From Bacteroides sp. ET71 (GTDB lineage Bacteria > Bacteroidota > Bacteroidia > Bacteroidales > Bacteroidaceae): a stretch of DNA of 64,000 nt. The notes beneath the pieces are model-generated. The model was not told the origin of the DNA and searched no databases. It saw nothing but the letters and a program-made list of their open reading frames with translations. Both the position numbers and the translations under genes were made by a program. This document shows, piece by piece, positions 1-64,000 of the stretch. How positions within the stretch are numbered: the stretch's first letter is position 1; every line of letters begins with the position of its first letter. The stretch covers positions 152,732 through 216,731 of the forward strand of contig NZ_JAMBLS010000004.1 of assembly GCF_023336905.1 (NCBI RefSeq). The letters run 5' to 3'.

Positions 1-2508
1 GTGCTGAAAGATGCCACGGCCACTTCGCTGTATGGTTCGCGCGGTGCCAACGGTGTCATCATCATCACGACCAAGCAAGGAAAGATTTCCGAGAAGATGA
101 GCGTGGACATACGCTTTGACAACACGTTCTCCATGCCTACCTTCATCCAGCAGATGGCCGACGGCCCGACGTACATGGAGATGTATAACGAGGCCAAGTA
201 TAACGATGCCAAACAGAACGGTACGGAATATACCCCTTTCTACAGCCAGGACAAGATTGACAAGACCCGCGCCGGCGCCAATCCGTACCTGTTCCCGAAC
301 AACGACTGGTACCACCTGCTGTTCAAGGACTTTGCCGTCAACCAGAACCTCAACCTGACGGTGCAGGGCGGCAGCAAGAACGTGGACTACTTCCTGAACG
401 CAGGCATCTTCCTGGAGAACGGTATCACCCGCTCGCCCAAGGAAGCCGTGATGGACGTGGGCATGTACAGCAAGAAATACCTGTTCCAAAGCAATGTCAA
501 CGCCCGACTGACGCCGACCACCAAAATCGGCCTGAACATGAACGCGCAGATTTCGCAATACCATGCCCCCTTTGCCGGCACCGACTCGGGCGACCTGCGC
601 GGCGAGATGCAGGTGGAAGACTTCTTCTACCTGGTGATGCGCGGCAACCCCGTGCGTTTCCCGGCCACGCTGCCCGCACAACCGGGCGACAGCTTCGTGC
701 GCTACGGTAACAACACGTCGTGGGACGTGGGCAACGTGGATGTCAACCCTTATGCCAAGATGAGCAGCGGATACACCGAACGCAGCTACGTGTACATGAC
801 CACGGCCTTCAACATCGAACAAGACCTGAAGTTCATCACCCCGGGACTGAAGATCAGCGGCCTGGCCTCGTTCTACAATTACAGCTACAGTTGGCTGAAC
901 CACTGGATACAGCCCTACTACTTCAAGGTGTCGGACGACTATACGGTAGATGCCGACGGCAACTACCAGTACACCACATCGACCATCGGCACGGCTGGCA
1001 ACACGGCCATGAAGTCATCGTCCGGACAAGACCCCACCAACCGCGTGTGGTCGCTGCAGGGCAAGCTGGATTATGCACGCACGTTCGGCCCGCACGACGT
1101 AGGCGCAACGTTCGTCTATCAGATGAAAGAAACGCGCAATGACAAAAACGGTGGCACGGAGAAGGAACTGCTGCCCTACCGTCAACAGGGGCTGGCCGGA
1201 CGTTTGACCTACAACTACGACCTGCGCTACCTGGTGGAAGCCACCTTCGGCTACAACGGCTCGGAGAACTTCATGGAAGGCCACCGCTTCGGCTTCTTCC
1301 CCGCCATCGCTGTGGGCTGGACTGTGTCGAACGAACGCTTCTTCGAACCGCTGAAGAAGGTGGTCAACAACCTGAAGCTGCGCGCCACCTACGGTCTGGC
1401 CGGTAACGACGCCCTGGGGACACGCTTCCCTTACTTGACGGAAGTATCGCTGGGCAACTCGCTGAACTACTGGTACGGCTCGGACTACGGCAAGGCCAGC
1501 GGACCGCTGATTAACGTCTACGGAAACCCCGACGCCACCTGGGAGAAATCGAAGAAGCTGAACGTAGGTTTGGACCTCTCGCTGCTCGAATCGCTGGACT
1601 TCAGCATCGACTACTTCCACGAAGACCGTTCGGGCATCTTCATGCAACGCCGCTCCATCCCCTCGACCGTGGGCTTTGCCAACAAACTGCCGTATGCCAA
1701 CATCGGCAAGGTGAAAAACATGGGCGTGGACATGAGCCTGACCTACAACAAAGTGCTGAAAAAAGACGTCACACTGAGCCTGCACGGCAGCTTCACCTAC
1801 GCACACAACGAGGTGGTGGACAAGGACGAACCGTCGAACGTAGAAGCGTACTATTCGGAAATCGGCCATCCGGTGAACAGCCTGCGCGGATACATTGCCG
1901 AAGGCCTGTTCACGTCGCAGGAAGAAATTGACAACTCGCCCGTGCAGACGCTCTCCAATTATACCGTCGGCGACATCAAGTACAAAGACCTGAACGGCGA
2001 CAACAAGATTGACGGCAACGACATCACGACCATCGGAAACCCCGAAATCCCGGAAATCGTCTACGGCTTCGGAGGCACGCTGAAGTGGAAGAAGTGGGAC
2101 TTCTCCGTCATGTTCCAGGGCGCAGCCAAAGTCAGCCTGATGATGGAAGACCACCATCCCTTTGCCGACGCCGCACACCAGGGCTACAACATCTCGCAAG
2201 CCATCGTGGACAACCACTGGTCTGAATCGAACAACGTGGCCAACGCCGCCTACCCGCGCCTGACCTCGAACTTCCTGGAGAACAACATCCAGCCCAGCAC
2301 CTTCTACCTGCGCAACGCAGCCTACCTGCGACTGAAGACGGCCGAAGTGGGCTACACCTTCACCCCCTGGCTGCGCGCCTACGTCGCCGGCACCAACCTG
2401 CTGACGTTCTCGCCCTTCGACGCCTGGGATCCCGAAATGGGCAGCGGCAACGGACTGAAATATCCGTTGCAGCGCACGGTGAAAATCGGCGTACAGTTCC
2501 ACTACTAA
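1..2508 (+). CDS. SusC-family TonB-dependent receptor, 5'-truncated by window edge
   Basis: Outer-membrane TonB-dependent transporter of the SusC/RagA family, which imports glycans or other large nutrients with a SusD lid. The window begins inside the plug domain: the first residues LKDATATSLYGSRGANG are the conserved end of the plug, followed by the long beta-barrel and a C-terminus ending in the aromatic pattern GVQFHY expected for the last barrel strand. Signal peptide, carboxypeptidase-like N-domain and early plug lie upstream of base 1, so about 200 residues are missing and the GTG at base 1 is not a real start. A susD gene follows after 150 bases. No enzyme of this locus is visible, so the substrate is unknown. 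Confidence 0.95.
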   Translation: MLKDATATSLYGSRGANGVIIITTKQGKISEKMSVDIRFDNTFSMPTFIQQMADGPTYMEMYNEAKYNDAKQNGTEYTPFYSQDKIDKTRAGANPYLFPNNDWYHLLFKDFAVNQNLNLTVQGGSKNVDYFLNAGIFLENGITRSPKEAVMDVGMYSKKYLFQSNVNARLTPTTKIGLNMNAQISQYHAPFAGTDSGDLRGEMQVEDFFYLVMRGNPVRFPATLPAQPGDSFVRYGNNTSWDVGNVDVNPYAKMSSGYTERSYVYMTTAFNIEQDLKFITPGLKISGLASFYNYSYSWLNHWIQPYYFKVSDDYTVDADGNYQYTTSTIGTAGNTAMKSSSGQDPTNRVWSLQGKLDYARTFGPHDVGATFVYQMKETRNDKNGGTEKELLPYRQQGLAGRLTYNYDLRYLVEATFGYNGSENFMEGHRFGFFPAIAVGWTVSNERFFEPLKKVVNNLKLRATYGLAGNDALGTRFPYLTEVSLGNSLNYWYGSDYGKASGPLINVYGNPDATWEKSKKLNVGLDLSLLESLDFSIDYFHEDRSGIFMQRRSIPSTVGFANKLPYANIGKVKNMGVDMSLTYNKVLKKDVTLSLHGSFTYAHNEVVDKDEPSNVEAYYSEIGHPVNSLRGYIAEGLFTSQEEIDNSPVQTLSNYTVGDIKYKDLNGDNKIDGNDITTIGNPEIPEIVYGFGGTLKWKKWDFSVMFQGAAKVSLMMEDHHPFADAAHQGYNISQAIVDNHWSESNNVANAAYPRLTSNFLENNIQPSTFYLRNAAYLRLKTAEVGYTFTPWLRAYVAGTNLLTFSPFDAWDPEMGSGNGLKYPLQRTVKIGVQFHY

Positions 2509-2658
2509 GCCGATGCGCCCGGAACCATAGTGCGGAAGAAGCGCGGCCCTCGTCCGACGGAAGCAAGCCCCTACCGCACTCCCGGCCATCCGGCACCGGA
2601 ACAGAAACGTAAACCAACCCAAAACAAGAAGAAACAAAAAACAACAAGAAGCAGATTT

Positions 2659-4557
2659 ATGAAAAGAAACAAACTATACCAAACACTGGCCGTGGCAGCT
2701 ACCTGCCTGACGCTGGGCTCCTGCGAATTTCTGGACGTGGTGCCCCAAAGCTCGGCCACGATAGACGACATCTACAAGACGCAGAACCAGGCCGAACAGA
2801 TGGTGCTGACCTGCTACAAAGAAATACCCAACTACTTCCACCCCCAACAGTTCCCCGACTGGACGGCCGGCAACGACTTCGTCACAGGCTGGTACGGCTC
2901 CGTGCGCTACTTCCACTGGAAAAGCCTGGCCTACGGCAGCGAATCGGCCACGTCGACCTACTACTCGCTGTGGAGCAACAACGCCGCCTCCTACCCCACG
3001 GGCTACGTCAGCAAACTGGTCTGGGAAGGCATCCGCTACTGCTACAACGTGCTGAACAACATCGACCGCGTGCCCGACATCACGCCCGAAAACCTCAACT
3101 ACTTCAAAGGCGAGGCACTCTTCCTCATCGGCTACTACCACCAGATTATGCTGGAGTATTACGGCCCCATCGTGCTGGTGAAGAGTGAAATGTCTGTCAA
3201 CAGCACCCCCGCCGAGATGAACGTCCCGCGCTCGACCTACGACGAATGTGTCGACTTCATAGCCGACAAATACACCGAAGCCGCCCAACTGCTGCCCGCA
3301 CGCTGGAACGACACCGGACACTACAACCGCGCCACTGCCGCCGCCGCGCTGGCCTTCAAGGCAAGACTGCTGCTCTACGCCGCATCGCCCCTGGTGAACG
3401 GAAACTCTGAGTTCTACGCCGACTTCAAGAACCCCGACGGCACGAACCTCATCAACCAAAGCTACGACCGCGAGAAATGGAAACGGGCCATGGACGCCGC
3501 CAAAGAAGCCATCGACTTCTGCGAACAGAACGGATACAAACTCTATGGAAACGCCACCACCGACCCCAAGGAAGGAAAAGACAACTACCACTACACCTTC
3601 ACCGGACCTTCGGGCGAGTTTAACATGGACAACTGGAACGAAGTGCTCTTCGGTTATGGCAACCAAAGCGACCTGAGCTATAGCATCAAGAACATGGGGC
3701 CGCGCATCGGCATCAGCCAGTACTCCGGCGAAGGATTCCGAGGCTACCTCTTCCCCACCTTCGACTGCGTCAGCCGCTACTACACCAAGAACGGACTGCC
3801 CTGGAACGATGACCCTGAGACCAAAAACCTCAACCCCTACGAAATAGCACCGGGCGACAGCACCGTCCGCTTCCACCGCAACCGCGAACCGCGCTTCTAC
3901 GCCTCCGTGGGCTTCGACCGCGGCGAATACGAGATACAGGGCGGGACGCGCATCCTGCACTGCCGCCGGGGCGAAGAACAGCAGAACGACGGCGACGTCA
4001 GCCACGAATACCAGACCGACAACGGCTACTACTGCCAGAAGTGGGTGTCCATCAAAGACTCGTATGACTGGAACAGCAAGACCTACACCAACAGCTCTTA
4101 CGCATTTCCCTTCATCCGTCTGGCCGAAATGTACCTGAGCTACGCCGAAGCCGACTTCGAATACAACGGAAGCCTCAGCGCCCTCAGCCTGACCTACCTC
4201 AACAAAGTGCGCAACCGCAGCGGCCTGCCCAACTTCGAAGACTCATGGGCCCTGGCCGGAGGCATACCCACCGGCGAAAAACTGCGCGAAGTGCTGCACG
4301 ACGAGCGCAGCATCGAGTTCGCCATGGAAGGCCGCCGCTTCCACGACATCCGCCGCTGGAAGATTGCCGAGACCGAAATGATGCGCACGCAGAAAGCTTG
4401 GAACCTGGCCGGAACCACCGCCGAAGAGTTCTACCAACTGACAGACATGAAAGAGGGCGGCACGCGCAACTTCGTTGCCCCCAAAAACTACTGGCTGGCC
4501 ATCCCCCTGGACCAGATTCAGGTGAACCCCAACCTGGTGCAGAACCCGGGATATTAA
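2659..4557 (+). CDS. RagB/SusD family nutrient-uptake lipoprotein
   Basis: Surface lipoprotein of 632 residues, the substrate-binding lid of the preceding SusC receptor. The ATG at 2659 is chosen because it opens a clean lipoprotein signal with lipobox LGSC (Cys22) followed by EFLDVVPQS, the usual SusD mature N-terminus. The open frame extends further upstream to a GTG, but that stretch is a Pro/Lys/Arg-rich run unlike a signal peptide. Family features include the helical TPR-like core and the conserved C-terminal stretch with DERSIEFAMEGRRFHDIRRW, then NYWLAIPLDQIQVNPNLVQNP at the end. It is longer than a typical 500-600-residue SusD. It is followed by a strong terminator, so susCD ends the operon here. 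Substrate not predictable. Confidence 0.95.
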   Translation: MKRNKLYQTLAVAATCLTLGSCEFLDVVPQSSATIDDIYKTQNQAEQMVLTCYKEIPNYFHPQQFPDWTAGNDFVTGWYGSVRYFHWKSLAYGSESATSTYYSLWSNNAASYPTGYVSKLVWEGIRYCYNVLNNIDRVPDITPENLNYFKGEALFLIGYYHQIMLEYYGPIVLVKSEMSVNSTPAEMNVPRSTYDECVDFIADKYTEAAQLLPARWNDTGHYNRATAAAALAFKARLLLYAASPLVNGNSEFYADFKNPDGTNLINQSYDREKWKRAMDAAKEAIDFCEQNGYKLYGNATTDPKEGKDNYHYTFTGPSGEFNMDNWNEVLFGYGNQSDLSYSIKNMGPRIGISQYSGEGFRGYLFPTFDCVSRYYTKNGLPWNDDPETKNLNPYEIAPGDSTVRFHRNREPRFYASVGFDRGEYEIQGGTRILHCRRGEEQQNDGDVSHEYQTDNGYYCQKWVSIKDSYDWNSKTYTNSSYAFPFIRLAEMYLSYAEADFEYNGSLSALSLTYLNKVRNRSGLPNFEDSWALAGGIPTGEKLREVLHDERSIEFAMEGRRFHDIRRWKIAETEMMRTQKAWNLAGTTAEEFYQLTDMKEGGTRNFVAPKNYWLAIPLDQIQVNPNLVQNPGY

Positions 4558-4606
4558 TAACAAACGGGGGCATCGCAGCAGACAAAAGAACCGCTTCTAT
4601 TATCCA

Positions 4607-4640
4607 AACGTCTCGGACATTGACTCCGAGACGTTTTTTT
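4607..4640 (+). terminator. Intrinsic terminator after susD
   Basis: Perfect 11-bp stem (arms 4607-4617 and 4625-4635) with a 7-base loop, followed directly by a run of T. It ends the susCD transcript 50 bases after the susD stop. Confidence 0.9.
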
Positions 4641-4653
4641 GTGCGCGCATCAG

Positions 4654-4684
4654 TTGCATATTTCATTCGGAATCCTTAAATTTG
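4654..4684 (+). promoter_or_regulatory. Bacteroidetes-type promoter for toxin-antitoxin operon
   Basis: A TTG at 4654-4656 lies 20 bases before TAAATTTG (4677-4684), which matches the Bacteroidetes -33/-7 consensus. The predicted transcript start is about 20 bases upstream of the ATG at 4711. Confidence 0.65.
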
Positions 4685-4710
4685 TAGAGAACAACCAAAA
4701 CATTGGCCTT

Positions 4711-4905
4711 ATGAGCAAGCACATGACCATAGAAGAAAAAGACGGCCGCGTACGCGTGGAAATGAGTGCCCGCAAATGGCGGGAGTACGAACGCCTCATG
4801 GCCACTTACCAACTGGCACGGAAAATTGCCCGCGCCAACCGTCAAGCAGACAAAGCACCCGTGCACACCTTAGAAGAAGCTGAAGAAATCATCAATAACT
4901 TGTGA
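4711..4905 (+). CDS. Small putative antitoxin of a RelE-type module
   Basis: A 64-residue, charged, mostly helical protein (MSKHMTIEEKDGRVRVEMSA...). The ATG at 4711 is chosen over an in-frame upstream ATG at 4639, which would start inside the terminator and before the promoter. No family is recognised by eye. The antitoxin role is inferred from size, its position directly upstream of a RelE-like toxin with a 4-base gap, and a shared promoter. The C-terminal part has the helical, acidic character (LEEAEEIINNL) typical of toxin-wrapping tails. DNA binding and autoregulation are likely by analogy only. Confidence 0.65.
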   Translation: MSKHMTIEEKDGRVRVEMSARKWREYERLMATYQLARKIARANRQADKAPVHTLEEAEEIINNL

Positions 4906-4909
4906 GAAG

Positions 4910-5239
4910 ATGATCAACAGCATCAGTTACACGGAAGAATTTCTGGCCGAGTTCAAGCGACTGAGCAAGAAATATCGTTCCCTGCGCGATGATTTCAAGG
5001 AGTTGCAAGCCTCCTTGTGCGAGAATCCCAACCAAGGAAACGCTTTGCCCCTGCACTTGAGAAAGGTAAGGCTGGGCATCGCATCCAAGGGGAAAGGAAC
5101 TCGTGGCGGCGCACGGGTGATTATCCGCTACTCGGTGGTAGACGGCGTTTTGCGCTTCATCTACATCTATGACAAATCCGAGATGGCCAACGTACGCACC
5201 GATTTTCTGAAAGACATTCTAAAGGATCTGGAGAACTGA
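4910..5239 (+). CDS. RelE/HigB-like type II toxin
   Basis: A 109-residue protein resembling RelE/ParE-superfamily mRNA interferases that cleave mRNA on ribosomes. The recognisable part is the central basic stretch LRKVRLGIASKGKGTRGGAR (residues about 46-65), followed by a beta-rich segment VIIRYSVVDGVLRFIYIYDKSE, the typical core of the RelE-like GKGKSGGARVI subgroup in Bacteroidetes. Its start lies 4 bases after the antitoxin stop, so the two are translationally close. It ends before a bidirectional terminator. Family assignment is firm; target and toxicity are inferred. Confidence 0.82.
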   Translation: MINSISYTEEFLAEFKRLSKKYRSLRDDFKELQASLCENPNQGNALPLHLRKVRLGIASKGKGTRGGARVIIRYSVVDGVLRFIYIYDKSEMANVRTDFLKDILKDLEN

Positions 5240-5330
5240 TAGGCGTCCATACCCCCGCTTCCCCTTTGCAAACAGGAGGATTCTTTTTGACCATCGACGC
5301 CGATACCCGAACATCTCCGGCGGAAAAAGA

Positions 5331-5363
5331 AAGAGGCACACCCCCGCGGGTGTGCCTCTTTTT
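5331..5363. terminator. Bidirectional terminator between toxin gene and GH5 gene
   Basis: A 13-bp perfect stem (5331-5343 with 5348-5360) and 4-base loop is flanked by A-rich sequence on the left and T-rich on the right. It can end both the plus-strand toxin operon and the minus-strand polysaccharide locus that finishes at 5402. Confidence 0.88.
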
Positions 5364-5401
5364 CGTCATAATAATCACTGAGGTTCCTATATATTGCGGT
5401 G

Positions 5402-6859
5402 TCAGAAAGGATATTGCCCGGCAGCAGCACCTTCCATGATTTGGTCATGGATGGTGGGCAGGATGATCTGCAAGGTGGTGCGGTCATACAAACGATGTCC
5501 CGAGACATCCCACAGGAAAGGCGCCAGACCATTGTTCTTGGCCTGTTTCGTCACGTAGCCTAAGTAATAGCCTTCCGATTCCTCGCATTCGGCCTGCAAA
5601 TCGGGGTCAGGATGCGTGCGATAGACCAAACCGTATTCACCCAGAATAACGGGAATGCCGCGGTCTACGAAGTTCTCCTTCATCAGAGCGAACTGCGAGT
5701 CTACATAACCTTCCTGATAAGCAGCGTCCATCGGAGCATATTTCGGGTCATCCAGATAACGCTCACCCCAGAAATAGTTGCAAGTAGCCGGATCTTCGTC
5801 CAGCGCAAAATTCCAAGGATAGAAGTGCACTTCCAGCAACAGGCGTCCCGGTGTCGGGTCTTCTGGAAATTCCATCCATCTGAGAGTTTTATCAATGTCA
5901 GTCGTGGGTCCTTGTACCACCAAGTTACGCCACAGGTTGTTGCCTCCCGTGGCCCGCACGGCATCCACAAAAGCCTGTTCGTAGCGTTTCAGGATGGCCA
6001 TGTCATCCCGATTGTTCACCGGCGGCTCGTTCAGGCCGGCAAAGAGCAGCTTCCCGTCGTAGTCGCGGAAATTCGTGGCGATCTGCGACCAGATGGCATA
6101 CAGTTTACTTTCCAAGGCTGCAATGTTGTCTTCCGTCTCCACGGCAGCGTTGATGTGGTCGTCCACCCAGCCGCCGTCCCAGTGAATGTTAAGGATAGCA
6201 TACATGCCGGCATTCATGCAATAATCCACCACTTCCGTCACGCGGGCCATCCACGAAGGCTGGATGGTAATCCCGTCCGCCTCCAGATACTGGTTCCACG
6301 AGCAAGGAATACGCACCGCATTGAAGCCCATCTCCTTCATATAGTCAATGATGGCCTGCGAAGTCAGTGGAGCGCCCCAGGCCGTTTCCCCGCCGGTCGA
6401 CTCCAACGTATTGCCCAAGTTGATACCCGCATAGATGTTTCGCGCCACGGTCAGGGCATCTTCCTCCATGCCTGCGGGATAAGTGTCCGCGCCCTCGGCC
6501 GTCTGCGTCACGGTGTATTGGCGTACATTGCCGCCCGCGTCAAAAGTCAATTGGGCGGTGCGGGTCTGCCCCGTCGTGTTCCGCAACACGGTCACGCGGA
6601 TGGTCTGTCCCTCCGTGGCATTGCCCGACACGTTGGACAGCGTGCACCACGGCTGATTGCTGTTCAACGACCAGCCCGTGTTCGAACTGAGCGTCACTAA
6701 CTGATGCATTTCACTATAGCCGAAGGTGAATGCCGTCACCTCCTGCCCGTCACGGCTGAGCGAGAACTCAGCCCCTTCTACCTTGTCATCCGAGCATGAC
6801 TGTACGCACAGGGCCAACGCCAAGAGGACGAATTTTATACAAGAGAAAAGTGTTTTCAT
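5402..6859 (-). CDS. GH5 endo-beta-1,4-glucanase lipoprotein with BACON domain
   Basis: A 485-residue surface lipoprotein. The signal peptide ends in lipobox VQSC (Cys22); residues about 35-121 form a BACON domain; residues about 135-480 form a GH5 barrel. Visible GH5 motifs are GINLGNTLES (145-154), FNAVRIPCSW (179-188), NIHWDGGW (224-231), the acid/base Glu278 in AGLNEPP and the nucleophile Glu408 in ILGEYG. The BACON plus GH5 layout is that of Bacteroides surface endoglucanases such as the GH5_4 xyloglucanase, so a beta-1,4-glucan (xyloglucan, mixed-linkage glucan or similar) is the likely substrate; the subfamily is an inference. It is the last gene of a four-gene minus-strand locus and cuts glycan at the surface for the adjoining receptor. 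Confidence 0.92.
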   Translation of the reverse strand: MKTLFSCIKFVLLALALCVQSCSDDKVEGAEFSLSRDGQEVTAFTFGYSEMHQLVTLSSNTGWSLNSNQPWCTLSNVSGNATEGQTIRVTVLRNTTGQTRTAQLTFDAGGNVRQYTVTQTAEGADTYPAGMEEDALTVARNIYAGINLGNTLESTGGETAWGAPLTSQAIIDYMKEMGFNAVRIPCSWNQYLEADGITIQPSWMARVTEVVDYCMNAGMYAILNIHWDGGWVDDHINAAVETEDNIAALESKLYAIWSQIATNFRDYDGKLLFAGLNEPPVNNRDDMAILKRYEQAFVDAVRATGGNNLWRNLVVQGPTTDIDKTLRWMEFPEDPTPGRLLLEVHFYPWNFALDEDPATCNYFWGERYLDDPKYAPMDAAYQEGYVDSQFALMKENFVDRGIPVILGEYGLVYRTHPDPDLQAECEESEGYYLGYVTKQAKNNGLAPFLWDVSGHRLYDRTTLQIILPTIHDQIMEGAAAGQYPF

Positions 6860-6947
6860 ATCTTTCCTGATTAAGTGAGGTGTACCGCCCCGACAGCTAA
6901 ACCGTCAGACGGCACACGCTCGTAATGTTAATGTTCTGAGTTATTCT

Positions 6948-8435
6948 TCAATCTTCAAGGGGAACTACACGGAAGTTATCCATGTGCATGCCGATATATA
7001 CATCGGCAAAATCCGTCGGATTGGTGTAATAAACACCCAAATCACTGCTCCCTCGATTAATGAATTCTTGCCAAGTAGACTCTGCCACAATTTGCGACAA
7101 CGGAACGCTGACTTGCATCCAATGGCCGGTTTCCATCTCACCACTGAAGGCACTGACCGGCACATAGTTCGTCAGACTATAATCGAAGTTACCGCCCATC
7201 TGTATTTGTACAACCGGACCTTCATAAGGTTCTTCAATATAGCATTCGAACTGCAATTCCAGATCTGCTATTGGCGTACCGCCTGCAATGGCATCCGTGG
7301 TATAAACCGCATTATTCACACTCTGATGCCACCAATAGTTCCAAGCGGAAATTGTACCCGTAATAGAAGTGAAATTACCCGTTGACACAAATGGAGGAGC
7401 ACTTCCATCGGCAGTAAACACGCCAGAACCGTCACCCCAACTAAACGAACCTACATTGTCGAAGTCCAACACAACGTTTTCTACCGGATAGAACGTGCCC
7501 GGCAACTCTGCTGCACCACCGGCAGCATTAACCGTCAACGTACCTGATTGCGTAGGAGCTTGCGGCATGACAAAGGTCAGTTCATCGAAGGCTTCGGACA
7601 CGGTAATATCTTCAGCCGGAATGGTGAATTCCCCATTCACGTCAATATTCGTCAGTGAAATAAAGTTCTGTCCTGTAATGGTCACCTCACTGCCCACTAC
7701 CGGCATGGTGGAACTGATGCCCGTAACCGCCGGTTTAGGTGCATTGCGAATGAAGTCCACTACCGCCGTGTCCGTATAGCAGACCACGAACAGGAAGCCT
7801 TCCTCGATCACCGTAGATGGCGCGTTGAACGTAATCTCGTCATAATCGGCATTCACGGTGTAGTCACTTACCTCTTGGGCTACGGTGATGCTATCCTCCG
7901 AGAAATAAATCTTCTGAATTTCATAGAAATTGGCACCCACAACCGTCATTTCCTCACCTGGTTCTACCGGATAATCCACCGCCAGACGCGTGATGTACGG
8001 TGCCGGCGAAAGGATATGGAAGGCATAAGTAGCCGTTCCGTGATCGGTCACCACCCGGATTTCCGACGGCAGGTCAGGATTCGTGCCCACTAACTGAAAC
8101 AGGTCGGGATTGTCCTCGTCCACTGACGGAATGGTCACAATAATACATGTCGACGTATTATACGTAGGGTTGAAACTTACTTGATAATTATTGATATAAA
8201 GTTCCTTTACTCCCCCCAAGTTCTCGCCGATGATGGCAATCATCGTACCGGGATAGGCATCCGTAAACGTACTGTCGGCTAAAGCCGGGTCGGTCACCCG
8301 CACGTAATGGATCACGGGCATGCCGCCCCCGTCTTCATCGTCCTGGCAGGCTGCCACGCCAAAGGCCGCCAACAGCACCAGCAGCAGCACGGCCCACCGG
8401 CCACTGTTCATTGTCTCGTTTAATATTCTTTTCAT
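6948..8435 (-). CDS. IPT/TIG-domain surface glycan-binding lipoprotein (SGBP-B type)
   Basis: A 495-residue lipoprotein with lipobox VAAC (Cys30). The N-terminal two thirds carry successive IPT/TIG immunoglobulin-like repeats (for example PGTMIAIIGENLGGVKELYI, PGEEMTVVGANFYEIQKIYF and VVGSEVTITGQNFISLTNID). The C-terminal 180 residues form a beta-rich, aromatic-rich module (NYWWHQSV, WGDGSGVF, ESTWQEFINRGSSDLGVYYT) like the ligand-binding domain of xyloglucan/beta-glucan SGBP-B proteins. It sits between susD and the GH5 gene, the standard place for the second glycan-binding protein of a Bacteroides locus. It lacks catalytic motifs and should hold polymer near the endoglucanase and SusCD pair. 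Confidence 0.85.
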   Translation of the reverse strand: MKRILNETMNSGRWAVLLLVLLAAFGVAACQDDEDGGGMPVIHYVRVTDPALADSTFTDAYPGTMIAIIGENLGGVKELYINNYQVSFNPTYNTSTCIIVTIPSVDEDNPDLFQLVGTNPDLPSEIRVVTDHGTATYAFHILSPAPYITRLAVDYPVEPGEEMTVVGANFYEIQKIYFSEDSITVAQEVSDYTVNADYDEITFNAPSTVIEEGFLFVVCYTDTAVVDFIRNAPKPAVTGISSTMPVVGSEVTITGQNFISLTNIDVNGEFTIPAEDITVSEAFDELTFVMPQAPTQSGTLTVNAAGGAAELPGTFYPVENVVLDFDNVGSFSWGDGSGVFTADGSAPPFVSTGNFTSITGTISAWNYWWHQSVNNAVYTTDAIAGGTPIADLELQFECYIEEPYEGPVVQIQMGGNFDYSLTNYVPVSAFSGEMETGHWMQVSVPLSQIVAESTWQEFINRGSSDLGVYYTNPTDFADVYIGMHMDNFRVVPLED

Positions 8436-8447
8436 GATCGTATGGAA

Positions 8448-10082
8448 TTATTCGTTAAACTCATAAGGTACAGGTTCCTCGTTCAGCAACGGGTTCTGGA
8501 TTACGTCCGATTCAGGATAAGGCATGAAAATATCTTGATCACCACGTACATAAATATCAAAGTTGGGTTTATTCCAATAATCAGGTCCTTCCAAAAGAGT
8601 AATTCCATCAGCATCATAGCGTCCGAAATGCAAGTATCCTTGTTTATCTTTCACTATAGCATCGCACTTATAACCACGGTACTGACTATTAAAATAATCC
8701 AGCATCTTCTCCGGCTGCCAACAGTACCACGACACCATGTCGTACCAGTTGCAATACTCCATGCAGAACTCGATGCGCCGCTCGCGAATGATGTCGTCTA
8801 TCGTGATGGATCGTTTAGTAGAGATCTTGGCTCGCGTACGCACCTTGTTGAAGTACGTCAGTCCCGGGCCAGACGACAGCGAAGCATTGTTGCCCAGACA
8901 TGCCTCGGCATAGGTCAGATAAACGTCCGCCAAGCGCAGGATGTACGTATTCAGTGGCGAGTTCATCGACTGCACATAGCCGTCGTTGTCGTCGTCCGGA
9001 CCTCCTACTACCCCTTTCTTAATGGGAGCCCCCGTGCCCGTGTACGTGTATCCGCCATCGGCGATACAGATATAGTCGTAATACGAACCTTGCGTGAAAA
9101 ACGTAGCATTTCGACGAATAGTATCACCCAACTCATATTGTTGCAACATATCAATAGTACCGTTTAAGCCGCCACCCCATACGTTGACGCCACCCGTCAC
9201 TTCTGTAGAGAAAGCCAAATCTGCATACATTGCATTACACGTGCCCCAGTCGCCCAGCGGCACCCATTGCATGGCCAACAGAGACTCCTCATTATTATTC
9301 TGCTTGTACTTGAACAAATCCTCGTATTCCCCCAGCAAGTTCAGTCCGCTGTTCTCGCAGACGTCCCCTGCATACTGGCGCGCCAATTCCAAATCTGCTT
9401 CATCGCGCTGGCCTCCCTTGCGCCAACCCGAACGAGCTAAATAGACCTTAGCCAGCATGCCCCTGGCCGCCCAGCAAGTAGCCCGTCCAGCTGTAGCTGT
9501 AGTCGGCAAGTTCTCGGAAGCATAAGTCAGGTCATTAATTATAAACTGAAAAACGTCTTCTTCACGATTAAGCGGACGCACAGGATTATCCACCAGTTCT
9601 TGGTTATCCTCAATTAAAATGACCGGTCCCCACAGACGTAGCAGATAAAAATAAGCACAAGCGCGCATCAGTCTAGATTCACCAATTGCTGTACGCTTTG
9701 CTTTTTCCGAGACATCTCCCGAGGTCTGCGTATTTACAGCCGTTATTACTGAATTAGCCATCGTAATTACCGAATATAAAGATGTCCAAGACAACGACAG
9801 ATATTCATGTAATGCCGATACACGGAAAGTAGTAAATTCCGGAGTCATATACGGATTATAGGCGTCATTGGCACGCATACTACCTAAAGATAAAGCAGGA
9901 CGATGGTAATCAAACCACGCGCGGTTGTACAACGGAGCCGTAGCGGCTTCCAGTGCTTCGTCGGAAGTATAGAACGTGGCATCCACGTAAGAGCTTTCGG
10001 GCACACGATCTAGGAAGCTGTCCTTACATCCGGACAACACACCTGCCGTTGCCATCAAAAGAAGTAATATTTTAGTTTTCAT
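8448..10082 (-). CDS. RagB/SusD family glycan-binding lipoprotein
   Basis: A 544-residue lipoprotein (lipobox LSGC, Cys19, then KDSFLDRVPESSYVD, the usual SusD opening). The helical core and the conserved C-terminal stretch around IIRERRIEFCMEYCNWYDMV and FMPYPESDVIQNPLL identify the family. It begins 22 bases after the susC stop and ends 12 bases before the SGBP start, so all four genes are one operon. It acts at the cell surface as the lid of the SusC transporter encoded upstream, probably binding beta-glucan oligosaccharides given the GH5 partner. Confidence 0.95.
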   Translation of the reverse strand: MKTKILLLLMATAGVLSGCKDSFLDRVPESSYVDATFYTSDEALEAATAPLYNRAWFDYHRPALSLGSMRANDAYNPYMTPEFTTFRVSALHEYLSLSWTSLYSVITMANSVITAVNTQTSGDVSEKAKRTAIGESRLMRACAYFYLLRLWGPVILIEDNQELVDNPVRPLNREEDVFQFIINDLTYASENLPTTATAGRATCWAARGMLAKVYLARSGWRKGGQRDEADLELARQYAGDVCENSGLNLLGEYEDLFKYKQNNNEESLLAMQWVPLGDWGTCNAMYADLAFSTEVTGGVNVWGGGLNGTIDMLQQYELGDTIRRNATFFTQGSYYDYICIADGGYTYTGTGAPIKKGVVGGPDDDNDGYVQSMNSPLNTYILRLADVYLTYAEACLGNNASLSSGPGLTYFNKVRTRAKISTKRSITIDDIIRERRIEFCMEYCNWYDMVSWYCWQPEKMLDYFNSQYRGYKCDAIVKDKQGYLHFGRYDADGITLLEGPDYWNKPNFDIYVRGDQDIFMPYPESDVIQNPLLNEEPVPYEFNE

Positions 10083-10104
10083 GTTTGTTATTGTATGTAA
10101 AGGT

Positions 10105-13100
10105 TTATAACGTAAAGTTCAAGCCAAACGTGAAGATACGTTGCGACGGGTAGCGGGCATAGTCCACCCCGCGCAGCAGCACGTTGTAGTTATAGGCGCC
10201 CACCTCGGGGTCGTAACCCTTGTATTTCGTAAAGGTGAAAGCATTCTGGATGTTCATGTACACCCGCAGGTTCTCGATCTTCCACTTGCGCAACAACTTC
10301 TGCGGGAAGGTATAGCCCAACGAGATGTTCTTGATACGCAAATAAGAACCATCTTCCACAAAACGATCGCTGAAACGGTTGTTTTGGTTACCATCATTAG
10401 TATTTATACGTTGTACTGTAGCTGAATTAGCATTGACCACATGCACGTTCCATATTTCCTCAGGTTGTGACGGGTCTATCAATTCTACGCGAGCAATATT
10501 AACAACTTCTTTCAACAAACCGCTATTGCGCATAGGATTTGTGAAATCCTGACGAAACATGTTGACCAGTTTATTGCCATACACACCGTTGATAAAGATA
10601 TTCAAATCGAACCCTTTATAAGTAAATGTATTATTAAACCCATAAGAGAATTTCGGTTCCGGATTACCTATAAAAGTACGATCCTTCTCGTCAATAACCC
10701 CGTCATTATTAATGTCTTCAAACATAAAATCTCCTACCCAAACATCATTCCTGGATACTTGACGATCAGTAGGAAGAGGTACCTTTATACGATTACCTCT
10801 ACTGTCTAACAGGAAATTGCCATTAGCATCTTTTCTATAGAAATCGCTTTCATCCATAAACATCCCCTTCACCTTATAACCGTAGAACTGTCCGACAGGC
10901 TGCCCCACTACAGAGTAAGTATAAGTCTGCGTATTAATGATACCCGACAGGCTTGCGGTTTCGGTATAAAGGTCGGTAATCTTATTGCGATTCAACGAAA
11001 GGGTAATTCCCGAACGCCATACAAAATCTTTGGTGTCTACATTCACCGTATTCAATGTAAACTCGATACCCTTGTTGGTCATGGCACCCGCATTGACCCA
11101 CGGTGAAGAGATGATACCATTCACATACGAAGGCAGTGAAGCCTGCATCAGCAGGTTGTCCGTATTCTTGTAGTAAGCATCCACGATAAACTCCACACGG
11201 TTGTTGAACATATTCAGGTCCAAGCCCACGTTCCAAGCCTCTGTTTCCTCCCATTGCAGGTTTTCGTTCCGATAATTGCCTGCATAGAAGCCCGTTCCCC
11301 AGATGGTGGCTACCGATGTCATGGTAGTACCGTAGGCATACGCTCCGGCCGCCTGGTTACCCACAACGCCCCAGCCCAAGCGCAGCTTCAGGTTGTCCAG
11401 CCACGAAACATCCTTCAAGAACTTTTCATTCTTGATTTTCCACGCCAAAGCCGCCGAGGGGAAGTAACCCCAACGATTGGCGGGGCCGAAGTTCGACGAA
11501 CCGTCGGCACGCAAAGTAAAAGTAACCAAATAACGGTCGTCGAAACCATAATTCAGTCGACCATAGTAAGACTCGATGGCCGATGAACCGCGCGAACTTC
11601 CATTTTTAGCAGTCAAGGCATCACCGACATTCAGTTCATGCACCGAATTCAAGAAAAAGTCTGTACGACTACCATTCAAATTTTCCCACGTATTTTCTTG
11701 AGCCTCATGTCCCACCATGGCCGAAACATTGTGCTTGCCAAAAGTACCGTTGTAGGTCAGGTAAGTCTTCAACGTCCAGTTACCACCATTATTAGCATTA
11801 CGCGTACTAGACGATTGCTGAATATAATTACCATAATCATACGATGGCGTAAACTGGTAATCCGTGTTGAAATTATAATTGGCGGCATACTCTGCACGGA
11901 ACACCAAACCCTTCCAGATATTGATGTCGGCAAAGAAATCGACATACATCTGCGTGCTACGATTGTAATTCTCGCGCAGCATAGCCTCAGCTACAGGATT
12001 TGTAAAATATGTACCATACATATTCTCCTGCTGCGCGCCATAACTGCCGTCCGGATTACGGACTGGTGTATCAGGCATCTGCTCAATAGCCGTACGAACT
12101 ACATTACCATTGTCCACCGTGTTATGCTGCGTGCTACGCGACACCGTACCGCGCAAACCTGTAGTCAGCCACTTCGTAATTTTGTTGTCCATGTTGACAC
12201 GCAACGAGAAACGTTCAAAGTCCGAACCGATGGCAATACCTTCTTGCGACAGGTAACCGCCTGAGAGCGAGAACCGGTTATTATCGTTGCCACCGGAAAT
12301 ATTCACCTGATGGTTGTGCATCAGCGCATTTTGATAGATTTCATCCTGCCAATCGGTTCCCTCGCCCAACAGACTGATGTCGGCAAACTCTTTGCGTGCG
12401 CCAAAGCCGATGACTTCGGCACGCAGGTTCTGGTATTCGGCATACTCCCGCAAATTCAGCACATCCAGCTTCTTCGGCAACTGCTGGATACCGAAATAGC
12501 CCTCGTAGGAGATGCGCGTCTTGCCTGCCTGTCCCTGACGGGTGGTAATCATGACGACGCCGTTCGAAGCACGCGAACCGTAGATGGCCGTAGCCGAAGC
12601 ATCCTTCAGGATTTCCATGGAGACAATGTCCGAAGGGTTGATGGACGACAAGGCATTGGTGTTGTTGTTGGCATTACCCGAGATGGCCACACCGTCGATG
12701 ACGTACAACGGCTCATTACCATTCAGCGAGTTGATACCACGGATACTCACCGAAATACCGCCACCCGGGGCACCGGAGTTCTGCGTTACCTGCACGCCGG
12801 CCGCACGGCCCTGCAAAGCCTGGTCGAGCGACGTGATGACAGACTGCTTGATTTCGTCTTCACCCACCGACACGACGGAACCCGTCAGGTCGCTGCGCTT
12901 CATCGTACCGTAACCGACCACGACCACCTCGTCCAGCAACTCGGCGTCTTCTTTCAGTTCCACATTCACCACCGAGCCTTCCACTTTCACCTCCTGGGTG
13001 GTAAAGCCCACATACGAGAATACCAGCGTAGCACCCGCCGGCACGGTCAGCGAATACTGCCCGTTCAGGTCGGTAACGACACCCTTTCCCGTATTTCCTT

Positions 13101-13287
13101 TCAGGTAAACACTCACGCCAATCAGAGGTTCTCCATCCGCCTCGGAAACTACGGTTCCTGAAACCGTCCGGCTTTGGAGAGGATTGGCCACCGAGAAATC
13201 AACAGCCGCAGGGCTCAACAACAAGAGCACCAATGCGACTCGGCACAAACAAATGTCCATGCTCTTTTTAAAAGACACATTCCTCAT
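10105..13287 (-). CDS. SusC/RagA family TonB-linked outer membrane transporter
   Basis: A transporter of about 1,060 residues. From the N-terminus there is a signal peptide with hydrophobic core VALVLLLLSPAAV; a carboxypeptidase-regulatory-like domain (VSGTVVSEADGEPLIGVSVY); the DEVVVVGYGTMKRSDLTGSV linker; the TonB plug with DASATAIYGSRASNGVVMIT; and a beta-barrel ending in FTFGLNFTL. The ATG at 13287 gives the most normal signal peptide. An in-frame ATG at 13314, with AAGGAA about 10 bases upstream, is a possible alternative adding nine residues. It imports the oligosaccharides released by the GH5 enzyme. No hybrid two-component, ECF-sigma or SusR regulator lies nearby. Confidence 0.94.
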   Translation of the reverse strand: MRNVSFKKSMDICLCRVALVLLLLSPAAVDFSVANPLQSRTVSGTVVSEADGEPLIGVSVYLKGNTGKGVVTDLNGQYSLTVPAGATLVFSYVGFTTQEVKVEGSVVNVELKEDAELLDEVVVVGYGTMKRSDLTGSVVSVGEDEIKQSVITSLDQALQGRAAGVQVTQNSGAPGGGISVSIRGINSLNGNEPLYVIDGVAISGNANNNTNALSSINPSDIVSMEILKDASATAIYGSRASNGVVMITTRQGQAGKTRISYEGYFGIQQLPKKLDVLNLREYAEYQNLRAEVIGFGARKEFADISLLGEGTDWQDEIYQNALMHNHQVNISGGNDNNRFSLSGGYLSQEGIAIGSDFERFSLRVNMDNKITKWLTTGLRGTVSRSTQHNTVDNGNVVRTAIEQMPDTPVRNPDGSYGAQQENMYGTYFTNPVAEAMLRENYNRSTQMYVDFFADINIWKGLVFRAEYAANYNFNTDYQFTPSYDYGNYIQQSSSTRNANNGGNWTLKTYLTYNGTFGKHNVSAMVGHEAQENTWENLNGSRTDFFLNSVHELNVGDALTAKNGSSRGSSAIESYYGRLNYGFDDRYLVTFTLRADGSSNFGPANRWGYFPSAALAWKIKNEKFLKDVSWLDNLKLRLGWGVVGNQAAGAYAYGTTMTSVATIWGTGFYAGNYRNENLQWEETEAWNVGLDLNMFNNRVEFIVDAYYKNTDNLLMQASLPSYVNGIISSPWVNAGAMTNKGIEFTLNTVNVDTKDFVWRSGITLSLNRNKITDLYTETASLSGIINTQTYTYSVVGQPVGQFYGYKVKGMFMDESDFYRKDANGNFLLDSRGNRIKVPLPTDRQVSRNDVWVGDFMFEDINNDGVIDEKDRTFIGNPEPKFSYGFNNTFTYKGFDLNIFINGVYGNKLVNMFRQDFTNPMRNSGLLKEVVNIARVELIDPSQPEEIWNVHVVNANSATVQRINTNDGNQNNRFSDRFVEDGSYLRIKNISLGYTFPQKLLRKWKIENLRVYMNIQNAFTFTKYKGYDPEVGAYNYNVLLRGVDYARYPSQRIFTFGLNFTL

Positions 13288-13314
13288 GATACAATCATTT
13301 TTTAAAGTTAACAT

Positions 13315-13611
13315 TAATTGATTCCTTAATCTTATTCAAGAACTAAGAACGTGCAACGCCGTCAATGCAAAAGTACGTAACCAGCGTTGCAAAATGCCTA
13401 AAAAATGTTGCAGAAGAAGGTATAATTTGTGGCAGAGAGGGGATAAAATGTTGCCAAAAAGGGTATAAAAATAATCACGAGGCTTTCACTAAAGCCTTCT
13501 GAAGCCTCTAACGAGCGCCATCAGGGCAGAAAAAAGGAAGCTGTACAGACATACACAGAATCCCCGCCTGTCTGACGGGGATTCTGTGATATATCGCACG
13601 AACGGGTTACT
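13315..13611. other. Intergenic region: upstream of susC, with 13-bp hairpin after DUF1080 gene
   Basis: The part next to susC is A/T-rich and should hold its promoter, but no convincing -33/-7 pair was found. Near the other end a perfect 13-bp stem (13554-13566 with 13576-13588, 9-base loop) lies 24 bases after the DUF1080 stop and probably terminates that minus-strand operon, although its T-run starts only about 15 bases further on. Confidence 0.55.
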
Positions 13612-14961
13612 TCAATCCAGTTCCTTAATCAAGATGTTCTTGAACCAGACCTCGTCTCCGTGGTCCTGCAAAAGAATGTAGCCCTCGGCCGCATTGCCGA
13701 AGTTGGGCCAGTCCTTGTATTTGCTGTAAGCTACCAGCGCATTCCACATGGCGTTGTTCCGCTCATACTCCAACAGTTTCACGCCGTTCAGCCAGTGTTC
13801 CACGTGATTGCCTTTCACGACAACGACAGCCGTGTTCCAGCCTTTCTTATCCACGGGTTTGTCCTCGGGGGCAGGAATCAGGTCGTACAACGAACCCAGA
13901 CGGCGGTTGCCCTTCACGCCCAGCTTGGCGTCCGGGTGCCGGTTGTCGTCCAGAATCTGGAACTCGCAGCCGATGGCCGAGCCTGCTCCCTGGTTCATCT
14001 CCGGGTCGACAAAATACTTGATGCCGCTGTTGGCCCCTTCCGTTATCTTGAAGTCCACGCGGAGGATGAAGTCTTTATAAGTGCGGGGCGTCACGATGTC
14101 ACCGCCGTTGGTCGATTCGCCGCCATTGCCCTTGCAGACTTTCAGCACGCCGTCTTCCACGACCCAGCCTTTGGAGGGGAAGGCAGTCAGCCGGGCACCT
14201 CGCCAGCCTTCGGTGGTCTGTCCGTCCCACAACAGTTTCCAGCCTTCTGCTTTCTGAGCCGGGGAAAGTGTGTTGTCAATCAGGTTCACTTCGGGAGCCG
14301 ACTGGGCGTCGGGCGTCACATAGCGTGCCACGTCTTCCGTACAAATGCGGATGTCGCGCCAGGCCACCGTCTTGCCCGCTTCTTTTTCACTGCCGACGGC
14401 ATGCACCTGCAAGGCAATGAAACCGCTGGGTGTGGCATCGTCCCAGATGCGGGCGCAGGGCACTCCGTTCAGCCACGTGCGGATGGAATGGCCCAGGCAC
14501 TCGATGCGCACCTTGTTCCACTCACCGTGCCTGAAAGCCGTGCGGGCCTGCGGGTTCCGGGTCAGCGGATAAATCCACAGGCGGCGGGCCTCATCGTAGA
14601 TGCCACCGCTCCAGGCGCGTTCCGAAGGGTCTATCTCGAACTGATAGCCGTGTACCCGCCCGTTCTGGTAGTCCTTCTTGCTTTCGCTGCGGAACTGGAT
14701 GCCCGAGTTCATCGTCTCGTCCACCTTGAACTCCAGTTCCAGGATAAAGTCTCCGTAATTCTTCTTCGTCGCCAAAAACGTATTCGGCGTGTTCGCCCGT
14801 GTATAACCGACGATAGCATTGTCTTCCACCTTGTATTCGGCCTTACCGTTCAGGCGTTTCCACCCGTTCAGGTTCTTGCCGTTGAACAAAGGTTCCCAGG
14901 TCTGCGCCATCACCGAAGCGGCACAACCCATCAACAGAGCCAAAAGCAGATTCTTTTTCAT
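13612..14961 (-). CDS. Secreted protein with two DUF1080 (3-keto-glycoside hydrolase-like) domains
   Basis: About 449 residues from the ATG at 14961, chosen for the GGAGG sequence 5 bases upstream and the signal peptide [20 protein letters not shown]. Two DUF1080/PF06439 domains follow: roughly residues 20-212 ([12 protein letters not shown] ... SGIQFRSES ... YQFEID) and 238-448 ([13 protein letters not shown] ... SGIKYFVDP ... CEFQILDD). Each has the family pattern of FNG-GW opening, SGI[KQ]-[FY], GYQFEI and a LNG-V strand. PF06439 members are lectin-fold enzymes acting on 3-keto-glycosides. The gene begins 14 bases after the oxidoreductase stop, so the two are co-transcribed. A double-domain form could combine two steps; that is inference. 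Confidence 0.88.
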
Positions 14962-14974
14962 CATTTCCTCCGTC

Positions 14975-16405
14975 TTATAGTTTATAGAATTGTTCCCAAC
15001 CTCTGCGGGGCGGCATGCCGGCCAGCAGGGCATTGGCAAAGGCATTGTTGGTGAACTGCTTCGTGCGGGGGTCGAAGAAGAGCTGTGTGTTCAGGCGCTG
15101 CGCGATGACACCCAGGCAGAACACCTGGCTCAGCACGCCGTTGATTTCAAACGGCGAACGCGTCTTCTCCACACCCTGGCAGGCCAGCAGGAAGTTCTCG
15201 AAATGGTTGGACGGACTGGGCGGCACCTCGGGCAGCTTGTCTGCCATCTCGCGCGCCTTTTTTTCGGGGATGATGGAAAGCGTGCTGCCATGCGTGGCCC
15301 CCTTGAATGTCAAGTCTTTCGAATAGATAATCTTGCCCGGGTTCAGCTTTTCGTTCTGTGCATCGCCCTGGTTGGAGGAAGGGATGTTGGGGTCCAACGC
15401 AGAAACCCCGTAGCCCTCCGGCAGCGGCGGCAGGTTGTCCAAGCCGTCGTACCACGTCACGTCTACCGGCGGCATGCCGCGACGCTGGGCGAAACGGAAG
15501 AGGATGGTGGAAGAATAGGGGAAGAAATAGTCGTTGTGGCCCTTGGCATAGAGCATGTTGATTTCGTAAGGCAAGCCCAGCTCCAGGAACTCGTGCGCGG
15601 TGTCCAGGATGTGCGCACCCCAGTCGCCCAAGACGCCCATGCCGAAGTCGTACCAGCAACGCCATTGGCCCAGGTGATACTCCTTATTATATTCATGATA
15701 GGGGACGGCGCAGAGCCACGTGTCCCAGTCCAGGTCAGGAGGCAACTGCTGCCCTGCCGGATAGCGGCTGATGTTGCTGTCCCACGAGTGCCAGCGGCGC
15801 GGATTGTTCATGTGTGCGGTGATGGCCGTGACGTCTTTGATGATGCCGGCCTCCATCCACGCCTTGAACTGGAAATAGTTGGCCTCCGAATGGCCTTGGT
15901 TGCCGACTTGCGTGGCCAGTTGGGGGCGTTTGCGGGCCGCCTCCATCAGCAGTTCGGCTTCGTAGAACGTGCGTGCCAAAGGTTTCTCCACATACACATG
16001 CTTGCCCGAGGCCAGCGCCAGCATCGTGATGGGGAAGTGCGAATGGTCGGGCGTGGCAATGGCCACGGCGTCGAACTCCTTCCCCGCCTCGTCAAACAGC
16101 TTGCGGAAGTCCTTGAAACGTTTGGCCTTGGGATACATCCCCATCACCTTCCGCGTGTGCGCGGCGCCCATGTCCACATCGCACAAGGCCACGACCTCCA
16201 CCATGTTCGTGCGGGCAAAGTCCTGGATGATTTGCTCTCCGCGGTTACCTATGCCTATGTAGGCAATCTTCACTTTCTCGCCTTTAGCCTTTCCCGACGC
16301 GCGTCCGGCCCCCAGAGGCATGCCATTCAACACGCTGCCGCTGCCCAATGCCACTCCGGCCGATGCCAGCGACAACGTCTTCAAAAAGTCTCTTCGTGTT
16401 GTCAT
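14975..16405 (-). CDS. Tat-exported Gfo/Idh/MocA family oxidoreductase
   Basis: A 476-residue NAD(P)-dependent sugar oxidoreductase. The N-terminus [17 protein letters not shown] is a twin-arginine signal, so the enzyme folds with bound cofactor and is exported. The Rossmann motif [13 protein letters not shown] lies near residue 45, and the family lysine is in [10 protein letters not shown]. In this exported subgroup the cofactor is thought to stay bound. Together with the downstream DUF1080 protein it fits a route in which a glycoside is oxidised at C3 and then cleaved. Substrate unknown. It is followed by the DUF1080 gene in the same operon. Confidence 0.92.
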
Positions 16406-16673
16406 GTTTTAAATATCTTTGTAATCTCACGAAGATACCCTCTTTTTACACAAAGGCTCAAACAAATTTCGATTCGTTAAACGTTTTTTGATTTACTTAC
16501 GACAAATCCCGACTTCCTACCGGCACGAATACAGACAAATGACGTTTTTCCCATGAGTTGCCCGGCGGCCCACCAAAGTCGCCCCTCGGTCTTACCTCGC
16601 CCTCATGCAAGACAAGAGCGAGGTGCGGACCAGGCAGAGCTCTGATGCGGATCAGCCTCCGCTCTTCCGGCCG

Positions 16674-18275
16674 TCAGGCACCGTGCTTCAGCACTTCGTT
16701 GGAGGCTTCGGAAGGCAGGTCTTTGCCCACTTCACGGTCGAAGGCAATTTTGAAGGCATAGGCGTAGTCGCAGGGCTTCTGCTTGGGGAAGTCAATCTTC
16801 AGGCCTTCAGATGTCTTTTCCCAGCGGATGGCCTCGTCAGAACCCAGCATCGAGATGCTCTTGATTTGGGCGTCTCCGATGACGGCGGGCGTCAGCGACT
16901 TGACCAGGATGTGGCCGGCGTCCCAGTTGAGAGCGATGACATAGAAGTCGTTGCCCTTGGTGGTGAAGCGCAGGTCGCGCGAGGTGTAGGCCGTGGGTTC
17001 GTTGTCAGAGAAAGAGCCTTTGGAGACGACAGCATCGCCCTCGCCGAACTTCTTCCAAGGGCGGGTACCGTAGATGGCTTCGCCGTTCACCCGGAGCCAC
17101 TGGCCGATGGAGAGGAGCACGCGCTTCTGCTCGTCGGTGATGGAGCCGTCGGCCTTCGGGCCTATGTTGAGCAAGAGGTTGCCGTTCTTACTGACAATAT
17201 CCACCAAGTCTTGCACAATCTGGCCGGGCGTCTTGTTCTGCTCGCCCTCTACATAGCTCCACGAGCATTTACCCACCGACGTGTCTGTCTGCCAGGGGAA
17301 CACCATCATTTTGTCGGACTTGCCGCGTTCCATGTCCCACACCTGAATGTCGGTAGGGTAACCCTGCTTGGTGCAGGCCGTCACCTCCCGGCCCCAGTCG
17401 AGAGCGTTGTTGTAGTAGAAAGCCAGAAAACGGTTGAAGTAAGGCATCAGGACGGGATGGTTGACCGTCCAATCAAAGTAGACCATGCTGGGCCGGTATT
17501 TCACTACCAGTTCGTAAGTGTGCTCCAGCCATTCACGGGCCACATCGTCGTTGTAGTTCACATATCCCGGCAGGCGGCGTCCGTAAAGAGTAATGGTAGA
17601 ATCCTGCACATCGGAGGGAAACTCCATGCCTCCGTTGAAGAACCAGGCATTCTCGGCACGATGGGTGGAGACGCCGAACACCAGGCCCTGCTTCTCGATG
17701 GCAGCCTTCAGCAAACCGATGATGTCCTTGTGGGGTCCCATGTCTACGGCGTTCCAAGGGTTCAGGTCGCTGTCGTACATGGCGAATCCATCGTGATGCT
17801 CGGCCACGGGGATGACATACTTCGCTCCTGCCTCGCGGAAAAGCTGCGCCCACTCGTCGGCATTGAACTTCTCGGCCTTGAACATCGGGATGAAGTCTTT
17901 GTAACCGAACTCGGTGTGCGGGCCGTAAGTCTCGATGTGATGCTTATACTCGCGCGAGTCCTTGATGTACATGTTGCGCGAATACCATTCGCTGCCGAAA
18001 GCCGGGACCGAATAAACACCCCAGTGGATGAAGATGCCGAACTTGCCGTCGCGGAACCATTCGGGAAAGTGGTAATGGGCGGCGATGCTGTCCCAGTCGG
18101 ATTGGAAGACCTCCGTACCTTGCTCCGAGGCCACAGAGTCGATGTTGTAATGAGGTTTCTTGGGAGCAGAAGTGCAGGCCGCCAGCGCGAAAGCCGCACA
18201 AGCGAGAGTCACACAAGCGAGGACGGGAAAGCAGACGACTTTCTTCGCACTCAGAATGGATAAACAGTTGTTCAT
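16674..18275 (-). CDS. GH29 alpha-L-fucosidase lipoprotein
   Basis: A 533-residue exo-fucosidase that removes alpha-L-fucose from glycans. The ATG at 18275 opens a lipoprotein signal with lipobox LAAC (Cys34); the longer open frame upstream has no signal-like start. GH29 motifs are KFGIFIHWGVYSVPAF, EHHDGFAMYDS, MVYFDWT with likely nucleophile Asp268, and DMERG with probable acid/base Glu316, then LLLNIGPKADGSI. A C-terminal beta-sandwich follows. The neighbouring divergent AraC regulator may control it. No transporter is beside it, so it probably trims host or plant fucosides for other loci. Confidence 0.93.
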   Translation of the reverse strand: MNNCLSILSAKKVVCFPVLACVTLACAAFALAACTSAPKKPHYNIDSVASEQGTEVFQSDWDSIAAHYHFPEWFRDGKFGIFIHWGVYSVPAFGSEWYSRNMYIKDSREYKHHIETYGPHTEFGYKDFIPMFKAEKFNADEWAQLFREAGAKYVIPVAEHHDGFAMYDSDLNPWNAVDMGPHKDIIGLLKAAIEKQGLVFGVSTHRAENAWFFNGGMEFPSDVQDSTITLYGRRLPGYVNYNDDVAREWLEHTYELVVKYRPSMVYFDWTVNHPVLMPYFNRFLAFYYNNALDWGREVTACTKQGYPTDIQVWDMERGKSDKMMVFPWQTDTSVGKCSWSYVEGEQNKTPGQIVQDLVDIVSKNGNLLLNIGPKADGSITDEQKRVLLSIGQWLRVNGEAIYGTRPWKKFGEGDAVVSKGSFSDNEPTAYTSRDLRFTTKGNDFYVIALNWDAGHILVKSLTPAVIGDAQIKSISMLGSDEAIRWEKTSEGLKIDFPKQKPCDYAYAFKIAFDREVGKDLPSEASNEVLKHGA

Positions 18276-18589
18276 ACAAAATAAGAGTTTAAGATAAATA
18301 TATGTGTTGAGTGGCCGAAGAAGCAAAGCCTCAGGCTGCCGGGCACGGCCGCACGGAATCGCCAACTTCTCCTTGGTCCACAACAAACTGTACATTTGAC
18401 AAGGCAAAGTTAAGGACTTGTCCGCCGCAAGAATAGGACTTCATCCGTAAAGGATAGTACAAAATCGACATTTTACCCGCCTTTCCCGCTTATCCGGGTA
18501 TAAAAACGATTCTTACCGAAAATACGGCTAAACTTTTGCAACAGGCGGAAGAATGGCTTACCTTTGGACACCTAAAATGAATCCTGGCC
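18276..18589. promoter_or_regulatory. Divergent promoter region between fucosidase and AraC gene
   Basis: For the AraC gene, TTTG at 18535-18538 lies 20 bases before TACCTTTG (18559-18566), a near-perfect Bacteroidetes promoter giving a leader under 20 bases. For the fucosidase (minus strand), CAAAGTTA at 18405-18412 is a -7 match, but the -33 partner is weak; its leader would be about 125 bases. An AraC operator would be expected here, but no clear repeat was seen. Confidence 0.65.
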
Positions 18590-19468
18590 ATGAACCCGCA
18601 AATAGAACAACTGAATCCCGTCGTGCTGAACACAGGCCTGGCCCTGCACGATGCGGACTGGAACTGGAAGAACGTGTACAGTCCTTTCACCCGTCTGTAC
18701 TACGTGACAGAAGGCGAAGCACAGGTGGAATTGGAAGACGGCTTGCATGACTTGACACCGGGACACCTGTATATCATCCCCGCCTTTTGCCGGCACACAA
18801 ACATCTGCCACGGCCCTTTCGTGCATTATTACCTGCACCTGTATGAAGACAGCCGCATGGACGAGAACCTGCTGGAACAATGGAACTTCCCGTTCGAAAT
18901 CGAAGCGGGCAGGCTGGAATTGGAATTGTTCAGGAGACTATGCGAGATAACGCCACAGATGAAACTGCCCCAATCCGACCCGACGACTTATGACAATCAC
19001 CCGACCTTGGTAAAGACGTTGGCCAAGAACCAGCAACTGGCTTTTTGCGACAAGGTGGAGTCGAGGGGCATCGTGCTACAACTGCTGGCCCGCTTCTTCC
19101 GGAAAGCGCAGCGAAAGCATACGGCGAAAGACGAACGCATCGGCAAGGCGATAACCTACATACGGCAGCACATGGATGAGGAAATCAGCCTGGAGGTATT
19201 GGCCAACCGGGCCTACCTGTCGAAAGACCACTTCATCCGCCTCTTCAAACAAGAGATGAACATGACTCCCCTGAAATACATTAACCTGAAGAAAATAGAG
19301 AAAGCCCAACTGATATTGGCCACCGAAGACTTGCCGGTAAAGGAAGTGGCTTACTGCCTGGCTTTTGAGGATGACTCTTATTTCAGCCGGCTGTTCAAGA
19401 AGATGACGGGGATGACTCCACAGGAATACAGAAGCAATATTTATAAGACAGGGAATCAACGCCAGTAG
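18590..19468 (+). CDS. AraC family transcriptional regulator
   Basis: A 292-residue regulator. Residues about 30-80 form a cupin-like sensor (YYVTEGEAQVELEDGLHDLT, PGHLYIIPAFCRHT). Residues about 190-285 form the double helix-turn-helix: ISLEVLANRAYLSKDHFIRL and the second helix pair VKEVAYCLAFEDDSYFSRLF followed by TGMTPQEYR. It is divergent from the GH29 fucosidase, so it may sense a fucoside or related sugar; that role is inferred from position only. Its TAG stop (19466-19468) overlaps the 3' end of the converging tRNA-Arg gene by three bases. Confidence 0.93.
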   Translation: MNPQIEQLNPVVLNTGLALHDADWNWKNVYSPFTRLYYVTEGEAQVELEDGLHDLTPGHLYIIPAFCRHTNICHGPFVHYYLHLYEDSRMDENLLEQWNFPFEIEAGRLELELFRRLCEITPQMKLPQSDPTTYDNHPTLVKTLAKNQQLAFCDKVESRGIVLQLLARFFRKAQRKHTAKDERIGKAITYIRQHMDEEISLEVLANRAYLSKDHFIRLFKQEMNMTPLKYINLKKIEKAQLILATEDLPVKEVAYCLAFEDDSYFSRLFKKMTGMTPQEYRSNIYKTGNQRQ

Positions 19469-19537
19469 TCTCGCCGGGAATCGAACCCGGATCTAAAGTT
19501 TAGGAAACTTCTATTCTATCCGTTGAACTACAAGACC
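19466..19537 (-). tRNA. tRNA-Arg (anticodon CCT)
   Basis: The minus strand folds as a standard tRNA. The 7-bp acceptor stem (19531-19537 with 19467-19473) includes two G-U pairs. There is a D arm, a 5-bp anticodon stem around loop TTCCTAA with anticodon CCT, a 4-base variable loop, and a T arm with loop TTCGATT between CCGGG and CCCGG. Discriminator A is at 19466. CCA is not encoded. It reads AGG. Confidence 0.95.
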
Positions 19538-19578
19538 ATTTTTCGGAAGCAAAGCGGAAAAGGCCCCGCTTGCGGGCG

Positions 19579-19586
19579 CAAAGATA
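19579..19586 (-). promoter_or_regulatory. -7 box for tRNA-Arg
   Basis: CAAAGATA on the plus strand (TATCTTTG on the minus strand) is an exact Bacteroidetes -7 box 41 bases upstream of the tRNA 5' end. No strong -33 partner was seen. Confidence 0.5.
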
Positions 19587-19616
19587 ATGCTTTCCACTGA
19601 TTTTACGAAGAAAAGT

Positions 19617-19647
19617 TTTGAGAATCCGATTAACTTTCCGAAATTTG
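19617..19647 (+). promoter_or_regulatory. Candidate promoter for korAB
   Basis: TTTG at 19617-19620 is followed after 19 bases by GAAATTTG (19640-19647), one mismatch from TAnnTTTG. The leader to the korA ATG would be about 42 bases. Confidence 0.45.
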
Positions 19648-19695
19648 TCGGCCAAGTATAAGCTGAATCATATCATATTACTAATATAGAAGATT

Positions 19696-21546
19696 ATGGA
19701 AAACGACATCAGGGTCAAAGAGCTGGACGAAGTGGTAGTCCGGTTTTCCGGCGACTCCGGCGACGGTATGCAGCTCGCCGGCAACATCTTTTCAACAGTT
19801 TCGGCTACGGTGGGAAACGACATCAGCACCTTCCCCGACTATCCGGCAGACATCCGAGCCCCGCAGGGTTCGCTGACAGGTGTTTCGGGATTTCAGGTAC
19901 ACATCGGCGCCCGCAAAGTGTACACTCCGGGCGACAAGTGTGACGTACTGGTGGCCATGAACGCTGCCGCCCTGAAGACGCAATACAAGTTTGCCAAGCC
20001 GGGCGGATGTATTATCATCGACACAGACGCTTTCCAGAAGTCCGACTTGGACAAGGCGGCTTTCACCACCGACGACCCTATCCAGGAACTGGGCATCAAG
20101 CAGGAACTCATCGCCGCACCCATCACGAAGATGGTGAAGGACTGCCTGGCAGACACGGGCATGGACAACAAAGCGATGCTGAAATGCCGCAACATGTTCG
20201 TCGTCGGGCTGGTGTGCTGGTTGTTCGACCGCGACCTGGCCATCGCCGAACTGTTCCTGCGCGAGAAATTTGCCAAGAAACCCGAAGTGGCCGAAGCCAA
20301 CATCAAGGTGATACACGCCGGATGGGACTACGGACACAACACACACGCCTCCATCGCCCACTCCACCTGGCGCATCGAGAGCAAGGAGAAAGTGCCCGGC
20401 CGCTACATGGACATCACCGGCAACAAGGCCACGGCCTACGGCTTCATGGCAGCTGCCGAGAAAGCCGGGCTGAAACTGTTCCTGGGCTCATACCCCATCA
20501 CACCGGCCACGGACGTGCTGCACGAGCTGTCGAAACACAAATCGTTGGGCGTGATGACAGTCCAGTGCGAGGACGAGATTTCGGGCTGCTCCACCGCCAT
20601 CGGCGCTTCGTTTGCCGGAGCGCTGGCCGTCACCTCCACCTCGGGTCCGGGCGTCTGCCTCAAGTCGGAAGCCATGAACCTGGCCGTCATCACGGAGCTG
20701 CCCTTGGTAGTATTGGACGTGCAGCGCGGCGGCCCTTCGACGGGATTGCCCACCAAGTCCGAACAGACAGACCTGCTGCAAGCACTCTTCGGACGCAACG
20801 GCGAAAGCCCCATGCCGGTCATTGCCGCCACATCGCCGACGGATTGCTTTGACGCCGCCTACATGGCCAGTAAGATTGCTCTGGAACACATGACTCCGGT
20901 CGTGCTGCTGACGGACGGCTACGTGGCCAACGGCTCGGGAGCCTGGCGCCTGCCCAAGCTATCGGAATATCCCGACATCCGCCCGCCCTACGTCACCGAG
21001 GCCATGAAGGGACATTATGCACCCTACCAACGCAATGCCGAGACGGGCGTGCGCTACTGGGCCATCCCCGGACAAGAGGGCTTCGCACACATCCTCGGCG
21101 GTCTGGAGAAAGACAGTTGGACGGGAGCCATCTCGACCGACCCGGAAAACCATAACCTGATGTGCCGCCTGCGTGCCGAGAAGGTGGCGAAGATACCCGT
21201 GCCCGACGTCCGGGTGTATGGCTGCGCCGACGACGCCGACCTGCTCATCGTGGGCTTCGGAGGCACGTTCGGACACCTCTATTCGGCCATGGACGAGCTG
21301 AACAAGGCCGGGCGGAAGGTAGCCTTGGCCCACTTCGGCTACATCAACCCCTTGCCCAAGAACACGGCCGAGGTGCTGAAGAAATATCCGAAAGTCGTAG
21401 TGGCCGAACAGAACCTGGGGCAGTTTGCCGGATACCTGCGCATGAAGGTAGATGGCTTCGTGCCCTATCAGTATAACGAGGTCAAAGGACAACCGTTCGT
21501 CGTAAGCGAACTGGTAGCTGCCTTCACCGAAATCTTAAACCAATAA
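19696..21546 (+). CDS. korA: 2-oxoglutarate (2-oxoacid):ferredoxin oxidoreductase, alpha subunit
   Basis: A 616-residue fused gamma-alpha subunit. Residues about 10-190 are the gamma domain (VVRFSGDSGDGMQLAGNIFS). From about 220 the pyrimidine-binding alpha domain follows (FLGSYPITPATDVLHELS, QCEDEISGCSTAIGASFAGA, TSTSGPGVCLKSEAMNLA). With KorB it catalyses CoA- and ferredoxin-dependent interconversion of 2-oxoglutarate and succinyl-CoA in the cytoplasm, part of the split TCA cycle of anaerobic Bacteroides. korB follows after 16 bases. The 2-oxoglutarate preference over other oxoacids follows the family norm in Bacteroidales and is not proven by sequence. Confidence 0.93.
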   Translation: MENDIRVKELDEVVVRFSGDSGDGMQLAGNIFSTVSATVGNDISTFPDYPADIRAPQGSLTGVSGFQVHIGARKVYTPGDKCDVLVAMNAAALKTQYKFAKPGGCIIIDTDAFQKSDLDKAAFTTDDPIQELGIKQELIAAPITKMVKDCLADTGMDNKAMLKCRNMFVVGLVCWLFDRDLAIAELFLREKFAKKPEVAEANIKVIHAGWDYGHNTHASIAHSTWRIESKEKVPGRYMDITGNKATAYGFMAAAEKAGLKLFLGSYPITPATDVLHELSKHKSLGVMTVQCEDEISGCSTAIGASFAGALAVTSTSGPGVCLKSEAMNLAVITELPLVVLDVQRGGPSTGLPTKSEQTDLLQALFGRNGESPMPVIAATSPTDCFDAAYMASKIALEHMTPVVLLTDGYVANGSGAWRLPKLSEYPDIRPPYVTEAMKGHYAPYQRNAETGVRYWAIPGQEGFAHILGGLEKDSWTGAISTDPENHNLMCRLRAEKVAKIPVPDVRVYGCADDADLLIVGFGGTFGHLYSAMDELNKAGRKVALAHFGYINPLPKNTAEVLKKYPKVVVAEQNLGQFAGYLRMKVDGFVPYQYNEVKGQPFVVSELVAAFTEILNQ

Positions 21547-21562
21547 TCAGGAGGACTACATC

Positions 21563-22576
21563 ATGGACAACAACAATACTTACACAGCTAAAGACTTCAA
21601 GAAAGGGCAGCCCCGTTGGTGCCCCGGTTGCGGCGACCACTTCTTCCTGGCCTCCCTGCACAAAGCGATGGCCGAGCTGGGCATTGCCCCGTGGCAGACG
21701 GCCGTCATCTCGGGCATCGGCTGCTCCAGCCGCTTGCCTTACTACATGAACACGTATGCCATGCAAACCATCCACGGACGTGCCGCCGCCATCTCGACGG
21801 GCGCCAAGGTGGCCAACCCGGAGCTGACGGTATGGCAGATTTCGGGCGACGGCGACGGCCTGGCCATCGGCGGCAACCACTTCATACACGCCGTGCGGCG
21901 CAACGTAGACATCAACATGATTCTGCTGAACAACCGCATCTACGGCCTGACCAAAGGACAATACTCGCCCACGTCGCCCCGCGGCTTCGTCAGCAAGTCG
22001 TCGCCCTACGGCACGGTGGAAGACCCGTTCCATCCCGCCGAACTGTGCTTCGGCGCCCGCGGCCGCTTCTTTGCCCGCGCCGTCGCCACCGACGCGCAGG
22101 GCACGGTGGAGATTCTGAAAGCCGCCGCCCGGCACAAGGGAGCCGCCGTGTGCGAAATCCTCCAGAACTGCGTCATCTTCAACAACGGCACCTACGAGTC
22201 GGTGTACAACAAAGAAGGACGCGCCAAGAACGCCATCTACCTGGAACACGGCAAGCCGATGCTGTTTGGCGAGAACCACGAATACGGACTGGCCCAAGAG
22301 GGCTTCGGCCTGAAGGTGGTGAAGCTGGGCGAGAACGGCGTGACGGAGAAAGACATCCTCGTCCACGACGCCCACTGCATGGACAACACCCTGCAACTGA
22401 AACTGGCCTTGATGGAAGGGCCGGACTTCCCCGTCGCACTGGGCGTCATCCGCGACGTCTGCGAGCCGACCTACGACGAGGCCGTGCATGCGCAGATAGA
22501 AGAAGTCAGCGCCAAGAAGAAATACCACAACTTCGAAGAGCTGCTGCTGACGAATGATACGTGGGAGGTGAAGTAA
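21563..22576 (+). CDS. korB: 2-oxoglutarate (2-oxoacid):ferredoxin oxidoreductase, beta subunit
   Basis: A 337-residue thiamine-pyrophosphate-binding subunit. Motifs are WCPGCGDHFFLASLHKA near the N-terminus, GIGCSSRLPYYMNTY, and the TPP/Mg site GDGDGLAIGGNHFIHA ... LLNNRIYGLTKGQYSPTSP. It has no separate ferredoxin domain, so electrons leave to soluble ferredoxin. AGGAGG lies shortly before the ATG. It is the last gene of a two-gene operon with korA. Confidence 0.94.
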   Translation: MDNNNTYTAKDFKKGQPRWCPGCGDHFFLASLHKAMAELGIAPWQTAVISGIGCSSRLPYYMNTYAMQTIHGRAAAISTGAKVANPELTVWQISGDGDGLAIGGNHFIHAVRRNVDINMILLNNRIYGLTKGQYSPTSPRGFVSKSSPYGTVEDPFHPAELCFGARGRFFARAVATDAQGTVEILKAAARHKGAAVCEILQNCVIFNNGTYESVYNKEGRAKNAIYLEHGKPMLFGENHEYGLAQEGFGLKVVKLGENGVTEKDILVHDAHCMDNTLQLKLALMEGPDFPVALGVIRDVCEPTYDEAVHAQIEEVSAKKKYHNFEELLLTNDTWEVK

Positions 22577-23026
22577 GCCCAGCTCTTCACCACCGCAAAA
22601 AGACTCAGACAGAGGCTGCATCCACACAGGAGCCGACCGAAAGGCGTACATTCTCCTGTTTCCGGTGCAGCCTCTTCTGCGTGTCGGCCACAGTGCGCCG
22701 GAAGCATGGCCGCAACACCCGGGAAGCACGGCCGTCGCCCGCCGTTTGCCCCCGGAAAATGCACACCCGAATGTGCTGCAAAAACAGGCGAAAAGTACGT
22801 TTTTAGGTACCAAATGTACCTAAATCGTGCAAAAAAGGGCCAAAAATGCCGTTTTTACGCATTTTGGTACACAAAGCAAAGAAAAGAAAAGCAAAAAAAA
22901 GCACAGCAAACCTCCTCCTAAAAAGGTTCCCCCGAAACCGGGGAAACCGGAAGGACGGCCGGAGGCCGGAGGAAGGAGGGATGAAGGAAAGGGAAGAAGG
23001 ACAAGACTGCAACTTTTGCGGGCAAG
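22577..23026. other. 450-base non-coding spacer with long hairpin and GC-rich repeat
   Basis: No credible gene. After korB an imperfect hairpin is formed by 22611-22620 pairing with 22666-22675 (10 bp), with an inner 7-bp stem 22626-22632/22653-22659; there is no T-run, so terminator function is uncertain. GCACGGCCGTC at 22726-22736 recurs in other intergenic spacers of the window. The segment 22800-22920 is strongly A-rich, followed by a purine-rich GGAAGG stretch. Confidence 0.5.
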
Positions 23027-23029
23027 TTG

Positions 23030-23060
23030 TTGGAGTTGTGGAAAAGTTTGCATAGCTTTG
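23030..23060 (+). promoter_or_regulatory. Promoter for glf
   Basis: TTG at 23030-23032, a 20-base spacer, then TAGCTTTG (23053-23060), matching the Bacteroidetes consensus. It gives a leader of about 15 bases to the ATG at 23081 and argues against the in-frame upstream start at 23027. Confidence 0.7.
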
Positions 23061-23080
23061 CATCCAATGAAAACAGGCTT

Positions 23081-24199
23081 ATGAACAACAAAACCTACGA
23101 CTACCTTATCGTCGGTGCAGGACTCTTCGGCGCCACTTTTGCCCACGAAGCACGCCGGGCAGGCAAACGTTGTCTGGTCATCGACAAACGCCCGCACCGT
23201 GGAGGCAACCTCTATTGCGAAGACGCAGACGGCATCCACGTTCACAAATACGGCGCCCATATCTTCCACACAGACAACCGGGAAGTCTGGCAGTTCGTGA
23301 ACCACTTCGTGGAGTTCAACCGCTATACGAACGCGCCGATGGCCAGCTACCAAGGCCGCTTGTACAACCTGCCTTTCAACATGAACACCTTCTACCAGCT
23401 TTGGGGAGTGACCACACCTGCCGAAGCCCGGGCACAGATAGAGAAGCAACGCGCAGCCTACGCCCACATCGCCGAGCCGGCCAACCTGGAGGAACAAGCC
23501 CTGAAGCTGTGCGGACGCGACATCTACGACCGTCTGATAAAAGGATATACCGAAAAGCAATGGGGACGTGCAGCCACCGAACTGCCGGCCTTCATCATCC
23601 GCCGCCTGCCCTTCCGCTTCACGTTTGACAACAATTACTTCAACGACGCCTTCCAAGGCATCCCCATCGGCGGATACAACCCACTGATAGACGGTCTGCT
23701 GGAAGGGACGGAAGTCCGCCTGGAGACAGACTACCTGACCCACAGAGCCGAACTGGACAAGTTGGCCGAAAAAACACTCTTCACAGGCTGCATCGACGAG
23801 TTCTTCGACTACAGCCTGGGACGGCTGGAATACCGCAGCCTGCGCTTCGAGGAACACCGGCTGGAGGATACGGACAACTTCCAGGGCAACGCCGTGGTCA
23901 ATTATACAGAACGCTCCGTGCCCTACACCCGCATCATCGAACACAAGCACTTCGAGTTCGGCCGCCAGCCACACACGGTTGTCACCTACGAATATCCCGA
24001 CACCTTCGCTCCGGGCAAGGAACCTTACTATCCCGTGAACGACGAGCGGAACAGCCACCTCTACGCCGCCTATCGCGAGATGGCCGGCACACAGCCCAAT
24101 GTGCTTTTCGGCGGACGGCTGGGCCAATATACCTATGCCGACATGGACGACACGGTGGCCGCAGCCCTGGAAATGGCACGTAAAGTATTCGGACAATGA
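23081..24199 (+). CDS. glf: UDP-galactopyranose mutase
   Basis: A 372-residue flavoenzyme converting UDP-galactopyranose to UDP-galactofuranose. The FAD Rossmann motif YLIVGAGLFGATFAHEARRA is at the N-terminus. Family signatures follow: RPHRGGNLYCEDADGIHVHK, YGAHIFHTDN, GYTEKQWG, FQGIPIGGYNPLIDGLLEG, and at the C-terminus GRLGQYTYADMDDTV. The start is fixed by the promoter immediately upstream. It opens a surface glycan locus, so the oligosaccharide probably contains galactofuranose. A GlfT-like transferase occurs at 25754. Confidence 0.95.
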   Translation: MNNKTYDYLIVGAGLFGATFAHEARRAGKRCLVIDKRPHRGGNLYCEDADGIHVHKYGAHIFHTDNREVWQFVNHFVEFNRYTNAPMASYQGRLYNLPFNMNTFYQLWGVTTPAEARAQIEKQRAAYAHIAEPANLEEQALKLCGRDIYDRLIKGYTEKQWGRAATELPAFIIRRLPFRFTFDNNYFNDAFQGIPIGGYNPLIDGLLEGTEVRLETDYLTHRAELDKLAEKTLFTGCIDEFFDYSLGRLEYRSLRFEEHRLEDTDNFQGNAVVNYTERSVPYTRIIEHKHFEFGRQPHTVVTYEYPDTFAPGKEPYYPVNDERNSHLYAAYREMAGTQPNVLFGGRLGQYTYADMDDTVAAALEMARKVFGQ

Positions 24200-24231
24200 T
24201 TTGCGCATTAGGCGGAAAAACCATACCTTTG
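24200..24231 (+). promoter_or_regulatory. Promoter for GT2-kinase-GT2 genes
   Basis: TTTG (24200-24203), 20-base spacer, TACCTTTG (24224-24231): an exact match to the Bacteroidetes consensus, overlapping the end of glf, with a leader of about 26 bases to 24263. Confidence 0.8.
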
Positions 24232-24262
24232 CAATATTAACCCAACTATTGCGCACTGAATA

Positions 24263-24979
24263 ATGGATTGCCTGCACATACTGACCCCTGTCAAAGACTC
24301 CATAGACCTGACGCTGGACACCATCCGCGCCATCACCGCTTCCCGGCTGTCCGTCCCACACACCTATACGGTGTACAACGACTTCAGCACGCCTGAAAAC
24401 ACGGCACGCCTGGAAGAAGCTGCCCGCGAGTATGGCTTCCGCCTGGTCAACCTGGCCGACGTGACCGACCATCCTTCGCCCAACTACCTGCTGGTGCTGC
24501 AAACAGCGCAACGCGAAGCCTTGGAAGCCAATGCCGGCCTGCTCATTGTCGAATCGGACGTAGTGGTACGGCCCGACACCCTGCAAGGCCTCTTCGACGG
24601 TGCCAACGACCGAAAGCAATGCGCCATAGCCGCCGCCGTCACCGTGGACGAAAACGGAGCCATCAACTACCCCTACCTGCACGTCAAAGGCAAAGAAGGC
24701 ACAGTCTATGCCGAAAAGAAACATTGCAGCTTCTGCTGCTCGCTGCTGACACCGGAATTCCTGCGCGCCTTCGACTTCCAACGGCTGGACCCCGAAAAAA
24801 ACTGGTTTGACGTCACCATCTCGCACGAAGCCCTGCAAGCCGGTTTCCACAACTACGTCTTTGCCAACCTGCCCGTCTGGCACCGCCCGCACGGCAGCCG
24901 CCCGTGGAAACAACTGAAATACAAAAATCCCCTGAAGTACTATTGGCTGAAATACACCAAGGGACTGGACAAAATCTGA
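24263..24979 (+). CDS. GT2-like glycosyltransferase
   Basis: A 238-residue protein with a GT-A fold pattern: HILTPVKDSIDLTLDTIRAI at the start, the acidic motif LLIVESDVVVRPD in place of a classic DxD, and a C-terminal substrate part with HCSFCCSLLTPEFLRAFDF and WFDVTISHEALQAGF. It probably adds one sugar to the lipooligosaccharide core in the cytoplasm. Donor and acceptor cannot be read from sequence. It is followed after 4 bases by the InaA-type kinase gene, which suggests linked action on the same acceptor. Confidence 0.82.
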   Translation: MDCLHILTPVKDSIDLTLDTIRAITASRLSVPHTYTVYNDFSTPENTARLEEAAREYGFRLVNLADVTDHPSPNYLLVLQTAQREALEANAGLLIVESDVVVRPDTLQGLFDGANDRKQCAIAAAVTVDENGAINYPYLHVKGKEGTVYAEKKHCSFCCSLLTPEFLRAFDFQRLDPEKNWFDVTISHEALQAGFHNYVFANLPVWHRPHGSRPWKQLKYKNPLKYYWLKYTKGLDKI

Positions 24980-24983
24980 CGGT

Positions 24984-25757
24984 ATGGGACTGTTCAATCA
25001 TCAGACACTGGTGCTCCACCCGGACTATGACCGGCTGCATGACTTCATGCTCAGCCTGCCGGAACGCTTTGCCCGCGGCGAAGGCATACTGATTCACAAC
25101 GGCCGCAACCAACTGAGGCGCATCCGCTACGAAGGTACAGACTACGTGGTGAAATCCTTCCGCCGCCCCAACCTGGTCAACCGCTTTGTCTACGGCATCT
25201 TCCGAGACTCCAAAGCCAAACGCTCGTACGACCATGCACGGCTGTTCCAGCAGATTGGCGTAGGCACTCCCCAACCCATAGGCTACCTGAACATCCGGCA
25301 CGGCCTGCTGTTCGACCAAAGCTATTTCGTCACGCTGGCCTCCACCTGCCCCTATCGCTACGAAGACCTGTTTCACCGGAAGTTCGACTACGAAGACGAC
25401 GTTCTGCGCGCCGTGGGACACGTCACCGCCATCCTGCACGAACACGGCTACGCCCACAAAGACTACGGCCGTGCCAACATCCTGTTCGACAAGACGCCCG
25501 AAGGCATCCGGCTGGACATCGTAGACCTGAACCGCCTGGCCATCGGCCCGCTGGACATGAAAGCCGGCTGCAAAAACCTGGAACGGCTACCCGCCACTCC
25601 GGCCATGCACCGCGTGATTGCCGACGAATATGCCCGCATGCGCGGCTTCGACCCCGAAGCCTGCTTCCGCCTGATGGTGGCCTACCGCAGCACCCAGCCA
25701 GGCAAAGAGCAGCAAGAAATAGATGCATTAAAGAACTATAACCTCCCCAAGATATGA
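24984..25757 (+). CDS. InaA/WaaP-type lipopolysaccharide sugar kinase
   Basis: A 257-residue protein-kinase-fold enzyme of the LPS kinase (InaA/Kdo kinase) family. Visible are the likely ATP-binding lysine in YVVKSF (Lys57), the catalytic loop AHKDYGRANIL with His158, Asp160 and Asn165, and the metal-binding aspartate in DIVDLNRL (Asp181) replacing DFG. Such enzymes phosphorylate Kdo or heptose of the inner core. Its position between glycosyltransferases supports inner-core phosphorylation here. Its TGA overlaps the next start codon as ATGA, indicating translational coupling. Confidence 0.86.
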   Translation: MGLFNHQTLVLHPDYDRLHDFMLSLPERFARGEGILIHNGRNQLRRIRYEGTDYVVKSFRRPNLVNRFVYGIFRDSKAKRSYDHARLFQQIGVGTPQPIGYLNIRHGLLFDQSYFVTLASTCPYRYEDLFHRKFDYEDDVLRAVGHVTAILHEHGYAHKDYGRANILFDKTPEGIRLDIVDLNRLAIGPLDMKAGCKNLERLPATPAMHRVIADEYARMRGFDPEACFRLMVAYRSTQPGKEQQEIDALKNYNLPKI

Positions 25758-26650
25758 AAGTCATCGCAGTAGTAGTCACCTACAACCGGCTGGAGCTCCT
25801 GAAACGAAACATCCATTGCCTGCGCCAAAACAAGCCCCTGGACTCCATCCTCGTGGTCAACAACGGCAGTACGGACGGCACCGGCCAATGGCTTGCCACA
25901 CAGCCCGACCTGCACGTGCTGACACAGGAAAACGTGGGAGGCTCGGGAGGTTTCTATACAGGCATCCGGGAAGCCTTCAGGCAAGAAGCCGACTGGATTT
26001 GGTGCATGGATGACGACGTCTTCCCACGCCCCGACTGCCTGGAACAACTGCTGCGGCACGCCTCAGCCCCCCGCGTCGGCATCCTGGCACCACGCCGCCT
26101 GCTGGAAGGACACATCTTCACCAACGACTTCCAGCAACTGAACCTGACCAACCCCTTCGCCTCCATGTACCGCCGGAAACTGAAGAAACAAGCAGTGAAC
26201 GAACCGACAGAAATATGCGGCACCGCCTTCGAAGGGCTTTGCATCAGCAAAGAAGCAGTCGCAAAAATCGGTTTTCCCAACAAAGACCTGTTCATCTTCT
26301 GCGACGACACAGACTACTGCATACGCGCCGTCTTATCCGGCTACAAAATACTATATATCCCCACAGCCCTCATGGACAAGCAACGGTTCTTCTCGGAAGA
26401 CAACTGGGCCACACGCAACCAGAAAAAAAAGTGGAAACGCTTCTACCAAGTGCGCAACTCCACTTACCTGAATCATCACTACGGGCACAACTGGGCCGTA
26501 CGATACCTACGCAGCTTCAATGGCGTAATAGGCTACATCCTGATAGCACTCCTCAGTTGCCCATTCTCAAAAGCATACAGAGCATCCGACATTCCACGCT
26601 TCTGGAAAGCTTATCAAGACGGACTCCGCGAAAAATTAGGAAAGTATTAA
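25754..26650 (+). CDS. GlfT-like GT2 glycosyltransferase, candidate galactofuranosyltransferase
   Basis: A 298-residue GT2 enzyme. The N-terminus VIAVVVTYNRLELLKRNI, VVNNGSTDGTGQW and NVGGSGGFYTGIREA lead to the metal-binding motif WCMDDDVFP (Asp86-88). The DDD form and the GGSGGF motif are typical of galactofuranosyl- and rhamnosyl-transferases. With UDP-galactopyranose mutase encoded 2.5 kb upstream, UDP-Galf is the likely donor; this is inference. A later segment, EICGTAFEGLCISKEAV, is the acceptor side, and KDLFIFCDDTDYCIR is the usual GT2 closing motif. Start overlaps the kinase stop (ATGA). Confidence 0.85.
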   Translation: MKVIAVVVTYNRLELLKRNIHCLRQNKPLDSILVVNNGSTDGTGQWLATQPDLHVLTQENVGGSGGFYTGIREAFRQEADWIWCMDDDVFPRPDCLEQLLRHASAPRVGILAPRRLLEGHIFTNDFQQLNLTNPFASMYRRKLKKQAVNEPTEICGTAFEGLCISKEAVAKIGFPNKDLFIFCDDTDYCIRAVLSGYKILYIPTALMDKQRFFSEDNWATRNQKKKWKRFYQVRNSTYLNHHYGHNWAVRYLRSFNGVIGYILIALLSCPFSKAYRASDIPRFWKAYQDGLREKLGKY

Positions 26651-26700
26651 ACAAGTATTGACAAACCCAAACAGTACCACCAACATAACACGCACTATTC

Positions 26701-27735
26701 ATGAAAAAGCTGCACGACGTTTCTCTAATCTATGTATTCTCACCTGGTAACTCGACCACTGGCGGCATAGAATTGTTGCACCAACTGGTAGACTACTTGA
26801 GAAACCAGAAACAGAAAGCTTACATCTACTACTATAACGACCCCTCTGCCCATATCCCGGATGCCTACCAAAAATACAACATAAGCGTAACGACCACCAT
26901 CGAAGATGCGGAAAACAACGTTATTGTACTGCCGGAAATATGCTTTCACCTGAGCAAGAACTACACGCACACACAAACCGTTTTATGGTGGCTCAGCGTA
27001 AATAACTACTACCACCAGGAGAAAAGGCACATCCCGCTCCACGAGATATTCTCTTACTCCAGGACTTATGGACTAAAACAAATCTGGCATAGAATCGCCG
27101 GACTGTTCCTCCTTCAATGGAGGTTCAAGACCGATTTCTCCATCAAAGACTCCATAGACAAAGAATACATCCACGCTTACCAGTCCGAATATGCCAAACG
27201 GCATCTGCAGGAACGCGGGGTAAGCAACTTATATCCACTGAAAGATTACATTAACACAGCGTTTATCTCCAACGAGACATGCCGAAACAAAAAGCCGGCC
27301 ATACTCTATAATCCCAAGAAAGGCCTGAAGTTCACACGCAAGCTGATGAAAGCTGCTCCGGACCTGAAATTCATCCCCCTGCAAAACCTCTCCAGAGCAG
27401 CCCTGCAAGAGATACTTTCCGGCAGTGCACTGTACATCGATTTCGGGAACCATCCCGGAATGGACAGGCTGCCCCGGGAAGCTGCCGTCAACGGCTGCTG
27501 CATCATCACAGGCAGACAAGGAGCCGCCCAAAACGACATAGACATCCCCATACCTGTTGAATACAAGTTCGACGAACGCACAGCATCTGTACAAGGCATC
27601 ACACAGCAGATCAGAAGCATACTGGCTGATTATGAATCGCACACTATCCATTTCGAAACGTACAGAAACAGAATCAAACGTGAACAGGAAACATTCTACA
27701 AACAAATAGATAACTTATTCCAGTTGAATACCTGA
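26701..27735 (+). CDS. Putative glycosyltransferase of unrecognised family
   Basis: A 344-residue cytoplasmic protein with no signal peptide. The N-terminus has a GT-B-like opening (LIYVFSPGNSTTGGIELLHQ, compare TGG-E-H loops of GT4 enzymes). The C-terminal half has NPKKGLKFTRKLMKAAPDLK followed by LYIDFGNHPGMDRLPREAAV and NGCCIITGR, resembling the nucleotide-sugar side of GT-B transferases (E-AVNGC). The catalytic motif is weak, so the call is tentative. Base composition is more A/T-rich than its neighbours, suggesting later acquisition. It sits 50 bases after one GT2 gene and 4 bases before the next. Confidence 0.6.
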   Translation: MKKLHDVSLIYVFSPGNSTTGGIELLHQLVDYLRNQKQKAYIYYYNDPSAHIPDAYQKYNISVTTTIEDAENNVIVLPEICFHLSKNYTHTQTVLWWLSVNNYYHQEKRHIPLHEIFSYSRTYGLKQIWHRIAGLFLLQWRFKTDFSIKDSIDKEYIHAYQSEYAKRHLQERGVSNLYPLKDYINTAFISNETCRNKKPAILYNPKKGLKFTRKLMKAAPDLKFIPLQNLSRAALQEILSGSALYIDFGNHPGMDRLPREAAVNGCCIITGRQGAAQNDIDIPIPVEYKFDERTASVQGITQQIRSILADYESHTIHFETYRNRIKREQETFYKQIDNLFQLNT

Positions 27736-27739
27736 AAAA

Positions 27740-28750
27740 ATGACGCCAAACTTATCCTCCCATCATACACAAAAAGCCATGGAACAGCCCATCGTCAGTG
27801 TCATAGTACCCAATTACAACTACGCCCGCTACTTGCCCCTGCGTATCGAATCCATCTTAAAGCAGACTTTCACCGAGTTCGAACTGATTTTGCTGGACGA
27901 CGCCTCCACCGACGGCAGCGTGCCCATCTTGGAAACCTACCGGAACAACCCGCACGTGTCACACCTCATCGTCAACAGCGAAAACACGGGAAGTCCATTC
28001 AAACAATGGATGAAAGGAATCTTGCTGGCCCGGGGGAAATATGTCTGGATGGCAGAAGCAGACGACCTGGCCGAACCGCTGTTCCTGGAGACCTGTGTCC
28101 GGCTGGCGGAAGCCTACGCGGACACGGCTATCTGCTACACGGGGTCTGTGCTGATGGACGAGAAGGGAGAAACAGAAAAGCGGGACATCAACCATTGGGG
28201 GAAACGGGCCAGAAAAGAACATGCCTATTTCGACGGCCCGTCGTTTGCAGCCCATAACCTGTATTGGAAGAATTATACGGTCAACGCAAGCGGCATCCTG
28301 TTCAGGAGGGAATACGCGGCCGAGCTCTCGCAATCTGAGTTCTTGGACATGCGCTACTGCGGCGACTGGCTGTTCTGGTTCCAGATGGCCATGCAGGGCG
28401 GAGTGGTCGAAGTCTACCGCAACCTGAACTACTTCCGGCAGCACACGCAGAAAGTCACCCTGAAATCGCACCACGCCGGCAAAGGGATAGAGGAAGACAT
28501 CTTGGTCTTGCAATACATGGAAAGCCGGCTGCCCGGGCTGAGCACTTACAAGAAGCGCCTGCGGCACGGGCTGGTTTACCAGAAAATCAACCGGGCACAC
28601 CTGAAGCGGGAGGACAAACTGGCGTTGTACGAACTGGCGCGCCGCATGCTGCGCTCGACCACGGCCGACTACCGTCTGGAGCGCCTGAACCAGTTCCTGC
28701 GCCTGCTGTCGCCCACCTTGCTGACAAGGAAAAGAGACCGCCTGAAATAA
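27740..28750 (+). CDS. GT2 family glycosyltransferase
   Basis: A classic inverting GT-A transferase of 336 residues. The core VSVIVPNYNYARYLPLRIES, LLDDASTDGS and the metal motif VWMAEADDLAEP are all present, with a C-terminal CGDWLFWFQMA motif for the acceptor side. The ATG at 27740 directly follows the previous gene; an internal ATG at 27779 (MEQPIVSVIV) is also plausible and more like family members. The last 82 bases overlap the 3' end of the converging gene on the minus strand. Part of the surface glycan locus; sugar specificity unknown. Confidence 0.88.
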   Translation: MTPNLSSHHTQKAMEQPIVSVIVPNYNYARYLPLRIESILKQTFTEFELILLDDASTDGSVPILETYRNNPHVSHLIVNSENTGSPFKQWMKGILLARGKYVWMAEADDLAEPLFLETCVRLAEAYADTAICYTGSVLMDEKGETEKRDINHWGKRARKEHAYFDGPSFAAHNLYWKNYTVNASGILFRREYAAELSQSEFLDMRYCGDWLFWFQMAMQGGVVEVYRNLNYFRQHTQKVTLKSHHAGKGIEEDILVLQYMESRLPGLSTYKKRLRHGLVYQKINRAHLKREDKLALYELARRMLRSTTADYRLERLNQFLRLLSPTLLTRKRDRLK

Positions 28751-29668
28751 GCACGCCCTCCCCTTGGCTCTCCTCGGTCTGGCCCATACGTCTCCATGAT
28801 GTGCCCGTAATAAGTATTCTTACCCTCGGGGGTTGTTCTTTGCAACTTTATCTTGTACGTCAGCTTGTGGAAATCGTAATCCGTGCAGAAACGCCGCCAT
28901 TCCCCATCCACATACTCGTCGTTCAGGCACTTGCCCAGCGGCCCCATCGCCGTGACAGGCACCTCTTCCACCATCCGGCTGATGGAGGGGATATATTTCC
29001 GGGCGATGGCAAATGCGTAATCTATCAGCAAATAGACAATCAGCTTGGTTTGCGTCTTCCAGTACAGCAGAAAGAAATCGTTCATGAACGACGGTAGCAG
29101 GTTGTTACGGCCGCAAGCCACAAAAAAACCGACCCATCCGCCCCGCGAGATATTATGGTAGATGGGGACATGGTGGCAAGTCCAGAACTTGCGGTCCGGC
29201 CTTATGAAAGAGTTAAAATGCTTGCAAGGAATCAAGACCGTGCTGTCTATCCAGATTCCCCCATGTTTGGCCAGCAAAGCCATCCGCAAGATGTCGGACA
29301 AATGCGTCAGGCTGATTTTCCCCTGCTTGACCTTGGTTCTGATATAGTCGGGTAAGTCAACATAGTCCCCGTGGTTGGCCTCCGTGATTACAATCACCGG
29401 ATGCCTGTCGGCATGCATTTTTATCGAGTTCAAACAAGCCTTGGCAACGTCAGGCATGGTCTCCTCTCCCTGCCACCAGCAGAACCACACGGGAGAATCC
29501 TCCTCGATGGGCTCGCAAGCCTCGTTCGAGCGGTCCTTGTAGCGCTCCACAAGTTCTTTCCCTCCGGCCCTGTATAACAGAAACCACACGATGTACCGCT
29601 GCTTGACGGACGAAAGCCCCCTCCACTCGCTTAAAGAATCGCTTTACCTTGCCTTGTTTCTTTCTCAT
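28669..29668 (-). pseudogene. Frameshifted GT32-like capsular polysaccharide synthesis gene
   Basis: Resembles the capsular polysaccharide synthesis family (GT32-like): FCWWQGEETMPDVAKACLNS, SDILRMALLAKHGGIWIDST with the DxD-like site, and KFWTCHHVP. The main frame has no good start. A second frame starts at ATG 29668 with MRKKQGKVKRFFKRVEG and then loses homology. A C5 run (G5 on the coding strand) at 29617-29621 joins the two: with one G removed the protein reads through as RVEGLSSVKQRYIVWFLLYR. So this is a +1 frameshift at a homopolymer, either real inactivation, phase variation or a sequencing error. The C-terminus is also odd, ending in an Arg-rich tail overlapping the converging GT2 gene by 82 bases. 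Confidence 0.75.
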
Positions 29669-29699
29669 CTCCAACGACTGTGTTGTGTGACAAAAAGGA

Positions 29700-30617
29700 C
29701 TATTTCAACCGCACGTACTTCGGCCGCCGCAATCCCACGTAGAAAGGCAACAGGCGGAAGAAACGGCGGACACGCCACCAAGGCCGGTCAAGAATACGCT
29801 CTCCTTGCCAGGGCGTCAAGTCCTGGTACTTGAAGTAAACCTCGCGCAACGGGTGCTGGCTGTCGTATTCCCACGGCTTGCGGTTGGTGAAATGCAGGAT
29901 GACGGGATGACTCAACACTTCGGTCAGCCGCCCGCGCCAAGCCTCGTCCTGCTGCAAGGACAGGCGGTAGAAAGCGTCCTGCACGTTCCATTTCAAATCG
30001 ACCAAACGCTTATGCCCGTGCAAGACGCTGTTCAGCAAATCCTGGTCGTTGAAGAGGATGCGCTCCGGATAGCGGTGGTAGTAGTCAGCGCACGCCCGGG
30101 GCACGTCGTGCTCGCGCCACCAGTCCAGATTGACCAGCAGCACGCCTGCGTTGAAATAAGAGTCCTCCATCGGATACTTCAGCACCTCGTAGCGCGCTGC
30201 CTCGCGGCAACCCATGTCTTCCACCGCCGCCACGCCCACGCCGTCCAGCGGAGTATCCCACAACGGGCGGACATCGCCCGTCACCACGATGTCGCAATCC
30301 AGGTAAAGCACCTTGTCGACCTCCCGTGGCAACAAGGCCGACAGGATACAGCGGTAGTAAGTGGCCATGGAGATGCGCTTGCTGAACTTGCGGATGGTGA
30401 ATCCCTCCAACAACCGGAGGTCGGGCTCATAGAACAGCACCCGGCTGCCATACTTTGCAGCCAACTGTGTCAGGATGTCTTTCTCGCCGCCCGACAACCC
30501 GCGGGCAATGACATGGACGGAGAACTCTTCGCGACGGTTGTTTTCGAACAGCGAAACCAGCGTCACCGCGCAATGGCGGACGTAATGGGAGTCTATGTTG
30601 CAAGCAATGTGTATCAT
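29700..30617 (-). CDS. GT8 family glycosyltransferase
   Basis: A 305-residue retaining transferase of the LPS galactosyl/glucosyl-transferase type. Motifs are IHIACNIDSHYVRHCAVTL at the N-terminus, the metal-binding VLYLDCDIVVTGD (Asp107, Asp109), SYFNAGVLLVNLDWWRE, FNDQDLLNSVLHG and the terminal HFTNRKPW. Likely adds a hexose from a UDP-sugar to the lipooligosaccharide core. It is transcribed away from the GT90 gene, and the two share a short promoter region. Confidence 0.92.
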   Translation of the reverse strand: MIHIACNIDSHYVRHCAVTLVSLFENNRREEFSVHVIARGLSGGEKDILTQLAAKYGSRVLFYEPDLRLLEGFTIRKFSKRISMATYYRCILSALLPREVDKVLYLDCDIVVTGDVRPLWDTPLDGVGVAAVEDMGCREAARYEVLKYPMEDSYFNAGVLLVNLDWWREHDVPRACADYYHRYPERILFNDQDLLNSVLHGHKRLVDLKWNVQDAFYRLSLQQDEAWRGRLTEVLSHPVILHFTNRKPWEYDSQHPLREVYFKYQDLTPWQGERILDRPWWRVRRFFRLLPFYVGLRRPKYVRLK

Positions 30618-30637
30618 AATCCTGCTAATCGTTGCTG

Positions 30638-30675
30638 CAAAGATATAGATATAAAGAATAAAAACACTACCTTTG
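30638..30675. promoter_or_regulatory. Divergent -7 boxes between GT8 and GT90 genes
   Basis: CAAAGATA (30638-30645) is the minus-strand -7 box for the GT8 gene, and TACCTTTG (30668-30675) is the plus-strand -7 box for the GT90 gene. Neither has a clear TTTG -33 element. Confidence 0.6.
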
Positions 30676-30712
30676 TCGAGAAAAAAACTTAACCGTCACA
30701 ATCTATCACCCT

Positions 30713-31723
30713 ATGAGCGACAGCATCTTCTACAAACTGCACAGCGGGAAACCTGTCAAGGCCTTGTATTTCCTGCGGAAATTCGCAGGCCTGGCCGTCC
30801 CCGACTGCTGGTATCGCGCCCGTCTGGAACGGAAATTGCAGCAGGCAAAGACACGCCCGGATTACGAATATCTGCAACAGCGCGTGGCCTACTACAACCG
30901 CATCAACACCCCGTGGCACGTCTCCGCGCCAGACAGCCTGCAACGCGACCGGAGCTGGATACACTACACCGGCGCCTTGGGCGACTACCGCCGCAAGCTG
31001 TTCCACACGGCCTATTACTTCGACCAGCACGACGTCACCCGCTGGTTCCCGCCACGCTTGCGCTGGAACTTCTGCCCCGGCGACGTCTACTTCACCCCCT
31101 CCGTGCCCACCATCGTGAAAAGCCGCCTGCTGACGGCCGACAACCAAAACTCGGTGGTGCTGAAGCTCGACAAGCTACGCCACTTCATGTACGTCTACGA
31201 CACCAAACCCTTCCGCGAGAAAAAAGACTGCGCCATCTTCCGCGGGAAAATCCGTCAGAGCCGCCTGCGCACCCTCTTCCTGGAGAAATTCTTCGGCCAT
31301 CCGCTGTGCGACTGCGGCGTGGTGGGACGCAACGAAGGCTGCCCCGACGAATGGATGACCCCCAAAAAGACCATCCGCGAACACCTGGACTACAAGTTCA
31401 TCATCGCGCTGGAAGGAAACGACGTAGCCTCCAACCTGAAATGGGTGATGTCGTCCAACTCATTGGCCGTCATGACCCGCCCCACCTGCGAGACCTGGTT
31501 CATGGAAGGCACACTGAAGCCCGACTACCACTACGTAGAGGTCAAAGAAGACTTCTCGGACTTTGAAGAAAAACTGCGCTTCTACATCGACCACCCGGAA
31601 AAGGCCGAAGAAATCATCCGCCATGCCCACGAATACGTGGCCCAGTTCCGCGACAACCGGCGCGAAGAACTGCTGCAACTGATGGTGCTCGACCAGTACT
31701 TCAAGACCAGCGGACAACGGTGA
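30713..31723 (+). CDS. GT90-family (CAP10/LpsA-like) glycosyltransferase
   Basis: A 336-residue protein of the LPS GT90 family. Recognisable segments are KDCAIFRGKIRQSRLRTLFL, MTPKKTIREHLDYKFIIALE, GNDVASNLKWVMSSNSLAV and the closing CETWFMEGTLKPDYHYVEVK. The phosphate-binding GNDVASNLKW stretch and the FRG motif are the family hallmarks. It probably adds a pentose or hexose to the outer core. Last recognisable gene of the glycan locus. It ends before a GC-rich spacer. Confidence 0.88.
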   Translation: MSDSIFYKLHSGKPVKALYFLRKFAGLAVPDCWYRARLERKLQQAKTRPDYEYLQQRVAYYNRINTPWHVSAPDSLQRDRSWIHYTGALGDYRRKLFHTAYYFDQHDVTRWFPPRLRWNFCPGDVYFTPSVPTIVKSRLLTADNQNSVVLKLDKLRHFMYVYDTKPFREKKDCAIFRGKIRQSRLRTLFLEKFFGHPLCDCGVVGRNEGCPDEWMTPKKTIREHLDYKFIIALEGNDVASNLKWVMSSNSLAVMTRPTCETWFMEGTLKPDYHYVEVKEDFSDFEEKLRFYIDHPEKAEEIIRHAHEYVAQFRDNRREELLQLMVLDQYFKTSGQR

Positions 31724-31864
31724 CACACCCAGGCGCTCTCTCTGCCCCGGACAAAGCCCGCCCCTGGCGCAGCACAGCCATGCTTCCTGTCCGCCAGCAC
31801 CATCTGCGGTAAAGAATCTTGCAAAAAAAGGAACCATCCGAGCCGTTTTCCGCCCAAGAAAGCG

Positions 31865-31872
31865 TATATTTG
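31865..31872 (+). promoter_or_regulatory. -7 box for pdxB
   Basis: TATATTTG, an exact TAnnTTTG match, lies 34 bases upstream of the pdxB start. No TTTG at the right distance upstream. Confidence 0.5.
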
Positions 31873-31906
31873 CAGCCCGAAAACCGAAAGGAGACAAGAA
31901 TAATAT

Positions 31907-32950
31907 ATGAGAATCATTGTCGATAACAAAATCCCCTTCATCCGCGAAGCCGTGGAAAGTATTGCCGATGAAGTAATCTACGCCGCCGGCAACGAATTTA
32001 CGCCGGAACTTGTCAAAGAGGCCGATGCCCTCATCATCCGCACACGCACACGCTGCGACAGGCAACTGCTGGAAGGCAGCCGCGTGCAGTTCATTGCCAC
32101 GGCCACCATCGGCTTCGACCACATAGACACCGACTATTGCCGCCAGGCCGGCATCGAATGGGCCAACGCACCGGGATGCAACGCCGCTTCTGTGGGCCAA
32201 TACATCCACTCGGTCCTGCTGCTGCTGCAACTGAAGCGCGACAAACCCCTGGCCGGACTCAACATGGGCATCGTAGGCGTGGGACACGTGGGCAGCATCG
32301 TAGCCGAAGTGGCCAGCGACATGGGGCTGAAAGTCCTGCTGAACGACCCCCCACGCGAAGAAACAGAAGGCTCCGGACGCTTCCACTCGCTGCACACCCT
32401 GGCACAAGAATGTGACATCATCAGCTTCCACACCCCACTGGCGCGCGAAGGGAAATACCCCACCTACCACCTGGCCGACGCATCATTCTTCGCCTCACTC
32501 CGACGCAAACCCGTGTTCATCAACACCTCGCGCGGAGAAGTGGCCGACACGCAAGCCCTGCTGGCAGCCCTGGACAACGGACAGGTGTCCGACGCCGTCA
32601 TCGACGTCTGGGAAAACGAGCCCGACATCGACCGCACCCTCCTGCAACGGGCCTTCATCGGCACCCCACACATCGCCGGCTACTCGGCCGACGGCAAAGC
32701 CAACGCCACACGCATGGCACTGACCGCCCTGTGCCGCCACTTCGGCATCAAGCCCGACTTCCACATCGTACCGCCCAAACCCGCCAACCTCATCATCACG
32801 GCCTCGAACGAAACAGAAGCCTGCCTGCAAATCTACGACCCCCGACGCGACAGCAACGCGCTGAAAGAACATCCCGAACGCTTCGAGGCACTGCGAGGAG
32901 ACTATCCCCTGCGGCGCGAACGGCAAGCCTACTTGTTCAAACAAGGATAA
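31907..32950 (+). CDS. pdxB: 4-phosphoerythronate dehydrogenase
   Basis: A 347-residue member of the D-2-hydroxyacid dehydrogenase family, second step of DXP-dependent pyridoxal phosphate synthesis. Visible are the opening MRIIVDNKIPFIREAVE typical of PdxB, FIATATIGFDHIDTDYC, ANAPGCNAASVGQYI, the NAD-binding GIVGVGHVGSIVAEVASDMG, FINTSRGEVADTQALL and the active-site His in GTPHIAGYSADGKANAT. The C-terminal domain is the PdxB-specific dimerisation part. Monocistronic by position. Confidence 0.95.
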   Translation: MRIIVDNKIPFIREAVESIADEVIYAAGNEFTPELVKEADALIIRTRTRCDRQLLEGSRVQFIATATIGFDHIDTDYCRQAGIEWANAPGCNAASVGQYIHSVLLLLQLKRDKPLAGLNMGIVGVGHVGSIVAEVASDMGLKVLLNDPPREETEGSGRFHSLHTLAQECDIISFHTPLAREGKYPTYHLADASFFASLRRKPVFINTSRGEVADTQALLAALDNGQVSDAVIDVWENEPDIDRTLLQRAFIGTPHIAGYSADGKANATRMALTALCRHFGIKPDFHIVPPKPANLIITASNETEACLQIYDPRRDSNALKEHPERFEALRGDYPLRRERQAYLFKQG

Positions 32951-32997
32951 AGGAGCTAAAAAATCCAACATTCCCAAATCTTTCCCAAATCGCTTCT

Positions 32998-33005
32998 TAC
33001 CTTTG
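32998..33005 (+). promoter_or_regulatory. -7 box for PepSY-like lipoprotein gene
   Basis: TACCTTTG lies 28 bases before the ATG at 33034. The -33 element is not evident. Confidence 0.5.
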
Positions 33006-33033
33006 CCACAGAAACCTAAAACAAATAAGTGAT

Positions 33034-33513
33034 ATGAAAAAAGAAGTGATAAAAAGAGTAAAGAACGTGTGGATGCTGCTCCTGGCAGGCATACTGACCC
33101 TCGGGCTGCAAAGCTGCGACGACGATGACAACAACGACAACGTGGCACCCACCACAGAACTGCAAGCCGCCTTCAGCGCCCGCTTCCCAGGCGTAGACCC
33201 CAACCGCGTGGAATGGGAATGGGACGGACAAATGAACGCCTACGAAGCCGACTTCTGGGAAAACAACCTGGAGAAATCGGCCTGGTTCTCCGAAGCCAAC
33301 GAATGGCTGATGACAGAAACAGACTACAACTATCCCTACACCGGAGTGCCGCAGGCCGTGATAGACGCCGCCAATGCCTCCAACCCGGACTACCGCCTGG
33401 AGGACATCGACCTCATCGAAACCCCGGACGGCTCTTACTACCTGGTGGAAAAAGAGTTGGGCGAACGTGACATCTACCTGTCCTTCGCCGCCGACGGCAC
33501 GCCGCTCTCCTAA
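33034..33513 (+). CDS. PepSY-like domain lipoprotein
   Basis: A 159-residue exported protein with signal MLLLAGILTLGLQSC (lipobox LQSC) followed by an acidic DDDDNNDN linker. The rest resembles PepSY-like (DUF2874) repeats: LQAAFSARFPGVDPNRVEWE, YEADFWENNLEKSAWFSEAN, VIDAANASNPDYRLEDIDLI and YYLVEKELGERDIYLSFAAD. Such proteins are periplasmic or outer-membrane lipoproteins of unknown role, possibly inhibitory or sensory. The ATG at 33034 is chosen for the signal peptide and its promoter; the open frame extends far upstream through pdxB in another reading. Followed by a hairpin. Confidence 0.82.
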   Translation: MKKEVIKRVKNVWMLLLAGILTLGLQSCDDDDNNDNVAPTTELQAAFSARFPGVDPNRVEWEWDGQMNAYEADFWENNLEKSAWFSEANEWLMTETDYNYPYTGVPQAVIDAANASNPDYRLEDIDLIETPDGSYYLVEKELGERDIYLSFAADGTPLS

Positions 33514-33538
33514 ACCTCGACAAATGATTTGCCAAACA

Positions 33539-33573
33539 ATCAGGGTGGAAGTTTCCTAAGCTTCCACCCTGAT
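33539..33573. terminator. Hairpin shared by converging genes
   Basis: A 13-bp perfect stem (33539-33551 with 33561-33573, 9-base loop) sits exactly between the plus-strand lipoprotein gene and the stop of the truncated minus-strand gene. T-rich sequence follows only on the minus side, so terminator strength is uncertain. Confidence 0.6.
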
Positions 33574-33933
33574 TCATGTCACCCCCAAGTCGCGGTACAC
33601 CCGCCCGGCATAATAATAAGCCTCGGGCAACAGTCGGCGGTCGCCCTCCTGCTCGTAATAATCCAACACAGGGCGGATAATACTGTCCGACATATGGGTG
33701 ACATACGCCTTGTCCGCCGCCTTCACCGTCAGCAGCCGGTAATACATCCGCACCCGTTCGGGCACGGTCGGAACACTGTCTGCCCACCCGTCCAACAGCC
33801 GCAGCGCACTGTCCGGCGCCACTTCTGCCAGCGAATCGGCCTGCAACAGCACACGGGGATACCTACCCTCACGGCAAGCGCAAAGGCAGAGGCAGCAGGC
33901 CAGAAGCACGTAAAATGAAGTCGGCATTTTCAT
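33574..33933 (-). pseudogene. Truncated TPR lipoprotein/regulator (N-terminal fragment)
   Basis: A 119-residue remnant: a lipoprotein signal (MKMPTSFYVLLACCLCLCAC) then RVLLQADSLAEVAPDSALRL and YEQEGDRRLLPEAYYYAGRV YRDLG. This is the opening of the large Bacteroidales TPR/helix-turn-helix membrane regulator family, whose members go on for several hundred residues of TPR repeats plus a DNA-binding domain. Here the frame stops right after YRDLGVT, directly before a hairpin. The ATG at 33933 is chosen because an upstream -7 box places the transcript start inside the longer open frame. Probably a decayed gene; a functional short form cannot be excluded. Confidence 0.7.
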
Positions 33934-33957
33934 AAGCACAAACATAGCAACCTGCTG

Positions 33958-33965
33958 CAAAGATA
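33958..33965 (-). promoter_or_regulatory. -7 box for truncated TPR gene
   Basis: CAAAGATA (TATCTTTG on the minus strand) lies 25 bases upstream of the ATG at 33933, so the remnant may still be transcribed. Confidence 0.5.
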
Positions 33966-34059
33966 AGCATTAAAAACTGCCAACCACCTTGTCTGCACAA
34001 TTTTTTGTCGGAGACAGAAAGACGGCATCCGCCCCCATCTGCAAGGTTGCATTTACCTT

Positions 34060-34144
34060 CCAAAGTCGTACTTTTTCCGTTTCTTGTTCGAGTCTATGGA
34101 CTCGAACAAAGAACGACTTTGGAACGAATTTGGTACGACTTTGG
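34060..34144. repeat. Intergenic hairpin with three 11-bp-spaced direct repeats
   Basis: A perfect 11-bp palindromic stem (34084-34094 with 34099-34109, loop TATG) is followed by three copies of ACGAMTTTGG at 34113, 34124 and 34135. An inverted copy of the same motif (CCAAAGTCGTAC, 34060-34071) lies on the other side and can pair with 34133-34144. No T-run. It lies between the PAP2 stop and the truncated TPR gene. Function unknown. Confidence 0.75.
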
Positions 34145-34181
34145 TAGGAATCGAGTAGGTAGTGTACTTGTGTAAAGATTT

Positions 34182-34784
34182 TTAATCACCGAAGAGCCAA
34201 CGGTTCAGCCAGCGGTTGATGTAGACATTGGCCACGGCCAGCCCTGCGCCGATGGCCGCGCCCGCCAGTACGTCGGACGGGTAGTGCACGCCTTCGTTCA
34301 TGCGCGACACGCCTACCGAACAGGCCCACAAGGCGGAGGGGGCTATGACGTACCACTTGGGGTAGCGGATGCTGAGCGAAGTGGCCAGGGCAAAGGCCGT
34401 GGCCGTGTGGCCGGAGGGGAACGAGGGACTGCTCTCCAGGCTGTAGGGATGCACGCGGTCGGGATAGCGTTCGTAGGGGCGGTCGCGCCCCACGAGGTAC
34501 TTCAGGCCGTAGGTGACGACAAAGGCGCCTGCCACACTGGTGCCTACGTAGACGGCGTCTTTCAGCAGGTCGCGGTCGTCCTTAATCCAAGCCGTCAGGG
34601 CCATGGCCACAGGGATGCCCACGGCCAGGTAGGGTTCGGACTTCGACACCACCTTATTATAATCGCGTATGAACCGCCCGTCCCAACTGTTGACACGGTG
34701 CACGGTATTGATGTCCCAGTTCTGGGCCGACAGGGGGCACAAGAGGGGAAGCAGGAAAGCGAAGAATAAAAGATATCTTTTCAT
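34182..34784 (-). CDS. PAP2-family phosphatase, membrane-associated
   Basis: A 200-residue phosphatidic-acid-phosphatase-type enzyme. The three motifs are visible: KYLVGRDRP, SPSFPSGHTATAFALA and SRMNEGVHYPSDVLAGAAIG. These carry the catalytic histidines and the aspartate of the KX6RP-PSGH-SRX5HX3D signature. The N-terminus MKRYLLFFAFLLPLLCPLSA is a signal peptide, followed by membrane-buried helices, so it acts at the periplasmic side, perhaps on undecaprenyl pyrophosphate or lipid A. ATG 34784 is chosen over an upstream GTG. Confidence 0.92.
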   Translation of the reverse strand: MKRYLLFFAFLLPLLCPLSAQNWDINTVHRVNSWDGRFIRDYNKVVSKSEPYLAVGIPVAMALTAWIKDDRDLLKDAVYVGTSVAGAFVVTYGLKYLVGRDRPYERYPDRVHPYSLESSPSFPSGHTATAFALATSLSIRYPKWYVIAPSALWACSVGVSRMNEGVHYPSDVLAGAAIGAGLAVANVYINRWLNRWLFGD

Positions 34785-34803
34785 AATCAACACATCGACC
34801 GGG

Positions 34804-34834
34804 CAAAGATACGCATTTTAACGATAGAGCCAAG
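34804..34834 (-). promoter_or_regulatory. Promoter for PAP2 gene
   Basis: On the minus strand CTTG (34831-34834), 19-base spacer, TATCTTTG (34804-34811): a good Bacteroidetes match ending 20 bases before the ATG. Confidence 0.7.
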
Positions 34835-34885
34835 AGGCAGGCTGCCGATAATGCACCTACAATGCGGAATTATTTCTTTAATCGC

Positions 34886-34916
34886 TTGTTTGATAAAGGT
34901 TTTTCATATACTTTTG
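34886..34916 (+). promoter_or_regulatory. Promoter for fumarate reductase operon
   Basis: TTG (34886-34888), 20-base spacer, TACTTTTG (34909-34916). The leader to the frdC ATG would be about 65 bases. Confidence 0.65.
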
Positions 34917-34988
34917 CAAGGAGTTAGCAGAATCGGCCTTGCCAATGACATTTTCTAAACAATTTAAATAACTTTAATTCAATCATTT

Positions 34989-35678
34989 ATGTGGTTAAGT
35001 AATTCATCTGTAGGAAGGAAAGTGGTGATGAGCGTTACCGGTATCGCCCTTGTCCTGTTTCTGACGTTTCACATGGCGATGAATCTGGTTGCCCTCATCT
35101 CTGCCAACGGGTACAACTGGATTTGTGAGTTCCTGGGAGCAAACTGGTATGCGCTGGCCGGCACCATCGGCTTGGCTGTTTTGTTCATCATCCACATCAT
35201 CTATGCTTTCTGGCTGACGATGCAAAACCGCCGTGCACGCGGCAGCGAACACTATGCTGTGACAGAACGCCGCAAGGAAGTGGAATGGGCTTCGCAAAAC
35301 ATGCTGGTGCTGGGGCTCATTGTCATTCTCGGACTGATTCTGCACTTGGTCAATTTCTGGTCGAAGATGCAGTTGCCTGAACTGATGCACCAGATGGGCA
35401 TGCATGCCGATACGCTGACGCTGGCTTATGCTGCCGACGGCGTGCATCACATCGCAAACACGTTTGCCAACCCCGTCTTTGTCATTCTGTACCTCATCTG
35501 GCTGGCAGCCCTGTGGTTCCACCTGACTCATGGCTTCTGGAGCGCCATGCAGACGCTGGGCTGGAACAACAAAGTCTGGATCAACCGCTGGCAGTGCATC
35601 TCCAACATCTATTCTACCATCGTCGTATTGTGCTTCGCATTGGTAGTTGTTGTATTCTACATCAAATCACTCATTTAA
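34989..35678 (+). CDS. frdC: Fumarate reductase/succinate dehydrogenase cytochrome b subunit
   Basis: A 229-residue membrane anchor with five hydrophobic helices (for example VVMSVTGIALVLFLTFHMAM, WYALAGTIGLAVLFIIHIIY and IVVLCFALVVVVFYI). Conserved histidines on the helices (HMAMN, HIIYAF, HLVNFW, HHIANTF, HLTHGFW) are the expected heme b and quinone ligands of the B-type anchor. It carries electrons from menaquinol to FrdAB in anaerobic fumarate respiration. First gene of frdCAB, followed by an unusual 165-base repeat-rich spacer. Confidence 0.95.
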   Translation: MWLSNSSVGRKVVMSVTGIALVLFLTFHMAMNLVALISANGYNWICEFLGANWYALAGTIGLAVLFIIHIIYAFWLTMQNRRARGSEHYAVTERRKEVEWASQNMLVLGLIVILGLILHLVNFWSKMQLPELMHQMGMHADTLTLAYAADGVHHIANTFANPVFVILYLIWLAALWFHLTHGFWSAMQTLGWNNKVWINRWQCISNIYSTIVVLCFALVVVVFYIKSLI

Positions 35679-35680
35679 TC

Positions 35681-35834
35681 AGTTAACGAGTTAACGAGTC
35701 TACAAGTTAACAAGTTAACGAGTCAACAAGAAGACAAGGCCCTCGTAGTCTGAAGCTTCGCCAACTCGTCAACTAAAAAAAGGTACATGGTTCCTCATAG
35801 CCTGAAGCCTTGTCAACTCGTCAACTAAAAAAAA
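35681..35834 (+). repeat. Repeat array between frdC and frdA
   Basis: The left part repeats TTAACGAGTCWACAAG at 35691-35706 and 35715-35730 within a run of AGTTAAC units. The right part has two 41-base imperfect copies 52 bases apart (35741-35781 and 35793-35833), each ending CAACTCGTCAACTAAAAAA. The left AGTTAACGAGTT (35681-35692) can pair with AACTCGTCAACT (35763-35774). A related ending, ACTCACCAACTAAAAAA, precedes frdB. Confidence 0.85.
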
Positions 35835-35843
35835 TAAGACATT

Positions 35844-37790
35844 ATGACCAAGATAGATTCAAGAATACCGGAAGGTCCGGTAGCTGAGAAATGGACCAAC
35901 TATAAAGCTCACCAGAAATTGGTTAACCCCGCCAACAAGCGCCGCCTGGACATCATCGTGGTGGGCACGGGCCTGGCAGGTGCCAGCGCAGCCGCCTCGC
36001 TGGGCGAAATGGGTTTCAAAGTATTCAACTTCTGCATCCAGGATTCTCCCCGTCGCGCACACTCCATCGCCGCACAGGGTGGTATCAATGCAGCCAAGAA
36101 TTACCAGAATGACGGCGACTCTGTGTACCGCCTGTTCTACGACACAGTGAAGGGCGGTGACTACCGCGCCCGCGAAGCCAACGTTTACCGCTTGGCCGAA
36201 GTCTCCAACAACATCATCGACCAGTGCGTGGCACAAGGCGTGCCTTTCGCCCGTGAATACGGCGGTACATTGGCCAACCGCTCGTTCGGTGGCGCACAGG
36301 TATCGCGTACGTTCTACGCCAAAGGCCAGACGGGCCAGCAGTTGCTGCTGGGCGCTTATTCGTCTTTGAGCCGCCAGGTGGCAGCCGGCAATGTGAAGCT
36401 GTTCACACGCTACGAAATGCAAGACGTGGTCATCATCGACGGACGTGCACGCGGTATCATTGCCAAGAATCTGGTGACGGGCAAACTGGAGCGTTTCGCC
36501 GCACACGCTGTGGTCATCGCTACCGGTGGTTACGGCAATACTTACTTCCTGTCTACCAACGCTATGGCCTGCAACTGTTCGGCTGCTATGGCCTGCTACC
36601 GCAAAGGTGCGTTGTTTGCCAATCCGGCATACGTACAGATTCACCCGACATGTATTCCCGTACACGGCGACAAGCAGTCTAAGCTGACGCTGATGTCCGA
36701 GTCTCTGCGTAACGACGGCCGCATCTGGGTGCCCAAGAAGCTGGAAGATGCCAAGAAGCTGCAGGAAGGCACGCTGCAAGGCAAGGACATCCCCGAAGAA
36801 GACCGCGACTATTATCTGGAGCGCCGTTATCCGGCCTTCGGTAACCTGGTGCCGCGCGACGTGGCCAGCCGTGCCGCCAAGGAACGTTGCGACAAGGGTT
36901 ATGGTGTGAACAACACAGGCCTGGCCGTGTTCCTGGACTTCTCCGAGGCTATCAACCGTCTGGGCAAGGATGTGGTGGCACAGCGCTACGGCAATCTGTT
37001 TGACATGTACGAGGAAATCACGGACGTATCGCCTTACGAGAACCCGATGATGATTTATCCCGCCATCCACTATACAATGGGCGGCATCTGGGTAGACTAC
37101 GAACTGATGACCACTATCAAGGGTCTGTTTGCCATCGGCGAATGTAACTTCTCTGACCACGGTGCCAACCGTCTGGGTGCATCGGCTCTGATGCAGGGTC
37201 TGGCCGACGGTTACTTCGTATTGCCTTACACCATCCAGAACTACCTGGCTGACCAAATCACGGTTCCCCGCTTCTCGACAGACTTGCCTGAATTTGCCGA
37301 GGCAGAGAAAGCCGTACAAGCCAAGATTGACCACCTGATGGGTATCAAGGGTAAGAAGTCTGTTGACTCTATCCACAAGGAACTGGGCCACGTGATGTGG
37401 GAATACGTCGGCATGGGCCGCACGGAAGCCGGTTTGAAGACTGCCCTGACCAAGCTGAAGGAAATCCGCAAGGAGTTTGAGACCGAGCTGTTCATCCCGG
37501 GCGACAAGGAAGGCATGAACGTCGAGCTGGACAAGGCTATCCGCCTGAACGACTTCATCACGATGGGCGAACTGATTGCCTACGATGCCCTGAACCGCAA
37601 CGAAAGCTGCGGCGGCCACTTCCGCGAAGAATATCAGACGGAAGAAGGCGAGGCTAAACGTGATGACGAGAACTACTTCTATGTGGCTTGCTGGGAATAC
37701 CAGGGCAGCGATGACAAGGCTCCGGTGATGTACAAAGAGCCGCTGGTTTATGAAGCCATCAAGGTACAGACGCGTAACTATAAATCATAA
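35844..37790 (+). CDS. frdA: Fumarate reductase/succinate dehydrogenase flavoprotein subunit
   Basis: A 648-residue catalytic subunit reducing fumarate to succinate. Residues about 32-60 give the FAD Rossmann motif [20 protein letters not shown]. The covalent-FAD histidine is in [16 protein letters not shown], with VARR-type active-site parts further on, [20 protein letters not shown], and [20 protein letters not shown] near residue 430. Length is typical of the B-type enzyme in Bacteroidetes. It partners FrdB, which is separated from it by a small inserted gene and repeats. Confidence 0.96.
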
Positions 37791-37796
37791 GTTTTT

Positions 37797-37825
37797 GAGT
37801 TTATAAGTTATTGAGTTTATAAGTT
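37797..37825 (+). repeat. Tandem copies of inverted-repeat end, left side of IVP gene
   Basis: GAGTTTATAAGTT occurs at 37797-37809 and again at 37813-37825. The second copy touches the ATG of the four-helix-bundle gene. The matching inverted copy lies at 38227-38239. Confidence 0.8.
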
Positions 37826-38197
37826 ATGGGAACTTATAGGGATTTATTGGCATGGCAGAAAGGCATCAAGCTGGCCAAAGCTGTTTATCAGCTTACTGCC
37901 AATTATCCCTTAGACGAACGCTTTGGATTGTCAAACCAAATGCGAAGATGTGCCGTTTCAATTCCTTCCAACATAGCAGAAGGATTTGGAAGAAGTTCCA
38001 ATAAGGAATTAATTCAATTCTTATATATATCCTTAGGTTCTTCAAACGAACTGGACACGCAACTGACCATTTCTTACGAACTGTCCTACATATCAGGGAA
38101 CCAGTTCCAAGAAATAGGAAAATTAAACTGCGAGGTCAGCAAAATGTTGCAGTCCTTGATCTATAGAAGAAAGGATGGATTAGACTCAAACTCTTAA
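37826..38197 (+). CDS. Four-helix-bundle protein (23S rRNA intervening-sequence family)
   Basis: A 123-residue protein of the S23/IVP family (TIGR02436-like). The family markers are YRDLLAWQKGIKLAKAVYQL, the FGLSNQMRRCAVSIPSNIAE motif, GFGRSSNKELIQFLYISLGS and ELDTQLTISYELSYI. It is homologous in fold to proteins encoded in 23S rRNA intervening sequences and to Avd of diversity-generating retroelements; function unproven. It sits between frdA and frdB, with inverted repeats on both sides. No other genes separate it, so it is co-transcribed with frd or has been inserted into that operon. Confidence 0.93.
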   Translation: MGTYRDLLAWQKGIKLAKAVYQLTANYPLDERFGLSNQMRRCAVSIPSNIAEGFGRSSNKELIQFLYISLGSSNELDTQLTISYELSYISGNQFQEIGKLNCEVSKMLQSLIYRRKDGLDSNS

Positions 38198-38226
38198 AAC
38201 ATAATCAAAAATTCGGTGAGTGTAAG

Positions 38227-38239
38227 AACTTATAAACTT
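38227..38239 (-). repeat. Inverted-repeat end, right side of IVP gene
   Basis: AACTTATAAACTT is the reverse complement of AAGTTTATAAGTT, 12 of 13 bases identical to the left copies at 37797 and 37813. It brackets the IVP-family gene with about 400 bases between the repeats. Confidence 0.8.
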
Positions 38240-38270
38240 AAAAACTCACCAACTAAAAAACTTAAAAGCT

Positions 38271-39026
38271 ATGGATAAAAATATATCATTCACCCTTAAA
38301 GTTTGGCGTCAAAAGGGCCCGAAGGCACAAGGCGCATTCGAAACCTACGAAATGAAGGACATCCCGGGCGATACGTCGTTCCTGGAGATGATGGACATCC
38401 TGAACGAACAACTCATCAGCGAAGGTAAAGAGCCCGTGGTGTTCGACCACGACTGCCGCGAAGGCATCTGCGGCATGTGCTCGCTCTACATCAACGGTCA
38501 TCCGCACGGCCCGGCACAAGGCGCTACGACGTGCCAGATTTACATGCGCCGCTTCAACGACGGCGACGTCATCACCGTAGAACCGTGGCGTTCGGCCGGT
38601 TTCCCGGTCATCAAGGACCTGATGGTGGACCGCACGGCATACGACAAAATCATGCAGGCCGGTGGTTACGTAAGCGTCAACGCAGGTGCTGCGCAGGATG
38701 CCAACGCCATCCTCATCCCGAAGACCATTGCCGACGAAGCCATGGATGCCGCCAGTTGCATCGGTTGCGGTGCCTGCGTGGCTGCTTGTAAGAACGGCTC
38801 GGCCATGCTGTTCGTGTCGGCCAAGGTGAGCCAGTTGAACCTGCTGCCGCAAGGCAAGCCCGAGGCTCTGCGCCGCGCCAAGGCCATGCTGGCCAAGATG
38901 GACGAGCTGGGCTTCGGCAACTGCACCAACACCCGCGCCTGCGAGGCTGAGTGCCCGAAGAACGTCTCCATCAGCAACATCGCCCGCCTGAACCGCGACT
39001 TCATCCGCGCCAAGCTGAAAGATTAA
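38271..39026 (+). CDS. frdB: Fumarate reductase/succinate dehydrogenase iron-sulfur subunit
   Basis: A 251-residue electron-transfer subunit. The [2Fe-2S] cysteines are in [20 protein letters not shown] and the following ATTCQIYM. The [4Fe-4S] and [3Fe-4S] ligands are in [17 protein letters not shown] and [15 protein letters not shown]. The N-terminal [12 protein letters not shown] opening is typical of the Bacteroidetes B-type enzyme. It passes electrons from FrdC to FrdA. Its 73-base spacer after the IVP-family gene contains the inverted repeat and a CAACTAAAAAA motif shared with the frdA leader. Confidence 0.96.
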
Positions 39027-39062
39027 TCAGACTCCTTTCTACATTTGATTAATATCAACAAG

Positions 39063-39102
39063 AAGTCTCCTCATGCCCTCAGAGGCGGAGGGGACTTTTT
39101 TT
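39063..39102 (+). terminator. Intrinsic terminator after frdB
   Basis: A 10-bp stem (39063-39072 with 39088-39097, one G-U pair), inner GCCCTC/GAGGC pairing, and a T7 run end the frd operon. Confidence 0.9.
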
Positions 39103-39256
39103 ATGGAAACGGCCTGGAAGGCACAAAAGGGGAATAAATGGCTGTCCGGGCAACTAACCGGCAGGAGAAAAAGCGAAACGGAAGCGCGACCCGGGGTAAA
39201 ATGAACTTTAAAAGCATTTAATAGATTTAAAATTCCGGACAAAAACGAGAAGATTA

Positions 39257-39288
39257 TTTGCAGTAATAATCAGAAAACGCTATTTTCG
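39257..39288 (+). promoter_or_regulatory. Promoter for candidate small RNA
   Basis: TTTG (39257-39260), exactly 20 bases, then TATTTTCG (39281-39288), one mismatch to TAnnTTTG. Confidence 0.65.
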
Positions 39289-39293
39289 CACCG

Positions 39294-39361
39294 TGATTTT
39301 TTTCATAGTATTAGATTTAAGGTTAACAAAAGGTTGGGCTCGGCGGAGCCCATTTTTATTT
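39294..39361 (+). ncRNA. Candidate ~66-nt small RNA with own promoter and terminator
   Basis: The transcript would start a few bases after the promoter at 39257-39288 and end at a perfect 7-bp hairpin (39335-39341 with 39346-39352, loop GGCG) followed by ATTTTTATTTT. It holds no convincing open reading frame on the plus strand. An unstructured T-rich 5' part contains GATTTAAGGTTAACAAAAGG. It stands alone between frdB and dusB in a 499-base spacer. Family not assigned with confidence; the start point is estimated from promoter spacing. An 8-codon open frame (MKKITVRK) reads the opposite strand and is thought spurious. Confidence 0.6.
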
Positions 39362-39470
39362 TCTGCCCTCTGCAACGCTGTCCTTGAAAAATCTTCCCGA
39401 CAATAGAAAAAACGCCTCTGACCGGCAAGTAAAAAAGCCGGCCGCAAGTGAGGCCGCGGCAGGCACCAGC

Positions 39471-39490
39471 CACGGCTCTTCCGAACAGGG
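39471..39490 (+). repeat. Copy of dispersed GC-rich intergenic repeat
   Basis: CACGGCTCTTCCGAACAGGG shares its core CTCTTCCGAACA with the spacer element at 47542-47582. It lies in otherwise featureless sequence just before the dusB stop. Confidence 0.55.
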
Positions 39491-39525
39491 AAGCCCGCTC
39501 TTGCGGGCAAGTGCCAAACCCTCGT

Positions 39526-40512
39526 TCAGCCGATGCCCAGCAGGGGTTCTATCTGCCGGAAGATGTCATACAACTCGGCCTGCGTTTCGGCCCGCAGCAT
39601 GGCAATGCGCGTCTCGCGAAAATTGGGGATACCCTTGAACAGCGGGCTGGCGGCCAAGTGGCGACGGACGTGCAAGATGCCGCGCCGCTCGTCCAGCAGG
39701 CGCACGCTGTCGTCCACTTCACGGCGGAGCACATCCAGTTTCCACGCCGGTGTCAGTCCCTGCAACTCCTCCCCGGTCTGCAAGTAATGCTTGATTTCCT
39801 TGAAAATCCACGGGCGGCCGAAACTGGCACGCCCCACCATGATGCCGTCTACGCCGTAACGCTCAAAACATTCCTGCGCCCGCTGGGGGGTAGTGATGTC
39901 TCCGTTGCCAATGATGGGGATGTGCATGCGCGGATTGGCTTTCACCTCGCCGATAAGCGTCCAGTCTGCCTCACCCGTGTACATCTGTGCGCGGGTACGG
40001 CCATGGATGGTGAGGGCGGCAATGCCGCAATCCTGAAGCTGTTCGGCCAGGGTGACGATGATTTTGCTGTCTGCATCCCACCCCAGGCGCGTCTTGACGG
40101 TGACGGGCAGGCGGACTGCCTCGACCACGGCACGGGTGATGTCCAGCATGAGCGGGACGTTGCGCAACATCCCGGCTCCGGCGCCTTTGCCTGCCACACG
40201 CTTGACGGGACAGCCGAAGTTGAGGTCGATGACATCGGGCCGAGCCTGCTCTACGATGCGGGCAGCCTCGACCATCGTATCTACGTCGCGCCCGTAGATT
40301 TGAATGGCCACGGGACGTTCGGCATCGCTGATGTTAAGCTTCTGTTCGGTCTTGCTGACCGCACGTATCAGGGCATCGGCCGAGACAAACTCGGTGTACA
40401 CCATGTCGGCACCAAACTCCTTACACATCAGGCGGAAGGCCGGGTCGGTGACGTCTTCCATCGGGGCCAGCAGCACAGGACGCTCGCCCAAGTCAATAGA
40501 GGCAATCTTCAT
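39526..40512 (-). CDS. dusB: tRNA-dihydrouridine synthase
   Basis: A 328-residue FMN enzyme reducing uridine to dihydrouridine in the tRNA D-loop. Marks of the family are LLAPMEDVTDPAFRLMCKEF, VIDLNFGCPVKRVAGKGAGA with the catalytic cysteine, VKTRLGWD, LTIHGRTRAQMYTGEADW and NGDITTPQRAQECFERYG. The ATG at 40512 gives MKIASIDLGERPVLLAP, the normal N-terminus; an upstream in-frame ATG would start ahead of the -7 box. Monocistronic. Subfamily B is a best fit by eye. Confidence 0.92.
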   Translation of the reverse strand: MKIASIDLGERPVLLAPMEDVTDPAFRLMCKEFGADMVYTEFVSADALIRAVSKTEQKLNISDAERPVAIQIYGRDVDTMVEAARIVEQARPDVIDLNFGCPVKRVAGKGAGAGMLRNVPLMLDITRAVVEAVRLPVTVKTRLGWDADSKIIVTLAEQLQDCGIAALTIHGRTRAQMYTGEADWTLIGEVKANPRMHIPIIGNGDITTPQRAQECFERYGVDGIMVGRASFGRPWIFKEIKHYLQTGEELQGLTPAWKLDVLRREVDDSVRLLDERRGILHVRRHLAASPLFKGIPNFRETRIAMLRAETQAELYDIFRQIEPLLGIG

Positions 40513-40533
40513 ATCTTCGTCGTTTTTAGGGGG

Positions 40534-40592
40534 CAAAGGTACGGAAAATCCACGCCCGCCGTATGGCAATCACGGGAAAAGCCGTATCTTTG
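40534..40592. promoter_or_regulatory. Divergent -7 boxes for dusB and DUF2059 gene
   Basis: CAAAGGTA (40534-40541) is the minus-strand box for dusB, 22 bases before its ATG. TATCTTTG (40585-40592) is the plus-strand box for the DUF2059 gene, 27 bases before its ATG. -33 elements are weak for both. Confidence 0.55.
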
Positions 40593-40618
40593 TCCATCAA
40601 TCTTTAAATTCAAACAAC

Positions 40619-41080
40619 ATGAAAAAGTTATTCATAGGAGCACTTGTCCTGGCAACCGCTCTGTTCATCCACATTCCGAACGCCGCGGCACAGGAGGCAA
40701 ACAGTGAATACAAACAAGCATTGCAGGAGTTCATGAGCGCTTCGGGATCGCTGGAAAGCATGAACCAGCTCCTCCCGCAACTGATCAACATGGTTAAGAC
40801 AACCGGTCCCAGTTTGCCCGACAGCTATTGGAAATCCGTGGAAGATAAGATGCGAGGCAAATTCAAGAACAAGATAATCGAAGGCTACGTGCCCATCTAC
40901 CAGAAATACCTCACGCTGGACGAGCTGAAGCAAATCACCGCGTTCTATCAGACACCCATCGGGAAGAAGCTCGCCAAATCTTCTCCTGCCATCATGATAG
41001 AAGGCGCACAGTTAGGGCAGAAGCTGGGCATGGAAATGTTTAAAGAAATAGAGGAAGAAGCCAAAAACTACAAGCCGTAA
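40619..41080 (+). CDS. DUF2059-domain exported protein
   Basis: A 153-residue protein with signal peptide MKKLFIGALVLATALFIHIP ending at AAAQ. The rest is helical and matches the DUF2059 family: FMSASGSLESMNQLLPQLIN, then YVPIYQKYLTLDELKQITAF and YQTPIGKKLAKSSPAIMIEG. Function unknown; likely periplasmic. Start fixed by its promoter. It is followed after 8 bases by the U32 gene, so both are probably co-transcribed. Confidence 0.85.
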   Translation: MKKLFIGALVLATALFIHIPNAAAQEANSEYKQALQEFMSASGSLESMNQLLPQLINMVKTTGPSLPDSYWKSVEDKMRGKFKNKIIEGYVPIYQKYLTLDELKQITAFYQTPIGKKLAKSSPAIMIEGAQLGQKLGMEMFKEIEEEAKNYKP

Positions 41081-41088
41081 CCGCAAGA

Positions 41089-42357
41089 ATGAATCAGAAA
41101 GACTTCGAAATAATGGCCCCCGTAGGCTCGCGCGACTCACTGGCCGCTGCCATCCAGGCCGGAGCCGACTCCATCTACTTCGGCATCGAGAACCTGAACA
41201 TGCGCGCCCGTTCGGCCAGTACGTTCACCATCGACGACCTGAAGGAGATAGCCCACACGTGTGAACAGCACGGCATGAAGAGCTACCTGACCGTCAACAC
41301 CATCATCTACGACCAGGACATCGCGCTGATGCGCACCATCGTCGACGCTGCCCACGAGGCCGGCATCTCCGCCATCATTGCCGCCGACGTGGCCGTGATG
41401 ACCTACGCCCGCAGCATCGGTCAGGAGGTGCACCTCAGCACCCAGCTCAACATCTCGAACGCGGAGGCCCTGCGCTTCTATGCCCAGTTTGCCGATGTCG
41501 TCGTGCTGGCCCGCGAACTCAATCTGGAGCAAGTGGCCGAGATTCACCGCGCCATCGTTGAAGACAACATCTGCGGCCCCTCGGGACAGCCCGTACGCAT
41601 CGAAATGTTCTGCCACGGCGCCCTGTGCATGGCCGTCAGCGGCAAGTGTTACCTCTCCCTGCACCAGATGAACCACTCGGCCAACCGCGGCGCCTGCATG
41701 CAAGTGTGCCGCCGCTCGTACGTGGTGCGCGACAAAGAGACAGACGCCGAACTGGAGATTGACAACCAATATATCATGTCACCCAAAGACCTGAAAACCA
41801 TCCACTTCCTCAACAAAATGATGGATGCCGGCGTGCGCGTCTTCAAGATAGAAGGCCGGGCACGCGGACCAGAGTACGTCCGTACCGTCGTGGAGTGCTA
41901 CAAGGAGGCCATCCGCGCCTACCTGGAAGATTCCTTCACCGACGAACGGGTGGAAGACTGGAACCGCCGGCTGGCCACCGTCTTCAACCGCGGATTCTGG
42001 GACGGCTACTACCTGGGGCAACGCCTGGGAGAATGGACACACCACTACGGTTCGGCAGCTACCGAGCGCAAAATTTACGTAGGTAAGGGTGTGAAATACT
42101 TCTCCAACATCGGCGTGGCCGAGTTCTTGGTGGAAGCCGCCGAACTGAACACAGGCGACAAACTGCTCGTCACCGGTCCCACCACAGGAGCCCTCTACCT
42201 CACCGCCGACGAGATGCGCGTCGACCTCCAGCCCGTGGCCACCGTCCACAAAGGGGAACACTTCTCCATCAAATGCGACAAGATACGCCCCAGCGACAAG
42301 CTCTACAAGCTGGTTTCGACGGAGGAACTGAAACGGTTCAAAGGACTGGCCAACTAA
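41089..42357 (+). CDS. U32 family peptidase (TrhP/YegQ-like tRNA hydroxylation protein)
   Basis: A 422-residue cytoplasmic protein of the U32 family. The TIM-barrel start IMAPVGSRDSLAAAIQAGAD and the U32 signature segment around MFCHGALCMAVSGKCYLSLH followed by SANRGACMQVCRRSY (with conserved cysteines) identify it. Bacterial members of this type, TrhP/YegQ, take part in 5-hydroxyuridine formation at tRNA position 34, so an RNA-modification role is more likely than protease action. A C-terminal small beta-domain is present. Followed by a hotdog thioesterase gene after 37 bases. Confidence 0.9.
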   Translation: MNQKDFEIMAPVGSRDSLAAAIQAGADSIYFGIENLNMRARSASTFTIDDLKEIAHTCEQHGMKSYLTVNTIIYDQDIALMRTIVDAAHEAGISAIIAADVAVMTYARSIGQEVHLSTQLNISNAEALRFYAQFADVVVLARELNLEQVAEIHRAIVEDNICGPSGQPVRIEMFCHGALCMAVSGKCYLSLHQMNHSANRGACMQVCRRSYVVRDKETDAELEIDNQYIMSPKDLKTIHFLNKMMDAGVRVFKIEGRARGPEYVRTVVECYKEAIRAYLEDSFTDERVEDWNRRLATVFNRGFWDGYYLGQRLGEWTHHYGSAATERKIYVGKGVKYFSNIGVAEFLVEAAELNTGDKLLVTGPTTGALYLTADEMRVDLQPVATVHKGEHFSIKCDKIRPSDKLYKLVSTEELKRFKGLAN

Positions 42358-42394
42358 CCAACTAAAGAATAAAAAACACGTATACCCCCAGCTT

Positions 42395-42805
42395 ATGACC
42401 CACTATATCCACGAACTCCGACTGAAGGTACGCGACTACGAGTGCGACCTGCAAGGCATCGTCAACAACGCCAACTACCAGCACTATCTGGAACATGCAC
42501 GCCACGAATTTCTCCTCTCTACGGGAGCCGGCTTTGCGGAACTGCACCGCCAAGGCATCGACCCGGTCGTGGCACGTATCACCCTGTCTTTCAAGACACC
42601 GCTGCGCAGCGGTGACGAGTTTATCTGCAAACTCAATTTGCGGAAAGAAGGCATCAAATATGTCTTCGAACAGGACATCTATCGCGCTTCGGACAATAAA
42701 CTCGCTTTGAAAGGAATCGTAGAGGCTGTATGCGTGATTAACGGGCGCCTGGGGCAAAGCGAACTGTTCGACCGACTGTTTGCCCCTTATTTGAAAGAAG
42801 CTTAA
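42395..42805 (+). CDS. 4HBT-type acyl-CoA thioesterase
   Basis: A 136-residue hotdog-fold enzyme. The motif RDYECDLQGIVNNANYQHYL is the D-x-x-G-x-V-x-N-x-x-Y core of the 4-hydroxybenzoyl-CoA thioesterase family, in which the aspartate acts in hydrolysis. The rest (ITLSFKTPLRSGDEFICKLN, GIVEAVCVING) fits the fold. Physiological acyl-CoA unknown. It lies 14 bases before dprA and is probably in the same transcript as the U32 gene. Confidence 0.85.
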   Translation: MTHYIHELRLKVRDYECDLQGIVNNANYQHYLEHARHEFLLSTGAGFAELHRQGIDPVVARITLSFKTPLRSGDEFICKLNLRKEGIKYVFEQDIYRASDNKLALKGIVEAVCVINGRLGQSELFDRLFAPYLKEA

Positions 42806-42818
42806 CCTTGCAGATACC

Positions 42819-43934
42819 ATGAACTACTCTGACGAACGCCTTTGTTGCATAGCATTGACTCTTTGCGAAGGCATCGGAACGCTGACCGCACAGCGTCTGG
42901 TGAAGGTTGCAGGCAGTGCGGCCGATGTCTTTGCCCGGCGCAACGAACTGACTCAACTTTGTCCCGATATACAGCCCAATGTCTTGAAGGCCCTTGACAC
43001 TCCGGGGACTTTCGACCGCGCCGAACGGGAACTTGCCTTTGCCGAAAAACATGGCATCGACTGCCTTACGCCGAACGATGTGCACTATCCTGCCAGGTTA
43101 CGGCAATGCGAAGATGCCCCGCTTTTCCTTTTCTCCAAAGGGAACGCCGACCTCAATAGCCTGCGTGTAGTCAGCATAGTAGGCACGCGCCATGCCACAG
43201 AGTATGGCAGACAATTCTGCAACGAATTCATACGCGACATCGCTGCGGTTTGCCCCGACCTGCTCGTGGTCAGCGGACTGGCCTATGGCATTGACATCGC
43301 CGCCCATCGTGCCGCCTTGGCAGAGCAGCTTCCGACGGTAGCAGTCCTGGCTCACGGATTGGACCGCATCTATCCGTCTGCCCACCGGAAAACGGCCACG
43401 GAAATGCTGGCACGCGGCGGTTTGCTGACGGAGTTTCTGACAGGAACAGAACCCGAACGTTACAATTTCATCAGCCGGAACCGCATCGTTGCAGGCATGG
43501 CCGATGCAGTCATTGTGGTGGAATCCGGCGCGAAAGGTGGCTCACTCATTACTGCTGACCTGGGCAACGGATACAACCGGGAATGTTTCGCCGTCCCAGG
43601 CCGGGTGAACGACGAGCAATCGGAAGGTTGCAACAGCCTCATCCGGGACAACAAGGCTGCTCTGATAGAAAACGCAGAAGATTTCGTAAATGCCATGGGC
43701 TGGAACACAACGGCCGCCAAACCTGCCCCGATACAGCGCACCCTGTTTCAAGAACTGACGGAAGAGGGAAACCGCATCGTGCAGTTGCTTGCACAGCACG
43801 GGGACTTGCAAATCAATGCCCTGACGGTGGAAAGCAACCTGCCCATCAGCCAACTTAGCGGCGTACTTTTCGAACTGGAGATGAAAGGCATCATAAAAGC
43901 CCAGGCAGGCAATGTATATCACCTCCTGGGCTAA
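42819..43934 (+). CDS. dprA: DNA-processing protein DprA
   Basis: A 371-residue protein that binds single-stranded DNA and loads RecA during natural transformation. Parts are an N-terminal SAM-like region (CCIALTLCEGIGTLTAQRLV), the Rossmann core VVSIVGTRHATEYGRQFCNE, VVSGLAYGIDIAAHRAALAE, LAHGLDRIYPSAHRKTA, FISRNRIVAGMADAVIVVES and SLITADLGNGYNRECFAVPG, and a C-terminal winged-helix DML1-like domain (ITALTVESNL-like region). Ends 21 bases from the converging esterase gene. Confidence 0.95.
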   Translation: MNYSDERLCCIALTLCEGIGTLTAQRLVKVAGSAADVFARRNELTQLCPDIQPNVLKALDTPGTFDRAERELAFAEKHGIDCLTPNDVHYPARLRQCEDAPLFLFSKGNADLNSLRVVSIVGTRHATEYGRQFCNEFIRDIAAVCPDLLVVSGLAYGIDIAAHRAALAEQLPTVAVLAHGLDRIYPSAHRKTATEMLARGGLLTEFLTGTEPERYNFISRNRIVAGMADAVIVVESGAKGGSLITADLGNGYNRECFAVPGRVNDEQSEGCNSLIRDNKAALIENAEDFVNAMGWNTTAAKPAPIQRTLFQELTEEGNRIVQLLAQHGDLQINALTVESNLPISQLSGVLFELEMKGIIKAQAGNVYHLLG

Positions 43935-43955
43935 AAGAATGGTTGCACAGCCGAT

Positions 43956-45511
<1,556 letters not shown>

Positions 45512-46717
45512 ATGCTTCTGAACGAAGAAACCCTCCGCTTCATCCGCCAGCATGCCGCAGACGACGCGCGCACCCTGGCCCTGCACGCCCACCCCGAACC
45601 CGGCGTCGACCTGCCGGCAGCCGTGGCGCAGATTGCCGGCCGAAAGGTGCTGGCCGACAAGGTGCCGACCTGGGCGGCCGTCGACGACATTGTCTGCCCA
45701 CCGCGCCTGTCTCTGGAGCAATGCTCGTCCGAGGCAACGGCACACCACAAGGCCGGCATCGTGCAACGGTTCGGCGGAAAGCGCCAACGGCTGGCCGACC
45801 TGACGGGCGGACTGGGTGTGGACTGCTCTTTCCTGGCGCCACTCTTCGAAGAAGTGGACTATGTGGAACGACAAGAGGTGCTTTGCGAACTGGCCGCACA
45901 CAATTTTCCCCGGCTGGGCCTGACGCACATCCGCGTGCACCGGGCGGAGGCTACGGAGTTTCTGGAAGGGCTGTCCGCCGACTGGATTTTCCTCGACCCG
46001 GCGCGGAGAGACGCGCACGGGGGCAAGACGGTGGCCCTGGCCGACTGCGAACCGGACGTCACGCGGCTGGAAGACCGCCTGCTGGCCTGTGCGCCCCGCG
46101 TGCTGCTGAAGCTGTCGCCCATGCTGGACCTGACGCTGGCCCTGCACCAACTGGGGCGGGTGTGCGAAGCGCACGTCGTGGCCGTGGACAACGAGTGCAA
46201 GGAACTGTTGCTGGTGCTGGAGCGCGACTGTCCCGCCGGAGATGCCGACCGCGTGCCCATCCACTGCACCAACCTGCGCAGCGGCGCTCCCGCACAAACC
46301 TTCACCTTCACCCGACAGGCCGAGCAGAACGCCGCCTGCCCGCTGGCCGAAGCGCCCGGCATCTATCTCTACGAGCCCAACGCTGCCCTGTTGAAAGCCG
46401 GTGCTTTCCGCAGCCTGACGCAAGCATACGGAGTGAGCAAGCTGCATCCCAGCAGCCACCTCTACACGTCGGACTGCCTGGCAGAAGACTTCCCCGGCCG
46501 CCGCTTCCGCATCGTGGGCTGGAGCGGTTTCGGCAAGAAGGAGCTCAAGGCATTGCTGGGCGGCGAGCGGCAGGCCAACCTCAGCGTCCGCAACTTCCCC
46601 GCCCCGGTAAGCGAACTGCGCAAACGGCTCCGCCTGGCCGACGGGGGCAGCATCTACCTGTTTGCCACCACCCTGTCCGACGGACGGAAGGCGCTGATTC
46701 GTGCCGAAAAAGCCTGA
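45512..46717 (+). CDS. THUMP-like-domain class I SAM methyltransferase
   Basis: A 401-residue protein. The SAM-binding motif LADLTGGLGVDCSFLAPLFE is at about residue 95, followed by YVERQEVLCELAAHNF. The catalytic-loop-like motif IFLDPARRDAHGGK is typical of the THUMP-like methyltransferases. A C-terminal THUMP-like domain is seen from about 320 (GVSKLHPSSHLYTSDCLAED, RRFRIVGWSGFGKKELKALL). Likely an RNA methyltransferase; target unknown. It stands alone with its own -7 box. Confidence 0.85.
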   Translation: MLLNEETLRFIRQHAADDARTLALHAHPEPGVDLPAAVAQIAGRKVLADKVPTWAAVDDIVCPPRLSLEQCSSEATAHHKAGIVQRFGGKRQRLADLTGGLGVDCSFLAPLFEEVDYVERQEVLCELAAHNFPRLGLTHIRVHRAEATEFLEGLSADWIFLDPARRDAHGGKTVALADCEPDVTRLEDRLLACAPRVLLKLSPMLDLTLALHQLGRVCEAHVVAVDNECKELLLVLERDCPAGDADRVPIHCTNLRSGAPAQTFTFTRQAEQNAACPLAEAPGIYLYEPNAALLKAGAFRSLTQAYGVSKLHPSSHLYTSDCLAEDFPGRRFRIVGWSGFGKKELKALLGGERQANLSVRNFPAPVSELRKRLRLADGGSIYLFATTLSDGRKALIRAEKA

Positions 46718-46789
46718 ATCCTTCCCCACGGCCAACCATCAGACCATTTGTAAGCCCGTTTACGACACTGTTTTGTGAAGCGGATGCCC

Positions 46790-46797
46790 TACTTTTG
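46790..46797 (+). promoter_or_regulatory. -7 box for CDP-alcohol phosphotransferase gene
   Basis: TACTTTTG lies 39 bases before the ATG at 46836. A TTTG at 46772-46775 is too close (14 bases) to be a normal -33. Confidence 0.45.
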
Positions 46798-46835
46798 GGT
46801 TCAATTCATTTCAGTCAAAAAAAACAGAATACGTT

Positions 46836-47534
46836 ATGGGAAAAGAAACATCTCGGAGGATACAGACCTCTATACTGAATGCAGGTGAAAAGAAACTGTT
46901 AATCTGGCTGGCCCGGCGTCAGCCACGTTGGATGACCTCGGACACACTGACCTATCTGGGCGTGTTCGGTTCGCTGTTGTTCGTCGTGGGAGGCGTCCTG
47001 TCCAACCAATGCGTCGAATGGTTGTGGCTGTCGTCTTTCGGCCTCTTCATCCATTGGTACGGCGACAGCCTGGACGGCACGCTGGCGCGCGTTCGCAACA
47101 CCCAGCGCCCGGTCTACGGTTTTTTCATCGACCACACGCTGGACGCCATCACCACGTTTTTCATCTTTCTGGGCGCCGGCCTTTCGCCAGTGTTGCGCAT
47201 GGACGTGTCGCTGTTGGGACTGGCCGGATACCTGTGCCTGGCCATCTACACCTATGTCTGCACCATCCTGAAAGGTGAGTTCCGGCTGACGTATGCGGCT
47301 TTCGGGCCGACGGAGTTCCGTTTGCTGCTCATCCTCATCAACACGGTCTTCATCTACGCACCGTGGGCCAAGTTGCGTTTCGACGTGGGTGGCGGAATCA
47401 TCTTGGGAACGTTCGACTTCGTCGGTCTGGGTGTGGCCCTCATCTTGTTCCTGATATTCCTGGTACAGTTCCTTCGCGACAAACGCGAACTGGGCACCCA
47501 AGACCCGCTGAAGCCTTTCGACGGCGAAAAGTAA
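46836..47534 (+). CDS. CDP-alcohol phosphatidyltransferase family membrane protein
   Basis: A 232-residue integral membrane enzyme that joins a CDP-linked lipid or alcohol to an acceptor. The signature D-x2-D-G-x2-A-R ... G-x3-D-x3-D is visible as GDSLDGTLAR followed by YGFFIDHTLDA (around residues 77-105), holding the catalytic aspartates and metal site. About six hydrophobic segments surround it. Substrate could be CDP-diacylglycerol with a polar alcohol; family alone does not decide. Followed by GC-rich repeat sequence. Confidence 0.88.
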   Translation: MGKETSRRIQTSILNAGEKKLLIWLARRQPRWMTSDTLTYLGVFGSLLFVVGGVLSNQCVEWLWLSSFGLFIHWYGDSLDGTLARVRNTQRPVYGFFIDHTLDAITTFFIFLGAGLSPVLRMDVSLLGLAGYLCLAIYTYVCTILKGEFRLTYAAFGPTEFRLLLILINTVFIYAPWAKLRFDVGGGIILGTFDFVGLGVALILFLIFLVQFLRDKRELGTQDPLKPFDGEK

Positions 47535-47541
47535 ACGCCGG

Positions 47542-47624
47542 ACACGAGGCACAGCTCTTCCGAACACGAGGCACGGCTCCTGCGCACTCCGGGCAAAACC
47601 GTTGTGGGCAAGAGGCGTGCCTCG
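47542..47624 (+). repeat. GC-rich intergenic element with internal 22-bp tandem repeat
   Basis: ACACGAGGCACRGCTCYT occurs twice, at 47542-47559 and 47564-47581. CGAGGCAC at 47545-47552 and 47567-47574 can pair with GTGCCTCG at 47617-47624. Related copies lie at 39471 and 56499, always between genes. Confidence 0.75.
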
Positions 47625-47648
47625 CATTTTACAGCCGGCAGGCATGTG

Positions 47649-50219
47649 TCAGAAAGAAAGCTGCATGGTGGCCCTGACGCCGCGCACCTGAATGTCGGGA
47701 TGATTCCGATAGTTCAGACGCCAGACGTAGTCCAGGCGAAGGAAGTTGAAGATGTTTTCGATGCCTACGCTGGCTTCCATATAAGGCGCCCGCCCCATGC
47801 GTTGGGTGACAGAAGGGAAAGCGTATAGTCCTTCGCCGTTCTGCGCCGGGTCGTTCTTGTCCGTCAGATGCCCCCAAAGGCCGCGGAAGCAGAACACCTC
47901 GCGCCAGCGCAGTTTCTTGATGAGCGGGATGCGGTTCAGCAAGGCGCCGTTCATGTAGTACGTCAAGTCCCACGACAAGTATTCGTCGTTGATGAACTCC
48001 AGCGCGTTCATGTTGGTGTAAGTTTCCGGCTGGATGGTGTAAGTCGTATTGGCGTTGGGCAAAATCAGCAGCGGATAGGGCACGCGCGTCCACACCTTCC
48101 CTCCCTTCAGCAAGGCATCCAGGTAGCCGAAGGCGGAAAACCAGAAGCGCTTCCGCATCCCCACCTCCGTGCGTTGGTAATCGAAAGACGACCCACAGAA
48201 ACCTTTCTTCGCCATCACGTGGCTCAGGTTGAAGATGAGTGCGTCGTAGGTGATGGGGATGCGTTGGGTACGGGTCTGGTAGAACTTCTCCCCGCGCCCG
48301 TAGCGGAAGCGCAATTCCAGCTCTGTCATGTCGTAATGAGCCACCGGAGTCAGCGTCGTGCCGTCCGCGCCGATGCGGTCGAAGCGGGCATAAGGCGTGG
48401 CCTCTTCGCGCAGGTTGCGCACCGTGGCGCCGTACGAGATGCCGTTGTAGTGTTCGCGCGTATAAGTCAGTTCGGCTTTGCGCAGGTAGGTGGCGATGTT
48501 GTCCTTCTTGCGTTTGATGGCCAACATCACGTTGTCCTTGCTCGTGTACATGTAGTTTTGCCCCAGCTTGTTGAGGTCGTACATGTATTCGAACCTGAGC
48601 GAGTGTTGCGGAAACTCCAGCCGGAAATCCTTCCGCGGGGTGAAAGAATACTCCACCAGCCCGTCGTACTTCATCTTCCGGTCTTTCGTGCCATAGGCGG
48701 CATAACCCTCCAGAAACCAGTGGCGGTCGAACTGGGGCGTCGTCCCTCCCCCCAGACGGAAGCGGGCACCCTCGATGGCATTGCCGTTGATGGTACTGTT
48801 CATCGGCCCCAAGTCAAACTTGTTCTTCTCCGGGTTCTTGTTCGTAGGGATATAGCCCGACACGAGGGTGGTCACCACCTTCTCGGCAAAGTAGAAAATG
48901 GGGACAGAGCGCAGCCGCTGCATCAGCTTGTCCACGCCGTTGGGATTCTTCCGGCGTGCCATCTCCGGGCGATTCTCCGTCCAGAACATATCGGAACGCC
49001 GGTAAGCATCTTCCTGCTCCACCACGGGAGCCGGCTGGTCGAAAAGAGCCGCCTCTTCGGCGCCTGGCGGCTCAAAGCTATGCCCCCTGTACACGTTCAA
49101 CCGTTGGGCATACATCCCCTTCGATTTCTCCGTCAGCTTGAAGTTCACACGGATGTCATCCTTCGTGATAAGGCGCGTGCTGTCGGCCGTACGGCGGAAC
49201 TCCTGCTCTATGCTCATGTGCGAGACGAAGTTGAGGTTGATGTCCTTGGCCACATTCAGTACGGCGCGCCTCACAAAGTAAGTCGAGTCGAGCGCCACAT
49301 AAAGATGGCCCGTGAAACCAAACGATTCGGAGTTGAAAGGCACGAAGCCCAAGTCCATGCACGGCTGGCCGGCCACCTGCACCGTGTCCAACAGGTAATA
49401 CTTGTAGAAGGCAGGACCCAACGTAGACAGCGGACTGACGAAACGTTGCAGAAACAAGGGAATGTTGTTCTGAAAGATATCCACCTCGCGGAACGCTTCG
49501 TTCAGGAATTGCTGGATGCCCTCGCGCGAGAACACTTCGTCCACACCTGCCGACTTGCTGCCCAGCAACAAGACTTTCTCACTCTTCGGGTCGCGGCGGT
49601 AAAAGACGCGCTCCAAGCGTTCGCGCTCCGACACTGGCAGAACGGTCGTTCCGGTCTCCAGCGTATCTACGAACTCGTTCACAAAATCGAACTTCCCCGA
49701 CGTTTTCCCCTCTTTCTTGGGCTTTGGGGTATATTCGTTCAGGGCAAAAATCATGCGCTGGTAGCGTTCGTAGCTGAAATAGTCGTGGTCGCGGGGCACA
49801 TGGGCATCGCGGCGGGCAATGACCTTCCGGACAAATTCCACCGCCGGATTCCCCCGCCGCCGGTAACGCTCCCGGCCGGGCTTGATGACCACTTCCTCCA
49901 AAGCGATGCTGCTGGGCGACAAACGGATGTCCAGTCCGCGGGCAGCCTCCTTGCGGACGGGTATCCGCTTCGTGTCATACCCCATGTAGGACACTTCCAG
50001 CACGTGGCTGCCCGCCGCATTTGAAAAGGACAAAGAGAAGCGCCCCGCGTCATCGGTCTGCGCGCCAGTGTACGTGCCCTCCCACACCACTGCGGCGTAA
50101 GGCAAGGGCTCGCCCGTGATGGAGTCTGTCACTGTACCGGTGACAGACAGGCGCTGCGCCAGAAGCCAGGTTGTCCCCCAGTAGAGAAAGAAACATAACA
50201 GTAAGATTTTCTTTGTCAT
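47649..50219 (-). CDS. DUF5686 outer-membrane protein with carboxypeptidase-regulatory domain
   Basis: An 856-residue exported protein (signal KILLLCFFLYWGTTWLLAQ). Residues about 25-105 are a carboxypeptidase-regulatory-like beta-domain (VTGTVTDSITGEPLPYAAVV, LEVSYMGYDTKRIPV). The rest matches DUF5686, a long beta-rich part that looks like an outer-membrane barrel and ends in an aromatic (MQLSF). No catalytic residues are known. It is the last gene of the nine-gene lipid/polyene-like operon, 9 bases after the thioesterase, and may place or export the product at the outer membrane; that is inference. Confidence 0.88.
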   Translation of the reverse strand: MTKKILLLCFFLYWGTTWLLAQRLSVTGTVTDSITGEPLPYAAVVWEGTYTGAQTDDAGRFSLSFSNAAGSHVLEVSYMGYDTKRIPVRKEAARGLDIRLSPSSIALEEVVIKPGRERYRRRGNPAVEFVRKVIARRDAHVPRDHDYFSYERYQRMIFALNEYTPKPKKEGKTSGKFDFVNEFVDTLETGTTVLPVSERERLERVFYRRDPKSEKVLLLGSKSAGVDEVFSREGIQQFLNEAFREVDIFQNNIPLFLQRFVSPLSTLGPAFYKYYLLDTVQVAGQPCMDLGFVPFNSESFGFTGHLYVALDSTYFVRRAVLNVAKDINLNFVSHMSIEQEFRRTADSTRLITKDDIRVNFKLTEKSKGMYAQRLNVYRGHSFEPPGAEEAALFDQPAPVVEQEDAYRRSDMFWTENRPEMARRKNPNGVDKLMQRLRSVPIFYFAEKVVTTLVSGYIPTNKNPEKNKFDLGPMNSTINGNAIEGARFRLGGGTTPQFDRHWFLEGYAAYGTKDRKMKYDGLVEYSFTPRKDFRLEFPQHSLRFEYMYDLNKLGQNYMYTSKDNVMLAIKRKKDNIATYLRKAELTYTREHYNGISYGATVRNLREEATPYARFDRIGADGTTLTPVAHYDMTELELRFRYGRGEKFYQTRTQRIPITYDALIFNLSHVMAKKGFCGSSFDYQRTEVGMRKRFWFSAFGYLDALLKGGKVWTRVPYPLLILPNANTTYTIQPETYTNMNALEFINDEYLSWDLTYYMNGALLNRIPLIKKLRWREVFCFRGLWGHLTDKNDPAQNGEGLYAFPSVTQRMGRAPYMEASVGIENIFNFLRLDYVWRLNYRNHPDIQVRGVRATMQLSF

Positions 50220-50228
50220 AGTTGCAGT

Positions 50229-50651
50229 TTAATCCTTCAAGAAACGCGCTTGCCAGCGGGTGTAATAGTCAGGCTTGTCCGTCAGCAGTTCGCCGTGCGG
50301 GTCGATGAAAAGCTGCGTGGTCTCTGCCGTGCAGCACAACGCCCCGTCGCGTTCCCGGTAAATCTCATAGCTGAAGTCCAAGCGGGCACCGGGTTTGCAG
50401 ACATAACGCGTATGCACCTCTGCCACATCGTCCAGGCCCAACGGGGCCAGGTAGCGCACGTGCAAGTCGTAGACCGGAGCGTAAATGCCCGACCGGCTGA
50501 TGTCGGCATAGCCTATGCCCGGATAACGCCGGCCGAACGACTCGCGCCCGTCTTCCAGGTAGCTGACGTAAGAGCCGTGCCAGACGCACCCCATAGCATC
50601 GGTCTCGCCGAACTTCACGCGGATGCGACAGATGTCTTCCAAGAGTTTCAT
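50229..50651 (-). CDS. 4HBT-type acyl-ACP/acyl-CoA thioesterase
   Basis: A 140-residue hotdog thioesterase. The ATG at 50651 (MKLLEDICRIRVKFGETDAM) lies 7 bases after the fabG stop and gives the usual N-terminus; an upstream ATG at 50678 would overlap fabG. The motif RVKFGETDAMGCVWHGSYVS carries the catalytic aspartate of the family, and YEIYRERDGALCCTAETTQL is the second strand. It probably releases the finished acyl chain from ACP in this operon, similar to ApeK in aryl-polyene clusters. Confidence 0.88.
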   Translation of the reverse strand: MKLLEDICRIRVKFGETDAMGCVWHGSYVSYLEDGRESFGRRYPGIGYADISRSGIYAPVYDLHVRYLAPLGLDDVAEVHTRYVCKPGARLDFSYEIYRERDGALCCTAETTQLFIDPHGELLTDKPDYYTRWQARFLKD

Positions 50652-50658
50652 AGATGGT

Positions 50659-51387
50659 TCAAGTATAAAGTCCGCCATTGATGGATACTACCTCACCCGT
50701 GATGTAAGCCGCAGCAGGCGACACCAGAAAGCCTACCAGCTCGGCCACCTCGTCGGGTGTACCCAGACAGCCCAGGGGGATGGCCTTTTTCAGTTCGGCC
50801 TCGTCCAGCCCCTCCAGCATGTCCGTCTGGATGAAACCGGGTGCCACGGCGTTGACAGTGACGCGTTTGCGGGCAACCTCCAGCGCCAACGACTTGGTGG
50901 CGGCAATCAGTCCGCCCTTGGCAGCGGCGTAGTTGCTCTGTCCCGCCATACCCTTGAGGCCGGTGACACTGGCCACGTTGACGATGCGCCCGTTCTTATG
51001 CAACTGCATGGCCGGCAAAAGGGCCTGCGTCACGTGAAAGAAGCCGTTCAGCGTGATTTCGAGCACCCGGCTCCAGTCTTCTTCGGGCATCAAGGCCATC
51101 ACATGGTCACGACGGATGCCCGCATTGTTCACCAGCACTTCGATGTATTCGTCGGGGTGTTCCGTCTCCCAGGCTTCCAAGGCGCGGCTCACCTGCTGGC
51201 GGTCTGCCACGTCAAACATCAGAATCTCGCCGTCGCCCCCTTCGAGGCGTACCTGGTCGAGCGTATTTTTGGCCTCCGCCGCGTTGTGCACATAGTTAAT
51301 GAGCACCTTATAGCCCATTCGGGACAACTTCAGGCTGACAGCCCGCCCGATGCCGCGGCTTCCTCCTGTAACCAATGCGTACTTCAT
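50659..51387 (-). CDS. FabG-type 3-oxoacyl-ACP reductase
   Basis: A 242-residue short-chain dehydrogenase. Motifs are the cofactor loop YALVTGGSRGIGRAV, LVNNAGIRRD, and the catalytic Ser-Tyr-Lys in ASVTGLKGMAGQSNYAAAKG. The C-terminal PGFIQTDMLEGL and TGEVVSINGGLYT are typical of FabG. In this operon it should reduce the beta-keto group made by the ketosynthase. It is the local copy, not necessarily the housekeeping FabG. It is followed by the thioesterase after 7 bases. Confidence 0.9.
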   Translation of the reverse strand: MKYALVTGGSRGIGRAVSLKLSRMGYKVLINYVHNAAEAKNTLDQVRLEGGDGEILMFDVADRQQVSRALEAWETEHPDEYIEVLVNNAGIRRDHVMALMPEEDWSRVLEITLNGFFHVTQALLPAMQLHKNGRIVNVASVTGLKGMAGQSNYAAAKGGLIAATKSLALEVARKRVTVNAVAPGFIQTDMLEGLDEAELKKAIPLGCLGTPDEVAELVGFLVSPAAAYITGEVVSINGGLYT

Positions 51388-51403
51388 TCTTCTTCCTTAT
51401 TCT

Positions 51404-52882
51404 TTATTTATTTAATACATTGTTCCATATCCATTCTTTCCCCAACAGCTCCGCACACGTCTGCAAGGCCGTCATGGTGACTCCGTGTACTCCGTGCAAC
51501 GCCAGGTTTTGCCCCGTCAGCCAGAGATTGGGCAAAGGGGTGCGGGGCGACAGCAAAGCCATCAGCGGCTGGCGGAAATCTTTCTGCAGCCCGTAGGCCG
51601 AACCTTGAGGGGTGCAGGTGTAATCGCGGAACGTCAGCGGTGTACTGACGTAACACGCTTCCACCAGCGTACTGATGCCCGGAATGACGCGTCCGGCCAA
51701 AGCCAGACATTCGTCGGCCAGGCGACGCTTCAAAGCCAGATAGTCTTCGCCCCGACGGCCCACCGTAGTATCGGCCCAGCGCCGGCAGTGTTCCCACGTC
51801 AGGGGAGTGAGCAAATCCAACTGCCGCGCATAACCGTCGTCCGGCACGGGACTGCTCAGCAAGACGCCTCCCACGGGACCTTCGTCCAGGTAAAATTCCC
51901 ACGCATCGCGCCCCGCATAGACATAATGGTTGCAGTTCCGGTAGGGCAAGGCGCGCGGCTTCAGACGAAGCGACACGGTGCAAAGCCCGAAAGTGTTGTC
52001 TGCTGCCGTCAAGCGATGGCGATAGGATTTGCGCAAGACGCGGCTGTTTTCCAACCACGTGCACGTGACGGCGGGATGGACGTCGCTCAGGAAAGCGTCG
52101 GCCTCGTAGACCTCTCCGTCGGCGCAGCGTGCCGCCACCAGGCGCCCGTCTTTCTCCACCAGTTCCTGCACCTCGGCCCGGCAAAGCACCGTGCCCCCGC
52201 ATTGCCTGATGCCGGACACCAGGCGCCTGACGATTTGCTCGCCACCGCCCCGCAAACGCCAGCTTCCTTCCAAATAGCCCGCCTGGCAATGAGCGAAAGA
52301 GAACAGGGGCAAGGACTGACGGCGCAATTCCATGGTCAATGCGTTGCCGCCCAAGACTTCGCGCAACAGCGGGTCGCGAAAGTGTTCCTGCACATAGTCC
52401 CAGGCACCTGTCTCCAGCAAACGTCCGAAGAAAGCAGCCGACTTGCCGTTGTCCGCCGGGGTCCATTCGTCAAACTGCCGACGCAACACTTCTTGCAACA
52501 GGTCCGCATAACGGCGCAGCGCCTCCCGTTCGGCCGGGAACTCGGCGGTCAAAGCCTCGACAAACGCGTCGAAACCCTGCATGATGGGAAAAGTGCGCCC
52601 GCCAATCATCACCAGGTCAAAAGCCTTGTCCATACGCTGCCAAGGCAGGTCGGCCAGGCCCAGGTAGCAGAAGACGGGGTACAACGATTCGCCCTCGCCC
52701 ACTCCGCCTACGTAGTGAAAACCCGTGTCGAAAGACAAGCCGTCGCGCCGGTAGCTCTGCAAGCAACCGCCCGGCTGGGTGCCGCGTTCCAGCACCAGCA
52801 CGCGGCGTCCTGCCCGCGACAAGAGGTAGCCACACTCCAGACCGCCCAAACCGGCTCCTATGACGATAACATCGTATTTCAT
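51404..52882 (-). CDS. CrtI/phytoene-desaturase-like FAD-dependent oxidoreductase
   Basis: A 492-residue enzyme with an FAD Rossmann motif DVIVIGAGLGGLECGYLLSR at the N-terminus, then VLERGTQPGGCLQSYRRDG and FDTGFHYVGGVG, typical of the CrtI/CrtISO-like superfamily. The C-terminus LWLTGQNLALHGVHGVTMTA is the family FAD-binding end. In a polyene pathway it could introduce or isomerise double bonds, or act on the chain after the dehydratases. Such an enzyme is unusual in a fatty-acid operon. It stands between the FabZ-like dehydratase and fabG. Confidence 0.88.
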   Translation of the reverse strand: MKYDVIVIGAGLGGLECGYLLSRAGRRVLVLERGTQPGGCLQSYRRDGLSFDTGFHYVGGVGEGESLYPVFCYLGLADLPWQRMDKAFDLVMIGGRTFPIMQGFDAFVEALTAEFPAEREALRRYADLLQEVLRRQFDEWTPADNGKSAAFFGRLLETGAWDYVQEHFRDPLLREVLGGNALTMELRRQSLPLFSFAHCQAGYLEGSWRLRGGGEQIVRRLVSGIRQCGGTVLCRAEVQELVEKDGRLVAARCADGEVYEADAFLSDVHPAVTCTWLENSRVLRKSYRHRLTAADNTFGLCTVSLRLKPRALPYRNCNHYVYAGRDAWEFYLDEGPVGGVLLSSPVPDDGYARQLDLLTPLTWEHCRRWADTTVGRRGEDYLALKRRLADECLALAGRVIPGISTLVEACYVSTPLTFRDYTCTPQGSAYGLQKDFRQPLMALLSPRTPLPNLWLTGQNLALHGVHGVTMTALQTCAELLGKEWIWNNVLNK

Positions 52883-52897
52883 CCTTCCGTTCTTTGC

Positions 52898-53275
52898 TCA
52901 ATAGGGCAGCATCTCGCCCTTGTATTCCACGTAGACGCAGCCGCCACTGCTCACACGCGCCACGACCTGCCACTTACCGGAAGCAGGCGTCGCACTCAGG
53001 CTGACATCGACTTCGGGAGAAAGGTCTGGCGAGGCTATTGCCGTGAAGCGGCACTGCGAAATGGTATGAATGTGCAGCCGTTGCCCCACGAAGCGCTCGG
53101 CACACCGACGTATCAGCTCGACGTTGCAGACACCCGGGCACACCGGATGACCGGGAAAGTGTCCGCGATAAACCTCGCAATCGGGCAACAATGCCACGCG
53201 GAACATGGCGCCGCTGTCTGACGGAGTCGTGCCCAACAGGCGGTAATAACTGTTTTCAAAGGATTGTACTGCCAT
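52898..53275 (-). CDS. FabZ-like 3-hydroxyacyl-ACP dehydratase
   Basis: A 125-residue single-hotdog protein. The motif YRGHFPGHPVCPGVCNVELI carries the FabZ His (about 39) and Glu (about 53). The rest is short and beta-rich, ending in VYVEYKGEMLPY. Likely the active dehydratase of the chain-building set, comparable to ApeI. It is 22 bases before the FAD oxidoreductase gene and overlaps none of its neighbours. Confidence 0.88.
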   Translation of the reverse strand: MAVQSFENSYYRLLGTTPSDSGAMFRVALLPDCEVYRGHFPGHPVCPGVCNVELIRRCAERFVGQRLHIHTISQCRFTAIASPDLSPEVDVSLSATPASGKWQVVARVSSGGCVYVEYKGEMLPY

Positions 53276-53281
53276 AAGCTG

Positions 53282-53713
53282 TTATTCGTCAGAACGGATG
53301 GATACTTTCATTTGCGTGTCGGCCACGGGTTGCCCGTCTGCCCGCACTTCGGCGGAGACAACCAGGATGCCTTCGAACTCGGTCTGTATGGTGACCACCG
53401 TGTGCAGCTCGTCGCCCACACGGGGCCGCCGGTGACAGTGAAACTTCTTCACTTCGCCGATGAATCCCAGCGGCGGCCGGGTAGCTCCCGCCTGCACGGC
53501 CCTCCATCCGGCAAAGGCCGATGCCGACTGGGCGATGTGCTCCAGCACACCGGTCTCGGCCAGGCAACCCTCGTCGTCCAGAAAAAAGTTTCCGGAGCAG
53601 ACGGTGAAGCACGCCTCTGCCTCGTCGTCGGTTGCCCGCAACAAACGGTCTACCATGATGATGGGAGTCCGCTGGGGTATAAGTGCCCGGATGTCCGTTT
53701 CCTTGGGTTCCAC
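53282..53713 (-). CDS. ApeP-like hotdog dehydratase
   Basis: A 143-residue hotdog protein from GTG 53713, which lies one base after the ACP stop; longer readings use TTG and overlap the ACP gene by up to 41 bases. Segments LIPQRTPIIMVDRLLRATDD and ETGVLEHIAQSASAFAGW match the ApeP/FabA-type dehydratases, but the GHFPxxP catalytic His loop of FabZ is replaced by SGNFFLDDEG. It may work as the second half of a dehydratase pair with the 52898 gene. Start codon choice is moderately sure. Confidence 0.8.
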   Translation of the reverse strand: MEPKETDIRALIPQRTPIIMVDRLLRATDDEAEACFTVCSGNFFLDDEGCLAETGVLEHIAQSASAFAGWRAVQAGATRPPLGFIGEVKKFHCHRRPRVGDELHTVVTIQTEFEGILVVSAEVRADGQPVADTQMKVSIRSDE

Positions 53714-53714
53714 G

Positions 53715-53957
53715 TCAGGCCAGGTGAGATTCAATGTAATTGTAAAGGTCGGCAAACGTTTTTATTTCGCGCAGTTCTCCGACGGGAATCTTTATCTTGT
53801 ACGTTTGTTGGATGATGGCCACCAGGTCGACCAGGCTCAGGCTGTCCAGTTGGAGCGTCTCCCGCACGTTGGCTTCGGGCGTGAACAAGGCTGCATCTAC
53901 TTCAAATTCATCAGCCAGCAGGCTGTTTACTTTCTCTACTATCTCTTGACGTGTCAT
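53715..53957 (-). CDS. Acyl carrier protein
   Basis: An 80-residue ACP. The phosphopantetheine attachment serine is Ser39 in the motif QLDSLSLVDLVA. It carries the growing chain for the ketosynthase, FabG and dehydratases of this operon. Acidic and helical as expected (for example MTRQEIVEKVNSLLADEFEV). It is separate from the housekeeping ACP. Sited 31 bases after the ketosynthase stop. Confidence 0.93.
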   Translation of the reverse strand: MTRQEIVEKVNSLLADEFEVDAALFTPEANVRETLQLDSLSLVDLVAIIQQTYKIKIPVGELREIKTFADLYNYIESHLA

Positions 53958-53988
53958 AGCAATGGTGTTTTAAAAGTTCTTCTTATGT

Positions 53989-55209
53989 TTACAGATTTCT
54001 TACAATCAGGGTGGAATTGGTCCCTCCAAACCCGAAGGAGTTGGAGAGGAACAGGTCGAAATGCGCCTCGCGCGTCTCGGGCAGCACGTTGATGCAGGCC
54101 GTCTCTTCGTCCGGTTCTTCGAAATTGATGTTTCCCGCAATAAAGCCGGCCTTCATCATGAGGATGGAATAAATCAGCTCGCTTCCGCCCGCCATCCACA
54201 TTTCGTGCCCCGTCTGGCTCTTGGTTGAGGTGACGGGCACCCGGTAGTCGCCGAAAAGGCGTGCGATGGCCTGTGCCTCGCGGCTGTCGCCGATGCGGGT
54301 GGAGGTGGCATGGGCATTGACGTAGCCTATCTGCGCAGGCGTGACGCCGGCGTGTTGCAGGCACAGTTCGAGCGAGCGTGCCGGACCGTCGACATTGGGC
54401 GTAGAGATATGGTCACCGTTTCCGGAGAAACCCCAGCCGACAATTTCAGCCAGGATAGGTGCACCGCGGCGCATGGCGTGTTCGTAACTCTCGACAATCA
54501 GCGTAGCTGCTCCCCCACCCGGCACCAGGCCGTCGCGGCTGCGGTCGAAAGGCCGGCTGGCACGCTCGGGTTCGTCCTCGCGAAGAGAAAAGGATTGTAT
54601 GCCGTCGAAGGCGGCCACGCTGTACATGTTGTTCTCTTGGGCGCCGCCGCAGACGACGCAATCTTGCAAGCCGTCGCGCACCAGCAGGTAGGCCAGTCCC
54701 ACGGAATGGGAGCCCGAGGCGCACGCGGCCGAGGCGGTGAGGTTGATGCCCCGCAAACGGAACAGGCAGGCCAGGTTCATGGTGACGGTGGAGTTCATCG
54801 ACTGGAAGATGCTGCCGCTGCCACACGCAGCGGTGTCGTGGAACTCGCGGAACTTGTCCAGCCCTTGCATAGTGGCCTCGGCCACCGAGTCGTTGCCGTA
54901 GACGATGCCTACCTCGTGGGCGGCGACATAGTCGGGGTCGAGGCGGGCGTGTTGCAGGGCGTCGCGGGTGGCCATGTAGGCATATTGTGCTTCTTCGGGC
55001 ATGAACTGCCTGAGGTTGCGTGAAACATAAGGCTTCAAATCGGGACGGGGCACACGGGTGCACAAAGCCGAACGGAATCCCGCCGCTTTCCGTTCTTCGC
55101 TAAAGACAACGCCGCTGCGCCCTTCATAAAGAGCCTGGCGGACGTCGTCCAACGTCGTACCGAGGCAGGACCAGATGCCCATGCCTGTGATTACTACTCT
55201 TCTTTCCAT
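53989..55209 (-). CDS. Beta-ketoacyl-ACP synthase (FabF/KS-like)
   Basis: A 406-residue condensing enzyme. The catalytic triad is visible: Cys163 in TASAACASGSHSVG, His300 in YVNAHATSTRIGD, and His335 in TSTKSQTGHEMWMAGG (with Lys330). N-terminus VVITGMGIWSCLGTTLDDVR is typical. It elongates the ACP-bound chain by malonyl units. One ketosynthase only is present; aryl-polyene clusters usually have two or three. Its start overlaps the stop of the preceding GNAT-like gene by 16 bases. Confidence 0.93.
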   Translation of the reverse strand: MERRVVITGMGIWSCLGTTLDDVRQALYEGRSGVVFSEERKAAGFRSALCTRVPRPDLKPYVSRNLRQFMPEEAQYAYMATRDALQHARLDPDYVAAHEVGIVYGNDSVAEATMQGLDKFREFHDTAACGSGSIFQSMNSTVTMNLACLFRLRGINLTASAACASGSHSVGLAYLLVRDGLQDCVVCGGAQENNMYSVAAFDGIQSFSLREDEPERASRPFDRSRDGLVPGGGAATLIVESYEHAMRRGAPILAEIVGWGFSGNGDHISTPNVDGPARSLELCLQHAGVTPAQIGYVNAHATSTRIGDSREAQAIARLFGDYRVPVTSTKSQTGHEMWMAGGSELIYSILMMKAGFIAGNINFEEPDEETACINVLPETREAHFDLFLSNSFGFGGTNSTLIVRNL

Positions 55210-56345
55210 GTCAGTATTTTCTTATAGCACCGCCGCCGTTTGCCCACAGTCGGGTGGAGGGGCTTCCATTGCGACAGTTCTTTCAAGTTAGTTTCCAGTT
55301 GCGGCCCGGTTTCAGCCTGTTTGAAACCAAGCTTATTATATATAGGAAGCAAGTCGGCGAAGAACAGGGCGTTCACGCCCAAGCCCTGGTAGTCCGGGCG
55401 AACGGCCACGAGGTAAAGGTCAGCCTTGTCTTCTCGCTTCCACTTCAAGGCACGGAGCAAGTGAAACCAGCCCCAGGGCCACAGGCGTCCGCCGCTGCGC
55501 TGCAAGGCGCGTGTCAGGCTGGGCATCGTGATGGCAACGCCCACCAGCTCGCCTTCGGCATTTTCGACCACCGGCACCATGCGCAGGTCCAGCAGGGGGA
55601 TGTAGCGGGCCAGATACTCGTCTATCTGGCTGTCTTGCAACTCGGTGTATCCGTACAACGGGGCATAGGCCTCATTCAGCAGGCGGAAGACGCGGCGCCC
55701 GATGTCACTCTCGCGCAACTCTTTGTGGGTCAGTTTGCGCACCCGCAGGCCGAACATCTCCTGCGCCAGCGCGGCTGTACGGGCATAGCGCTGGGGCAAC
55801 TGCTTCGGAATCTCGATGTGCGCCTGCACCCAGTCTACTTCTTTCTGGAAGCCCAATGCCTCCAGATGCCGGGGATAGTAGGGCGGGTTGTAGATGGTGA
55901 TAGAAGAACCGGGACGGTCAAAGTCCTCCAGGAGCATCCCTTCTTTGTCGAAATCGAAGATGGCCATCGGACCGACCATCTCCTCCATGCCCTGTCCGCG
56001 CCCCCAATCGGCCACGGCGTCCAGCAGGGCGGCCGAGATGCGGAGGTCGTCTTCAAACTCGATGAAGCCGAAACGCACCTGGCGCGTACCCCACTTCTGG
56101 TTGGCACGACGGTTGATGATACCGGCCACACGGCCCACCGGACGGCCGGAGCCGTCGTAGGCTACAAAGGCACGGATGTCTGAGAACTCCAAAGCAGAGT
56201 TCCGCCGCACGTCGAACGTGTTGCGGACATCACTCTCCAAATCGGGCACGTAACAAGGAAAATCCGCATACAAACGCCTGGGAAGACGGACAAAATCATC
56301 CATCTCACGACGGCTCTGCACCTCTTTTACTATTACTTCTTCCAT
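55194..56345 (-). CDS. GNAT-like acyltransferase, first gene of lipid operon
   Basis: A 383-residue protein. ATG 56345 is fixed by the promoter just upstream, which leaves almost no leader; longer readings begin before transcription. Segments GRVAGIINRRANQKWGTRQV, AIFDFDKEGMLLEDFD, TIYNPPYYPRHLEALGFQKE and, in the acyl-CoA-binding end, LYLVAVRPDYQGLGVNALFF mark a GNAT-like domain. A paralogue is encoded at 62717. Its role may be to transfer an acyl group to an amine or other acceptor. The paralogue's existence outside the operon shows the family has wider use. Confidence 0.82.
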   Translation of the reverse strand: MEEVIVKEVQSRREMDDFVRLPRRLYADFPCYVPDLESDVRNTFDVRRNSALEFSDIRAFVAYDGSGRPVGRVAGIINRRANQKWGTRQVRFGFIEFEDDLRISAALLDAVADWGRGQGMEEMVGPMAIFDFDKEGMLLEDFDRPGSSITIYNPPYYPRHLEALGFQKEVDWVQAHIEIPKQLPQRYARTAALAQEMFGLRVRKLTHKELRESDIGRRVFRLLNEAYAPLYGYTELQDSQIDEYLARYIPLLDLRMVPVVENAEGELVGVAITMPSLTRALQRSGGRLWPWGWFHLLRALKWKREDKADLYLVAVRPDYQGLGVNALFFADLLPIYNKLGFKQAETGPQLETNLKELSQWKPLHPTVGKRRRCYKKILTWKEE

Positions 56346-56354
56346 AACAAAACG

Positions 56355-56385
56355 CGAAAGTATAGAAAAGTTTTCTCCATGCAAA
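56355..56385 (-). promoter_or_regulatory. Promoter of the nine-gene lipid/polyene-like operon
   Basis: On the minus strand TTTG (56382-56385), 19 bases, then TACTTTCG (56355-56362), one mismatch from consensus. The predicted transcript start is only a few bases before the ATG at 56345, so the mRNA may be almost leaderless. Confidence 0.65.
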
Positions 56386-56742
56386 AACATCATAACTGTC
56401 AGAGCATTTTTAAAGAATTAGAGACCAATACCTGCACGCCCGCCCAATGAAAGAAACGGACATCTGGCCACGGCGGCCGTCCGCCACGCCTGCGGCGCAC
56501 ACGGGGCACGGCCGTCACGAACACGGGCCGCGCCTCGTGTCCGCAAGAGGCACGCCCCTCGCAAAGCAAGCCCAGTCTTCATACATATGACAACCCGCCA
56601 GGAACTAAACACTCGTTACATTTCCGATGAAGGGGAAACAGGTTTGTAACAAGTCTGTCACTTTCTCTTCAAGATTCCGTAAGGAACCTGTAACACGCAC
56701 CACGTACTTTTGCAGCAAAATCAAAAAAGAACTTTAAACAAT
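56386..56742. other. Spacer between lipid operon and TonB receptor
   Basis: Holds a GC-rich copy of the dispersed repeat (56499-56539, opening ACACGGGGCACGGCCGTCAC), then the Pho-box-like array and promoter described separately. No gene seen in the spacer. Confidence 0.6.
56645..56712 (+). promoter_or_regulatory. Pho-box-like repeat array with -7 box before TonB receptor
   Basis: TGTAACA-type units recur in an 11-bp register: TGTAACA at 56645-56651, CTGTCAC at 56655-56661, a degenerate CCGTAAG at 56677-56683 and CTGTAACA from 56688. They end 10 bases before TACTTTTG (56705-56712). No -33 TTTG is present, which suits an activator-dependent promoter. The register and motif resemble PhoB-bound boxes. 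Confidence 0.6.
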
Positions 56743-59550
56743 ATGAAACAAATCAAACGAGTATTTCTATCACTACTAATTCTCTTGATGGCCGGACTAC
56801 CGCTGCTGGCCGATGAGAACGTGAACGAAACCAAACAAGGTGCCATCCGCGGACGCATCGTCGACAACACGCAGCAAACCCTTCCGGGCGCCACCGTCTA
56901 CATCGAATCCCTCCACACAGGCGCCATCAGCGACGTGAACGGCTTCTACACCCTGGCCAACCTCGCAGCCGGCACCTACCGGGTGAAAGTCTCCTACGTA
57001 GGCTACTCGCCCGCCGAATTTACCATTACCGTCCCCGAAGGGAAAACCGTCGAACGCGACGTCACCCTGAACGAAGGCATCGAACTGCAAGAAGTCGTCG
57101 TGGGCGGCGCCTTCACCGGACAACGACGCGCCCTCAGCTCGCAGAAAAACGCCATGGGCATCAGCAACGTCGTCTCGGCCGACCAAGTGGGCAAGTTCCC
57201 GGACTCCAACATCGGCGACGCCCTGAAGCGCATCTCGGGCATCAACGTACAGTACGACCAGGGCGAGGCACGCTTCGGACAGGTGCGAGGCACCAGCGCC
57301 GACCTCAGCTCCGTCACCATCAACGGCAACCGCATACCTTCCGCCGAAGGTGACACGCGCAACGTGCAGCTCGACCTCATCCCCGCCGACATGGTGCAGA
57401 CCATCGAAGTCAGCAAGGTAGTGACCGCCGACATGGACGGCGACGCCATAGGCGGCTCCATCAACCTCATCACCAAGAACACGCCTTACCGCCGCATCTT
57501 CAACGCCACGGCCGGAAGCGGCTACAACGCCGTCAGCAAGAAGGCGCAAGTGAACCTCGGGCTGACCTACGGAGACCGCTTCCTGAACGACAAACTGGGA
57601 CTGATGATTTCCGGCTCTTACCAATACGCACCCGGCGGCTCGGACAACGCCGAGTTTGAATACGACGTCGACGACGACCAAGTCGTACTGAAAGAAGCAC
57701 AAGTGCGGCAATACTACGTCACCCGCGAGCGCCAAAGCTACTCGCTGGCCCTGGACTACGAATTTAACGCAGACCACAAAATCTCCTTCAAAGGCATGTA
57801 CAACCGCCGCAACGACTGGGAAAACCGCTACCGTGCCGTCTACAAAGACCTGGACGAAAGCGACCCCGCCGAACAGTCCATCGAACTCCAGACCAAAGGC
57901 GGAGCCAACGACACGAAAAACGCACGCCTGGAACGCCAACAGACCATGGACTTCACCCTGGACGGCGAACACAACCTGGGCGGACGTGTACTGATGGACT
58001 GGGCTGCCTCCTACTCACGCGCCAGCGAAGACCGACCCAACGAACGATACTTCGGACTGAAGATGGACAACAACACGGGCAGCAACCTGCTCAGCACCTT
58101 CCACGGCGTAGGCGGACGCACCCCCTACTCCACCCTGGCCATCCCCGCCCTGAGCGACGAAGCCTGGGAGCTGGACGAACTGACCAACAGCGACCAGAGC
58201 ATCTACGAAAACGAATGGAAATTCCGCCTCAACTTCGAACTGCCCCTGGCCAAAGGCCTCTTCGGCAATACCCTGCGCTTCGGCGGGAAATACACCAACA
58301 AGACCAAGGACCGCGAGACAGAGTGGTACAAGTACGACGAGGCCTTCGACGACAACGACGCCTGGCGCAACAACGGCGCGGCACAAATACGCAGCGGCTT
58401 CATGGTGGGCGACTTCTATCCCGAAGGCACACAATTCGTCAGCAAGGAATACCTGGGCGGCATCAACTTCGGCTCCATGGAAGGAGAACCCGACAACGAG
58501 GAGATGTCCGGCAACTACCACGCCAACGAGCAAATCACCAGTGCCTACCTGCGCTTCGACCAGAAACTGGGCCGCAAACTCAACCTCATGCTCGGGCTCC
58601 GCATGGAACACACTGCACTGGACTACCGCGGCCTGAACTGGGTGGTAGACGAAGAAGAGGAGGAAAGCCTGGCCCCCACCGGCAACCGCAAGAACAACTA
58701 CACCAACTGGCTGCCCAGCGTACTGCTGAAGTACGACGTCAACGACGACTTCAAGCTCCGCGCCTCGTTTACAGAAACGCTCTCACGCCCCAAATACGCG
58801 GCCCTCATTCCCAGCGTCAACTACAACAGTGCCGACGAAGAGGCCACCATCGGCAACCCGGACCTGAAGCCGACTACCTCGTACAACTTCGACCTCAGCG
58901 CCGAATACTACTTCAAGTCCATCGGCCTGGTCAGCCTGGGATTCTTCTACAAGAGCGTCAACGACGTCATCGTGGACGAAGCCTGGCAAGGCATGGCTCC
59001 CGAGATACCCATCAGCGGCACCTACGAGTATGACATCACCAAGCCCATCAACGCCTACGACGCCAACCTCTATGGCATAGAGGCAGCCTACCAACGCGAC
59101 TTCAGCTTCATTGCCCCCGCCCTGAAATGCCTCGGCTTCTACGGGAACTATACCTACACGGCCAACAAGACCAAGAACCACCACTTCGAACACCGCGTGC
59201 TGGAAGAGGGAGAAGAAATCGACATGATAGGCTCGCCCGAACACACGGCCAACGCCTCGCTCTTCTTTGAGAAATGGGGCTTCAACCTCCGCCTCTCCTA
59301 CAACTTCGCGTCGGCCTTCGTGGACGAAATGGGCGAAGTGGCCCAGCTGGACCGCTACTACGACAAGGTGAACTACCTGGACCTGAACGCCACCTACACC
59401 TTCGGCAAGCGTTTCAAGACGACCATCTACGCCGACGTGACCAACCTGCTCAACCAGCCCCTGCGCTATTACCAAGGCACCAAGGACCGCACCATGCAGG
59501 TGGAATACTACGGCGCACGCTTCAACGCAGGCATCAAAGTCAGCTTCTGA
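56743..59550 (+). CDS. TonB-dependent outer-membrane receptor, likely phosphate-ester-related
   Basis: A 935-residue receptor. Signal LSLLILLMAGLPLLA; carboxypeptidase-regulatory-like domain (IRGRIVDNTQQTLPGATVYI, VSYVGYSPAEF); plug domain (NVVSADQVGKFPDSNIGDAL, RISGINVQYDQGEARFGQVR, DMDGDAIGGSINLIT); and a beta-barrel ending ARFNAGIKVSF. ATG 56743 is chosen for the signal peptide and promoter. It belongs to the non-SusC TonB receptors, without a SusD partner. It lies in one transcript direction with a phosphatase, behind a Pho-box-like array, so an organophosphate or phosphate-bound substrate is inferred. Confidence 0.9.
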   Translation: MKQIKRVFLSLLILLMAGLPLLADENVNETKQGAIRGRIVDNTQQTLPGATVYIESLHTGAISDVNGFYTLANLAAGTYRVKVSYVGYSPAEFTITVPEGKTVERDVTLNEGIELQEVVVGGAFTGQRRALSSQKNAMGISNVVSADQVGKFPDSNIGDALKRISGINVQYDQGEARFGQVRGTSADLSSVTINGNRIPSAEGDTRNVQLDLIPADMVQTIEVSKVVTADMDGDAIGGSINLITKNTPYRRIFNATAGSGYNAVSKKAQVNLGLTYGDRFLNDKLGLMISGSYQYAPGGSDNAEFEYDVDDDQVVLKEAQVRQYYVTRERQSYSLALDYEFNADHKISFKGMYNRRNDWENRYRAVYKDLDESDPAEQSIELQTKGGANDTKNARLERQQTMDFTLDGEHNLGGRVLMDWAASYSRASEDRPNERYFGLKMDNNTGSNLLSTFHGVGGRTPYSTLAIPALSDEAWELDELTNSDQSIYENEWKFRLNFELPLAKGLFGNTLRFGGKYTNKTKDRETEWYKYDEAFDDNDAWRNNGAAQIRSGFMVGDFYPEGTQFVSKEYLGGINFGSMEGEPDNEEMSGNYHANEQITSAYLRFDQKLGRKLNLMLGLRMEHTALDYRGLNWVVDEEEEESLAPTGNRKNNYTNWLPSVLLKYDVNDDFKLRASFTETLSRPKYAALIPSVNYNSADEEATIGNPDLKPTTSYNFDLSAEYYFKSIGLVSLGFFYKSVNDVIVDEAWQGMAPEIPISGTYEYDITKPINAYDANLYGIEAAYQRDFSFIAPALKCLGFYGNYTYTANKTKNHHFEHRVLEEGEEIDMIGSPEHTANASLFFEKWGFNLRLSYNFASAFVDEMGEVAQLDRYYDKVNYLDLNATYTFGKRFKTTIYADVTNLLNQPLRYYQGTKDRTMQVEYYGARFNAGIKVSF

Positions 59551-59563
59551 CCACGCGAAGACT

Positions 59564-59678
59564 CATCGCAGCCCTGTACGAAAAGCCATCATAGCCTCGA
59601 ACGAAAGTGTCTCACTGCCTCGTACGAAAGTCTTTCGCAGCCCTATACGATGAGCCTTCGCAACACCATACAATAGTT
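59564..59678 (+). repeat. Five imperfect 23-bp tandem repeats
   Basis: Units start at 59564, 59587, 59610, 59633 and 59656. Each contains a GCC-rich left part and a TACGAAA-like right part; the first four are the most alike. They lie between the receptor and the phosphatase gene. Confidence 0.8.
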
Positions 59679-59736
59679 CTTCCGGGAACAGACACTGCCT
59701 TTTCCCGGAAGATTCCAGATTCGCGCCCCATCTTTG
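59679..59736 (+). promoter_or_regulatory. Hairpin and weak -7 box before phosphatase gene
   Basis: A perfect 10-bp stem (59679-59688 with 59702-59711, 13-base loop) without T-run is followed by CATCTTTG (59729-59736), one mismatch from a -7 box. The phosphatase may have its own start or be reached by read-through. Confidence 0.45.
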
Positions 59737-59788
59737 CAGGCCGAAAACAAAAAAAACAGAAGATATCAACACTAAAAACAGAAAGGAA

Positions 59789-60727
59789 ATGAAAATGAAG
59801 AAAACACTCCTCCTGCTGCTCCTGACCCTCTGCGGCACATGGGCAGTGGCACAAGAGAAAATCGATTACAGCGTCTACGACGACAAATGCAACTTCTACA
59901 TCGCCAACGACCTGGGCCGCAACGGCTACTACGACCAGAAGCCCATCGCCGAACTGATGGGCACAATGGCCGAGGAAGTAGGCCCCGAATGTGTCATCGC
60001 TGCCGGCGACATCCACCACTTCGACGGAGTCGCCTCGGTAAACGACCCCTTGTGGATGACCAACTACGAGCAAATCTACTCGCACCCCGAACTGATGATT
60101 GCCTGGCATCCCATCTGCGGCAACCACGAATACCGGGGCAACACGCAGGCCGTCATTGATTACAGCCGCGTCAGCCGCCGCTGGGAAATGCCCGCCCGCT
60201 ACTACACCAAGACTTTCAACGAAGAGGGAACCACCATACGCATCGTATGGATTGACACGACCCCGCTCATCGACAAATACCGTCAGGAATACGACAAGTA
60301 TCCCGACGCCTGCCAGCAAGACATCAACACGCAACTGGAATGGCTGGAAGCTACCTTGGCAGCAGCCAAAGAAGATTGGGTAGTAGTGGTAGGCCACCAC
60401 CCCATTTATGCCGAGACATCAAAAGACGACGTAGAACGCCAAGACATGCAGAAACGGGTAGACACCATCCTGCGCCGTCACCGCGTGGACATGTACATCA
60501 ACGGACACATCCACAACTTCCAGCACATACGCGTGAAGGGCAGCACCATCGACTACATCACCAACTCAGCCGGCTCGCTCAGCCGCAAGGTGAAGCCCAT
60601 TGAAGGAACGGTATTCTGCAGCAGCGAACCGGGCTTCTCCATCCTGTCCGCCACACCCAAAACATTGGAGCTGCGCATGTTGGACAAGCACGGAAAAGTA
60701 TTGCATACCGTCACACGAACTAAATAA
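59789..60727 (+). CDS. Purple-acid-phosphatase-like metallophosphoesterase, secreted
   Basis: A 312-residue enzyme with signal MKKTLLLLLLTLCGTWAVAQ. Metallophosphoesterase motifs: VIAAGDIHHFDGV, the GNHEYRG block, VVVVGHHPIYAETS and the INGHIHNFQHI block supply the metal ligands. The layout resembles tartrate-resistant (type 5) acid phosphatases. It should free phosphate from organic esters in the periplasm or outside. It follows the TonB receptor in the same direction and ends before a terminator. Confidence 0.9.
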   Translation: MKMKKTLLLLLLTLCGTWAVAQEKIDYSVYDDKCNFYIANDLGRNGYYDQKPIAELMGTMAEEVGPECVIAAGDIHHFDGVASVNDPLWMTNYEQIYSHPELMIAWHPICGNHEYRGNTQAVIDYSRVSRRWEMPARYYTKTFNEEGTTIRIVWIDTTPLIDKYRQEYDKYPDACQQDINTQLEWLEATLAAAKEDWVVVVGHHPIYAETSKDDVERQDMQKRVDTILRRHRVDMYINGHIHNFQHIRVKGSTIDYITNSAGSLSRKVKPIEGTVFCSSEPGFSILSATPKTLELRMLDKHGKVLHTVTRTK

Positions 60728-60764
60728 TACTTGAAAAAACGACTGATTATTGCTTCTTTTTCTG

Positions 60765-60805
60765 TCCCCCGCCTACGGCTTGGTGCCGCGCAGCGGGGGA
60801 TTTTT
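60765..60805 (+). terminator. Intrinsic terminator after phosphatase gene
   Basis: An 8-bp stem (60765-60772 with 60793-60800) with inner partial pairing, followed by T5. It ends the receptor-phosphatase unit just before the converging M64 gene. Confidence 0.85.
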
Positions 60806-60807
60806 CT

Positions 60808-62472
60808 TTATTCGCCCGACAGACGTTCCAACGTCAAGACCCTGGGCCTTGCAAACGGACGGCTGGGCGTTTCTGCCGCACGGGTCTGCGGTACAAAAGT
60901 CTGCTGGTCAAAAGCGATGAATTCCTCCAAACTGGGCGTATAGCTTTCGCCGCGCTGCAACACATTGTTATAAATGGCCCGGCGCGACGGGGCATTGAAT
61001 CCCAAGATGTTGCTGCGCATCATGCTCTCTTCCGTCGAGCGGTAAGCCCCCGACCAATACGTGCAGGCACCCTCGATGACGCCCAAGCCCTGCCCGTCAT
61101 AGCGCGGGTCGAACAGGAAGTCCGCCCAAAGCACTGCGTTCCAGTCCGCTGTGAAGTCCACGTTCATCCACCAGCCGAAGTCCCGCTGCTGCTGTTGGCG
61201 GTCGGCCATCTCGTCGGCCGGCATCGCGCCCTGCGTCTCGTAGGAATACTCATCGTCCAGCTTGCCGATGCCGTGGCCCACCACCTCGTGCACCATCACG
61301 CGACGGAAGTTTTCGCTGCCCAGCTCCTCAATGACGGGACAATAGGCCACGGAAAAGTCCACCGGATTGCCGCGACCGTCCGTATAACTGTAATTGGTGC
61401 CGCCATAAGCGTCGGTGTTCAGCACCACGACCACCTGCGCATTGTTCAGGTCGATGCCCTCCACGGCCCGCGCGTACTCCTGCACCGCCTCGTCGTCGCC
61501 GCCCACCAGCGTGCTGTTTCCGCCCTCCATCCAGCAGCCCAGGGCCGTCTCATAGCCCTCGGCAAAGATGTTGTGGCGCGACACGGCCGTCACGGAATAG
61601 ATGTCGAAATAATCCTGCAACGAACGGATAGGCTCTTCGGTGAACAGATTCTCCACGGCCTGCGCCATCACCTGCCCGTAGTACCCGCTGCTAATCTCCG
61701 CGTCGATGAACCCGTCGCCCATCAGCACCAAGGAGATGCCGTTGCCCTGCGTATGGGGTTGCAGCAGCTCCACCGCCTTGTCCATCGAGTAGTCGATGCT
61801 TTCGCCCGTTCCCTGCCCCACCTGCGTAATGGTCGCTGTAGCCAGCAGGTTCTTCTCGGTCAAGGGGTCTTGCTCGCTCGACACCTTGCCAAAGTAAACC
61901 ACCGTAGTCCGCGCCTGCCGCCTCTCGTTGGGCAAGACGTACAGGGGCAGGTAATAAGTCGCCTCGCTCGCCGCCCGGGTGTCCGGCTGCGAAGTGATCC
62001 AGTCGCAATCGCTCTGCGTATAAACGGCAAACTTCCCTTGCGGCAGGGTAGTGCGGAAATAGATGTCCAGGTTGCCCCCGTACGCATCGTGGGTGATAAG
62101 CGGTTCTTCCACAAAGATATATTCCTCCTGCCGCACGTCGATGCTGACAGAACTTTCTCCCGACGCCAGCTTCACCACGGCCTTGCGCGCCTCGCCCGTG
62201 TCGTTCGGTTTGAGCACGCTCAGCGTCACCTGCTGACGGCCGCTCCCTCCGCTCTGCGGCGACACTTGCAGCCAATCGGCATCGGCGCTCGCGCTCCAAC
62301 TGTCCGCAGCCGTAAACGACAGGGTGTAAACGGCGCCCGCTTCCGCGCCGATGGAAACTTGCCTGTTGGAAGAATAATCGACTACGATACCTCCACCCGG
62401 CTCTTCGTCCGCACAAGAACAAACTAAGACCAACAGTCCCCAAAGGAACGACAGAAAAACTTGATTCTTCAT
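60808..62472 (-). CDS. M64-family zinc metallopeptidase lipoprotein with BACON-like domains
   Basis: A 554-residue lipoprotein. ATG 62472 opens a signal with lipobox CSC (Cys20). Residues about 35-115 are a BACON-like domain (WLQVSPQSGGSGRQQVTLSV, SVSIDVRQEE), and 125-220 a second beta-domain. Residues about 245-490 form the M64 (IgA-peptidase-type) domain: LVLMGDGFIDAEI, and the zinc motif HEVVGHGIGKLDDEYSYET with His395, Glu396 and His400. It acts at the cell surface or outside on proteins; substrate unknown. It is monocistronic. Confidence 0.9.
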   Translation of the reverse strand: MKNQVFLSFLWGLLVLVCSCADEEPGGGIVVDYSSNRQVSIGAEAGAVYTLSFTAADSWSASADADWLQVSPQSGGSGRQQVTLSVLKPNDTGEARKAVVKLASGESSVSIDVRQEEYIFVEEPLITHDAYGGNLDIYFRTTLPQGKFAVYTQSDCDWITSQPDTRAASEATYYLPLYVLPNERRQARTTVVYFGKVSSEQDPLTEKNLLATATITQVGQGTGESIDYSMDKAVELLQPHTQGNGISLVLMGDGFIDAEISSGYYGQVMAQAVENLFTEEPIRSLQDYFDIYSVTAVSRHNIFAEGYETALGCWMEGGNSTLVGGDDEAVQEYARAVEGIDLNNAQVVVVLNTDAYGGTNYSYTDGRGNPVDFSVAYCPVIEELGSENFRRVMVHEVVGHGIGKLDDEYSYETQGAMPADEMADRQQQQRDFGWWMNVDFTADWNAVLWADFLFDPRYDGQGLGVIEGACTYWSGAYRSTEESMMRSNILGFNAPSRRAIYNNVLQRGESYTPSLEEFIAFDQQTFVPQTRAAETPSRPFARPRVLTLERLSGE

Positions 62473-62692
62473 AAACTCTTCAATTGAACAAGAAATAAAA
62501 TAAGTCATCACTCACCCGCCCACCCCTTCCGGCATGAGCACGGCCTCAAAAGTAGGCAACCGGACTGAAATATAAAAGGAAAACGCCGGGGAAATGGCTT
62601 CGCGACGGCAAAAACCCGGAAAAGACAAGCGCCGAAGCAAAAAAACGACCCGCCAAATCTTCCTTTTCCTCCCGAATTAGCGTATCTTTGCC

Positions 62693-62700
62693 GCCAAATA
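62693..62700 (+). promoter_or_regulatory. -7 box for second GNAT-like gene
   Basis: TATCTTTG, an exact TAnnTTTG match, 16 bases before the ATG at 62717. No strong -33. Confidence 0.5.
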
Positions 62701-62716
62701 GACACAATAGAACATC

Positions 62717-63853
62717 ATGGCTGTAACCATCAAGAAAATAACCGACCGACGGGACCTCAAGCGGTTCATCCGCTTCAACTACGAATTGTACAAAAACAAT
62801 CCCTACTCCGTGCCCGACCTCTACGACGACATGCTGCGCACACTCAGCAAAGAGAAAAACGCCGCTTTCGAGTTTTGCGAAGCCGACTACTTCCTGGCCT
62901 ACAAAGACGGCAAACTGGTGGGACGCGTGGCCGCCATCATCAACCACCGCGCCAACCAGGCATGGGGCAAACAAGAAGTACGCTTCGGATGGATAGACTT
63001 CACGGACGACACAGAAGTGTCCGAAGCACTGATCCGCACCGTCGAACAATGGGGACGCGAACGGGGCATGACCCACATCCAAGGCCCCCTGGGCTTCACC
63101 GACATGGATGCCGAAGGCATGCTGATAGAAGGATTCGACCAACTGGGCACCATGGCCACCATCTACAACTATCCCTACTACGCCGCACACATGGAACGCC
63201 TGGGATTCCAAAAAGACGCCGACTGGGTGGAATTCAAAATCTACATACCCGACGCCATCCCCGACAAACACCGCCGCATCTCCGAACTGGTACAGCGCAA
63301 ATACGGCCTGAAAATCAAGAAATACACCTCAGGCAAAAAAATCGCCCACGACTACGGACAAGCCATCTTCGAACTCATCAACGAAGCCTTCGCCCCCCTG
63401 TACGGCTATTCCGCCCTGTCACAACGGCAGATAGACCAATACGTCAAAATGTACCTCCCCATCCTCGACCTGCGCATGGTCACCCTCGTCACCGACGCCG
63501 ACGACCGCCTGATAGCCGTAGGCATCTCCATGCCCTCCCTGTCGCGCGCCCTCCAGAAAGCACACGGCCGCCTCCTGCCCTTCGGATGGTTCCACCTGCT
63601 CAAAGCCCTCTACTTCAAGCGCCGCTCACACATCCTCGACCTGCTGCTGGTGGCCGTGAAGCCCGAATACCAGAACAAAGGCGTCAACGCCCTGCTCTTC
63701 TCAGACCTCATCCCCGTCTACCAGCAACTGGGCTTCGAATACGCCGAAAGCAACGTCGAACTGGAACTGAACGGCAAGGTACAGGCACAGTGGGACTACT
63801 TCAAGACCGAGCAGCACAAACGCCGCCGGGCATTCATCAAAGAGATAGGCTGA
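62717..63853 (+). CDS. GNAT-like acyltransferase, paralogue of 55194 gene
   Basis: A 378-residue protein sharing the layout and many blocks with the first gene of the lipid operon: GRVAAIINHRANQAWGKQEV, PLGFTDMDAEGMLIEGFD, ATIYNYPYYAAHMERLGFQK, FELINEAFAPLYGYSALSQR, LDLLLVAVKPEYQNKGVNAL. It is monocistronic, without lipid-synthesis neighbours. Whether the two paralogues share a substrate is not known. Confidence 0.85.
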   Translation: MAVTIKKITDRRDLKRFIRFNYELYKNNPYSVPDLYDDMLRTLSKEKNAAFEFCEADYFLAYKDGKLVGRVAAIINHRANQAWGKQEVRFGWIDFTDDTEVSEALIRTVEQWGRERGMTHIQGPLGFTDMDAEGMLIEGFDQLGTMATIYNYPYYAAHMERLGFQKDADWVEFKIYIPDAIPDKHRRISELVQRKYGLKIKKYTSGKKIAHDYGQAIFELINEAFAPLYGYSALSQRQIDQYVKMYLPILDLRMVTLVTDADDRLIAVGISMPSLSRALQKAHGRLLPFGWFHLLKALYFKRRSHILDLLLVAVKPEYQNKGVNALLFSDLIPVYQQLGFEYAESNVELELNGKVQAQWDYFKTEQHKRRRAFIKEIG

Positions 63854-64000
63854 GCGGAGCATCCGGATGCGTGTTCTTGAACGTGTAGAGCATATAGTCC
63901 AAGCAGGCCCGCTCTTTCCCCCTCATCCGGCAACAGCCGGAGACACCCACCGGCCATCACTCGTCCGCCCCGGTTGCGAAGCTATCGAATTAAAACAAAT
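63854..64000. other. Sequence after last gene; no gene seen
   Basis: A 29-codon open frame on the minus strand (63837-63926, opening MRGKERACLDYMLYT) overlaps the end of the GNAT gene and is probably chance. No other structure. Confidence 0.4.

What the first reader, a model, noticed from the sequence alone, without database searches (positions are those of the whole stretch)
47649..56345. Nine-gene AT-less fatty-acid/polyene-like operon with a CrtI-type enzyme and DUF5686 protein
All genes run on the minus strand with small gaps or overlaps behind one promoter (56355-56385). The set is GNAT-like acyltransferase, KS (Cys163, His300, His335), ACP (Ser39), ApeP-like dehydratase, FabZ-like dehydratase, CrtI-like FAD enzyme, FabG, thioesterase and DUF5686. 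Known aryl-polyene clusters have ApeP/ApeI, ApeO, ApeQ and ApeK homologues but also ammonia lyase, acyl ligase and extra KS genes, which are missing here. The FAD desaturase-like gene and the acyltransferase are unusual. The product may be a polyene, acyl-amine or modified lipid. This is the strongest candidate for an undescribed system.
Basis: partly seen in the sequence, partly recalled or inferred. Interest (0 to 1): 0.8.

Follow-up and report, generated by a model that had tools for sequence, protein, structure and literature searches.

The report
Ceramide-synthase paralog in polyene-type operon
A gut Bacteroides carries an operon resembling the machinery for aryl-polyene pigments, but its first gene is a duplicate of the cell's probable ceramide synthase, which suggests it builds a special acyl chain and attaches it to a sphingolipid-like amine; the product has not been seen.

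Summary
The nine-gene minus-strand operon is real (gaps -20 to +31 bp; catalytic residues as reported). KS, KR, both dehydratases, ACP and thioesterase each have a counterpart in the E. coli aryl-polyene (APE) cluster, and the KR passes NCBI's FlxB (flexirubin) model. The dehydratases look like an ApeI:ApeP-type heterodimer with a split active site. The operon has no KS-CLF pair, aryl ligase or tyrosine lyase; the genome's only aromatic lyase found is HutH. Relatives' MMPL exporter and LolA found no match in the genome.

New result: the 'GNAT-like acyltransferase' belongs to the YghO/bCerS (bacterial ceramide synthase) family. Its closest paralogs are Bacteroidales copies that, in at least 28 of 131 SPT-bearing genomes, lie within 2.5 kb of serine palmitoyltransferase. 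The 12 cluster copies treed form one clade nested among them. In sampled Bacteroidaceae 32 of 43 FAD-gene hits have this gene just upstream; in eight clusters a PlsC-like acyltransferase takes its place. Ten relatives add a CDP-alcohol phosphotransferase and/or HpnL-like flippase.

Best reading: a dedicated type II fatty-acid/polyene pathway feeding N-acylation of a sphingoid or other amine, giving an envelope lipid. Five relatives keep only GNAT-KS-(ACP)-FAD-DUF5686, which weakens the polyene step. The product is untested.

The parts
56355..56385 (-). probable promoter: TTTG (56385-56382), 19-nt spacer, TACTTTCG (56362-56355)
   Evidence: read; similar element at the same place in L004, L006 and L007; Bacteroides consensus recalled; not tested experimentally
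55194..56345 (-). YghO/bCerS-family N-acyltransferase (GNAT), 383 aa
   Evidence: 25% identity over 384 aligned columns to E. coli YghO, E 8e-31; tree; weak PF00583
53989..55209 (-). beta-ketoacyl-ACP synthase, ApeR/FabB-like, 406 aa; C163, H300, H335
   Evidence: best E. coli APE hit ApeR 36% over 414 aligned columns, E 2e-69
53715..53957 (-). acyl carrier protein, 80 aa; Ser39
   Evidence: PF00550; ApeF 34%
53282..53713 (-). ApeP-like dehydratase subunit (DHP); GTG start assumed; conserved Glu58, no GHFP His
52898..53275 (-). ApeI-like dehydratase subunit (DHZ); conserved His39
51404..52882 (-). CrtI/CrtISO-like FAD enzyme, 492 aa
   Evidence: homologs at E<=1e-60 in 115 of 393 genomes of the order
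50659..51387 (-). 3-ketoacyl-ACP reductase, FlxB/ApeQ-like, 242 aa
   Evidence: NF053542 FlxB 378.7 bits, cut-off 340; ApeQ 42%
50229..50678 (-). 4HBT thioesterase, ApeK-like
   Evidence: PF13279; ApeK 30%
47649..50219 (-). DUF5686 protein with N-terminal CarbopepD_reg_2 domain; probably an outer-membrane beta-barrel (inferred)
   Evidence: PF18939 126.6 bits, PF13715
46836..47534 (+). CDP-alcohol phosphotransferase with a D-x2-DG-x2-AR...D-x3-D type motif; convergent neighbour, possible head-group enzyme
   Evidence: motif; PIP-synthase models far below cut-off; 60-63% homologs beside DUF5686 in L167, L169, L170, 96% in L004
62717..63853 (+). second YghO-family copy (GNAT2), probable ceramide synthase; not part of the operon
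   Evidence: 49% to the cluster GNAT; 26% to YghO, E 5e-37; tree

Best explanation
The operon is a reduced aryl-polyene-type fatty-acid factory coupled to a ceramide-synthase paralog. KS, KR and a DHP:DHZ heterodimer extend a chain on the dedicated ACP with malonyl-ACP supplied by the housekeeping FabD. No enoyl reductase is encoded in the operon, so the chain would stay (poly)unsaturated. The CrtI/CrtISO-like FAD enzyme desaturates or isomerises it. The thioesterase edits or releases. The YghO/bCerS-like GNAT then moves the acyl chain onto the amine of a sphingoid base made by the genome's serine palmitoyltransferase (or onto a similar amino-lipid). DUF5686, and in relatives a CDP-alcohol transferase, HpnL-like flippase or MMPL/LolA pair, finish and place the lipid in the envelope. 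Shown here: gene content, family membership, split dehydratase residues, placement of the GNAT among Bacteroidales YghO-like paralogs, linkage. Inferred: every chemical step, chain unsaturation, the amine acceptor, membrane location, and that GNAT2 is the ceramide synthase.
For: APE counterparts for six genes; FlxB model met. DHP has E58 in 29 of 29 rows and HFP in none; DHZ has H39 in 22 of 22, matching the published single-active-site ApeI/ApeP heterodimer (PMC8041823, passage). GNAT is homologous to YghO, which PMC9386255 lists as homolog of C. crescentus CC_1154, needed for dihydroceramide (passages). Loci: SPT beside GNAT in L137, L139, L140, L142; GNAT plus epimerase-like ORF in L137, L139, L140, L153 (epimerase named by eye). 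126 of 131 SPT-positive genomes have a GNAT match, against 150 of 262 SPT-negative. Cluster GNATs are one clade (100/100) inside a clade (99/98) with six GNAT2-type proteins. GNAT directly upstream of 32 of 43 FAD hits. SPT present in the same genome, 687 bits over a 640 cut-off. CDP-alcohol transferase and/or HpnL-like flippase in 10 of 29 distinct GNAT-bearing loci, MMPL in 9 others, none with both.
Against: Five relatives (L156-L160) keep only GNAT-KS-ACP-FAD-DUF5686 (ACP detected in four of the five), with no room for dehydratases between GNAT and FAD (1535-1767 bp). DHZ, KR or TE also go undetected in other loci. So the dedicated polyene chemistry is not always kept. SPT is on another contig (C17). 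150 of 262 SPT-negative genomes also have a YghO-like GNAT, so the family is not tied only to sphingolipids, or SPT was missed. B. thetaiotaomicron's 3-ketosphinganine reductase is an SDR, BT_0972 (PMC9278070, passages), not the CerR-type epimerase, so the pathway differs within the order. 11 of 43 FAD hits have no GNAT upstream. No structure prediction, no lipid data.
Confidence: 0.45

Rival explanations
1. An APE/flexirubin-type pigment pathway: an aromatic starter from elsewhere is extended to an aryl polyene, and the GNAT only replaces the PlsC-like acyltransferase that fixes it to an ordinary lipid anchor.
For: Six APE counterparts; KR = FlxB model; PlsC-like gene in the same slot in 8 clusters, L101, L102, L104, L105, L106, L110, L111 (clustered; PF01553 tested on L111's alone) and L175 (BLAST); larger APE-like clusters share the FAD gene.
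Against: No aryl ligase or CLF in the operon; the only aromatic lyase found passes HutH (579 bits, cut-off 539) and fails FlxA TAL (321, cut-off 700). HutH as BLAST query gave no hit in 52 related loci at 1e-4. A YghO/bCerS-type enzyme suggests an amine, not a glycerol hydroxyl.
Confidence: 0.2
2. A special, non-polyene acyl chain (for example hydroxy, branched or mono-unsaturated) for an N-acylated lipid. KS plus dedicated ACP extend it, KR/DH are optional or shared with primary fatty-acid synthesis, and the FAD enzyme saturates or modifies it.
For: The set kept in L156-L160 is GNAT-KS-(ACP)-FAD-DUF5686; KS is nearest FabB-like and ApeR-like enzymes and no CLF is present.
Against: Many clusters keep an ApeI/ApeP-type pair and an ApeQ/FlxB-type KR, a combination known from polyene pathways.
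Confidence: 0.25
3. The GNAT acts on a different amine (amino acid, ethanolamine, glucosamine), giving an N-acyl amine signal or lipid unrelated to sphingolipids.
For: The cluster GNAT clade has a long stem branch (0.57) and may have changed substrate; distant loci pair a YghO-like GNAT with an AMP-ligase-like gene and a CrtI-like FAD gene, no sphingolipid gene being noticed by eye in their ORF lists (L021, L024, L027, L037).
Against: Closest paralogs belong to the family linked to SPT elsewhere in the order; head-group-type genes in ten relatives.
Confidence: 0.2
4. A decayed APE cluster with little function, having lost MMPL, LolA, CLF and ligase.
For: Neither an MMPL nor a LolA homolog of the relatives was found in the genome.
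Against: All nine frames are intact, spacing is tight, L004 keeps 87-98% identity; the short form is common (GNAT-FAD spacing of 2.28-2.67 kb, too short for an MMPL gene, in 15 of the 32 linked hits).
Confidence: 0.07

Closest known systems
Aryl polyene (APE) cluster of E. coli CFT073 (apeA-R)
   Same: KS~ApeR 36%, KR~ApeQ 42%, DHP~ApeP 29%, DHZ~ApeI 27.5%, ACP~ApeF 34%, TE~ApeK 30% (ape letters assigned by me from order and function)
   Different: no counterpart of the ApeO/ApeC KS-CLF pair, ApeH ligase, ApeD, ApeJ, ApeB, ApeL/M in the operon; adds FAD enzyme, YghO-like GNAT, DUF5686
Flexirubin cluster (flx/dar) of Chitinophaga pinensis
   Same: KR passes the NCBIfam FlxB model; type II fatty-acid-like polyene logic (PMC3992019, part 1 of 5 read)
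   Different: no FlxA TAL found; only one KS; DarA/DarB not looked for
Bacterial ceramide synthase bCerS (C. crescentus CC_1154) / YghO
   Same: near full-length homology of GNAT and GNAT2 to YghO
   Different: the cluster GNAT is a separate paralog placed in a fatty-acid/polyene operon instead of near SPT; not compared with CC_1154 itself
SgaAB polyketide-derived sphingolipids of Pseudomonas fluorescens MYb115
   Same: a polyketide-type synthase supplying a sphingolipid (PMC12134224, passages)
   Different: there a type I PKS feeds the long-chain base through an alpha-oxoamine synthase; here a type II set would feed the N-acyl chain
Inositol phosphoceramide locus BT_1522-1526
   Same: a CDP-alcohol-type enzyme (BT_1523) serving inositol lipids including inositol phosphoceramide (PMC9246714, PMC8791184, passages)
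   Different: the cluster's CDP-alcohol genes are only remotely similar (BT1523 model 22.8 bits against a 350 cut-off for the L007 gene; no hit for the window's)

Membership tests
Aryl polyene BGC | ApeR-like KS, ApeQ-like KR | tested here: met
Aryl polyene BGC | ApeI:ApeP dehydratase heterodimer with one active site | tested here: met
   sequence level only: split His/Glu pattern, 6qsr chains among the hits; PF22818 ApeI matched by 19 of 22 DHZ but PF22817 ApeP by only 2 of 29 DHP at E 0.01; the complex itself is not shown
Aryl polyene BGC | ApeO-ApeC KS-CLF pair | tested here: not met
   one KS in the operon
Aryl polyene BGC | ApeH aryl ligase, ApeD/ApeJ transferases in the cluster | tested here: not met
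   no hit among the window proteins compared at E 0.1
Aryl polyene BGC | MMPL exporter and LolA | tested here: not met
   not in the operon; no match in own genome to relatives' proteins (the tool warns that an empty answer needs a positive control). Present in many relatives
Aryl polyene BGC | aryl polyene product | not testable with these tools
   needs chemistry
Flexirubin BGC | FlxB reductase | tested here: met
   378.7 bits, cut-off 340; it also passes general FabG models (for example 283.1, cut-off 273)
Flexirubin BGC | FlxA tyrosine ammonia-lyase | tested here: not met
   the one PF00221 protein in the genome is HutH
Flexirubin BGC | DarA/DarB | not tested
Bacterial ceramide synthase (bCerS/YghO) | near full-length homology | tested here: met
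   to YghO
Bacterial ceramide synthase (bCerS/YghO) | genetic link to SPT/CerR | tested here: inconclusive
   seen for other members of the family in the order, not for the cluster copy itself; SPT is on C17
Bacterial ceramide synthase (bCerS/YghO) | N-acylates a long-chain base | not testable with these tools
   needs enzyme assay
DUF5686 | PF18939 above gathering score | tested here: met
   126.6 bits, cut-off 39.2

The most novel reading that the evidence does not exclude
Gut Bacteroidaceae make an undescribed class of membrane lipid: a ceramide-like molecule whose N-acyl chain is a conjugated polyene built by a dedicated APE-type synthase and attached by a duplicated ceramide synthase, so pigment-type chemistry and sphingolipid chemistry are fused in one operon.
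Probability: 0.25. Interest if true: 0.82.

Novelty: new variant of a known kind. Interest (0 to 1): 0.6.

Why it matters
Bacteroides sphingolipids act on host immunity and metabolism (stated in PMC9278070 and PMC11087976, passages). A dedicated acyl-chain synthase with its own ceramide-synthase paralog would predict a new, testable sphingolipid or N-acyl lipid, possibly redox-protective like APEs, in a family where 42 of 349 sampled genomes carry the marker FAD gene at E<=1e-120, 32 of them with the GNAT upstream. It would also give a function to a DUF5686 protein and to a CrtI-like enzyme outside carotenoid synthesis.

Tried and rejected
Rejected: (a) a complete APE or flexirubin cluster (membership rows). 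(b) A carotenoid pathway: the FAD protein is below the cut-off of each of the 25 NCBIfam models shown (44 matched) and its neighbours are fatty-acid genes. (c) Tyrosine-derived starter: only HutH. (d) A known structured RNA: no Rfam hit at 43000-64000. (e) Foreign composition: GC 0.58-0.61 in the 2-kb steps from 46 to 56 kb lies in the upper part of the window's range (0.45-0.61), not a clear island. (f) The sigma-70 scan did not pick up the Bacteroides-type promoter, as expected from its different consensus.

The ten paper searches were made; in their listings and in the passages I read, I saw no description of an operon joining APE-type genes with a ceramide-synthase-like gene. That covers only this open-access library. 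The paper that PMC9278070 cites for ceramide synthase (its ref. 21) is not held, so whether it already names a Bacteroides gene, and whether GNAT2 is it, is unchecked.

Weak points of my counts: gene absence in relatives rests on BLAST at 1e-4 and simple ORF calls, so a missing ACP, DHZ, DHP or KR in single loci (for example L164, L166, L169, L170) may be a miss. The 20 GNAT2-type loci were picked by hand, partly for tandem or long-frame copies, so they are not a random sample. L102's DHZ (opposite strand; it has AHFP) was left out of A2; L015 was left out of A3. The GNATs of L092 and L010 are N-terminally short. 20 of the 52 GNAT matches listed have no listed FAD hit beside them and are not counted as cluster members.


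Full report
What is there. The window is part of a Bacteroides-like genome (G000:C4:152732-216731), with Candidatus Bacteroides merdipullorum (L004) the nearest named relative found (genus inferred from it). Nine intact ORFs run on the minus strand from 56345 to 47649 with gaps of -20 to +31 bp. A Bacteroides-type promoter sequence ends about 10 nt before the first ATG, with a similar element in L004, L006 and L007 (consensus recalled). All nine genes recur in the same order in L004 at 87-98% identity.

Enzymes. Against the E. coli APE cluster the best partners are KS-ApeR 36%, KR-ApeQ 42%, ACP-ApeF 34%, DHP-ApeP 29%, DHZ-ApeI 27.5% and TE-ApeK 30% (I assigned the ape letters from gene order and function, the record has none). 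KR passes the NCBIfam FlxB model (378.7 bits, cut-off 340), and also general FabG models. KS stays below the cut-off of all 21 NCBIfam models it matches. The dehydratases look like a split heterodimer. In 29 of 29 DHP rows the Glu (E58) is invariant and HFP occurs in none. In 22 of 22 DHZ rows the GHFP His (H39) is invariant, while the FabZ Glu position is E in 12, Q in 8, G in 1 and L in 1. Chain A of 6qsr is the best PDB hit of the DHZ profile (5.5e-8), and chain B is fourth among the DHP hits (1.2e-7); that 6qsr is the Xenorhabdus ApeI:ApeP complex is recalled. Against this, the Pfam ApeP model matches only 2 of 29 DHP rows at E 0.01, while ApeI matches 19 of 22 DHZ rows. PMC8041823 describes ApeI/ApeP as a heterodimer with a single active site (passage).

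What is missing. The operon has no CLF, aryl ligase, enoyl reductase, MMPL exporter or LolA. MMPL and LolA of relatives found no match in the whole genome (99.58% complete, 189 contigs); the tool notes that an empty answer without a positive control proves little. The one PF00221 lyase is HutH by profile, in what looks like a hut operon (operon judged by eye).

The acyltransferase. GNAT and the second window copy GNAT2 (62717-63853) are 49% identical and both match E. coli YghO along most of its length (E 8e-31 and 5e-37). PMC9386255 lists yghO as the homolog of C. crescentus CC_1154, one of the genes needed for dihydroceramide (passages); PMC11087976 describes bCerS as a cytoplasmic enzyme adding the second acyl chain (passages). 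Over 393 genomes of the order, 276 have a YghO-like match and 131 an SPT match. 126 of the 131 have both, against 150 of 262 without SPT (not corrected for kinship). From the listed places, at least 28 of the 131 have the GNAT within 2.5 kb of SPT, 27 on the same strand and 22 within 150 bp on the same strand. Of 20 GNAT2-type loci fetched, hand-picked, L137, L139, L140 and L142 have SPT beside the GNAT; in L139 and L140 an epimerase-like ORF lies between two GNATs, L137's 706-aa GNAT protein has an extra part that I take for an epimerase, and L153 has GNAT followed by an epimerase-like ORF (epimerase recognised by eye). In the other 15, window genus included, I saw neither. In a tree of 42 proteins the 12 cluster copies form one clade (100/100) inside an 18-member clade (99/98) with six GNAT2-type proteins, five of them of the window's family and L147 of another (inner forks 90/80 and 95/78). 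So the cluster gene most likely arose once, by duplication of, or from a close relative of, the probable ceramide synthase. PMC9278070 says a ceramide synthase is known and cites a paper I could not open.

Neighbourhood survey. The FAD gene marks related clusters: 115 of 393 genomes of the order at E<=1e-60. From these I fetched 40 regions and pooled them with 12 of the 80 loci (52 in all). Two sorts appear. Window-like clusters have KS-ACP-DHP-(TE)-(DHZ)-(MMPL)-FAD-(KR)-(LolA); larger ones have GT2, a CLF-like KS, ligase, deacetylase and one or two FAD genes. A few loci are fragments or odd (L097-L100, L109). HutH as query found no lyase in the 52 loci. The gene just upstream of KS is the GNAT in Bacteroides/Prevotella-type loci and a PlsC-like protein in eight others (L101, L102, L104, L105, L106, L110, L111 and L175). 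No locus showed both. In some (for example L095, L096) neither was seen. In 349 genomes of the family, 42 have the FAD gene at E<=1e-120, with 43 hits; 32 of the 43 have the GNAT upstream on the same strand within 5 kb, 11 do not.

Downstream parts. Twenty further family loci plus the earlier ones give 29 distinct GNAT-bearing loci, the window included. MMPL is present in 9; an HpnL-like flippase and/or CDP-alcohol transferase near the cluster in 10 others; neither in 10 (window and L004 have a convergent CDP-alcohol gene); none has both (hypergeometric 0.009 if independent, which they are not). The window's convergent gene 46836-47534 has a CDP-alcohol transferase motif and 60-63% homologs beside DUF5686 in L167, L169 and L170. 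In Bacteroides a CDP-alcohol-type enzyme, BT_1523, serves inositol lipids including inositol phosphoceramide (PMC9246714, PMC8791184, passages).

Result against the polyene part. L156-L160 have GNAT-KS-(ACP)-FAD-DUF5686 only. The 1535-1767 bp between GNAT and FAD leave room for KS and ACP but no dehydratase pair, and FAD is followed directly by DUF5686. If these clusters work, KR and DH must come from elsewhere or the chain is not a dedicated polyene. I could not search those genomes further (cap reached).

Judgement. Structure of the locus, APE kinship and the kinship of the GNAT to the ceramide-synthase family are well supported. That the product is an N-acylated lipid is likely (about 0.6, my estimate). 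That the acceptor is a sphingoid base and the chain a polyene are each open; both together I put at about 0.25. APE-like clusters in Bacteroides are known in print (PMC12940132, passages), so the kind is known; the pairing with a ceramide-synthase paralog is the new variant.

Noticed in passing
L021, L024, L027, L037 (about 7-11.5 kb in each): Distant Bacteroidota carry a three-gene set: ~590-aa AMP-ligase-like protein (by eye), YghO-like GNAT, CrtI-like FAD enzyme (21-24% to the window's in A3). A second pairing of the same two odd enzymes, with a ligase in place of the fatty-acid genes.
   Followed up: partly
L156, L157, L158, L159, L160: Minimal clusters GNAT-KS-(ACP)-FAD-DUF5686 without detected KR, dehydratases or thioesterase.
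   Followed up: partly
G341, G185, G274, G286, G101: CrtI-like FAD matches in open frames of about 1000 aa, in four of the five genomes with two matches listed side by side; many other large clusters have two FAD genes in tandem.
   Followed up: no
L137:3209-5329: GNAT fused to a further ~330-aa part that looks like a CerR-type epimerase (by eye), directly beside SPT.
   Followed up: partly
L097, L098: Only KR, FAD and a LolA-like gene stand together, with no KS or ACP detected nearby.
   Followed up: no
window 56710-63853: GNAT2 lies 6.4 kb from the cluster GNAT; TonB receptor, metallophosphoesterase and an M64-like gene (by eye) lie between. In G165 (L146) homologs of the receptor and phosphoesterase also lie near GNAT2, with no cluster gene detected there.
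   Followed up: partly
window 56345-56385: The promoter sits so close to the GNAT start that the transcript would be nearly leaderless.
   Followed up: no
L010:7239-9796 and L172: DUF5686 reads as two overlapping ORFs in Bacteroides sp. An322.
   Followed up: no
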